Source: Meghimatium bilineatum (taxonomy: Eukaryota > Mollusca > Gastropoda > Stylommatophora > Philomycidae). From it: a stretch of DNA of 64,000 bases. Both the position numbers and the translations under genes were made by a program. Shown piece after piece: positions 1-64,000 of the stretch (positions are counted from its first letter, which is position 1; every line of letters begins with the position of its first letter). The stretch is from positions 4,939,001-5,003,000 of the forward strand of contig CM067312.1 of the NCBI GenBank assembly GCA_034231615.1. The letters are read 5' to 3'. The notes beneath the pieces were generated by a model. That model was not told where the DNA came from. It worked only from the letters and a program-made list of their open reading frames with translations, and ran no database searches.

Positions 1-3000
1 GATCTTGAGTAGAAGGTTTGTGAGTGGAATGCAAGGTCTGGTGTAGAGGTGGTGTGTCATGATCTTGAGTAGAAGGTTGGTGAGTGGAATGCAAGGTCTG
101 GTGTAGAGGTTATGTGTCATGATCTTGAGTAGAAGGTTTGTGAGTGGAATGCAAGGTCTGGTGTAGAGGTGGTGTGTCATGATCTTGAGTAGATGGTTTG
201 TGAGTGGAATGCAAGGTCTGGTGTAGAGGTGGTGTGTCATGATCTTGAGTAGAAGGTTGGTGAGTGGAATGCAAGGTCTGGTGTAGAGGTGGTGTGTCAT
301 GATCTTGAGTAGAAGGTTGGTGAGTGGAATGCAAGGTCTGGTGTAGAGGTGGTGTGTCATGATCTTGAGTAGAAGGTTGGTGAGTGGAATGCAAGGTCTG
401 GTGTAGAGGTGGTGTGTCATGATCTTGAGTAGAAGGTTGGTGAGTGGAATGCAAGGTCTGGTGTAGAGGTTGTGTGTCATGATCTTGAGTAGAAGGTTGG
501 TGAGTGGAATGCAAGGTCTGGTGTAGAGGTGGTGTGTCATGATCTTGAGTAGAAGGTTGGTGAGTGGAATGCAAGGTCTGGTGTAGAGGTGGTGTGTCAT
601 GATCTTGAGTAGAAGGTTGGTGAGTGGAATGCATGGTCTGGTGTAGAGGTGGTGTGTCATGATCTTGAGTAGAAGGTTGGTGAGTGGAATGCAAGGTCTG
701 GTGTATAGGTGGTGTGTCATGATCTTGAGTAGAAGGTTGGTGAGTGGAATGCCAGGTCTGGTGTAGAGGTGGTGTGTCATGATCTTGAGTAGAAGGTTGG
801 TGAGTGGAATGCAAGGTCTGGTGTAGAGGTGGTGTGTCATGATCTTGAGTAGAAGGTTGGTGAGTGGAATGCAAGGTCTGGTGTAGAGGTGGTGTGTCAT
901 GATCTTGAGTAGAAGGTTGGTGATTGGAATGCAAGGTCTGGTGTAGAGGTTGTGTGTCATGATCTTGAGTAGAAGGTTGGTGAGTGGAATGCAAGGTCTG
1001 GTGTAGAGGTGGTGTGTCATGATCTTGAGTAGAAGGTTGGTGAGTGGAATGCAAGGTCTGGTGTAGAGGTGGTGTGTCATGATCTTGAGTAGAAGGTTGG
1101 CGAGTGGAATGCAAGGTCTGGTGTAGAGGTGGTGTGTCATGATCTTGAGTAGAAGGTTGGTGAGTGGAATGCAAGGTCTGGTGTAGAGGTGGTGTGTCAT
1201 GATCTAGAGTAGAAGGTTGGTGAGTGGAATGCAAGGTCTGGTGTAGAGGTGGTGTGTCATGATCTTGAGTAGAAGGTTGGTGAGTGGAATGCCAGGTCTG
1301 GTGTAGAGGTGGTGTGTCATGATCTTGAGTAGAAGGTTGGTGAGTGGAATGCCAGGTCTGGTGTAGAGGTGGTGTGTCATGATCTTGAGTAGAAGGTTGG
1401 TGAGTGGAATGCAAGGTCTGGTGTAGAGGTGGTGTGTCATGATCTTGAGTAGAAGGTTGGTGAGTGGAATGCAAGGTCTGGTGTAGAGGTGGTGTGTCAT
1501 GATCTTGAGTAGAAGGTTGGTGAGTGGAATGCAAGGTCTGGTGTAGAGGTGGTGTGTCATGATCTTGAGTAGAAGGTTGGTGAGTGGAATGCAAGGTCTG
1601 GTGTAGAGGTGGTGTGTCATGATCTTGAGTAGAAGGTTGGTGAGTGGAATGCAAGGTCTGGTGTAGAGGTGGTGTGTCATGATCTTGAGTAGAAGGTTGG
1701 TGAGTGGAATGCAAGGTCTGGTGTAAAGGTTATGTGTCATGATCTTGAGTAGAAGGTTGGTGAGTGGAATGCAAGGTCTGGTGTAGAGGTGGTGTGTCAT
1801 GATCTTGAGTAGAAGGTTTGTGAGTGGAATGCAAGGTCTGGTGTAGAGGTGGTGTGTCATGATCTTGAGTAGAAGGTTGGTGAGTGGAATGCAAGGTCTG
1901 GTGTAGAGGTTATGTGTCATGATCATGAGTAGAAGGTTTGTGAGTGGAATGCAAGGTCTGGTGTAGAGGTGGTGTGTCATGATCTTGAGTAGAAGGTTTG
2001 TGAGTGGAATGCAAGGTCTGGTGTAGAGGTGGTGTGTCATGATCTTGAGTAGAAGGTTGGTGAGTGGAATGCAAGGTCTGGTGTAGAGGTTGTGTATCAT
2101 GATCTTGAGTAGAAGGTTGGTGAGTGGAATGCAAGGTCTGGTGTAGAGGTTATGTGTCATGATCTTGAGTAGAAGGTTGGTGAGTGGAATGCAAGGTCTG
2201 GTGTAGAGGTTGTGTGTCATGATCTTGAGTAGAAGGTTGGTGAGTGGAATGCAAGGTCTGGTGTAGAGGTTATGTGTCATGATCTTGAGTAGAAGGTTGG
2301 TGAGTGGAATGCAAGGTCTGGTGTAGAGGTGGTGTGTCATGATCTTGAGTAGAAGGTTGGTGAGTGGAATGCAAGGTCTGGTGTAGAGGTGGTGTGTCAT
2401 GATCTTGAGTAGAAGGTTGGTGAGTGGAATGCAAGGTCTGGTGTAGAGGTGGTGTGTCATGATCTTGAGTAGAAGGTTGGTGAGTGGAATGCAAGGTCTG
2501 GTGTAGAGGTTGTGTGTCATGATCTTGAGTAGAAGGTTGGTGAGTGGAATGCAAGGTCTGGTGTAGAGGTGGTGTGTCATGATCTTGAGTAGAAGGTTGG
2601 TGAGTGGAATGCAAGGTCTGGTGTAGAGGTGGTGTGTCATGATCTTGAGTAGAAGGTTGGTGAGTGGAATGCAAGGTCTGGTGTAGAGGTGGTGTGTCAT
2701 GATCTTGAGTAGAAGGTTGGTGAGTGGAATGCAAGGTCTGGTGTAGAGGTGGTGTGTCATGATCTTGAGTAGAAGGTTGGTGAGTGGAATGCCAGGTCTG
2801 GTGTAGAGGTGGTGTGTCATGATCTTGAGTAGAAGGTTGGTGAGTGGAATGCCAGGTCTGGTGTAGAGGTGGTGTGTCATGATCTTGAGTAGAAGGTTGG
2901 TGAGTGGAATGCAAGGTCTGATGTAGAGGTTGTGTGTCATGATCTTGAGTAGAAGGTTGGTGAGTGGAATGCAAGGTCTGGTGTAGAGGTGGTGTGTCAT

Positions 3001-3745
3001 GATCTTGAGTAGAAGGTTGGTGAGTGGAATGCAAGGTCTGGTGTAGAGGTGGTGTGTCATGATCTTGAGTAGAAGGTTGGCGAGTGGAATGCAAGGTCTG
3101 GTGTAGAGGTGGTGTGTCATGATCTTGAGTAGAAGGTTGGTGAGTGGAATGCAAGGTCTGGTGTAGAGGTGGTGTGTCATGATCTAGAGTAGAAGGTTGG
3201 TGAGTGGAATGCAAGGTCTGGTGTAGAGGTGGTGTGTCATGATCTTGAGTAGAAGGTTGGTGAGTGGAATGCCAGGTCTGGTGTAGAGGTGGTGTGTCAT
3301 GATCTTGAGTAGAAGGTTGGTGAGTGGAATGCCAGGTCTGGTGTAGAGGTGGTGTGTCATGATCTTGAGTAGAAGGTTGGTGAGTGGAATGCAAGGTCTG
3401 GTGTAGAGGTGGTGTGTCATGATCTAGAGTAGAAGGTTGGTGAGTGGAATGCAAGGTCTGGTGTAGAGGTGGTGTGTCATGATCTTGAGTAGAAGGTTGG
3501 TGAGTGGAATGCCAGGTCTGGTGTAGAGGTGGTGTGTCATGATCTTGAGTAGAAGGTTGGTGAGTGGAATGCCAGGTCTGGTGTAGAGGTGGTGTTGTCA
3601 TGATCTTGAGTAGAAGGTTGGTGAGTGGAATGCAAGGTCTGGTGTAGAGGTGGTGTGTCATGATCTTGAGTAGAAGGTTGGTGAGTGGAATGCAAGGTCT
3701 GGTGTAGAGGTGGTGTGTCATGATCTTGAGTAGAAGATTGGTGAG
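1..3745. repeat. 60-bp satellite array, about 62 copies, derived from LINE endonuclease code
   Basis: Tandem units of exactly 60 bp, each beginning gatcttgagtagaaggttgg on the plus strand, run from the window edge to 3745. One extra T near 3595 shifts the register. Units differ at a few sites (ggttgg/ggtttg, gcaagg/gccagg, ggtgtg/tgtgtg/tatgtg). On the minus strand the unit matches 20 codons of the LINE endonuclease at 55490-55557 (SPTFYSR...TSTPDLAFY), but in that frame each unit carries a TGA, so it is not coding as such. Long open frames in other frames follow from 60 being divisible by three. The array continues directly into the rest of that LINE at 3746. Confidence 0.95.
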
Positions 3746-4591
3746 AATTATAAGTATGAGATTATTTTCATCCTGCCAGCTTTCAAGTTCCTTATCACTC
3801 TGATCGTAGCCCCAGCTCTGAGAGTGGCTGTTGAAGTCATCACACACAAGTCTCTCTTTTTCTGGGATTGTGTCTAGTGCCAATGGTCTATAATTTGGGC
3901 AGCAGTTCAGGAGATGGAATTCTGTACTGTTTGTCTTCAGGTGGAGCATCTGGTATTCTGCCCCCTCTATATATACTTGCAGCTGACATTGTTTTTAACA
4001 AGTGTCAGAATTCCACCCTTTCACCTATCCTTTTGATCAGATCGGTAGCACTGGTAGCCTCTGATTTTGAAGGCTATGTCGCTGCTGAGGTGTGTTTCTT
4101 GGATTCGGCATATATTAACTTGTTCTTCACTTAGGATATTTTAAAGTTTCAATTTTCTGCTGTATCCATCTCTTTTACTGTTGACACCCTCAGCATTCCA
4201 GTGCACTATTCTTATTGGTTGTTTATTTGTTTGGTTAGTAGCTCTATTCCCTTGCCTCCTGGTTTCTCGAAGCAATTGAGAAGAACTTCCAGTAACTGAG
4301 GTTGGACCTTCTTTCGAGGTATAGGGCCCGGCACCGTCCCTGCTTGAATGTCTGCCACAGGGCAGGTACCATAACTATTAATAAATACAGACATGTTTCC
4401 ATTGTGTTTTGTGCGTGGCAACCTGATTATTTGTGCGCCTTTTGCTGGTTGCCTCCGTCTTTAGCCCCATGCTTACTTGGTCAGGACTAAAGTCCTGCTA
4501 GAGTGAGACTGCCCAACCAGTCTTAGTTTCCACCCCCCGATGGCTGAACTAAGCCCCATCACCACTTCATGGTGCTGGCCTCGATGGGGGT
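3746..4591 (-). mobile_element. 5' part of a LINE copy (same family as the element at 52376-56431)
   Basis: This segment aligns throughout with 55558-56431: the 5' leader ending in ...cctcgatgggggt, the start MPRTKHNGNM of the open frame, and the endonuclease N-terminal half. It carries small indels and stops, so it is a dead copy. Its 5' end matches that of the other copy exactly. Its downstream (leftward) continuation is replaced by the 60-bp satellite at the point where the unit lies in the intact element. Confidence 0.9.
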
Positions 4592-4867
4592 GTCATTAAT
4601 CATTATGTTGCATCTTGGTGGTGTATGTCTCTTTGAGCTTTTCTCTTCTGTTTTCTTCTTTTTTAAACTGAGACCTTTATTTTCACTTTCTTTTACTACT
4701 TTATCCAACAGGGCTTGTAGTTCTTGATCGCTTCCTGCAATCAGTACTGTGTTGTCAGCATATCTCAAGTTATTTATGTTGCATCCTCCCACTGTTATTC
4801 CTGGCATATCTTCTATATTTCGCATAATGTAACAAAAGTAATAACAATCAATAAAAGACATAGGCAA
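4592..4867 (-). mobile_element. Reverse transcriptase fragment of a second LINE type (RTE/BovB-like)
   Basis: The minus strand encodes a short stretch with INNLRYADNTVLIAGS, the RT palm motif with YADN in place of YADD, followed by a LLDKV-KESE-KGLSLK helix and an A-rich region. This is typical of RTE-like elements widespread in animals. It ends where the 5' end of the LINE at 3746-4591 begins, so that LINE appears to have inserted into it. It is a fragment only, with no intact domain. Confidence 0.7.
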
Positions 4868-4924
4868 TGAACAAACACTAGATACATATGAGGATGAGCA
4901 TCTGGCGATAGCTCTCTTGTGTTA

Positions 4925-5215
4925 CTGGCCAACTAATGAAATGGTTACAGATTTCCACCAATCAGTAGAAATGGTAAAAACACCAAACGTATTAGTCACC
5001 ACCACCAAAGTAGGATGTGTCAGGACATTGGGGACACAAAAAAAAACAACAATGTGACACAAAACAATTTCATTCTCTGGACTACATCCTGCTGGAAATC
5101 TAGTATGACTATTATTCTGCCACAAGAGAGATCTGGTGGGAGTTTGAGACTGAACAACACAAAAAATAGGAACAAATGAAGTTAAAGATGAGGAACAAAA
5201 CACACAAAATGAATG
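4925..5215. repeat. Dispersed SINE-like repeat copy
   Basis: It shares the blocks tggttacag, caccaccaaag, ctggactacatcctgctgga and gagtttgaga with the copy at 43145-43385, and in part with 29095-29290 and 63930-64000. It is not coding. Confidence 0.6.
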
Positions 5216-6099
5216 AAGAGACAAATATTGAACATTTCATCAGAGCAAGTTTAATGACTTGAGCTCAACATGCAGTTTTATCACAGAGTGTAATAGGATT
5301 CTTACATACATGCTAAAACACATAGAAATCAGCAACTTGACCCAATCCTGTAGCAGGCGTAAACAGCCATCTTGTAATACGTATCTTGGTGGACCAGACA
5401 AAAACTATTTCAGCTTGTTAACAGAATTACTGATCCATGGCTATAAACTGCATCTCATTTTGTCATGTTTACAGACTATGAAGACTCAGAATCAGTTATA
5501 GATAATAACCAAAGCATGCAAACTTGTTGAGGAAGAATCTCATTTTAGATATACAAGTATTATTATGTGTGCACTGAACTTTGACCTTGGTTAGAAAGTT
5601 GTTGATTGACCATTAACCTTAATCAGAAATCCAGTGATTGTTTATTTATTTAAAAAAGGTTATGTTAGTTCATGTAATCCTGTTAAAGGGTGCACAGAGG
5701 ATGCCATTGCCATGTGATTATTATTGCTGGACTTGGTATAGAAGGGTGTACAGAATAAACAATAAAATGCATGGTTAAACAAAAAAGCAAACATGAATTT
5801 TGATAAACATAATGTTCCACACACAATTTACAAAACATGTATCAACAAGTGAATGTATAGAGAATCAAGGGGGGAAAAAAAGTACAATTATCAAACAAAC
5901 AGTGAAGTCTCCAACAGCTATGAAGGGAAAAGGGAAGTCTAGTGTTATATGGATTCTTCTTCTGTTAATGACTATCCAAAAAAAAATGATACAAAATAGA
6001 AATGTACTCATAATGAATACATAACCAGTGGTTGACAAACAAAGCCTGAATATTAACATAGTTAGGTAATGCTACTGTATTTGCAAGTCTGAGCCATGA
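5216..6099. other. Repeat-poor intergenic stretch
   Basis: AT-rich DNA with short open frames only. I see no gene, array or recognisable transposon here. Confidence 0.5.
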
Positions 6100-6272
6100 A
6101 GTGTTAGAGATAGCAAAGTGCTAGCTTGATGTGATAGAGATAGCAAAGTGCTAGCTTGATGTGATAGAGATAGCAAAGTGCTAGCTTGATGTGATAGAGA
6201 TAGCAAAGTGCTAGCTTGATGTGATAGAGATAGCAAAGTGCTAGCTTGATGTGATAGAGATAGCAAAGTGCT
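6100..6272. repeat. 30-bp minisatellite, about 6 copies
   Basis: Nearly identical units containing gatagcaaagtgctagcttg are repeated with period 30. The period creates a short open frame on the minus strand, which is not a gene. Confidence 0.95.
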
Positions 6273-6784
6273 TATGAAACAATAAGTGCTTTTTTTCTGA
6301 GCATTCGCCATATCCCCACCTTTGCTTTGTGTTATTTTGAGTATCAACTTAAAGAAAATTTCCTGCTCTTAAAAAAAAATAAATTCATCTGTAAAACACT
6401 CAAAAGGTCGGTCATCTCATTTATAATTCTATAATGAAATTTTATAACAAAATAATGAAATGTGTTTGTTTGTCTTATATCAGAGGGTGAATGTTACGCC
6501 TAAAAATATTGGCAATTTTTCACAACTAAGCATATATCTACCTTTTTTTTCCTAGGAAACAAAAAAACAACAACACTGGAAACAACTAATGAATATTGAC
6601 ACTCAAAAATTGTACATCAGTAATATAGGAAAAGATCCAAACCAAACCTACATCTTTGTAAAAATAAAACATTAATTGAAAAAAAAATCATTTTCTGTGA
6701 ATACATTTTGATATAGTACAGATAACAACAACAACAATAAGTGTTTGCACAAGCATGCACATACAAGATATAAATATGGTTTTC

Positions 6785-7170
6785 TTTCAAGACAACAGCA
6801 AAAATGAATGGTTTTCTATAAACAAGACACAGATAACAGAAAAAAATGAATGGTTTTTTCCAAGCAAGAAAGACAAAGACAACAGCAAAAATGATTTCCT
6901 CCAAATAGTACAGACAACAGCAAAAATAAATGATTTTCTCAAAACAAGACACAGACAACAGCAAAAAAGAATGGTTTTCTCACAAGACACAGACAACAGC
7001 AAAAATGAATGGTTTTCTCACAACAAGACACAGACAACAGCAAAAATGAATGGTTTTCTCACAACAAGACACAGACAACAGCAAAAATGAATGGTTTTCT
7101 CACAACAAGACACAGACAACAGCAAAAATGAATGGTTTTCTCACAGACTAGATTAAAAATGAATGGTTTT
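6785..7170. repeat. About 41-bp minisatellite, about 9 copies
   Basis: Units contain acacagacaacagcaaaaat and gaatggttttctcacaac. The left copies are degenerate and the right copies nearly identical, the usual sign of recent expansion at one side. Confidence 0.9.
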
Positions 7171-7469
7171 CTCTATCCCATTATATATGTTCCAGAAAAT
7201 GGCTATCAATGACCATTCTCTGTTCCGCGACAATTCTTCTCTAAGATGGATTCCTACACCAGTGGACAATGCTTAGTTTCCAGTACACTTCACTCTCCAG
7301 TTACCCTGAGCTCATGATGTAGCTTTCAGAGATGTAGGAAACTATAAATTATTCTGGAACTACTATTTAAGTGCTCTGCTGCTGATGTTCTCAAATGGAA
7401 GCTTGAAGGGACAATGTAACCATGTAGGTGTCCTGATAATATTTGCTTTCTGGTAGTAATAAATTCATT

Positions 7470-7600
7470 TTTAGTACCCAAAAATCAGGTGTTAGAGGAA
7501 ATGAAAGGGCAGACAGACTTGCCAGTGCTGTGCTGAAAAGTTTCAATGCAATCAAGGAGTTAGACATGTTGGATGATATGGGGGTGTAGTTCTTCTTGTT
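7470..7600 (+). mobile_element. LINE fragment: RNase H C-terminal motif
   Basis: The plus strand reads GVRGNERADRLASAV, the last RNase H catalytic block (PGH-x-GVRGNERAD) of I/Jockey-type LINEs, followed by about 20 decayed codons. Its continuation lies at 7975-8110, separated by a small minisatellite and a SINE. Confidence 0.7.
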
Positions 7601-7618
7601 CCTAAGGCTAGAATGCAG

Positions 7619-7702
7619 GATCTGGGAGTGAAGCGTGGTGTTGCAAGATCTGGGAGTGAAGAGTGGTGTTGCAAGATCTGGGAGTGAAACGTGGTGTTGC
7701 AA
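7619..7702. repeat. 28-bp minisatellite, 3 copies
   Basis: Three copies of a unit containing gatctgggagtgaag and tggtgttgcaa lie inside the decayed LINE fragment. Confidence 0.9.
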
Positions 7703-7784
7703 GAAATAACGGCTCACAAGGCATAGAGGATTTACTTCATTGAACTCTGGTGTCCCTATATGACCCCAGTATTCTCAATGAAGC

Positions 7785-7965
7785 GGCATGTCACCTGCCA
7801 AAAGTACCACTCATGGCCCGCAACTCTAGCTTGAAGCGATAGTCTAAAGGATTTCGGAAAAATTCACTTTATACATAAGATGTTACGAACCAGATTCAAA
7901 CCCATGACCTCTTGAGCATGAGATCAATGGCTTAACCACTATGCTACTCCTCCTCAAAAAACCAA
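7785..7965 (-). mobile_element. tRNA-derived SINE
   Basis: On the minus strand the head reads like a tRNA: A-box-like tagcatagtgg and B-box-like gggtttgaatct about 35 bases apart, followed by a non-tRNA body with agctagagttg, which is also found in the SINE at 48115-48305. It lacks a tRNA fold with an acceptor stem, so it is a SINE head and not a tRNA gene. Confidence 0.65.
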
Positions 7966-7974
7966 GCGGCATAT

Positions 7975-8110
7975 AGGAATCAAAAGAAGTATTATCAACA
8001 GACAGAACCGTAACAGTCCGTTACCTGAAGGACATAATGACTATAAGAACAGAGCATCTGTGAATATGTCCCGAGTGCTACAATGATGGTGATCTGATGA
8101 CTAACTAACT
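7975..8110 (+). mobile_element. LINE C-terminal fragment downstream of RNase H
   Basis: The plus strand reads RQNRNSPLPEGHNDYKNRAS and then MSRV, resembling the C-terminal tail after RNase H of I-type LINEs. It is probably the continuation of 7470-7600. Confidence 0.5.
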
Positions 8111-8351
8111 ATTCTACTATTTACTGTTTCAGTTTTCTTCTCTCAATATCTATTCACATTTTGTTAGTTAGCTAGTTAGTCAGTCTGCGGATCATCATCA
8201 TTGCACCCTGGACACATCCATAGGTCTCCACTCAAGTGTATCCAGCACTACATGACAGATAACAGTTTTCTGCTGACAAACATTCTCTTTCCAAGTCCAC
8301 AGAAGTGTTCATTTCTAGCAATGCCACAATGTTTATGTTATTACAATTTTG

Positions 8352-8430
8352 GTTGTAGAACTACAACATTCAGATTAAGATCATGTCATTTTTTGTTGTA
8401 GAACTACAACATTCAGATTATGATCATTTC
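8352..8430. repeat. 43-bp direct duplication containing a palindrome
   Basis: Two copies of gttgtagaactacaacattc and the following bases. Each contains the perfect inverted repeat gttgtag/ctacaac. Confidence 0.85.
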
Positions 8431-8706
8431 AATAGCAAGTCAAATGTTAGAAAGATAGAGTATACAAAGGATTGTTAAGTTTCAGAAATATGTCTGTATT
8501 GAACATGACAATCAACATTGGGAAGGTGAGAATATCTTATCAGTGGCTCATCACACCAACCATAATGCCCAAGTAAACCCTCTTGTAGATGACATGCATA
8601 TACAGTGAGGCTTTTCTCCCGTGGAAGCCCCTCTACAGAGCTTCATATATATAATTATGTATTTACCCTCTCTGAGAAGAAGGCTTCTTCTCGTATTGCA
8701 CATGAT

Positions 8707-8805
8707 TGAGTTGAAGCCTTCTGCGTACATCGCTGAGAGTTGAAGCCTTCTGCGTACATCGCTGAGAGTTGAAGCCTTCTGCGTACATCGCTGAGAGTTG
8801 AAGGC
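8707..8805. repeat. 29-bp minisatellite, about 3.4 copies
   Basis: Units contain gttgaagccttctgcgtaca and tcgctgaga. Confidence 0.9.
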
Positions 8806-10731
8806 TTCTGGTAAAAAATTAAGTTTTGGAAAAGCCTCCTCATTGCACAAAATAATACAAGAGCTTGGATGTTAATTTTTTGGGAATTGAAAGAAACAAA
8901 TAAGACAATAAATGAACTGTCAATTTAGTGTATAAAATATACATAGTCTAGACACACAAAATCTGTACATCGAGCAAAGAGTGCACACAAAATATCATGT
9001 GTACAAACAACTATGGGACAGATTTTATTCATAAAACATCAGAAATACTTTTGTGTGTAGAGTAAATAATGCACTGACAGTAACAGTCACAAACAGTGTG
9101 TGCTTATGAATGAGTGAATAAAAGAAAAAAACAAATCAAGAAATCTTAAGACATAAATTCTACACCCTCATCAGAACTTTGTTATTCCAGTTATTAAAAC
9201 CAGACTTATGGTTTCCCTACTTTAAAAAAAATAACCTTCCAGATATTTGACCTATATCTAAACCGAGGTTTTAGTCAATCATTCCCATATGCATAAGAAC
9301 TACTGTAACTTTCATTCAATGAGTCGCTCATTCAACGAGTCGCTCAACATGGAAAGACATTACTGCTCTATGTCTCATTCTGACCCACAAGGAAGCAACT
9401 ATTCAAAATATGAGAACATGGAATAATAATTAGAAATTGTGTATGTTGAAAGTTTCCAAATTTTAATTTCAACTATCTAGAGATAAAAAAAATTGGTTTC
9501 GGCTGCATTTATTTCTCAGAAACTTTGTAAACAATGAGTAACGAATAAGAAGTAAATAAAATGTTAAGTTAATGATTTTTTTACCAATCACCGATAATGT
9601 TATCCTACCACATACCATTCAATCTGCACGTTTCTACCACAAACCTTCCATTCTGCATGTCTGGAGTCAAGCCAATCACATACACTTGGCGACATAGACA
9701 AATAATTACAATTGAGTACATACACTGGATCAAATGAACATAACAAGAATCAATTCCTGCGTCACAACAATTTCATTAAAACTTCAATTTTATACATTAT
9801 AAGGACGTGATAAATGAAACACAACAGAAACAATTCAAATATAAACATGTCAAATATATATATACAGACATCTCAGTTTGACCTGCATAATGTATCGATC
9901 AAGTATGGAGAATTGTAAGACTTCCTGTGTCCCAGGTCACCGAATGATAAGCAATCAGTGATTACAATGCTGTACATCAGGTGAGATTTGAACCAGATAT
10001 ATTCAGCGGACACTAATATGCAGCACAACAACTTGAGCACCTCATTGTTTGATGTCTGTGAGTTGATTTAAAATAAAATTTCTCATTGCTTTGTAACAAT
10101 ATTATTTCTGTACCAACAGAATCACACAGGCAGCAACAAACTGTCAACTTGACTTTGTAGCTGTCTTCTGTGACTTGAACTCGCTCTTTAGTCAACTCCT
10201 AAATTGTCTTTAGTCTCTCCACCACATTTTCTGATGGACCACTTCAGCAGAGTTGATATGATTTCTTGTATGGATATGCTTGATTTCAGCATCTGCTAAA
10301 TGTGCATAGATAATATTATCCCGGGTTGGCCTCAGAGTGAGAGAAATAATCCCAAAACGTATGCACACTTGGAATAATACTATCTTACACGTATATATAT
10401 ATAAATATAACAGATACATGTATCTAACAGGTTGTTTGATTCAGAAATATAATCTACAATGATTAGGAATTGAGATGACAAAGAATCTGGACACTGTGTT
10501 GTATATAAGAAGAAATCATGAACTAATTGATACATTGATCCCGTGACCTTCACTCAGGTTATAAGATAATCCCTGCCAATAATTTTTTGACTGAACACAC
10601 TATCATTCAGCATTTCTGAGCTGGTGTAAGAATATCTGGTGCATCATTTTTCTAACTTATTCCTGGACGAATTAAATTAAGTTTAAGCTGTTGTCTTGTG
10701 AAGAATATATGTCACATATCTCAAACAAATC
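8806..10731. other. 3' flank / probable 3' UTR and downstream DNA of the host gene
   Basis: AT-rich sequence without arrays or recognisable transposons, downstream of the MYCBP2-like stop codon. Read on the minus strand, AATAAA-type signals occur at about 9508-9513 and 9024-9029. Either could end the transcript, but I cannot tell which, if any, is used. Confidence 0.35.
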
Positions 10732-10847
10732 TTAGAAAGTGTGAGCATTGCGGCAAACTCCGCAGCCTAGTGCAAACTCCTCTCCTGTTGGTGGATGAAG
10801 CACATGAAGTGGACACTCTTCTCCTTCCAGCTGAACACCTTTAGCTC
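10732..10847 (-). CDS. MYCBP2: MYCBP2 terminal exon (end of TC domain, stop)
   Basis: Residues 988-1025. It follows acceptor gtctacag and encodes QLEGEECPLHVLHPPTGEEF, then CGVCRNAHTF and TAA at 10732-10734. The zinc-binding cysteine and histidine pattern of the TC domain end is intact. Its first two bases complete a glycine codon begun in the previous exon. The 6.3-kb intron upstream holds two large arrays. Confidence 0.95.
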
Positions 10848-13800
10848 CTGTAGACATAACACAAAATTCTATCAATCAACAGTAGACACTACATCAATTA
10901 TTCAACTATTTCATTGTGCCAAAAAAGCATGTGCTGAACCTGAAGACACAAAATAATGCAGCTCCACTGTGAAACCAGCAGCACAATGTACTTCAGGCTC
11001 TCCAGCAGAAAGCACACAAACTTTTACTTCGTGCTTCCCGGCAGAAAGCACACAAACTTTTACTTCGTGCTTCCCGGCAGAAAGCACACAAACTTTTACT
11101 TCGTGCTTCCCGGCAGAAAGCACACAAACTTTTACTTCAGGCTCTCCAGCAGAAAGCACACAAACTTTCACTTCAGGCTCTCCAGCAGAAAGCACACAAA
11201 CTTTTACTTCGTGCTTCCCGGCAGAAAGCACACAAACTTTTACTTCGTGCTTCCCGGCAGAAAGCACACAAACTTTCACTTCAGGCTCTCCAGCAGAAAG
11301 CACACAAACTTTTACTTCGTGCTTCCCGGCAGAAAGCACACAAACTTTCACTTCAGACTCTCCAGCAGAAAGCACACAAACTTTTACTTCGTGCTTCCTG
11401 GCAGAAAGCACACAAACTTTTACTTCAGATTCTCCAGCAGAAAGCACACAAACTTTCACTTCAGACTCTCCAGCAGAAAGCACACAAACTTTTACTTCAT
11501 GCTTCCCGGCAGAAAGCACACAAACTTTTACTTCAGACTCTCCAGCAGAAAGCACACAAACTTTCACTTCAGGCTCTCCAGCAGAAAGCACACAAACTTT
11601 TACTTCGTGCTTCCCGGCAGAAAGCACACAAACTTTTACTTCAGGCTCTCCAGCAGAAAGCACACAAACTTTTACTTCAGGCTCTCCAGCAGAAAGCACA
11701 CAAACTTTCACTTCAGGCTCTCCAGCAGAAAGCACACAAACTTTTACTTCGTGCTTCCCGGCAGAAAGCACACAAACTTTTACTTCAGACTCTCCAGCAG
11801 AAAGCACACAAACTTTCACTTCAGGCTCTCCAGCAGAAAGCACACAAACTTTTACTTCGTGCTTCCCGGCAGAAAGCACACAAACTTTTACTTCAGGCTC
11901 TCCAGCAGAAAGCACACAAACTTTTACTTCAGGCTCTCCAGCAGAAAGCACACAAACTTTTACTTCGTGCTTCCCGGCAGAAAGCACACAAACTTTCACT
12001 TCAGACTCTCCAGCAGAAAGCACACAAACTTTCACTTCAGGCTCTCCAGCAGAAAGCACACAAACTTTTACTTCGTGCTTCCCGGCAGAAAGCACACAAA
12101 CTTTTACTTCAGGCTCTCCAGCAGAAAGCACACAAACTTTTACTTCGTGCTTCCCGGCAGAAAGCACACAAACTTTTACTTCAGGCTTCCCGGCAGAAAG
12201 CACACAAACTTTTACTTCAGGCTCTCCAGCAGAAAGCACACAAACTTTTACTTCAGGCTCTCTGGCAGAAAGCACACAAACTTTTACTTCAGGCTCTCCA
12301 GCAGAAAGCACACAAACTTTTACTTCAGGCTCTCCAGCAGAAAGCACACAAACTTTTACTTCAGGCTCTCCAGCAGAAAGCACACAAACTTTTACTTCAG
12401 GCTCTCCAGCAGAAAGCACACAAACTTTTACTTCAGGCTCTCTGGCAGAAAGCACACAAACTTTTACTTCAGGCTCTCTGGCAGAAATCACACAAACTTT
12501 CACTTCAGGCTCTCCAGCAGAAAGCACACAAACTTTTACTTCCGGCTTTCCGGCAGAAGCACACAAACTTTCACTTCAGGCTCTCTGGCAGAAATCACAC
12601 AAACTTTTACTTTAGGCTCTCTCGCAGAAATCACACAAACTTTTACTTTAGGCTCTTTGGCAGAAAGCACACAAACTTTCACTTCAGGCTCTTTGGCAGA
12701 AAGCACACAAAGTTTTACTTTAGGCTCTCCAGCAAAAAGAACACAAACTTTCACTTCAGGCTCTCCAGCAAAAAGCACACAAACTTTCACTTCAGGCTCT
12801 CTGGCAGAAAGCACACAAACTTTTACTTCAGGCTCTCTGGCAGAAAGCACACAAACTTTTACTTTAGGCTCTTTGACAGAAAGCACACAAACTTTTACTT
12901 TAGGCTCTCCAGCAAAAAGCACACAAACTTTCACTTCAGGTTCTCCAGCAAAAAGCACACAAACTTTCACTTCAGGCTCTCTGGCAGAAATCACACAAAC
13001 TTTTACTTTAGGCTCTCTGGCAGCAAGCACACAAACTTTCACTTCAGGCTCTCTGGCAGAAAGCACACAAACTTTTACTTTAGGCTCTTTGGCAAGAAAT
13101 CATACAAACTTTTACTTTAGGCTCTCTGGCAGAAAGCACACAAACTTTTACTTTAGGCTCTCTGGCAGAAATCACACAAAATTTTACTTTAGGCTCTTTG
13201 GCAGAAAGCACACAAACTTTCACTTCAGGCTCTTTGGCAGAAAGCACACAAAGTTTTACTTTAGGCTCTCCAGCAAAAAGCACACAAACTTTCACTTCAG
13301 GCTCTCCAGCAAAAAGCACACAAACTTTCACTTCAGGCTCTCTGGCAGAAAGCACACAAACTTTTACTTCAGGCTCTCTGGCAGAAAGCACACAAACTTT
13401 TACTTTAGGCTCTCCGGCAGAAATCACACAAACGTTTACTTCAGAAGCTCTGGCAGAAATCACACAAACTTCATGAAGTTTATCAGTGAATGCAAAAGTA
13501 GATACTATTTCACAATTACATTTGGAAAGAACACAACAATGTAGACATGAGCATATGTATGTCATGCTTGATTCAGGAAACTCCTGACCCCATAGCTAAA
13601 AACCACCTCACAATAACATGGACTGAAGCTGTCATTCATTTGAATGTTCATTTAGGAAACTCCTGACCCCATAGCTAAAAACTACCTCACAATAACATGG
13701 ACTGAAGCTGTCATTCATTTGAATGTTCATTCCACATCTGATATCACAGAACAAATAAACAATAATGTTGAACTTTTGTTCAAAACTTATTGCCATCAAT

Positions 13801-16800
13801 AGTGATCAATTGAATTAGCTTTTTTTGTCAACAATGGTTATCTTCTGACTTGGCACTCGATCATCTTGACAATATGCAACCACAACACACTCTAGGGTCT
13901 TACTGTGCATACATCCTTACGAAACTCAACCATCACCTTTTTAAAATATCCATCACTGGATGATATTTAACGTTGAACATTAATACACTCTCAACAAATC
14001 CATAGGTGTTTCATCTTTCCAAACATATGATCAAGTGTATGTATGCTGATGGTTCCTGTAGCGTGATGGTTACACATCTTAGACAATCAATTACCCTCTG
14101 ATCTGCTTGCACTGAGGGAATTCCAAATTCGTCCTTACTTAGAAAATGCTCATATAGAGATATTAATGTTATTATTGTCCATAATTACTTTGTCTAGTAT
14201 TAGTGCTTTCACTGCCAATATGTCAGTTCTTTCACTGCTGCAAAGACGCCTGCATATCCCGGACAATCAATTCACAGAATTCTCCAAAGAACAGAGTATG
14301 CATGCCATCTAGTCACGTCTTAGCCACCCATTCTCAATCCATCTAAGCATGAGTCTGTAACTACTACTACAGCTTCCAATGTTTTTGTGCTGGAAATCTA
14401 TTTTATTGTCACCATAAACTGCCTCCATTTCTATTCTCATACTGGGAGTTGTTGCAGTGTAAAATCCATTCTGCACGACTACAGTTCTACCCCGAGCTCT
14501 TGCAGCAAAGCCCCCCATCCTGACATTTTACCTGGAAACACTGAACCATCAGTATATGTAACGACACTTTTGAGCCCTGTATGGAACAAAACAACAGCTC
14601 ATAAACATTTGCATTAGGTATTAGGTACGTTGATTATCTTCTTCGCACACTGGACACGTCCATAGGTGCTCAGATCTCCGCTTCAGTAAATCTCTCAGTG
14701 TATAGCGGCTGATGGATCTGGTTCTATGTTAGTCCACTGCTCTTTTGGAAATCTTTGTCAGGGATTCTCTACGGGTCATGTCCATCCTAACTCATGCTCA
14801 TTAGTCTCAAAATCATCTGATCATGAGAACTCACGAAGAGCAATGAGTATGTCTGCTCTGTCCATAGGCATATATGTATCTATCTGTTGTTAAATATATA
14901 TATCAAATATATATATCAAAGTCTGTTGTCATCGCATATATATATATAGATAGATATATATATCTATCTATCACAATGGCATTGGGTCAAACTGCATGAA
15001 TATATGGACGGCACGGATGGATCAGCAACAACAACCCAACCATCCGCAATGGTGGACACAAATAAATTCTATCAACAATAGCACACACATGTATAGTCAT
15101 TCAAGTAGCATGATGATGATGATGCTGCTGCTCTGGGTTAGTCATTAGTGGGCTTGGTGGTAGTCATTAGTGGGCTTGGTGGTAGTCATTAGGGGGGGGG
15201 GCTCTGTGGTAGTCATTAGTAGGCTCGGTGATAGTCCTTAGGGGACTCTGCTCTGTGGTAGTCATTAGAGGGGCGTAGTGATAGTCATTAGGGCTCTGCG
15301 CTGTGGTAGTCATTAGGAGGCTCGGTGGTAGTCACTAGTGGGCTTGGTAGAGTTATGAACCAGTGTCAAAGCACATGGTTTACCCAAAAATGTTCAGCTG
15401 TCTAGTCAGTTCTTGACCAGAAACTGCCTAAGTAGTATCATCTTGCGGAATTTTTCAGTAGCAAAATTTCTGGACTATCTCAGAGTATGAGCTCTATCTC
15501 AGAGTATGAGCTCTGGTGCTCATTTTGATGTGGCGAGGTCAATCAAAGCGAAAGTCTTTTTTTCAAACCATGAATGACTGATAGTGAACAAGTGACTTAG
15601 AAACTATACTATGATGAATGACTGATAGTGAACAAGTGACTTAGAAACTATACTATGATGAATGACTGATAGTGAACACGTGACTTAGAAACTATACTAT
15701 GATGAATGACTGATGGTGAACAAGTGACTTAGAAACTATACTATGATGAATGACTGATAGTGAACACGTGACTTAGAAACTATACTATGATGAATGACTG
15801 ATAGTGAACAAGTGACTTAGAAACTATACTATGATGAATGACTGATAGTGAACACGTGACTTAGAAACTATACTATGATGAATGACTGATAGTGAACACG
15901 TGACTTAGAAACTATACTATGATGAATGACTGATAGTGAACACGTGACTTAGAAACTATACTATGATGAATGACTGATAGTGAACACGTGACTTAGAAAC
16001 TATACTATGATGAATGACTGATAGTGAACACGTGACTTAGAAACTATACTATGATGAATGACTGATAGTGAACAAGTGACTTAGAAACTATACTATGATG
16101 AATGACTGATAGTGAACACGTGACTTAGAAACTATACTATGATGAATGACTGATAGTGAACAAGTGACTTAGAAACTATACTATGATGAATGACTGATAG
16201 TGAACAAGTGACTTAGAAACTATACTATGATGAATGACTGATAGTGAACACGTGACTTAGAAACTATACTATGATGAATGACTGATAGTGAACACGTGAC
16301 TTAGAAACTATACTATGATGAATGACTGATAGTGAACAAGTGACTTAGAAACTATACTATGATGAATGACTGATAGTGAACACGTGACTTAGAAACTATA
16401 CTATGATGAATGACTGATAGTGAACACGTGACTTAGAAACTATACTATGATGAATGACTGATGGTGAACAAGTGACTTAGAAACTATACTATGATGAATG
16501 ACTGATGGTGAACACGTGACTTAGAAACTATACTATGATGAATGACTGATGGTGAACACGTGACCTAGAAACTATACTATGATGAATGACTGATGGTGAA
16601 CACGTGACTTAGAAACTATACTATGATGAATGACTGATAGTGAACACGTGACTTAGAAACTATACTATGATGAATGACTGATAGTGAACACGTGACTTAG
16701 AAACTATACTATGATGAATGACTGATAGTGAACACGTGACTTAGAAACTATACTATGATGAATGACTGATAGTGAACACGTGACTTAGAAACTATACTAT

Positions 16801-19800
16801 GATGAATGACTGATAGTGAACAAGTGACTTAGAAACTATACTATGATGAATGACTGATGGTGAACAAGTGACTTAGAAACTATACTATGATGAATGACTT
16901 TTATAGGATGATACCAATGGATGATGTGGTTAGCATCCCAGCCACCGTCTTTACTTTCCCAAAAAAAAAAAAAAAAACTGTTATCCATTTCCTAAGGCTA
17001 GGTTGACCTAGGATAGATTGATGATTTAAAAATATTTCAGTTGACCAGAGAACTGAACCTTTGATGACTCAACCAGGAAGCCAGTGCACTCACTAAGTTA
17101 CTGCGTCCATCAAGAACACACTAATAATTTGTAAATAGTACCAGAATTTAAATAGATTATAAACATAAAAATATAACAGCATTCAAACCTGCTGGGCAAT
17201 GGGGCAGATCCTTTTTAGGTATAGCAGTGACCCGCTGGAACTCTTCATGACATGGGTTGCAAAAATGTGTCGTGCCGAAGCAGAAAAACACAGCTACAGA
17301 ACAGCAGTAACGACATTTATATTCTAGGAAGTCAGCTCCATGTTTGGCACACATCTGAGCTCGGGAGACATCGGAACAGGCTCCACAAACAAGTTCTGAT
17401 GGATCGAAGTCATCGTTTCCTCCGATAGCTTCATCACATCTGGCCTCACCTCCGTAGTAAGCCTGACAAAATATGACAAAATATATTAATTCCCCCGATA
17501 TCTTCATCAACTCTAGCCATATCTCCATAGTAAGCCTGAAAAAATATATGACAAAATATATTAGTTCCTCCAATATCTTCATCATATCTAGCCTGATCTC
17601 CATAGTAAGCTTTACAAAACATACTAGTTCCCTAAAGAATTGTGGAAGAAAACAATAGAAACAAATATAACAGAAAATAATACAGGGAAATCTGGTTGAA
17701 CTGATGGACTGACTGGTTGAGCTTACCTTCTTGCATTTGAAGCAAACGTAATAGGCATATCTTTCCATGGCAAATCCTGCTGGATCTTGGTAGAACCGAG
17801 CTCCTGGTGTGAGAATAGCTTCAGCTTTATCCAAACCTTCATATTCCAATCTCATCAGTGCTTTCCGTTTAACGTCTGCTTTCAAGTTTCGGATGGGTTC
17901 AAGCAGAGCTTTGAGAGCTGGATGGTCAATAGTGGTCTATAGAAGTCAAGAGACAGTGAAATATTATCAGTGTTTATTTTGTTGATGTGAAGATATAAGA
18001 CCTTTTTACTAGATTAATTATATATTATTTGTAAGAAGAATGATGAAAACTCCATGGACAGCCAAGAAAACTAATGTAGAAGTTCTCAAAGATGTTGGAG
18101 TAAAATGATAAATTATAGTGAAAATTAGACACAGACAATCAATTAGAAACAGGGCATATGATGAGCATAACTTGAAAAATGTCTGGATGGGTTGTCACTG
18201 TGGCACAAAAATGATGTCACCAACTGAACTTATTAACACGACTTCTTCTTCTTCTGCGTTCGTTCTGCAGATTAGCAGGATGTAGTCAGGAGAACAGAAT
18301 ACATTGTGTCATTGTTTACATAATTTCTGCGATATCTGTGCCTTTTGGCCTAACATATCTGACTTCAGCATGGTTTTGGGTCAGTGGCCCTATATGGGAC
18401 AGCCAACTCCATCCCATAACCTCCTTAGTCACCTCTTATGACATTCATGGAAGGTAAACAGTGTTGTTATTCTTTGCTCCCTTCTCAGGCTCTGGCAACA
18501 CACAGGCGATTAACAAGACAAGAGACAGAGTGTTGTGGAGAAGAGAAGAGAGTTGTGGAGAAGAGAAGAGACAGAGAGTTGTGGAGAAGAGAAGAGACAG
18601 AGAGTTGTGGAGAAGAGAAGAGACAGAGAGTTGTGGAGACGAGACAGAGAGTTGTGGAGAAGAGAAGAGACAGAGAGTTGTGGAGAAGAGAAGAGACAGA
18701 GAGTTGTGGAGAAGAGAAGAGACAGAGAGTTGTGGAGACGAGACAGAGAGTTGTGGAGAAGTATGATCACCTACTGCATTCAGTATATTGATTGATTGAA
18801 ATGTGTATATATTTGGATATTTTGTCATGGTCACGTTAGAGTAAGGATAGAACTGACCGACTCATTGTAAGATCCACGTGTCAGGGCAGATGACAGTGCA
18901 CAAGGGGATATTTTATATTCCTTATGTATGCATCTTTTGGACGAGGACACTGGTTGATAAGACTTGTTATGAGATTAAAATAGTTTGGAATTGCTTGGGA
19001 AGATTGTAGTGAGGGACTTATTTTGGAATTTCCTTGGGAAGATTGTAGTGAGGGACTTATTTTGGAATTTCTTGGGAAGATTGTATTGAGGGACTTAGTT
19101 TGGAATTTCTTGGGAAGATTGTAGTGAGGGACTCTTTCGAGATAAGATGAGGAAAATAGACAATCAACAGGCTACGGGAACAGTCAGCATACGTATGCTC
19201 TGCCATCTGGTGAATGAGATGAAACTCTTATCAGGATGCCTGGAGTGTACTGCAGTCAGTTCATAACATCACTAACCACTAATCTAACCACAGGTTATAG
19301 TCTGCATTACAGTTTAACCAACTTGACTATACACCGTGTTCATTGATAGATAGATTTTTGATAATATTAAATTCTTGAAGGACATAACACAAACATTATT
19401 ATGTTCTTTGCGAAATACACTCTTTATTCTGTCATCTTGTATTTGTACCTGGCTCATGGCTGGCAGCGAGAAAGGACTTCAATAACTTACTTCTAAATTG
19501 AAAAAAACTTGTAAAATTTACGGTATGAAAATAAACATTGAGAAAAGTAAAAATAATGGCAAACAGAGATGCCAGAACAGTTAACATGTGAGTGACTGGA
19601 TAGACACTAGAAGTTGATACCTTGAAATACTTATGATCTTATATGAGCAGCGATGGAAGGACTAACAAAGAAATAAATATTAGACTTGGAATAGACTCTG
19701 CTGCAATGTCCAGATTAAATACCATGTGGAAGAACAGAATACAGTAGTGAAAATAAACCTATATAAATCTCTTAATAATACCTATTCTTTTTTACAGACG

Positions 19801-22800
19801 TGAGAGTTGGATAATTACAGCAGAAATGGAGAGGAGAATATAGGATTTTGAAAATGAATGATACAGATGAATATTACGTATTCATTATACAGAACACAAA
19901 ACCAACATATATGTGAAAAGCAAAATAAATACTCTTGCAGATAAACAAGAACATTGCATGACTGTGATGAGGTGTCGCAACAAACTTGTGTAGTTTGGCC
20001 ACATGACGAGTCACAATTCTCTTTCCAAAAATTTCTTGTGGGGAACAGTTGAAGGTCGAAGAAGAAGAGGAGGCCAGAGGAAAGTATGGATTGGCAATAT
20101 TAAAGACTGGACAGGATTCGGATTCTCCACACTCAAACAAAGAACTGATAACAAGTAGGCGAGGAAATATTTTTGTGTTTCCAGAGTGACACCCATACGA
20201 CACTGAAGGGTTATGGGTTTGATGATGATATGCAGGTGTTTAGGGCAAGGAGAGAGCAGACTGTCTGGCAAGCACTACTACTGTAGTGAATGCTAGAGCA
20301 ATAACTGATATAATGAACTCCTTACGAAAAACAGCACAGATATAATTAATGATGTGGGCAATTCGTTTTCTGTGTTCTGAAGGTAGGATCATCATAATGT
20401 GCAGTGCCTCATGGCACAGGTGATCATTGAACTCCACAACAACTCTATCTGCCATAGTGTGTCAGCTCTACTACTGTGCCACGATGTTAAACTATCCAGT
20501 CTCTTCACTCTTTATCAGCACATCTCAGGTTGTTGATGTTGTGTACATCTATAACCAAGATGTAGTGTCATCAGCACATCTCAGGTTAGTGATGTTGTGT
20601 ACACCTATAAACAAGATGGGGGTATCATCATCATATCTCAGGTTGTTGATGTTATGTACAGCTACAACCACTATGAACAACTTGGTAAAGGGCAAAATCC
20701 CACAAAAAAATATAGCATATAACCCCACTGACGAGGAGACTTCTCAAAGTCTTGTAAACACTATGAGACAGTTTTTCTCCGAGTATGAAAGAAAGTTGGG
20801 CATGAGATCCCAATGCACATAACAAACACAATCAACATACTAGCTTCACAAGTTCTGGGATCAATAACTTCAGAAAAACATACCTTGCATATTGGACATA
20901 ATGAGAATCCAAAGGTGATGCGAGCTCCCACATATCTCTTGGCCAGCACCATTTTAGTACAGTGTAGATGAAATACATGAGAACAGGACAGCTGTGGATA
21001 TCAAACAAAACATGAGAACAGGACAGCTGTGGATATCAAACAAAACATGAGAACAGGACAGCTGTGGATATCAAACAAAACATGAGAACAGGACAGCTGT
21101 GGATATCAAACAAAACATGAGAACAGGACAGCTGTGGATATCAAACAAAACATGAGAACAGGACAGCTGTGGATATCAAACAAAACATGAGAACAGGACA
21201 GCTGTGGACATCAAACAAAACATGAGAACAGGACAGCTGTGGATATCAAACAAAACATGAGAACAGGACAGCTGTGGATATCAAACAAAACATGAGAACA
21301 AGACAGCTGTGGATATCAAACAAAACATGAGAACAGGACAGCTGTGGATATCAAACAAAACATGAGAACAAGACAGCTGTGGATATCAAACAAAACATGA
21401 GAACAGGACAGCTGTGGATATCAAACAAAACATGAGAACAGGACAGCTGTGGATATCAAACAAAACATGAGAACAGGACAGCTGTGGATATCAAACAAAA
21501 CATGAGAACAAGACAGCTGTGGATATCAAACAAAACATGAGAACAGGACAGCTGTGGATATCAAACAAAACATGAGAACAGGACAGCTGTGGATATCAAA
21601 CAAAACATGAGAACAGGACAGCTGTGGATATCAAACAAAACATGAGAACAGGACAGCTGTGGATATCAAACAAAACATGAGAACAGGACAGCTGTGGATA
21701 TCAAACAAAACATGAGAACAAGACAGCTGTGGATATCAAACAAAACATGAGAACAGGACAGCTGTGGATATCAAACAAAACATGAGAACAGGACAGCTGT
21801 GGATATCAAACAAAACATGAGAACAAGACAGCTGTGGATATCAAACAAAACATGAGAACAGGACAGCTGTGGATATCAAACACATGATAACATGAAAGCT
21901 GTGGATATCTACACAACATATGAGAATATGACAGCTGTGGATATCAACCACATGATAACATGACAGCTGTGGATATCAACCACATGATAACATGACAGCT
22001 GTGGATATCAAACACAAACATTATTAGAACTCGCTAACATTATCATATCCCCAAGCACTAACTATCCCCAAGCACACAAGATACTAAACTATCCCCAAGC
22101 ACTAACTATCCCCAAGCACACAAGATACTAAACTATCCCCAAGCACTAACTATCCCCAAGCACTAACTATCCCCAAGCACACAAGATACTAAACTATCCC
22201 CAAGCACTAACTATCCCCAAGCACTAACTATCCCCAAGCACACAAGATACTAAACTATCCCCAAGCACTAACTATCCCCAAGCACTAACTATCCCCAAGC
22301 ACACAAGATACTAAACTTCTACAACCTTCTGTATTCTCAATCATACATACACTTTTCTCTCTCCCATATTACCTCTGTGATACAAGATCTCTCATTCATC
22401 TGTGATACAAGATCTCTCATTCATCTCTGTGATACAAGCTCTATCAGATCCTATCACTTTTCTTCTTTTGAACTCTGTCTCCCTATCACATTTTTTAAAT
22501 TTTTCATTCTAATGAATGTTATATGCAATATAATTGTTCATTTAGTATGATATTTGTGATAATAAATATATATATTTGTGATGACAAGTATGATATTTGT
22601 GATAAGTATATTTGTGATAAGTATATTTGTGATAAGTATATTTGTGATAAGTATATTTGTGATAAGTATATTTGTGATAAGTATATTTGTGATAATAAGT
22701 ATGATATTTGTGATAAGTATGATATTTGTGATGATAAGTATGATGAGTGTGACATTATTTTCTTGTTTTATATTTTCTTATTTAGTTTTAAAGCAGTCCA

Positions 22801-25800
22801 TGTCATGTATTGCATTGTTCTTAGGAACTATTTTATTGTTGATGGAAGTAAATCTTCTATGTTATTGTCCATGTTTCATTAGTATAAATCTATGATCGCA
22901 CTACATAAATTTATTGAAATTTTTTTAGTAGGAACAGAGAATGCATAGTAGATGACAAAACAGACTGATGTTTTTATCAAAAGGGCTTAATCACATGTTT
23001 ACTGAAGTCTTACATATTATCGATCAAATGGCCTCTATTGACGAAAACATATTGCACAGTATATTCTTCATTTGTATGAATGCTGTATATTCCTGCCCTA
23101 TTCTCTTTCTTATCTTTGTTGAACTTCTTCCACCTGATTTCATTGTTTTTCCTAAAATTTGAATTGATGGGCCTGTTTGATTTACGATCATACACCTGTA
23201 AATTACCTGCACAGCTGGAGCAGCCGCCAAAGCTTCAGTGAAACAGATCATGCACATATCATCTGCATCTTGCTTAAGTCGCTCCTGATCTACTGGTCGG
23301 CATTGGTGTAGACAGGGCAAGCATGATTCCTCTCCTGCTATACCACCACAGAGATGGCCACAGTTCAACACTTTTGTACAAGCATTCCTGGAGAACTCCT
23401 GTAGTCAAAGTTATAATTAGTGGATAAATCATGACACACATATCACAGACATCTAGACAGACACAAGCAAGCTCTAACTACTACCAAATATCTAGTCACA
23501 TCTAACTACTGTCAAATATCTAGTATCTAGACACATCTAACTACTGTCAAATACCTGGTACCTAGATACAAGAAAGCTCTAACTACTGTCAAATATCTAG
23601 TATCTAGTATCTGGACTTCATTTGTTAGGTTTTTGATTATTATCCAACATGGTGGAGAATGTTTTAGTAACAAATTGTCAGAGGATATCCAACATGGTGG
23701 AGAATACATCAGTAACAAACTGTCATAGGATATCTGACAAGGTGGAGAGTGTCTCAGTAACAAACTGTCAGAGGATATCCAACATGGTGGAGAATACATC
23801 AGTAACAAACTGTCAGAGGATATCCAACATGGTGGAGAATACATCAGTAACAAACTGTCAGAGGATATCCAACATGGTGGAGAATACATCAGTAACAAAC
23901 TGTCAGAGGATATCTGACAAGGTGGAGAGTGTATCAGTAACAAAAATATGAAGTGATAACATCAATGACAATGTATTATTGACACTGATTACTAATATGA
24001 CCACAAAAAAAATTAATCAGGGTTGTGATTTCTCTCCAGTCACGACCGCTCCTCAAATCGAGATCCAGCTGTAAATGGGTACCTTACGCATGAATTGGGA
24101 GGTGTAGACACAGCAAGGAAGGTAAATTCCACCACATCTAATAGTTGCTGCTGATTAGGACATGAGTTACTTTCATCCCCCACAGCAGGATACTGCCATG
24201 TGACCTACCTTTACCGTTTTACTAATATTACTAATAAATAACAGAAATACAAAATGTAAAATCAATGAGAAATAACTTTAATCAAGAAACAATCATGAAC
24301 TAGAAATAAATAGAACAAATCAATGCAATCATTACAATGGGGGATGGTTTGAAAGTTGCATCCAATTATATTTTAAGAAAAAAAATAACCTTCCAATTGT
24401 ATTGATTGCAATGTTTTTGTTTTTTCCTAGTGTCTTCACATTTGGTATTTTTTGCCATTAAGTGTTACATTAGTAATCAGTGACAATAATACATTATCAT
24501 AGGTGTTACATAATTCAACATTTTCAAACAAAACATTTACCTTGTAAACCTCTAAAATATATATATCTTATAATCAAAATAATCTGAAAAATCAATCTTA
24601 CCTGGCAATCTGCCTCAGAGCAGACATTTCCAATAGCTAATAGACCAGTGTTGCTAGTCTGGCCACAAAAGCGACATGTGCCAGGTCCTATTGTTGCATT
24701 AGAAACTTTGCCTGGAATTTGTAGTGAAAATGAAATAGCTTAGAGATTTCTTCTATAAGAGCTATAGAAGTCACATTACAAATAGAAACAGCATATAAGA
24801 GACAAGCGAATTCAAAAGCAATAATACAATTAACAATTAAATGTGTATATCGGCAATGTCTGTGTTCAGTTTGCGAGTTATAATTCACAACAAGATATCC
24901 TACTGTTAGGAAGAGATGTCACTAAGAGACGCAAGTGACGTGTACGACAGGAAAGTGAAAATAAATTATACGTAATGGGATAGAGTTCTGAGAAGTTGCA
25001 TATCAGTGAGGAATCAATCAATAAATGTAGAAGCAGTAGAGTCGTGGTATTGTAGAAGAATGCTGAGAACACCATAGACAAATATAGAGCTCTCAGAAAA
25101 TATTTAGGTATAGTTCAATGTTAAAAGTGTACTGCTCACCCGTAACAGAAGAAGACAGGATCAAATACTTTGGACATGTCATGAGAAGCAGAAAGAACAT
25201 ATTGTAACAACAGCTGTCTTGATAAAGATCATTTGGTTGAAATGTTGATTTGTTCTATTATAACTATCTGTGAAATGTATTTAAACCTTTTTTTATTTAA
25301 AAAAAAATATACTGATCTACTGTGTATGGTATACGGTTTTACTGCAATCTCCCACTCCTTCTGTTATACATCATCCAATACACACCACCCAGTACAATCC
25401 ATCCAATACACACCATCTAACATAATACATCCAATACACACCATCTAACATAATACATCCAATACACACCATCTAATACAATCCATCCAATACACACCAT
25501 CTAACACAATCAATCTAATGCACGCATTCTAACACAGCCCCCTGTAACACACACCATCAACCTGTGTAATACACACTATCTCCACCATCTATAGATACCC
25601 AATCACCTGATTTCATTTCAAACAAACATTGATAGACACCAACCTTCTCTGAACTCAACCATTGCCTTGAATGTCCTAGAGTCAACCAGTGACATGACCC
25701 AGAACAGTTTGATACGCCCACATCCCTCATGTAGATCAACTTTGATAGCTTCCTCTTCCTCTTTGAATACCTGACAATAAAGAGATTTGCTGTCAGAAAT

Positions 25801-28800
25801 GCTACCTTATACATCTTTTCAAGTAAAGAGATTTTCTGTCAGAAATGCTACCTTATACATCTTTTTAAGTAAAGAGATTTGCAGTCAAAAAGGCTACCTC
25901 ATACATATTAAGTAAAGAGATTTGCTGTCAGAAAGGCTACCGTATACATCTTTTCAGGTGACTACAAATCAGAAAACGTAAATAAATTGACCACATTATT
26001 GATAAACAATCGCCGGTGTGTTTTGGGACCTGAAAGGAAAGCAACAAACTGATACTATAACTTACCGTGGACGTAATAAAAAAACTTAGAGGTTTGCAAG
26101 AAGTTTCTTGTCCATTCCATTCCAATGAGGGTCAAAGCAATGAAAAATTCATGCTAAAGTTGGGTGTGTCAGACTGAAAGGTGCAGATATCACAGCAAGC
26201 TGTAACAAGGCTGACAGAGTTTAGTCATTTCATGGCACTGCTTCCCAAATTTTACCATTTCAAATGTCGCTTGTCATGAAATTGATATTGTGGTCATCTT
26301 TGTATTTTTGGTCACAAATTAAAAGTTTAGCCATATCTGACCAGAATTGATCTATCAAAAATGTCAACTACCCGACAACCATAAACTGTTCAGACACAAA
26401 CAACCCATTCCATCCTCTGGACTACATCCTGTTAATCTGCAGGAGCTTAAGAATGAGTGCAGAGGAAGAAGAATACAGTTGATATTAATGATAAAAATAG
26501 CAAGACATGAACTTGATTGGAATACACAGAGTATAAAAGGTTTTAAAAAAGGAAAGTTTCCCCCCCATTGAGGAGTATTGGGGGAATAACTTCTTCCAGT
26601 TTGAGACAGTTGAACCAGATGTTTGTGGGAGTATTGGAGGAATAAATTCTTCCAGTTTGAGACAGTTGAACCAGATGTTTGTGGGAGTATTGGAGGAATA
26701 AATTCTTCCAGTTTGAGACAGTTGAACCAGATGTTTGTGAGAGTATTGGGGGAATAAATTCTTCCAGTTTGAGACAGTTGAACCAGATGTTTGTGGGAGT
26801 ATTGGGGGAATAAATTCTTCCAGTTTGAGACAGTTGAACCAGATGTTTGTGGGAGTATTGGGGGAATAAATTCTTCCAGTTTGAGACAGTTGAATCAGAT
26901 GTTTGTGGGAGTATTGGGGGAATAAATTCTTCCAGTTTGAGACAGTTGAACCAGATGTTTGTGAGAGTATTGGAGGAATAAATTCTTCCAGTTTGAGACA
27001 GTTGAACCAGATGTTTGTGAGAGTATTGGGGGAATAAATTCTTCCAGTTTGAGACAGTTGAACCAGATGTTTGTGGGAGTATTGGGGGAATAAATTCTTC
27101 CAGTTTGAGACAGTTGAACCAGATGTTTGTGGGAGTATTGGGGGAATAACTTCTTCCAGTTTGAGACAGTTGAACCAGATGTTTGTGGGAGTATTGGAGG
27201 AATAAATTCTTCCAGTTTGAGACAGTTGAACCAGATGTTTGTGGGAGTATTGGGGGAATAAATTCTTCCAGTTTGAGACAGTTGAACCAGATGTTTGTGG
27301 GAGTATTGGGGGAATAACTTCTTCCAATTTGAGACAGTTGAACCAGATGTTTGTGGGAGTATTGGGGGAATAACTTCTTCCAGTTTGAGACAGTTGAACC
27401 AGATGTTTGTGAGAGTATTGGGGGAATAACTTCTTCCAGTTTGAGACAGTTGAACCAGATGTTTGTGGGAGTATTGGGGGAATAAATTCTTCCAGTTTGA
27501 GACAGTTGAACCAGATGTTTGTGGGAGTATTGGAGGAATAAATTCTTCCAGTTTGAGACAGTTGAACCAGATGTTTGTGGGAGTATTGGGGGAATAAATT
27601 CTTCCAGTTTGAGACAGTTGAACCAGATGTTTGTGAGAGTATTGGGGGAATAAATTCTTCCAGTTTGAGACAGTTGAACCAGATGTTTGTGGGAGTATTG
27701 GGGGAATAAATTCTTCCAGTTTGAGACAGTTGAACCAGATGTTTGTGGGAGTATTGGGGGAATAAATTCTTCCAGTTTGAGACAGTTGAACCAGATGTTT
27801 GTGGGAGTATTGGGGGAATAAATTCTTCCAGATTGAGACAGTTGAACCAGATGTTTGTGGGAGTATTGGGGGAATAACTTCTTCCAGTTTGAGACAGTTG
27901 AACCAGATGTTTGTGGGGTCTAGCTTCATATCACTAGTCAGCAAACATTTTGCTTTTATCAACAATGACATTGTTTGTATGTGCAGCTTGTCTATGCATG
28001 AGAGTGATCATTTTATATAAACAGAAAGACTAATAACTCACCTGTCTCTGATGTCCCCTCATTCGTCGCGGCAGGTGCAAGAAACGATCACATTCTGCAC
28101 AAAGGTTTCCACAGTCGGAGCATAAGATGATAGCCGGTGTTATAGAGTCGTCATGATTGTCACAGGTAGGCTGGGGAAGATGTCAAACAATAAGTATAAA
28201 CAACTGCTGGCTGATACAGGTAGACTGGGAGAGATGTCAGATTGTTACAGGTAGACTGGGAGAGATGTCAGATTGTTACAGGTAGACTGGGAGAGATGTC
28301 AGATTGTTACAGGTAGACTGGGAGAGATGTCAGATTGTTACAGGTAGACTGGGAGAGATGTCAGATTGTTACAGGTAGACTGGGAGAGATGTCGGATTGT
28401 TACAGGTAGACTGGGAGAGATGATAAATACAAACGTCTTGTATGTTACATGTAGGATGAGGAGATCAACAAAGTTGAACACTTAAGACACAAGATTATGA
28501 AAGAAACGGGCTTAAATGGTTGGAATATTATGTTTATCTTTTTGTTTTGAGAGTTACACAAAATCCACATGCCTGCACACTTTGTTATGAGCCTGCACAC
28601 TTTGTTATGATGGCATTCCAAGCTAGGAATGTGTATTCCTGTCATAGTCACACCCACCTCCATATCTAGTCATCAACCAGGAGAATAGTTAGTGCTAGAG
28701 TATCCTACTCAGGACATAATGATCAAGGAAGCATATTTTGATCGTAATTATTTTCTATGTACTATAAATATGTTCAGTAGGTTGCAATTGCTTTCTGAAT

Positions 28801-31800
28801 GGTCTGAATGCACAGTTGCCTGCTGCAGGGTTTGTAACCTGGTAAATGAATCTGAATCTGCTCTCTGTACTACTTTGCCATAGAGTCAGACCAACCATAA
28901 ATACACTACTCTCTGACACAGAGTCAGACCAACCATGAATACACTACTCTCTGTACTACTCTGACACAGAGCCAGACCAATCATGACTATGCTAACAAAA
29001 TAAAGTTTTTTTGTAATCATAAATAGAAAATAAATGTTTTGTCTGTGGCTATGTGGATAGCTTCAGCAATAAAAATGTCAAACATGTTTGACTGAAGTTA
29101 GCTTTATGGTTGTTATCCAGCACAGGAACCAGTTCTCTCGTACGGCTGCTCTACTAGCAATGCGGTTACAGAAATTTACTGTTGAGTGCAAGTGGCAAAA
29201 CACTGATGTGGGCATTAGATACCATACCAAAATTGTATGTGTTGGGCCATTGGTGCAAATAAACAGCAACCAAACGTATTTCTGTTTGCTGTATATAACT
29301 GTATATGAATTGTGCACAAGTATAAATGTGCATCAATTGGTAAGTAAATATAGAACAAAATATAAAATGGATTCAATAGCAGTTCGACATGGAAAAATAC
29401 ACAGAATCAATATGTGGACAAAAAGATAAGGTCAAATATAGAAGAATGGAACCATAAAATCAAGTGAAGACATACATGACAGTGATGTGGAAATTGACAG
29501 GTCAGGAATTTAAAAAAATTGAAGAGTAATGGGAATGTGATTGATTAAATTTATAGAAAGTACAGTACCAAAACAAAAACAAAAACAAAAAAACAAAACA
29601 AAATAGCAAACAAAAGTATAAACAATGATAGTAAAATAAAACTCTCATCTGGATAAAGTGTGAATAGAAAAACTGGGATTAAAAGCAGTTTTACATTGTT
29701 ATCTGTAGACTGGGGAAGATATTATGTTACAGGTAGACTGGGGAAGATATTATGTTACAGGTAGACTGGGGAAGATATTATGTTACAGGTAGACTGGGGA
29801 AGATATTATGTTACAGGTAGACTGGGGAAGATATTATGTTACAAGTAGACTTGGGAAGATATTATGTTACAGGTAGACTTGGGAAGATATTATGTTACAG
29901 GTAGACTGGGGAAGATATTATGTTACAGGTAGACTGGGGAAGATATTATGTTACAGGTAGACTGGGGAAGATATTATGTTACAAGTAGACTTGGGAAGAT
30001 ATTATGTTACAGGTAGACTGGGGAAGATGGTAATTCAATTCTGTGTGTTGTATGTCTCTATAATGGTAAAGATCTGTTTGGTCAAAACGTCACTTCTGTG
30101 TACTGTTCCACAAGTAAAGCTACTATTAAACCCTTTTTACATATTTATAATCAAGGACATGGTTAAACATTCTCAAATGTCTCTTGTCCATCATTGTCTT
30201 GGGTTGAATCCTTTACCCTGGTTGTGAAGATACAGACATACAAAATGTTTGAGGTGACTAGATGACCCCTACCCTTGGCTGACCGTGCTGGTGATCTGAA
30301 CTAGACATCCACTCTCCTGATGACAGACGGTCAACATGGTCCTGGTCCAGCACACACAAGGAAGCCAAGGCAAGCCAAAGCTAAATAAAATACACAAATA
30401 TCATGACATTTGTCATTTAACAAAAAATACATGTGATAAATTTATTTGGATATATAACTTATAAAAAAATTATAATAACAGATTTATAAAATATACACCT
30501 GGACAGGTTTCTTACTTCATTTCTCTGTAGCTATCCCATCCCATATAGGGTCAGTGACCCTGACCCAAAGCCATGCTGAAGTCGGATGCGTCAGGCCAAA
30601 AGACGCAGATATCGCAGCAATGCTGTAAACCATGACACAACGCATTCCATTTTCTGGATTACATCCTGCTAATCTGCAGGAGTTTGAGAATGAATGCAAA
30701 AGAAGAAGAAAAAAGAGATGGAAATACTACAGACAACACAACTCAATCTGCTGAAATACTACAGACAACACAACTCAATCTGCTGAAATACTACAGACAA
30801 CACAACTCAATCTGCTGAAAAGGAGTGTTTTATCAATGACATACAGTAGTACACGTTTTATTCCAGATACCACTGTCCCTAACAAAGCTGGAATTCCAAC
30901 AGTTTTGATGCTGTCACAGATTCATTGATTAGGTCATGTGGACACAGTGGTACGTATAACAGAGCATACACTACCAAAGATACTTCTCTATAGTAAGTTG
31001 CAAATGGGCATATATTCTCAAGGTGGTCAAAAGAAGCGTTACAAGGACTCCTTAATAATAATAATAATACTAATAAACCCATAACCTGTCGAGGTTGTAG
31101 GGGTGTCACAAGGAGACATTTGGTACAGAAAGATCTACACGCATTTCTATCCTCTATCATCTTGATAAGTTTGTAAACTTCACACCCTGTCCATTCATTA
31201 ATATTATCCAGCCATGTCTTCTTCTGGCCACATTGTCTGCTTTCTCCCTCCACTGTACCTTCAAAAATATCTTGTCATCGAAGCATGTGTCATCACGTGC
31301 CTGTATCATCGGAGTTTACGAAGTTTGACAATTGTCAACAGTAGTTCTTGTTGCCCAGCTAATGAATTAATTTTATCATGTACAAAAACATTGGTCTTAT
31401 GTTCTCAATAACAGATACCCAACACAGGTCCTTAACATTTGTTTTCAAATGCCTGGATTCTTCTCTCTAAATCTGCTGTTAAAGTCCAGACCTCACAACC
31501 ATATAGAAATATTGATTGACAAAACCAAAGATTTATATAAGTTGATCTTAACACGGTCTGTGATCCTGCTTTTCCAAATGGTGGTTAATCTTTTCATGGT
31601 GACCATGGTCTTTGCCAGTCGTTTCTTAACTTCAGCTGTTGATTCACCATTGCCACTAATCTGGTCTCCAAGATACGTAAACATAGAAACCTCCTCCAAC
31701 CTTTGATTGTTCAGCTTTATATTGGTTGGAACAAAGTGAGTACTTCTATTCACCAATATTTACTCTTATCTGCATTGATCTCCACACCAAGTTTTTTGCT

Positions 31801-34800
31801 AGATAACTTCAATCTTGTTGTTAACTCTAGTTCTCCTTCTGCTGTTGCTATCAGATCAATATCATCAGCGAAGTGGAGATTAGAAATCTGTCTCCTTCCA
31901 ATCGATGTTGTTGGATGAAATTCATCTAACACTTCTCTCTCGGTAGATGGTAAATAGTGTTGTTGAAAGTCAGCATCCTTGTGGAACGTCAACATTAGTT
32001 CTGAAAAATTCACCCATTTCATTATCTATGAGCACAGCAATTTTTGTTTCTTTATATAGTGTCTCCATGACGACGATAATGCTGTAGTCAAAATTAAACA
32101 CTCTGGCATAATATACTATAGATTTGCATGCAAAACACGAACAAAAGCTTTGGTGAAATCAGTAAAATTGTGAACAAGATCACTACAATAGATCATAATT
32201 TATATAGAATATTTCGAGAAAACATCTGATGAGTTGTTTGATGCTTGTGGGGAGATATATATTTGAGATATGCTCCAAATATGAAGCTGAAATAACAGTC
32301 CTAGACGTTGCCTTGTACCAACTTAAAAACATATTTAATGCTTTTCCATCAAAAGTCCAAAAAATGTGGATTTTTACACTCTATTTTTGCTCTTCAAGCT
32401 CTAGAATATGATAGACATTGTAAGCTTGAACTAACTGAAATATATCACCATGCCAATCAGCTACTCACATCTCATAAGTTAATATTGTTATGTAGTGGAT
32501 TCCTGGCCACTCAAATACACATGGAAATTACAAGGCAGACAGACTAGAAAAGAAAGGAGCAAGACAAGAACATTCATAACCACAAATGACCATGCAAACA
32601 GATAAAACGGTATGAACCAATGCTGCTGAATCAGCAACCAACCACCAGCCAACCACTCAACCATGAAACCAACCAACCATGTAGACATAAGGATATAGTT
32701 TCTTTTAATTGTACACCTCGAACAATAAGACAAAACACTTATAAAACTGACAGAGAAAAATATGTTGTGATACTGTGTGTAGCATAAGAATAACTAGAAA
32801 CAATAAGAGAATAACACACAAAATATAATAAAATAAAGAATACAAGAGATTAGAAACAATGAGATACTTTTTCTACAAAAGAAATAATGAAAAAAACTAC
32901 AAAAGAAACATGAGAAACATTATTAAAAAATAAAACAAGAAACAGTTAAAAAGAAAAAGAAACAGTTCAAAAAAGAAACACTACAAAAGAGTAAAGGAGA
33001 AACACTATAAAATAAACAATGAGAGAGTAGAACATTTGTTCCTCATGTGCCTCAACATACACAAGGAGAGGGAAAAAAATCCCAACAAAGACATGAGTTA
33101 TATAATGTATTTATGCTATCAAGTCAACTCACAGTGGGGGTCTTCACACAAGTCTGCGGGTCTCTGTGGCTCTCCTCCAGCTTGGTCATGTTGAGTATAG
33201 CTTCAGCAATAGCAGCTTTTGTGTTGGTTGCCCAGGACTCTGAAAGTTTACCCTGTCAGATAAAGCACAAATCCAGCATTGAATAGTCAGTAGCATTCTA
33301 ATCTCTGGATGTACTTCATTCAATGAGTTGATCTAACACTTCATTTGACACCCTGTTAGTCTCAATAATCAATTTCATAATGCCTTCAATACTTTTATCT
33401 TTGTTGGTTGCATTCAATGTGTCATTTACCTCTGTTGGTCCCCATCGAAGCCATCTCCTTGAAGAGGAGATGGGGCTTAGTCTGACCAACAGAGGCTGAA
33501 AACTAAGATTGCCAACATTGAGAGGAACCATAGTCCTGCCCAAGCAAGCACAGTTGCTGAAATTGGAGATACCAGGCTGAGATCATGCAACATGATTAGA
33601 TAACGACTTCACAACAAAATTAACTTGCTGCGTAGACATGTTCAACTGTGAATGAGATGAAGATATATGTTGGTTGTATTCAACATGTCATTTACCTCTG
33701 TTATATTCAATGTGTCATTTATCTCTATTGGTTGTATTTAATGTGTCATATATCTCTGTTGGCTGTGTTCAATGTGTCATTTACCTCGGTTGTATTCAAT
33801 GTGTCATTTATCTCTCTTGGTTGTATTCACTGTGTCATTTATACTTGTTCGCAATGTTCAATGTGTAATTTATCTCTATTGGTTTTATTCAATGTCATTT
33901 ATCTCAGTTGTATTCAATATGTAATTATCTCTATTAGTTGTATTCAATGTGTCATTTATCTTGGTTGTATTCAATGTGTCATTTATCTTGGTTGTATTCA
34001 ATGTGTCATTTATCTCGGTTGTATTCAATGTGTCATTTATCTCTATTGGTTGTATTAATGTGTCAACTATCTCTGTTGGTTGTATTCAATGTGTCATTTA
34101 TGTGCACATAGCATCTTCCCACTAACATTAGAGAATAACAACTTTTACAAATGACTTTTATAACTAAATAAATGGATCTACTTACCCCAGCCATGTCTTT
34201 GATAAGTTCCATTATACTAGCGGCCAGACCTGAGTCAATTTTTCCTCTCATCCACCATCTTGGAGACCTGATGATGAGAGAAAAATAAAACTCTACAACT
34301 TGAAGCCTTGTGCCATTATGAGGTTTGATCGAAGAATCTTCTAAATATATTGACGTATCATAACAAATCAAATGCTAACACACAGGTAGTAATTATATCA
34401 GACTGTGAGCATGCTATGCACAATAGAAATGTTCATGATAAGAAGTCGGTTAATCTCAGAAAAATCCCAAGTATCACAGAATGTCCAGGTAATGCGGGAG
34501 TTCGAGGCAATGATAGAGCTGATGTATTGGCAGACAATGCTATAATGAATGGGTCAGTGATAAGAAGAGCGAGAGTTAATTAGTTCAGTGATGGATGCAC
34601 TAGAAATTGATGAAGAGACAATGTACATGTTTATACAATGATAGATACGTGCCAGTAACTAGGGGAGAGGAAAGAAGGTGCGTCCCCTCTCATCAATAGA
34701 AAGAATGTACAATCAACAACTGATGGGTACACTGAGATTATACACACTTCAGATGGTTGATGCATAGGGGAGCTGAACATTGATCGGAATTGTTCCAAGT

Positions 34801-37800
34801 GCTGTGATGCTGGTGCCTAATCAAGAATCAAGTCAAATTATGGAGTACTTGTGTCATGATGAACTTAGCTTGCAGAGTTTTCCGAATATGGAGATATATA
34901 ACCACAAATTATGATTTTAATTCTAAATTTAATTGTGTCACAACACACCTTTTAGAGTTTTCCTAACACTATTTAGGTAATACCTCAATGAACTCACATG
35001 ACAGATACTTCCAAACACAAATACTTCAATACACTCACCTGGCAGTGTCTTCCAAACACTGAGATAAGGTCAAGGTGGTGCTGACCTTGCTAGGTCCTGT
35101 ACTCTTGATCTTCATCTGAACACTTAGAGCTTTGGCAATGCATGCCAGGAACACATCAAGGATGCCTGGGACTTCTGGATCAAATGTTGATCCCTCCTCT
35201 GAGGCTCCAACAATATTGTAATCTGGAGGAGGCAGGCTTGGTATTGATAAAATTGTGGCTAGCAGTTGAGGTTTGACCCAAGGCAGCACACGTCGGAATA
35301 TTGTGGTGATCTATCAAAAACATGAGAACAGATACAACATTTCTGAGAGATACAGACACATCCATGTCTACAAAAAAAAAGATAATATAATATATGAGAG
35401 ATATAGACACATCCATGCCATGTCTAAAAAAATTACATATATATATAAACCCAAGAATCAAAGTTGTATCAAAAAGAATCAGAATAAAAAAAGGAAGGAG
35501 TGCTGAAACTGAAAATATTTACTTTAACAATGTCCCTGCTGCAGATGACTTTTGTTATCCATGAATATTACATTTTTTGTGGGGAATTTTGCTGATTCTA
35601 CACTGGTATTTTTTTTGGTGCAGGAATTTCATTGTCATTCCAATAGAGCGGTGTCCATTATTGGATTAATTCAATATCAATAATTATATTTAATTTTGTT
35701 ATTGTTGTGACGACATGTTATCTAGCGGCGGATTGCATGATACCATGGTTGCTGGTGCACCTCTCGGCCTGGTACCTCTGAATTCCATATCAGTGATTGC
35801 TTCGGTAGGACTGTGGTCCAGCTCAATGTCGGGGATGGCCCGACCAATCTTAATTTCCAGGCTCTGTTGGCTGGACTAAACCTCATATCCACTTCAAGGA
35901 GTTGGCCTCAATGAGGGGAATTTTCATGATTTTATATAATTTTGTCAAAATTCCTCTACATCAAAATTCTTCCTGTGTATGTCGCTGTGTCTGCTATGGC
36001 AAAGCATCCTTTATTTTCATAGCCCATAGAAAACCTCCCTGCACACGTTGACATGGAAACATGCAGTAATGAATATAATGTTTTTCAATGAATATTTCAG
36101 AATGGATGTTTTATACCTGATGATCCCAGATTCAAAGTGACTCGGATTCAAATTTTGTAGAGAGTAAGTGATAAATGGGACTCAGAATCAGATAGAGAAT
36201 TTTACTATGATTCAAGTAATGACTCATAGATTGATAGGAGATAGTTCTGTGGGTCCTGGAACAAGCAATTGACACACACAAAACTGCAGAGTGACACTGC
36301 CGTTGCTTGACAAAATTATTCTTAATATAAAAAGAAATTAAAACTTTTCGATAAAAGTTTGTGATTATGATTTTGGAAAGTTTTTTTTGGTCTGAATGGC
36401 ATGTGAAAGTTTATTCTTGGTCTGAATGGCATGTGAAAGTTTCAAAGCCATATTTCAAAGTGTTAGTTGATTTTTAAATGATTTCTTAAATCTCACAAAA
36501 CTAATCATTCTTAAAAACGTAGAAAGACTTGGCATAAAAATGTGTGGCAGCGAAAGTATTCAAGTGAATAGCTAAAAGCTATGATGTGCCATGTAGGTCC
36601 CATGGCAGAAACCTGCCGTCGGGGATGATGATAACTCTTCATGCACTAAGCCACAACAACTAATAGGTGCGGTGGCCAGTTCCCTTCCTTGCAATGTTTA
36701 CCTTCCACAACCCATGTTAAGTACGCATTTACAATTGGGTCAACTGGAGGAACATTAGTGTAAGGAGAAAAATCATGTGTCGGATGTGACAGTATGAAGT
36801 TTTGAAATTTAACTATCATGCTTCTTGCAATAATTCAATGGCAATGCTGAATACATTTGCAGGAATTTCTCTAGGTATGGTTCATGCTTTATGTTTAATT
36901 AATTCACCAAAGAAGTTCTATAACTTATTCAATCTAAGGATCGGTCAGGCATAAATCTTGGCAGTTATCACACAGCTCCTGTTAGCGTAACTGTGAACCA
37001 CAACTTAAACTTTGACTGAGCCTGTTATTTAACAAATCTGATATGATATCACTGTGGAAGGAATAATAATCTTGCTAGAGATTGGTTAATTGTACTACTT
37101 TCAATCCTGTCACTTCAATTCTTCTTTTGATTTCAGCTGCACATTTTCATGTTATCAATGTTTTTATACTTTCTTCTGACCTCTTCTTCTTTCACCCTCA
37201 ACTGTTCTTTGTAGGATAGTTAGGAAAAGGAATCATGCCTATCCCTGAGACCACATCACACAAGTTTGAGATATCTCATCACTGAGACCACATCACACAA
37301 GTTTGAGATATCTCATCACTGAGACCACATCACACAAGTTTGAGATATCTCATCCCTGAGACCACATCACACAAGTTTGAGATATCTCATCACTGAGACC
37401 ACATCACACAAGTTTGAGATATCTCATCACTGAGACCACATCACACAAGTTTGAGATATCTCATCACTGAGACCACATCACACAAGTTTGAGATATCTCA
37501 TCACTGAGACCACATCACACAAGTTTGAGATATCTCATCACTGAGACCACATCACACAAGTTTGAGATATCTCATCCCTGAGACCACATCACACAAGTTT
37601 GAGATATCTCATCACTGAGACCACATCACACAAGTTTGAGATATCTCATCACTGAGACCACATCACACAAGTTTGAGATATCTCATCACTGAGAGATTTT
37701 TACTTTAAATAACACAAAGACTAAGTAGAAGATAAGCTTCTCTGTGCTTATGTTCACTCATCAGCAGGTGCCATGCTAACTGGCATAGGTAATCATGGAT

Positions 37801-40800
37801 CTGCACAACTCTCTATTTTCAATATCTTTTATCAGGATTGTTGTCACTTCTTTACCATGCCACAATTGTCAACCTATCTAATATTTTCTCACATTGTCGT
37901 CTTCGATTTCATTTACCTGTAACTATGTTCTCCAGACTTCCCTGACTCACAACAGGTCCAAAAAATAAATATTGTCTCTTTTATGTTCACTACACAGAAA
38001 TAAAAATAAGAACTGCCATCAAGAGAAACAAAATGTCAGTTTATCTAACCTGTCTTTGAATTCTAGGAGTTGCAGTGTGTAGCAGACTGAACAAGTCTTG
38101 TATAAGGGGGCACTGCTGGGCCAAGTACTTTCTGCCCACAGAGGATCCACTCAGGGCCACCACCATTGAGACAAGCTCAAAGCAGTACACGTCAGATCCG
38201 TGCATTTCCACCGAGGCTGTTGCTTGTAGCAGTGAGTGTTCCCATTCTTCTTTCATCTTGGCTGCTTCTTTCCTGATGCCCTGGACAATGTGGTTGCACA
38301 CCTATGACAAAAATGTTCACAGTAAATCTATGATAAAATGTTCACAGTAAATCTATGATAAAATGTTCACAGTAAATCTATGATAAAATGTTCACAGTAA
38401 ATCTATGATAAAATGTTCACAGTAAATCTATGATAAAATGTTCACAGTAAATCTATGATAAAATGTTCACAGTAAATCTCACATATTTACATCGTACACT
38501 ATGTGAATGACTTACACTCATGACATTCTCTGTACAACCTAATCATGATATGCCCCAACAAAACATTTTTTTTCAATAAAAATAAAGTCCATGCCTTATT
38601 TTATTATTTAAAATAGTAAAATGTCCAACCATACTTTGTGTTATATAAAATAGTAAAATGCCAACCATACTTTGTGTTATATAAAATAGTAAAATGCCCA
38701 ACCATACTTTGTGTTATATAAAATAGTAAAATGCCCAACCATACTTTGTGTTATATAAAATAGTAAAATGCCCAACCATACTTTGTGTTATATAAAATAG
38801 TAAAATGTCCAACCATACTTTGTGTTATATAAAATAGTAAAATGCCCAACCATACTTTGTGTTATATAAAATAGTAAAATGCCCAACCATACTTTGTGTT
38901 ATATAAAATAGTAAAATGCCCAACCATACTTTGTGTTATATAAAATAGTAAAATGTCCAACCATACTTTGTGTTATATAAAATAGTAAAATGTCCAACTA
39001 TACTTTGTGTTATATAAAATAGTAAAATGTCCAACCATACTTCAGTATCTTCAGTTATTTTATTTGTGCACAATTGAAAAAAAACACCTTGTTTTTTTTT
39101 CTTTCTCCGAAGAAATGAATACCATGCACATTTGTGATATGACATTTCTGACACATTCAAATAATCAAATATCCAATAACAGAACATCCCATTGATGTGT
39201 ATCTAGCTGAAATAAAATGTGGGTAAGTAAAATTAAAAAAGTAAAGTAACCCATAGCATTTATTAATGCCGTAGGGGTGTGAGATGTTAGCGATCTCACA
39301 TTTCAGAAGCTCTGCAAATGAGGGCGGTAAGCCGTCTCCTCTCCCTCGTAGTCGTTACAAACCGGATTAATCTGGTACCCATTTAAAGGTGGGTTGACCC
39401 GGGAACCATTGCAATCTAAAAATACATTTCCGACTTAACTGGGAAATGAACCCAGGATCACTCATATGCAAAGCCAGTGCGCTAACGCAGCTCCCTAGAT
39501 GTGGGTACTTTATATTGAATACCAAGATACATTGTTGGAATCCATCTGCACGTAAATTATCAACCCACCTATGGCGTATAAATTTCATGCAATAGTTGAA
39601 TTACTGTAAATTATATTCTTTAAGAAAAAAAAAACATTATCTCTTAGGAAAGGAAGTTCTCAATGTAAGGAAATTGCAATAAAGGCTGATTTTAAAATTA
39701 CACAATAATGGAAGCATGAAAAATGCAAGATTGCTTGCAAAAATCCATGTTAATGACAGGTTATGAAGATATGAAATTAAGTGAAGCAACAGGTATTGTG
39801 AAAGAAACTATAGTTCACAATCGCAAGACTTGAACTCAGGACTTCTGTATGAAAAATTAGTGCAATGTTGAACTATGACACATACATACTAATCTATTTG
39901 TCTTGTAGATTTGTTAAAGTGTTATTTATTATTATTACTTAATGTCATGTAGACCTGATGGTTAGTGCAGCACAAAGGCCTGACTGTCTGTGCTTGATTT
40001 GCTCAAGTACATAATTTTTCTATTACTATGAAAAAACTACAGACACCAAAGTTGAGACATGACAAATAACATGGACAAACCTGTCTCTGCATGTGAGAAA
40101 GCTTGCTGCGGCTGAATAGAATGCTGACCATGTGCTCCTTCAGGTCATTATCTCCATCAACTTTATCTTTGTCCTCCCTCTTGTCATCATCTGTCTCACT
40201 ATCTTCTGGACTAGTCACGAGCTTGCCAAACACCTAACACAAGCAACAATAGTTATTGTATTTGATACAACAAAGTCAAACATCTAACACAAGCAACAAT
40301 AGTAAATGTATTTGATACAACACCGACAAACACCTAACACAAGGAACAATAGTAAATGTATTTGATACAACACTACCAAACATCTAACACAAGCAACAAT
40401 AGTAAATGTATTTGATACAACACAGACAAACACCTAACACAAGGAACAATAGTAAATGTATTTGATACAACACTGCCAAACACCTAACACAAGGAACAAT
40501 AGTAAATGTATTTGATACAACACAGACAAACACCTAACACAAGGAACAATAGTAAATGTATTTGATACAACACTGCCAAACACCTAACACAAGGAACAAT
40601 ATTAAATGTATTTGATACAACAAAGTCAAACATCTAACATAAGCAACAATAGTAAATGTATTTGATACAACACTGCCAAACACCTAACACAAGGAACAAT
40701 AGTAAATGTATTTGATACACTGAATTGCTGTTGGTTGGTTGCTGATTCAGTGGCCCATGTTCCTATGCCCTTTGACCCAATGCCATTGCGTGAGTGATGT

Positions 40801-43800
40801 ATGCATATGTTTGTGAGCTGTTGTTTTGCTCCATATAAGGTATTCCATTTGTCTGGTCTTGGAGAGAGAAGCATTTTCCTGACGTCACTCGGTGCTGGAC
40901 ACTCAAAAAAGGTGGTGATTGACAGTGTCATAGGGATGAGTACACAGACAGCACCCTGGAGTATGTTGTTGTTGTGCTGTGTTCAGGTGATTGTTAAGCT
41001 GTATAAATAAACAATTCTTCTATGTTATGTCCATGCACCTTTGTCCTTTTGTGACAGAATTCTAGGTGGACACAGAATGCTAGATATACCATTACTGTGG
41101 AAGGGTCAACAAATCGGACAGAAGAGCGATGAACCAGTTGGTCCAGACATGTGTGCTGCATCTCCTATCAGAGCTTGATGATTCTGGAATACTACAGCAC
41201 TGGAATGGCTCTCTTTTGGAATGCAACAAGCATCCATAAACCCTACTGTCTTATGAGTCTGGGTACGAATGCGATGTCAAAAGATATCTGTTTAAATCTA
41301 GGGGATTATTTCATCATCATCATGATATAGTCCTGCTAAGTTGACAGGGCAAAGTCCATTTCTTGTCTAGGTGGAGGTTGTGGGCCCATACTTTCTGTGT
41401 CAATTAACTTCTATGACACAAATTTAATACACAAATTGTTTGAAGAACTGGCACATTGAAAAGCATATGCCGAAAGTCTAGACTCATGTTCTATATTGAC
41501 ATTTTGTTTACAAAGTCTAACATGACCTATCAATCTCAAGTGACTGGTATCTAGGCAAAACATGATGGTCTACTTGTGCAGAAATTAAAGTGAGTAAATA
41601 TAGAAGATTATATGTCTTCAGATATAGATTAGTCATGTTGGTGTGACATCAGAGATGTGGATGGAACAACAGATTGGTAGAATGTCAATCCATGTAACAT
41701 TTGTAACAGACAAAAGACATCAGAGATGTACAAAAGTGATGAATGTGACATTCCATATATACAAAAGATATCAGAGATGTACAAAAGTGATGAATGTGAC
41801 AAAATAGGTGAGGCTATTGAATGTTCAGGCATATGGTCAGAGAAGACATAGAGATGGTCAATCTTAGATATAAATATAAATAACAATTTGGAGATGGGAT
41901 TGCATTTATTAATTCATAAAATATTGTTTATGGACTATATGATGTCATACTCGCTTTTGTTCCCATACAGTGAGCCAGTGAAACATTGCAAATAAACCTG
42001 ATGAAGAACTTAATAATGAAATCAATCAATTATTATTTGCTGATGATCAAAGTTTAATATACAAAGATGAGGAAACTTTGCAAAAGTACATCAATGCATT
42101 GTTGTTAGCATGTCAGAAGTACAACATGAAAATTAATATACAAAAAACAGAAGTTATGAAAATTAGCAAGTCTTCAACACCAATGAATATAACAATAGAT
42201 AACACCAAAGTGAAATAAGCCAAAGAATTTAAGTATCTAGGCAGAATTTTTTCCGAAGATGGAAGACTAGACAGAGAAATAGAAACAAGGTGCCAGAAAG
42301 CAAACACAGTGACTTACCTACTTTCACCATTACTTCTTCATCCAAAGATCAAGATGGAAATTAAAAAACAAATAATATCTACAATTTTTATACCAACAAT
42401 GTGCTACCAATGTCAAACATGGTCTTTAACAGCTTCACAGCAAAGAAAAATTGTCACAAGTTAAATGAAGTGTCAGAGGAAAGCTGAAATGGTTACCAAA
42501 CTAGATAAAATTAGAAATGAAGAAATTAGGAAAAGAGTTGGTATAATATCATGTATCGAACATATTGAGAGACAGCAAGTAAAATGGTTCGGTCACCTTA
42601 TGAGAATGAAGCCAAACCAGATACCAATAAGAGCATATAATATAAGAATATCCGAGCGTAAAGCCAAAGGTAGACCAAGAAAATGGTGGATAGAAAACAT
42701 TAAGATAACCTTGAACAAACATGGACTAAATGCAACCTTGGCGACACATCTGGCCTTGAAACGACAGCTTAAGATACCACCCCTACGCTTAACGGCAAGT
42801 GTGAATGTGATCAACAATCATTCACCTGGGGATAGACAATAGACAGTGAGCCAGGTTGGCATGCACATTGGCAATGTCAGGCATATCAAGGTAAGCAATC
42901 AAATAAATTTGGTCTCAATGGGACCCAAATTAATCTAGTTTGAATATGTTAGATTGAATATATTAGCAATAATTATTTACCTACTTAAGCAGGGGTGTTT
43001 TGAATCACCCCCCCCCCCTCCTCCCCATCACATATCTACCACCTCATGTTTCATACAGGTAATAAACATAACAGGATCACTCTGCTTGTTTGCAGTCTCT
43101 ATTGTTTTATCAACTAAATAACAACAATAACAGTCTGTACTATGGGAACCAGTTCTCTAGTACTTTTGAGTCTACTAGCGATATGGTTACAGTGTGGAAG
43201 TCATAAAAAAACTGAAAATATTAGTTACCACCGCAAATATGTCGGGCAATTGATGCAAAATAAAACAGATGACCCAACACATTTCCATTTTCTGAACTAC
43301 ATCCTGCTGGAAATCTAGTAGGAAAATTGTCTTATTTCAAAAGATATAAGAGTTTGAGAACGAGCGCAAAAAAGCAACTAAAAAAGCACACAAAAAGCAG
43401 ACAATTCATTTTAACAAATGGCTACAAGTAGCTTACCTGAGAGGTGAGAATTCTGAACACCTTGAGTGTCTCTGATTCACAATTGTCCTGCTGTATCTGA
43501 GCAGCACCTTTCTTGACTTCCATCTCCATTTCCTCATCCTTAATTGAGCCCAGGATCTAAACAATCATGATAATGAGTTAACAGACTGCTTTTATTAATA
43601 ACTTTTTATGTCCTTTCTGGCCATCAATGGCTTTTTGCATGTTTACAGACTTTCATGAAACCAGCCAGTGTTAACTACAGACACAGTTTTACACATGACT
43701 GCTTGCACATGCAGGTATTATGGACATATTATTAAGTTTGCCATTTAACTGACCACCTCTCGAGTCTGTTGATTAGTTTCAAGTGAAAGCCAATGACAAT

Positions 43801-46800
43801 ATATTTGAAACAAGCAGAACTGCAGAGATGGCAGAAGATGGCTTAATTACACCATCGAATGGTAGGGTTTTTCCAATCTGGATTTTCTGTAGGGGTTTAC
43901 CCCCTTTGCCTAAGGCATTTCTGTGCTAACCTTTTGTAGTAAATGACTACAATAAGTTACCAAACACAAAGGCATGCAACAAAATCAAATCATAAACAAA
44001 GAATAATCTATTAATCAATCGACATTCACTTTTCTATGGAAACATGGTTGGAAAATTTCCTATGCTTTGCAAATGAATTTCTTGCAAGAATCGTAGAATG
44101 AAATCCTGTTAAGAGTTATCTAGAAACTGTGACAAATGATAACAAATAATTATGGAGCATGATATGAAGTGTGATAATAAAATTAAAAACAATAACAATA
44201 AATTAAATGGCAAACAAAATTAACGAAAAAGTATCTAATTCTTACTTTGATCTGTCTTAATCTGAGACTTTGGTCTGGACCCTTGAGCTCAATAGTAAGA
44301 TGACGTGAGGCAGCATTGGTGGATGATGGCAGTGGGCAACTAATCCATCCACAATGCCGAGTATCAACATCAGCCTGATAGGATGAGATAACATTTGACA
44401 AAATAGATATCCACAAGAATGGGATATTCTGATACAGCTAATGATTTTACAAGACTGTTCAGATGTACTAAGCCGCAGTAACTATTAGGTGCGATTAGGT
44501 TGCTTTCCTTGCTGTGTTTACATTTCCCAACCCATGCATCAGGTCCCCATTTACACCTGCGTTGACTGAAGGAAAGATTATGTCAGGTGAGAAATCACAA
44601 CCTGGATTTTTGCGTGTGTCCAGACATGGTTTCAATCTGACACACTATAACCTGATGATTGTAAGCAAACTCGCTATCAACTAGGTTACCGAGTTCCCTA
44701 CAGATCCAGTAACTTCTGATAAAACTTTACTCGCTGTAACCTGATGACAGCAAGCAAGCTGACTATCAACTAAGCTACCATGCTCCTTACAGATCCAGTA
44801 ACTTCTTCTGATAAAACTTGACACAGAGTCTTGGTTTGTTTCTTCCCTTGATGAATAACTTGTTTTAAAATATGTATGTCATATTTTTTTAATAACATAT
44901 TTTCAAAAGTAATTTACGGTCTATTTCTTGTGTGCATTTCTAGCTTCTGCATCCATATACCAATACAGGCAAGATGATCATAACAGTCTATTTAGAGAGA
45001 TGAGGAAATATGTGGAAACTTTGGTATAATGAAGTCAATCCTCTATATTTGACTACCAATATTCTAAACACATGGCCACCTCACTTAATTAACATAACTA
45101 AGCCAGTAATCTAGTAACTTGATTATTCAGTGCTAAGAATTAACATAACTATACCAGTACTCTAGTAAAATGATTATTCAGTGCTAAGAATTAACATAAC
45201 TATACCAGTACTCTAGTAACATGATTATTCAGTGCTAAGATTTGTAACAGATGAAAAATTACAGAAGACAAACATGCTTTGAATAACTTGATACCCTGTC
45301 TAGCAGTAACAATAATAGTAGTAATAACTTACAGTTTTAATCTTCTTCAAATCATCAGCAGAGGTACCAGCATTGAAAGTCACATTTGATACTTTATTCT
45401 GAAACAAAAAATAAAGTGATTCATAATTACCGTATATTTCCATGTATAAGCAGAGAATTTTTGTATTTAATCTGCTAACAGTGTATAGGGACGGCTTATA
45501 AATGAGTACAAACTGAATATTCCAGAGTGTTGGTTACTAAACACAATAACAAAAAGAAAACTACGCCTGTTTGGTCATATAAAGAGACATAACTGTTTAG
45601 AAAGACAAATAATGGAGGGAAGAGTACCTGGGAAGAGGAGAAGGGGCAGACCAAGAAGACGATGGACTGACGACATTAAAGATAATATGAATACATCGCT
45701 AGAAAATGCAAGCCACATCGCCCAAGACAGAGAGAGGTTTCAGAGAGTTCATTGGGAAGACAACGTTCTGGAAGGAATACGTCACATGACACAACACAAT
45801 TCTTTAAAAAATTAGCGGTAGAAACACACAAAAAATGAAAAAACAGGATAACGACAAATACCGGTAACAGAGGAGAAAAACTTACTGGTACCAGTGTAAA
45901 CAGTCATTATAATCCCTCGAAGTTGGAATTATACTGGATAAATGCAAACCATGTAAGATTTCATAATTTTATTATTGAAAGTAGTGATTTTTCTTGACAT
46001 GTATGCATATTTTTTTAATTTCTTATGTGCACATTTGAATTATGCTCTCTATAGACAGTCTGTTGAATCAATGAAGGACTGTATTCTTATCTCTATTTAT
46101 GCAGTAACTACCATACTCTCACATCCATACAGCATAACAGAAAGAACCATATTAGTTATACAGTTGCATAGCTACACAACCTGCAATAGAGGTTTTCTAG
46201 TGACTGCAATAATTCAATTTTTCTGGTGACTCAGCAATATTATCATTATTCTTGTTCTGAGTTGGTTCTTAAACTCCTGTACACTATCAGGATGTAGTCC
46301 AGAGAGCAGAATGCATTATGTCATGGTTTACAGCTTTGCTATGATATCTGTGTCTTTTTGTGTGACACATTCGACTTCAGTATGGCTTCTAGGTCATTTA
46401 GCCAACTCCCCCATAACCTCCTTAGTTGCCTCTTACTACATGCATGAACAGTAAACAGTGTTGTTATTCTTTGCTCCTCTTTCGGAACTCAGCAACACAG
46501 GGGCATCAACAATATTAATGTCTCTCATAAACTAATCAGAAAGTATGTTATCAGAAAGTAAGCCATCAGAAAGTAAGCCATCAGAAAGTAAGCCATCAAA
46601 AAGTAAGCCCTCAGAAAGTAAGTTATCAGTAAGTACATTATCTATCAAAGTTTACCATCTTGATATTTATAAATGTATTTTTGAAAAGAGAAGTATACAC
46701 ATAAAGCTTGTCCACCGAATCCGAGCGGCACAAGTCTTGTGTGGGTTTGGAGAAATCGGGTGCTGACGTTTATCCCCGTAAACTGTGACACCAAAATAAA

Positions 46801-49800
46801 CTACTTACAGCCATGTCTCTGATGTTGTCAACATGAACATAGACAATTGTTGGTACTGTTTTTGTTGAACATGTGACTGTCAGCACTTTGAGCTTATTGC
46901 GATCTTCATCACCACTTTCCCAGAAGGTCTCCGTTGAATTGTCTGCACAGTGGAGAAAAAGGGAAACAAAGAATGTAGGTTATATACCCGGTAAATGGTT
47001 TCACAAAGAAATTGGGCATATATTTAAAAATATTCTAAGAATGACACAATTACAATAAAAATTCAAACAATTTGTAAGAATGAAATCCACGCGTTTCCAA
47101 TTTTATATACAAATGTAAAAGTAGGATGCTTCTGGCTGGAAAAAATACACAAATTGGATGCATTGTCTGTCCAGGACATAGTCATCAACCCTGTAATTTT
47201 CTTTGGCTACAATGATTTTTAAGGCAATATTTACATTCATTATGTTGTCATTGTCCAGTATCTCTCAGTCACGGTCCTTTGGCTGGATCACGATAATATC
47301 AATTATTTACTGTCCAAACTGACTACAAGTTAATGTTGCAGCTCCATTTTCCACAGAGAACAGACTGGAAGGATGGAGTTTTTACAATCTACTTCAGGAC
47401 TATCCAGATCGAGAAGCTGGGGAATGACCATCTGGATATATGCACCCACTGGAGCAGCTGAGACATAGAAAATGACATTAAGATTCGCTGATATCCTACA
47501 CATTGTGGATCTCCAACCATTTCTGCCACGCCCAAGTATATCATTTCTATTAGTCGTCTTTTGATGTTTTGTGTGTATCTTGATAAAGACTTTTTTGTTG
47601 AAATGTTGAAAATGTTTTGTGTATTTAATTTGTATGTTTTCTTGTTTACAAATTATAATTCCCTAGTTTTAGTGATAATCCGTCTTGTCTAAGTGGAACG
47701 CTATAAAAACGTGTTTTACGTAAGTACAGTGATACCAAATAGCTCTGACTATATGGCAAACATGGCCTGGACGTCTAGTTCAAGGTGCACAAAATAGGGT
47801 CACTGTCTTCTTTCCAGGCATGTCATAAGAGAAGTTGAGGGATATGATGACAACCTGTCAACTGTGAACAAAAAAATCATCATTGTCACTGCAAGACTTA
47901 TCTTAATATGTTAATTGTATGTTCTGTCACATGGTTCACAATAAGAATTCTCTCACCTGTCAAACTGCCAATCATAGCCTGACGACTTGAAGCCTTGATG
48001 TCTGTCATCCCCGTCAGGTCCTTCAGACAGATCACTTTGTGCGTCACCTACACAAACACAAGTGACAGTCATGACACAACAGACAACAATAACATTTTCA
48101 TGAGTCTGACAATTTATTGTGGGATCTCTGTGGCACAGTGGTTAAGTGTCATACAGGGTTTGATACGAAACCGTGACATTTTGTTTAATCGTGTATTATT
48201 TCAAAGGTCCCAGGGGATTATTGCTTACAGCTAGAGTTATGTGCTCTGAAATGACAGTTATTTATACAAAACACAAAGTCTGAGAATAAACGCAGTGGAA
48301 GAAGAAAATACGTGAGACAACAGTAATACTGTAGAACAATAGCACTTATAACAAAACACAAGGTAGTACAGTTTTATAGAGAATAAACAGAAACAGACCA
48401 AATGGTATAAACACATTTCTTTCCAACCCGCTGGTCAGTTAGTCTGTTTAGAGGGAAGAAGTACGTGTGGGGGAAACTTAAGTATAATTAAGTCAGTTCT
48501 CTACATCTTCAGGACAATTGATTACCTCCACTTGGATATAACATCAAGGAATGGACAGGACAAGACTTTTCCTCACTCATCCGTATTGCTGAAGATTGAA
48601 ATCGCTGGAGGACTCAGTGTGCTGAAGCATTCAATGTGGTACCCCTACGCTAGAGGGCTCTGTGTGCTGAAGCATCCAATGTGGTACCCCTACGCATCTG
48701 ACGGGTTACGGATTTATGAGATGAGAGACTTGGATATAATAAGTGTGTGTTTATTTTGATATCCAAGAATTATGAGCGTGTGACATATTCTATCCAGAAC
48801 ATAGTCTTCTTTATTGATCTTCTGAACACCTCGCAATCTTGGGCGAGTTTACCTACCTCCTCAAGCGGCACGTTTAAACAGTCACGTATATCATTTGTCC
48901 TTCATCGTCTTGGGTGGCCTCTTCCTCTGCTGCCATTTACTCTGCCTTCTGGTATTAGTCTTTCCGTGCTGTTATATCTCTTTAGATGACCAAATTCAAC
49001 TTTCTTGTTATGATGTTATTTAGGAGCCAGCCCTCTTCTACGTTTAATGATTGTAATACTTCTTTGTTTGTCTTCATTAGTCAACGTTAATCTCAAGAAT
49101 TTAAACTCTCAGAGAACCGGACTGATTATTTGGAAATAACAGACATAAGCATGAAGCCTGTACACTATACATTTTTGTATTCATAATTGGATTCTCTAAA
49201 AAACTGATACAGTTTGAGTTAAATATACGGTATTCATTCGGAAGTTCGGTAAGTTCACAATTCACATCCACAATTTTTTATTTACAAATTATTTTTTATT
49301 ATTAAAATTAATTTTTCAATAATGAAAGAAATTGAATTCAATATAAACTTGTTAGTCACATTCTCTGTTTATTTATGTTTCAAAATATATATATATATCA
49401 CATTATAATTTAAATATATTTAGAACTACTATTTCTTGTTTTCGTGACATGAGCCCAGAAAAAAAATCTAAAAAGAATTAATTCTGTCAAAACGCTAAAA
49501 ATACTCCTAAGTGAATGAGTTAAATAGAGCATGGAAGACTGACATTAAAATGTCATTTAATATAAGTTAGTCACTGATGTTAAGATGTCATTTAATATAA
49601 GTTGGTAAATTTCCTCCCCACCTCAATCCTTAATTATCCCACACCCCACATTGGTATAGCCCCTCTAAAGCCGAAAACATAAAATGTGACATAACAAAAT
49701 GAGGCTGTGAGGGAAAAAAAACATGCAATTAAAATTTGTAAATTATCAGTGGTGCCAAAACTGAAATAGTCTACCAATATGGAACATGGCCAGAGAAGTT

Positions 49801-52800
49801 TCACAATGATATATACAAATACAATATGGCTACCACATAAGTGTCAACTAGTATGGATTTTCCATATTAACATGAATTTCGCTCCTCCCCAACCAAACAA
49901 AAATTATTTTATAAAATGTCACTCTGTGTTAAATTATTTTCTAGTAATTATTAATAATGCAGACGTTTTTACTTTTTTTTGTGGTCCTAAATATGGACGT
50001 TATTAATTGAAATATGGAAATAAATTGTTAAAATTACAAATAAATTGTCAACTATTCTATCAACAAACACAAAATAGTCTGCTTGAATCAACAAACACAA
50101 AATAGTCTGCTTGAATCAACAAACACAAAATAGTCTGCTTGAATCAAAAGATTCTTCACTGGATATGAAAAACATGATGGACGAGAGTCGTTGACAATAA
50201 ATAAACAGGATTGTAGAAAATTAGAGGCAATAGAGATGTAGTTTTATGGAGGAACGCCAGAGTACCATGGGACAGCTAGAAAAATTTATGAGGAGGTGCT
50301 AAAAAATCAAATGCGAAACATGGGTTACCTATATGGATCAAAAAGATATATTTTTTGGACCCGTTATCACACTTGGAGAAAATATTTACAATGGGCAAGA
50401 TTGAAAACAAGAGATACCAAAGTTATCACACTTGGAGAAAATAGTTACAACAGGTAAGATTGAAGACAAAAGAGACCAAAGATGATGGCAACATGAGAAA
50501 ATATGAGATAGTTAAACATTGTGGTATGGTAATGAGTTAAAAGGATTCTTATACAAGCTCCTAGAGATAGAGAGTTATGAAGATACATGATCCCCAATGC
50601 CAGCCAGCACAGTACTTGATGATACAGAAAAATGAACTTACCTTATAACATGAAAGAAATTTAGTTGCTAAATACTTTGTAAACATATCAAAACTTAAAC
50701 ATCATAATTATTTAAATTGTTACAGTTAAAAGAGATTTGGTGCTCGGGTAAGCACTCTTTGCTAGAAACTGAATCAAACACAATTTTTTTAAACTAACAA
50801 AATAGTGAGAATAAAAGGGGAACAAATATTTGGTATGAGGATTATAAAAACAAAAAGGGGTTCATGTTTTATTAAAGGGTCTACCATTCCAACTTTGTAT
50901 AAAATTTGCCCAGATCTAAAATTTAGTTAAAGTTTGTGATATCACTGATTGCCGACTCAGTTCGAGATAATACAAAATGGCTACGGTAAGTTTCTTAGCC
51001 TACCTGTGGCAGAGAGGGATGAAATGAGAAAATATTAAAAGATATGGACAGATACTGGTCACCTACATAACCCAAATCCCAACACCAGTCTTTCCCCACC
51101 CATACAATCCTCCCAAAATCAGTCTTTAACTAAATAAATATCTCACTGATGGATAATTATAGCCAAGGGAAATAAGCAATGAAAAGTGAAGCACACAGAT
51201 TTGCCTGCCCATTGTAATTTATTTTGTTTTGCTTTCCACAAAATAAGGTAGGCCCTTTAAGCAAACATGAACCCAAAAAGGTTAGCAAATGTTTGGGTGA
51301 TAAAAAGATGAAGTTAATAAATGCATCGACTCACCGAGTCACATATGGACATGGATCTTCTAATCTATACAAGACAAAAGCAAGCATGCCATGAGTTGAA
51401 TGAATGGAAGACTGCAGTAAAACTACAAATACAAGGAATTGATGTTTTGACCAAAAGCCTTTATCAAGACAGGGACACACAAACACAAAATGGAACATCG
51501 ATGTGTATGCCACGAGCAGGATCAATCTGATGAACATAGTCACAAACATTTGCATCAAGAAATTCAAATTTTCTACTGTCTAATATCCTGCCTCAGGCAC
51601 ATGATGATGCTACTGCTTAATTGTTGTCATCAAGTGTAGAGGTGAGAGGTTTTGTTTTCATTTCAAATGTGTCACCTCAGTTGTATAACATCAATGTTTG
51701 TTGAAAATGTCTTGAATGTTATCTGTCCACTTCTTTCCTGACCTTATTATGTAACCAGATTGTATTTCATTATATGCATTTGTTGGGAGTGGGGTGTATT
51801 TCATTCTCATAAGATGTCCACATCATAGAAAGTTGATGTCTCTTGATATATTCAATCCATGACATACTGCCTATTCTATTTCTGATGTCGTCATTTTGTA
51901 AGTTATATATTCTGGTAATGCTGACAGTCTTTCTCAAACATTTCATTTCACATGTACTTGGCTTTCTCCTGTGTGACGTTGTCAGTGTCCAAATCTGGCA
52001 TTTGTAACCGAGTGTTGGTATATAAGTACACTATCATCTGTTGACTTTGATCTCAATTATCTCATGTCTAAGCAGTGGTGACAGCTAATAAGTCATGGTG
52101 CCTTATGGCAACCTAATTCTCTAATAAGTCTTGGTGCCTTTTGGCAACCTGATTCTCTAATAAGTCTTGGTGCCTTTTGGCAACTTGTTTCTCTAATAAG
52201 TCTTGGTGCCTTTTGGCAACTTGATTCTCTAATAAGTCATGGTGCCTTTTGGCAACTTGTTTCTCTAATAAGTCTTGGTGCCTTTTGGCAACTTGATTCT
52301 CTAATAAGTCATGGTGCCTTTTGGCAACCTGATTCTCTAATAAGTCTTGGTGCCTTTGGCAACTTGTTTCTCTAATTCTTCTTCTTCTTTCGTTCACTTG
52401 AAACATGTCTATATCTGCAATTCTGTCTCCTTAATAAAACTCACTGTCTTTTGTAGTTCATACAGTGTCCCATAGAGCTTTGATTCCAGTGTTGTTTCCT
52501 CTGGCCAATATGTCTGCCTCAGCGTTTCATGCTCAGAACACTCTTGAAGTATATGTTTGGCACTCTGTACTGCCTGTCCACATGTACACATGGCCGTGTT
52601 GCCAATCTTGAACTTTGTATACATGTGACTGCGGAGTCGGTTGTGTCCTGTTCTGAGACGTAGAATTATAACTTGTTCTGATCTGTTCATAATGTGATAG
52701 TCATCTTGTGTTGGTGTTTGTGGCTTTCTTATTGACTTGATCATCTGTTTTTTCTGATGGTAGGTGATTGGTATATCTGGTTGATCTTCGGCAGCACCTT

Positions 52801-55800
52801 CCTTAGCCAGTTGGTCTGCTTTTTCATTTCCTGGTATTCCACAGTGAGAGGGTATCCACTGCATGGTTACCCTATACTGGTAAGACAATTCGCTAAGTAG
52901 TTTTTTCAAGTCTGTTAGTTTTCCAGACTGGAGAGCTTGAAGCACTGACCTTGCATCTGTCAGGAATACCACAGGCTGTAGGTCAGAGTTGGAGTTCAGC
53001 AGTTTTTTAGCTGCCACAGTAATTGCTTGGATTTCTGCATCATAATTATTGCAGAATTTTCCTGTCGGTGTTCTGATTGTATCTCTTGGCTTGTGTGGAT
53101 ATTCTATATATACACCTGCACCTCCATTCCTCACAGCATTCTGTGCTGACCCATCTGTGTATACTCTGACCCATATATCTTGTGGATATTCCTCGTCCAG
53201 GAAACTGAGGGTGACTGTCCTCCGCTGCACACTGTTCTGTTCGTCCTCGCTTAGTATTCCTTTCACATGGGTCTGAATGTATATTGGCATTCCATGCCTT
53301 TCACTCCATGGGGTTTGTTCTGGTACAGACCTTAAGGGGCTGTCAACTTCAGGTAGGTCTGTAAGTTGTCTACGGAGTCGTTTAGCTTGATGGATAAAGC
53401 TGCTTCTTTTCAGTCGCCCCATTGCTAGGTTTTGGAATCTTTCCTTCATTGGATGACTTGGCATACACTGAAACTTTTCCGCTTGAATTAGTACTTTTGT
53501 GTCTCCTCGTTCGCCAAGTGTTTGCATTCTTCCCATTTTCTGCATCTCTGCTATGGGTGTTGATTTCATTGCTCCCAACATTATTCTAAGTGCCTGGTTT
53601 TGCACTTTATCTAGATCTTGTAATGTGGTGTTTGATGCAGGACACCACGCAGCTGAACCATATTCCAGGTGTGGTCTTATGCCTTGCTGGTAAACTTTAC
53701 TGAGTATATTCCCACTGGCTCCCCATGTGGTTCCACTTAGTTTTCTCAGGATAGCTAACTTCCTCCTGGCTTTTGTTGTTGCTTTGTTTATGTGCTGCTT
53801 CCATGTCAGCTTATCATCAAAAGTAACTCCGAGGTATGTTGGTTGTTTGTCTTCTTTCAAGAGCTCTCCGTCTATCTTGATATGACCGGCTTTTTGTTTT
53901 GGTGAGAGGGTAAAGAGTGTAGTGCTGCACTTATCTGTGTTAATGCTGACACACCATCTATTTGCCCATAAGGTTAGGGCATCGATAGCTCTTTGTATTT
54001 GTTTAGTGGCCACTGTCGCATGTTCTTCCGTGCACCAGATCACCAGGTCGTCAGCATACATTGCCACTTTGATCCCGTGTGGTAGTTCAGCAACTAGGTC
54101 ATTGATGTAAACCAAGAAAAGTGTGGGTGACAGGACTCCTCCCTGGGGGACTCCATGACGCAGTAGGACTTTCTTGCTTTTGCGACCATCTAATTGTACC
54201 CTGGCTCTTCTATTATGCAGGTATGCTTTTACCCATTTGTACATTCTTGAGCTAACCCTGCAATTTCGCAATTTCTTTAGGAGCCCTTCTTTCCAGACCT
54301 TATCAAATGCTTTCCTAAGGTCTATCCATGCTGCTAGTACCAGTTTCTTATCTTGGAAGGCATCCTCAATCTCTTGGGAGAGGTGGGTTGCCTGATCTTC
54401 AGTAGAGTAGCACTGTCTGAAACCTGCTTGCTGTGATACCAGAAGGTTTTCACTTTCAAGGTACCACTGCATCCTAAGATTGATAATGCGTTCCATTGTT
54501 TTGCATAAACAGCTTGTGAGGCTGATGGGCCTGTAGTTGGAGACTGTGTTGCCATCTTTTCCTGATTTGAGGAGTGGTATCATTATTGCTTCTCTCCACG
54601 CCTGTGGTACATTACCTGTGGACCAGCTTGTGTTAAAGATTTGCAGCAGCTTTGCTCTTGCTGCAATTCCCAGGTTTCTAATCATTTCATTGGACACTCC
54701 ATCAGCTCCAGGGGACTTTTTCATTTTCAATTTGGATATTGCATGCTCCAGTTCTCTCATTGTGATTGGTGCCTCCATGACTTCAGGTATAGGTTCGTCT
54801 TGTCCAATGTTTTGCTGGTTCGCTCGAACCTCCTGTTGTTTGTCTGGGCTGACTTTGACGTTATTGTCTTCTGCAAAGGAATCTGCAAAGTAATCAGCTG
54901 CATGTTTACCTGTTAAAATGTTTTTATCTTTATAAAGTGTGATCCTGGTATTTCTCCCTGTACCTTCATCATTTAGTTGTTTTACAAGTTTCCATAATTT
55001 CCTAGTATCTCTTTCTAGGTTCAGCGACTCTGTTTTTTTCTTTCCAGCTGTTCCGTCTGGCTTGTAACTTGGCTCTTTGAAATTTAGCCTTTGTTTGCTG
55101 GTATTTGTTGTGATGTTCTTGGCTAGGTCTGTTCTCAGCCTGCTTTCTAGATGTTTCCATCTCATTTTGCAGCTTTTCCAGTTCATCATTCCAGTAGGGT
55201 TTGTAGTTTTTGCGTGCCCCCCTGGGTATGGTTTTACTAGCAGCATGTAGTATACATCTATTAAATTCACTCACTGCTCTATTGATGTCTTTGTCCAAGT
55301 TCATGTCCTTAGCTAGAACACTGGTTAAATGCTGGTACATTTTCCAGTCTGCCCTCTTATAGTTCCACCTAGTGAGCGTGCTGCTGTCCTTGGTATATTC
55401 ATTGTGAATTTCCAGAAATACTGGTCTGTGGTCACTACCCCCAAGCTGCTTTCCAACGACACGTGTGATGTTCCATTCCAGGCCTGGTGAGTAGAATGCC
55501 AGGTCTGGTGTAGAGGTGGTGTGCCATGCTCTCGAGTAGAAGGTTGGTGAGTCAGATGGCTGGTTAATAAGAATGAGATTATTTTCATCCTGCCAGCTCT
55601 CAAGTTCCTCACCTCTCTTGTCGATATGATCGTAGCCCCAGCTCTGAGAGTGGCTGTTGAAGTCACCACACACCATAAGCCTTTCTTTATCTGGAATTGT
55701 GTCTAGTGCCAATGGTTTATCATTTGGGCAGTAGTAGTTCAGGAGATGGAATTCTGCACTGTCTGTTTTTATGTGGAGCATCTGGTATTCTGCCCCGTCC

Positions 55801-58800
55801 ATGTATACTTCCAGCTGACATGCGCTGATATTGTTTTTAACTAGTGTCAGAATTCCACCCTTTCGCCTGTCTTTTCGGTCAGATCGGTAGCACTGGTAGC
55901 CTCTGATTTTGAAGGCTATGTCGCTGCTGAGGTGTGTTTCTTGGATACAGCAAATATTAACTTGTTCTTCACTCAGGACATTTTCAAGTTCCAATTTTTT
56001 GCTGTATCCATCTCTTTTACTGTTGACACCCTCAGCATTCCAGTGCATTATTTTTATTGGTCGTCTGTTTGTTTGGCCAGTAGCTCTATTCCCTTGCCTC
56101 CTGGCTCCTCGGGGCAATTTAGAAGGACTTCCAGTAACTGAGGTTGGGCCCTTTCGAGGTATAGGGCCCGGCACCGTCCCTGCCTGAACGTCCGCCACAG
56201 GGCAGGCACCATAACATTTATTAGATGCAGACATGTTTCCATTGTGTTTTATGCGTGGCAACCTGATTATCTGTGCGCCTTTTGGCTGGTTGCCTCCGTC
56301 TTCAGCACTCTGCTTACTTGGGCCGGACTATGGTCCTGCTCGAGTGGGAGTGCCCGACCAGTCTTAGTTTCCAGCCTCTGATGGCTGAACTAAGCCCCAT
56401 CACCACTTCAAGGTTCTGGCCTCGATGGGGGTTTCTCTAATAAGTCTTGGTGCCTTTTGGAAACTTGTTTCTCTAATAAGTCTTGGTGCCTTTTGGCAAC
56501 TTGATTCTCTAATAAGTCTTGGTGCCTTTTGTAACCTGATTCTCTAATAAGTCATGGTGCCTTTTGGCAACTTGTTTCTCTAATAAGTCTTGGTGCCTTT
56601 TGGCAACTTGATTCTCTAATAAATCATGGTGCCTTCTGGCAACTTGATTCTATCTCTCCATCTATACATCTGTTCTCACTGAAAATACTGCAGAGACATT
56701 TGGACTATGAAACTTGTTTCACAACGATATTATACTTTTGTACGTTGAAATGACTTGGTATTTTGCAGACTTTCACAGCTTCTTGTTTTTTTATATATTG
56801 ACTTTCATGTTGTGCTCATTTGCAAGTTAATATCTTGTTGCTGTTGATGTTAATCTTCACAAATAAGGCTCACGTCATCTGCAGACAGTAATTTGTTCAG
56901 CGAATTGTTTAAATAGCTCTGTTTCTTATTATTCTACATTAATTTTCTTTCCCTTTTTAAGTTGTGCTTCTTTTATTGTTTAATTTGTGCCTCTATGTCT
57001 ATGTGATGTGTGTCCTATATGTGATGTGTGTCCTATATGTGATGTGTGTCCTATATGTGATGTGTGTCCTATATGTGATGTGTGTCCTATATATAATGTT
57101 GTCCTCACTGCCAGTCTGTAAGCCTCTTGATTCTATGCAAACTTTCTGGCCTCTTCCAATTGTCATGGTCAGAAGATCTTTGATATCCATATATCTGTAT
57201 ACATTCAAAATAAAGAAGCACACTATTGTATTCTGTCTCTCCCCAGATGGACGACGGTCAGAATATCCACACTTGCCATTGAGCATAGGGGTGGTGACTG
57301 GGAGCTTTAGTTGTCTATCCTAGGCCAGATGTGTTGCCATGGCTGTGTTGAATCAGTATTTGTTCAGGGTTGTCTTGATATTATCTATCCATCTTTTTCT
57401 AGATCTTCTACTGGCCTTGTCATCTTCTCATATTATATGTTCTTGTTGGTAGTTGGTTATGGTTCATTCTCATAAGGTGTCCAAACCATTTTATTTGTTG
57501 TTTCTCGATGTATTCTGTGCATGGTCTTTTACCGATTCTTCTCCTGATTTAATAATTTCTCATTTTGTCTAGTTTGGTCACTCTTGCAGTTTTTCTCAGG
57601 CATTTCATCTCACATGTTGTAAGTTTTCTCTGCTGGGCTACCGTCAGCACCCATGTCTGACATTGATAACAAAGTGTTGGCATGGGAATACTATTTATCT
57701 GTCATGAGAGCCAGACATCCTTGACATATACCTGTTGTTGTTACATATGTTTCAGTCAGTTGCATATGCTTAATCTACTGTACACACAACAACATTTTTT
57801 CTACAATGTTCTTATATTATGTTCTCAACTTGTCCACAAGAAATAATATACTTGAAAAACATTAGCTTTAAAAAGGTTATATAAGGTTGTGTTATCCACC
57901 AGCTCTCTCTTTCCTAGACTTGTTATATAGGAACCGGTGTAGAAACATAATGTAACTGTGGCCACATTAGTAATGACCACATTGACTTCTGTCAACAAAA
58001 AGCGACTGCATGCATTGAAAATGAGTGAATGTAATCACGTGAGTGATCTAAATACAATTGAAGCTAAAAAAAAACCCAATGTCCTTTGTTTATCTATTCT
58101 CTTTTCTCTGCTTTTGCTATAAGGCATCACAGGATTGAATGACAATTGGTTTTCAGGCTATGGCACATTTCATCGCTTGATGCGCAATAATATTGTGACA
58201 TCTCAGAATGTTGGTAAGTTCTTCAATCCACCTTCTTCTTGGTCTTCCTCTGCATCTTGCTGTTTCCATTTTCATGTTGTATGCTCTTGCCACTGACCAA
58301 TAAGGTTTCATTCTCATTAAGTGGCTAAACCATTTCAGTCTCCACTTTTCAATATATTTGACCACAGATGTTGTTCCAACAGTTCTTGTAATCTCTTAAT
58401 TCCTCACATGATCTCTTCTTGTTCTGTTTGCTGCTTTTCTTAGGCACCTAATTTCCCATGTAGTTAGTTTTCTCTCTTGTTCACTAGTTATTGTCCATGT
58501 CTGACATTGATAACACAATGTTGGTATGAAGTTGCATTTATGATTTGCCTTTCAGTTGCCATCAGGATAGATTTGTGTTTCAAGATTGATATGTCCATAA
58601 TTTACGTAGTTGACTTTTCAAATTCTAAATTCTTGTCTTGATCTCTCCATTTTCATCTCATTCTTCCATTGTCTGCAAAAATTCTTCCAAGATATTTAAA
58701 TTCCTGCACATGTATCAGTAGTTTATAATTTGCTGTTATATTGATTGTATTGGGTTCTCTGCCTATAGACATTTCTTCTGTTTTTTTTTCTGCATTTATC

Positions 58801-59241
58801 TTCATGTTGTGTTTGAGGCAGCTTTTGTTGAGTAGGTTTACATCCATTGCAAGCGAACAAATTCTGGCAATTAAGGTGACTTGCAATGTACATTGTTTCA
58901 TAGCACCCTTTGCATTTGAATCTTTAGCACAATTATGGACATAATTGTTGCCGTGCACAGTTGCTTCCAGTGGTTGGTAGGTCTTATTCAAATAAATAAT
59001 ATTGTATGAAAAAAATTGACAAAAAAAATACAATTATTCTACAACAATGAGAAGCAACAAAGAAATGGGGATCTAACTACATCAATAACCATACTTGTCA
59101 ATTAGTACAAACTTGATGTATTCGATACAGGTAATGCTCAAATTTCATTGAATAAATCTATATTGACATAAGTATTTACCTTTAGTCAAGTTGTCTTAGT
59201 AATAAATAATAATAATAATTTAATAATAATAACAATAATTA

Positions 59242-59274
<33 letters not shown>

Positions 59275-62200
59275 TTTGTAGTAATAATAATAATAATAAT
59301 AATAATATTATATGACCCGATTCCTCTGGACAGATAATCTGAAGTAATCCTGCACCAGATGTAGTCAATCAGCACGAGCTAAACATGCCTTTTCTTGGCT
59401 AAATCTGATGATTCATGAGCACTCTATTTTGTTACAGATTAGGCATGGGAAAATGCCATGGGTGGAAATCTGCACATTATGTCTGAACCTTCATTCTTCC
59501 ACTCAGCTCAATTATTGAATTCTCACATATTCGAGCACCGCTTCTCAGACCTGTTTCTCCATGTGATGCAGTCTTCTGCCAAATCATAATAATAAACATA
59601 TACATATACTTCAAGAGTGTTCTGAGCATGAAACGCTGAGGCGGACATATTGGCCAGAGGAAACAACACTGGAATCAAAACTCTATGGGACACTGTATGA
59701 ACTACAAAAGACAGTAAGTTTTATTAAGGAGACAGAATTACAGATATAGACATGTTTCAAGTGAACGAAAGAAGAAGAAGAATAATAATAATAAAAAAGG
59801 CCCATAACCCAGCAGTGTCACAGGAGTGCCACATTGGAGATATCAGCACCAAAACATCTCTGTCCTCAGCCTGTTCAGACGAGTATAGAAAATTAATGTA
59901 CTGACCATTCCTTGATATTCTCAACACCAGATTTTCTCTGTTTAAGTCTTCTCCTTCCATCCTCAAATGTTCCAGAAAATATTTTAGCAAGTGAGTCATG
60001 TCTCGCTACATATCCCAAATAAAACAAGTTTCACCACCTGTATACACTATTTCCCCACCGCCAAAGTGGTTCTTGATAACAAGCAAATTTATTTGCTGCT
60101 GAACAGATATTTTGTCTCATGTTCTATATAACTGATTTTTAGCAAATGTCTGCAGCACTTATTATTCAAAAGCCTGAAACCATCTTTCCCTGTCTGCATT
60201 GAGTGTCCAACGCAGTACTCTATATACAAAATATAGACACAGTTTTGGCTAAAAATACTAAATTTTAGGGATATTATGGACTGAAAAACAGAACTACAAA
60301 CTACTTTCTTCTGGAAGTTAACAAGTATAAGCAAGATCAAGGTGCATTTCACACAGACAAATTACAAACAAAATATGTTATTTTGTTGATACCAAAATCC
60401 ATTAGAAAAAAATGTGGTGATTGATAATTATTTGATTGGTGATGTTAGTGTCACACAGATTTGACTTGTGCAAACAGTAACTAGTGCAAGCAGGCATATG
60501 AAAGACTACCCTATTTGTGGTTTAATAGTATTTGAGGAACTGTATCCTGTACAGGATATAGATATTCAACATTTGTTGAATTCTGAGGCATTAATACATC
60601 CAATAGTATCGCCAGTACAATGTGAATAGCCTGTGTTCGAACCACCTAGTTGGATGAGCTGGGTTTGTATGTTAACTTCAATTTGATTTGATGAGCTGGG
60701 TTTGTATGTTAACTTCAGTTTGATTTGATGAGCTGGGTTTGTATGTTAACTTCAGTTTGATTCGATGAGCTGGGTTTGTATGTTAACTTCAGTTTGATTC
60801 GATGAGCTGGGTTTGTATGTTAACTTCAGTTTGATTCGATGAGCTGGGTTTGTATGTTAACTTCAGTTTGATTAACCAGAGATTATTTAAGATAAATGTA
60901 TAGGAATTACTGCGTGTCAAAGTGACCGGAGATAAGCTCAGGCTGTGTTATCTGTTAAATTATGCAAGTCAAGTTCTGGCAGATAAAATCTAAGTTAAAA
61001 CTCATACTGACCATTGAAGCATCAAGTGACCCCTCCTCAGGTTCCTCTTCTGATTTGCTAAGGATACGGCTGAGATTACTGAACACATGCGATTCATGAA
61101 GGAACTGATGGTCTGACTGCATGAATTGAAGGCAATAGCATCTGACAGCCATTTGCTGAAGGATAAGAATGTTCATATTTAGATACATGATTTGAGGTCA
61201 TTTATGATGTCATAGGTGGTCATTTATGATGTCATAGGTCATGTGATGTAGTCTCTATGAGATGATTGCAAAGAATAAAACTTATATGCAAATCCGAATA
61301 CAGGTTATTGGTAAACAGAGTTGGCTTCGACAGACTCAGGAGTGGTAAGTCTGTTTCAACTAATGGAGATTGCATGCTACAATGGTTACTATACTCTTCT
61401 TCTTTCATATTCATTCTCAAACTCCTGCATATTACCAGAATGCAGTCCACAAAAAAATTGCGTTGTGTCATGGTTTACAGTTAATCTGTAATTACTATGC
61501 CTTTTTTCCTGATGAATCCAACTGAAATATGGAAGTGGTTCTTACAGCCACAGTGCTGAGTTTTGACTTATCACAGTTTTATATTAAAATAAAAATAGAC
61601 ATCTTTTATTTGAAATAGTATTTCGATGCTGTTCTGTAACTATAATGAATGCTCGACATTAAAGAGTTAAATTCCTCCATGCAATCAGTTTAGGTTCTCA
61701 GCAGACTTCACCATTGCAATAATTGTGTTGATCCTAGATATTTTGTGTGAAGGGACGGTGATGCTGTGGTATCCCCCCCCCCCAATAGATGAAACAAAAA
61801 ATGATATTTATAGATTTTTTTAAAAATGCACACATTAATAGCAAAGTGGATACCTTATTTTTAAAGGATGAAATCCTTAACAGAACAGAAGTAATGAAAA
61901 ATCAGCAAGTCACCAAATTTAGTGAACAAAAGTGAAACATAAATACCTGGGAAGTATATAAATTTCTGTGAAGACAATGGAAAATTAGACAGAGATTGAG
62001 GCAAGATGTCCGAAAACAAACACAGTGACAAACCAGCTATCACCTTTACTGCTCAACCCAAAAATCAAGAGGAAAGTCAAGAGATGGATGAAAAACAGTA
62101 TATTGAATTATCAGACATTGAATTATTACATGAAAACTAACAACATGTGAGATCAAATGCCAGAGAAAAGTTGCAAGAGTGACCAAACTAGACAAAATTA

Positions 62201-62740: not shown

Positions 62741-62767
62741 CTGGATTCAAGTGAAATATGACATCAG

Positions 62768-63115
62768 ACAGTCATACATTAATAATGAGATGTCACTTAA
62801 AGTCATACATTAATAATGAGATGTCATTTAAAGTCATACATTAATAATGAGATGTCAAAGTCCTCCATAAATAATGAGATGTCAGGCACAGCTGTACATT
62901 AATAATGAGATGTCACACACATCTGTACATTAATAATGAGATGTCAGGCACATATGTACATTAATAATGAGATGTCAGGCACAGCTGTACATTAATAATG
63001 AGATGTCAGGCACAGCTATACATTAATAATGAGATTCAGGCACAGCTGTACATTAATAATGAGATGTCAGGCACAGCTGTACATTAATAATGAGATGTCA
63101 GGCACAGCTGTACAC
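62768..63115. repeat. 31-bp minisatellite, about 11 copies
   Basis: Units contain acattaataatgagatgtca and ggcacagctgt; the left copies have different spacers. Confidence 0.94.
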
Positions 63116-63191
63116 AATAACCAAATTTACAATCACAAGGATCTTACGCTGTATATGAGTAAATTAAATATAAGATGTATGCCTACCTGCG

Positions 63192-63372
63192 ATGATAGAG
63201 ATGCAATACGTATGTAACAGGAGAGATGCAATATGTATGTAACAGGAGAGATGCAATACGTATGTAACAGGAGAGATGCAATACGTATGTAACAGGAGAG
63301 ATGCAATACGTATGTAACAGGAGAGATGCAATACATATGTAACAGGAGAGATGCAATACGTATGTAACAGGC
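63192..63372. repeat. 25-bp minisatellite, about 7 copies
   Basis: Units contain gagatgcaatacgtatgtaa and cagga. A donor-like CAG|gtaggc lies just left of it on the minus strand, without a supporting exon. Confidence 0.94.
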
Positions 63373-63465
63373 ATGAAGACTGCTCCCGGACACAAAGATA
63401 TATAAAGACATCCTATGACCTTATATTACCACGATAACAGATAATACAGATACACCTTTTGTAGA

Positions 63466-63597
63466 TCATCACTCAAATTCACTCACATTCCATCACTCAA
63501 ATTCACTCACATTCCATCACTCAAATTCACTCACATTCCATCACTCAAATTCACTCACATTCCATCACTCAAATTCACTCACATTCCATCACTCAAG
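63466..63597. repeat. 24-bp minisatellite, about 5.5 copies, with donor-like GTGAGT on the minus strand
   Basis: Plus-strand units are catcactcaaattcactcac + attc. On the minus strand each carries gaat|gtgagtga. Confidence 0.93.
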
Positions 63598-63709
63598 CAG
63601 TGATGGAACACAAAGTACTGCAGAACAGCATGGCACCACATGCAATAGCTACTTGGCCAAGTTTATGTGATGATCTAGGCTTCAGACTGTCAACCTGTTC
63701 TATAACATA
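63598..63709 (-). CDS. Possible further MYCBP2 exon (doubtful)
   Basis: After an acceptor-like tttcctctag the minus strand reads YVIEQVDSLKPRSSHKLGQV then AIACGAMLFCSTLCSITA and stop. The composition is protein-like and a helical repeat region is expected upstream of the first certain exon. I cannot place a donor that keeps phase 0 with the next exon, and I do not recognise the sequence securely. It may be a chance open frame or an exon with an unseen partner. Confidence 0.25.
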
Positions 63710-63929
63710 CTAGAGGAAATGAGCAGATATTGACCACCCACCTACCAATAAACCACACCACCTATGCAACCCTCCTAATCTTTTCCTACCAGTCTTTTCA
63801 CCCATGACGGTAAAAGTTAACAAGACACTGGAACCCCCTCAGGAGTTGACACATTTGTGGTGATTTACTGATCATTTGCTGACAAATGAGTGAATGGTCA
63901 ATGTCAAACTTGTTTTCTGCCAATCATAA

Positions 63930-64000
63930 TAGCAATTGAAATGATCTCTAACCACCGAGTTAAATATGTCTGGCCAATGGTGCAAATAAAACTGCGGAAC
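63930..64000 (+). mobile_element. Dispersed SINE-like repeat, partial, cut by the window edge
   Basis: gtctggccaatggtgcaaat and aaaact match 29230-29270 and 43240-43265. Confidence 0.5.

Follow-up and report, generated by a model that had tools for sequence, protein, structure and literature searches.

Introduction

Minisatellite-like duplications of intron–exon boundaries, named "mirages," have been reported in lancelets (PMC3087553; PMC3902484). According to these reports, mirages are known in the globin genes BflGb6 and BflGb9 (PMC3087553), to which PGBD5 and troponin C have been added (PMC3902484). The BflGb6 mirage is described as having units of 150–160 bp that are repeated 6 times in one haplotype and 3 times in the other, with 81–100% identity (PMC3087553), and the Adh3 mirage, as cited in the lancelet mirage papers, as having units of 10–72 bp (Canestro et al. 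2002). Length instability between haplotypes or cells is a further trait of the mirage type. Regular splicing is, per both lancelet papers, seemingly not disturbed by mirages (PMC3087553; PMC3902484). In humans, the 31-bp VNTR of CBS, c.1444_1467+7(16_21), is reported to cover a donor (PMC2630376), and the VNTR in intron 18 of ABCA7, which has a 25-bp unit with a splice site and about 12 to 427 copies, is reported to yield a frameshifted isoform through retention of one unit (PMC5954066).

Here, we analyze 64,000 nucleotides of DNA from the gastropod Meghimatium bilineatum (this whole stretch is hereafter called the window), in which the RING exon of MYCBP2, exon 18, is preceded by a tandem array of its own acceptor. 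Like the lancelet mirages as described, this array is made of tandem boundary-spanning copies whose units hold splice signals and exon sequence; mirages are reported to comprise both acceptor and donor types and to have a homogenized interior, cluster boundaries excluded, to which the exon 18 array can be likened. Unlike the mirages reported for BflGb6 and Adh3, the array combines a 35-bp unit with 30 acceptors, belongs to a gastropod, and is one of several in the same gene. With the CBS VNTR it shares a short boundary unit (for CBS, judged by its coordinates), a comparable length and copy number (16–21 in CBS), a fixed period, and single-base variants, although the CBS VNTR, as reported, duplicates a donor and not an acceptor. 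The ABCA7 VNTR likewise has a short unit including a splice site; in contrast to the exon 18 array, it is described as lying on the donor side, as starting at the GT without exon sequence, and as having a demonstrated splicing effect, when the exon 18 array is known from sequence alone. The sequence-only reading that preceded this work knew of no described minisatellite built from a conserved splice acceptor on this scale; a lack of precedent for the kind is not upheld, given the acceptor-type array of six units reported among lancelet mirages. By title and start of abstract in open-licence literature, we found neither an acceptor-type array this long nor any boundary minisatellite in a mollusc; as far as searched, the novelty thus lies in how long this acceptor-type array is and in the grouping of several arrays within one gene, the Adh3 mirage being compared by its cited unit size.

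The choice of a 3′ splice site among near-identical neighbors has mostly been studied with few artificial copies. The array offers a natural test of this choice, with 29 decoys before a RING exon that carry zero to nine mismatches over 36 bases, and further natural cases with other unit lengths are found within MYCBP2. A mollusc thereby joins lancelets and the two human donor cases as a carrier of boundary minisatellites, and the acceptor–donor asymmetry of repeats described below is testable genome-wide.

The MYCBP2 Gene Model

MYCBP2 (PAM/Highwire) is an E3 ligase of the RCR type, whose C-terminal half is encoded on the minus strand of the window. We placed 21 exons by tblastn with fetched relatives, proteins of Lottia, Solemya, and Batillaria among them, and set the GT/AG borders of exons 3 to 21 by hand from frame and homology, which gave a single reading frame with zero internal stops through these exons; the placement of the exon 2 donor (61012) is less certain than that of the other borders. 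The 262-aa joined product of exons 17 to 20 matches the human MYCBP2 structure 5o6c (E 2.2e-121) and also aligns with the human MYCBP2 structure 6t7f, and PF13639 (zf-RING_2) scored above its cut-off in it. The exon and gene structure that had been proposed from the letters alone is therefore corroborated by both frame and homology. The exons that surround the array are as follows:

23207..23398, minus strand: exon 17, joined to exon 18 in phase 0
20884..20991, minus strand: exon 18, RING (LSCSHVFHLHC...CPICK), donor gtatgt (placed by frame and homology)
17727..17936, minus strand: exon 19

The first 16 bases of exon 18 encode the C-x-H pair of the RING, which is identical in 5o6c and conserved in seven fetched MYCBP2 relatives.

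Anatomy of the Exon 18 Acceptor Array

Upstream of exon 18 (20991..20884, minus strand), its own acceptor is repeated in 29 further tandem copies, so that intron 17 holds 30 CCACAG acceptors with exon-start positions from 21998 to 20991; each acceptor leads into an exon-start copy, and the authentic one is the last. The array has two parts:

20992..21866, minus strand: 25 in-register 35-bp units, each with ...CCACAG ahead of the next exon-start copy CTGTCCTGTTCTCATG
21867..22015, minus strand: four diverged distal copies, acceptors 21898, 21934, 21966, and 21998

The 35-bp unit includes a 14-bp acceptor block and 16 bp of exon 18, as the sequence-only reading had described it, with the codons of the C-x-H pair inside. 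The 25 nearest upstream acceptors are spaced by exactly 35 bp and their units have a mean pairwise identity of 98.8% (19 of the 25 equal the consensus), and the four distal units, which measure 32, 32, 36, and 32 bp counted from the distal end, carry more base changes than these. The earlier count of about 26 copies agrees with the in-register set when the authentic site is included and falls short of the total, which amounts to 30 acceptors, TRF giving 30.1 copies with 96% matches. Over 36 bases (20 intronic and 16 exonic), the authentic site is matched in full by 18 of the 29 upstream copies, 6/29 differ from it by one base, and 5/29 by three to nine; the five copies adjoining the exon are among the identical ones and the five most distal are those with three to nine differences. 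The minus strand of the window contains 29 occurrences of the block GATATCCACAG, the plus strand none. When the −20..+12 boundary of exon 18 was searched in intron 17, it was found at 32/32, with 28 sites at 24/32 or better, the best of 5 shuffles reaching 20/32, and the boundary copies thus exceed chance.

The array consists of near-identical tandem units that lie across the gene's own intron–exon boundary, exon part included, and that hold usable-looking splice signals (as judged by PWM score and a yUnAy motif), which are features of mirage-type arrays. On the donor side, the boundary of donor 17 finds at best a 17/32 match in intron 17 and the array unit contains no splice donor, which sets it apart from the donor type known from CBS and ABCA7. 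The distal flank and the exon start share no significant seed microhomology (P 0.146 against 2000 shuffles). Two further arrays, of the TATCCCCAAGCACTAAC family and the ATATTTGTGATAAGT family, lie upstream of the acceptor array in intron 17, at 22046–22317 and 22544–22744.

Splice Signals and Consequences of Upstream Acceptor Use

We scored acceptors with a PWM that covers positions −20..+3 and was built from the other 20 MYCBP2 acceptors. By leave-one-out score, the exon 18 acceptor ranks fourth of 21; within intron 17, 23 upstream copies tie with it and one scores higher, when the best AG outside the array reaches 4.3 against 8.4 at the authentic site. Both the sequence identity of the 18 copies and these 23 ties bear out the idea that the array is a series of near-identical potential 3′ splice sites. 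Candidate branch points could be proposed at both ends of the array, from motif only:

21013, minus strand: TTCTCAT, with the candidate branch-point A for the authentic acceptor, 21 nt from the exon
22024, minus strand: TTCTAAT, with the candidate branch-point A for the most distal acceptor, 25 nt from the copy

The candidate yUnAy motif TTCTCAT belongs to the consensus unit and, for the authentic acceptor, lies in the part of the last upstream copy that derives from the exon. The distal TTCTAAT is closer to UACUAAC than TTCTCAT is, and the candidate at 22024 is possibly the ancestral branch point. One possibility would be that the ancestral branch point was displaced by ~1 kb as the array grew, duplicated exon sequence replacing it.

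In conceptual splicing, all 29 upstream acceptors lead to a premature stop and hence to the loss of the RING frame, as the sequence-only reading had anticipated, and the three-unit extension of 105 nt does meet an in-frame TGA. Its statement that any upstream copy adds a multiple of 35 nt holds for the 25 in-register acceptors and fails for the four distal ones, whose extensions are 1007, 975, 943, and 907 nt. By our estimate, chance alone would put a premature stop in most extensions of such length, and the stops at all 29 sites are therefore not evidence of design. The array was also considered as a coding exon and rejected as such, its unit not being a multiple of 3 and a TGA occurring within about three units.

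Boundary Repeats at Other MYCBP2 Exons

We scanned positions −20..+12 of 21 acceptors against the upstream intron and positions −12..+20 of 20 donors against the downstream intron, with 5 shuffles per boundary, the maximum of which was 20/32 for acceptors and 21/32 for donors. Boundary copies of at least 24/32 were found at 4 of the 21 acceptors (exon 8, 29/32; exon 14, 25/32; exon 18, 32/32; exon 20, 25/32) and at 0 of the 20 donors scanned over their downstream introns. The acceptors of exons 19 (22/32) and 21 (21/32), slightly over the shuffles, were dropped for having only 7/12 exonic bases matching. The arrays at the other exons are:

40225..40719, minus strand: exon 8 acceptor array, 50-bp unit, 9.9 copies, 9 exonic bases inside (exon 40233..40081)
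38302..38479, minus strand: exon 9 array, 25-bp unit, 7.1 copies, ending exactly at the acceptor (exon 38301..38050)
34979..35059, minus strand: exon 10 donor, diverged duplication of 41 bp, 2 copies (exon 35310..35039)
29705..30028, minus strand: second array with the exon 14 boundary motif, in the same intron as the next, 28-bp unit, 11.6 copies
28215..28422, minus strand: exon 14 array, 31-bp unit, 6.7 copies, acceptor and exon-start copies (exon 28170..28042)
17417..17610, minus strand: exon 20 acceptor array, 73–75-bp unit, 2.6 copies (exon 17462..17189)

The exon 9 array holds seven 25-bp copies of the acceptor without exon sequence, which the scan missed through a one-base length difference, and the duplication at donor 10 has a boundary match of 23/32 and 80% identity. 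At exon 14, the edge of the 31-bp array lies 45 nt from the exon, and the best single boundary copy (25/32) sits in the 28-bp array; the presence of the exon 14 boundary in both arrays of one intron suggests either repeated capture or the drift of an old array that was split. As at exon 18, use of upstream sites would mostly be unproductive, premature stops being found for 9/9 sites at exon 8, 6/6 at exon 9, and 7/7 proximal and 9/9 pattern-matched distal sites at exon 14; at exon 20, one of the two upstream sites gives a premature stop and the other adds 147 nt in frame. Boundary copies at exons 8, 14, and 20, together with the acceptor-only array of exon 9, point to a recurrent process and not to a device of the RING exon.

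Asymmetry of Repeats between Acceptors and Donors

The distribution of repeats around splice sites was examined with two measures, exon 18 being left out at the acceptors and the thresholds being our own choice in the small sample that a single gene provides. Against a null in which TRF arrays were placed at random with at most 50 exonic bases covered, an array lies within 50 nt of 8/20 acceptors (null 1.96, P 0.0008) and of 1/20 donors (null 1.96, P 0.88), and within 10 nt of 4/20 acceptors (null 1.13, P 0.019). By a TRF-independent measure of local repeats, mean coverage in the 50 nt before acceptors is 0.226 versus 0.257 at random intronic positions (P 0.62), coverage being 0.000 (P 0.0002) in the first 50 nt downstream of donors and 0.03 at 51–100 nt from them; the duplication at donor 10, with its 80% identity, escapes this stricter measure. 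Permutation of acceptor and donor labels in the TRF-independent measure gave P 0.0013. By both measures, then, repeats are commoner near acceptors than near donors. We reject an enrichment at acceptors as such, since TRF-independent coverage before them does not exceed the intronic background; the safer reading of the asymmetry is a depletion after donors, with acceptors at background.

Probable Origin and Tolerance of the Array

We consider it probable that the array is a mirage-type minisatellite that grew passively and is tolerated because exon definition picks the acceptor closest to the exon. A short segment astride the acceptor between intron 17 and exon 18 would have been duplicated in tandem, and the array would then have expanded through ordinary minisatellite turnover, its last copy staying joined to the real exon, so that it would be a functionally neutral passenger. 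Exon 18 would be defined through a pairing between its donor and the closest acceptor, which lies 108 nt away, and the 29 upstream acceptors would stay intronic; their occasional use would yield stop-containing mRNA, presumably removed by nonsense-mediated decay. In favor of such a passenger, the unit includes MYCBP2's own exon start, the copies diverge from the authentic site at the distal end and match it next to the exon, boundary copies recur at other exons, merged TRF arrays make up 29% of the window, lancelet mirages are reported to leave regular splicing undisturbed (PMC3087553; PMC3902484), and local repeats at acceptors are close to background density, which fits tolerance there. Three considerations go against it: 23 upstream copies tie with the authentic site in score, one exceeds it, and they are transcribed before it, so that mis-splicing would be predicted from simple kinetics; exon definition alone, which should protect both sides of an exon alike, leaves the scarcity of repeats downstream of donors unexplained; and the donor-type VNTR of ABCA7, reported to yield one-unit retention, indicates that such arrays are not always silent.

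A bolder and more doubtful proposal, which we advance tentatively, is that this lineage tolerates acceptor duplications so well that a single gene could come to have its boundary copied at four acceptors and, at a fifth, an array of the acceptor by itself, with the 50 to 100 nt after its donors nearly repeat-free. Proximal choice would then be nearly error-proof or, failing this, the array would be a decoy-based dosage device for MYCBP2 tuned by its length. If this were general, minisatellites and new intron boundaries would arise continually from splice acceptors in molluscs.

Dosage control as an explanation of the exon 18 array itself, with upstream acceptors used appreciably, stop-bearing mRNAs produced, and copy number setting the amount of MYCBP2, appears unlikely to us. 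It would accord with the premature stop at every one of the 29 upstream sites, with the 24/29 of these sites that score at or above the authentic acceptor, and with the precedent of ABCA7, in which a splice-site VNTR is reported to give a frameshifted one-unit isoform and its length to affect splicing (PMC5954066); however, stops of this kind would arise by chance in most extensions of such length, and lancelet mirages are reported without aberrant mRNAs (PMC3087553; PMC3902484).

Selection of the last acceptor might also be aided by RNA structure, if the ACAG|CTGT palindrome at the splice junction let interior copies pair with one another and if the terminal copy, having no downstream partner, remained more open. 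With a folding window of 150 and a span of 100, the last four bases of the intron have a predicted probability of being unpaired of 0.085 in the authentic acceptor, versus a median of 0.0022 in the 25 in-register copies, all of which are less open than the authentic site in 6/6 window settings, and a terminal/interior ratio of at least 38 was reached by 2 of 100 shuffled-unit arrays. Yet the predicted contrast falls to about 6-fold at a folding window of 300, at windows 70 and 300 the authentic site is matched or exceeded in openness by one distal copy of the four, 7/100 shuffled-unit arrays reach the low interior accessibility alone, and all of this is computed on naked RNA. Among the other arrays, only that of exon 14 agrees, exons 8 and 9 having no consistent contrast and exon 20 a reversed one, and we thus reject the idea that occlusion by RNA generally operates in arrays of this kind. 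As the explanation of acceptor choice it seems to us very unlikely; pairing of interior copies may be an aid at exon 18, one that lacks generality and depends on the folding window chosen. Inflation or collapse of copy number during assembly of this repeat-rich region is highly improbable as an account of the array, for although tandem repeats are prone to such errors and one haplotype of the BflGb6 mirage is reported as aberrantly assembled in the lancelet draft (PMC3087553), single-base variants are scattered over the array and its distal edge has diverged, other exons have similar arrays with different units, and a copy-number error would leave the feature itself standing.

Other Repeats in the Window

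An array of 62 copies of a 60-bp unit (1–3745) lies inside a LINE copy: its doubled unit shares 92.6% identity over 68 bases with the LINE at 52–57 kb, and its flank (3746–4400) has 87% identity to the continuation of that LINE. This arrangement suggests the birth of a minisatellite in situ from formerly unique sequence, and to that extent supports the kind of origin that we favor for the array of exon 18. The LINE at 52–57 kb (reverse transcriptase frame 52412–55270, minus strand) is itself flanked by two arrays of the same 36-bp unit, at 52085–52376 and 56433–56651, and may either have inserted into a minisatellite or bear 36-bp arrays at its ends. Among the at least 120 relatives listed for a LINE in the window, the organisms that are named are all gastropods (Littorina, Bradybaena, and Batillaria), which points to a gastropod as the probable source. 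In the last MYCBP2 intron, finally, 69 copies of a 36-bp unit (10989–13471) contain open frames of 866 aa on the plus strand and 554 aa on the minus strand, which owe their length to a unit that is a multiple of 3 and are probably not genes.
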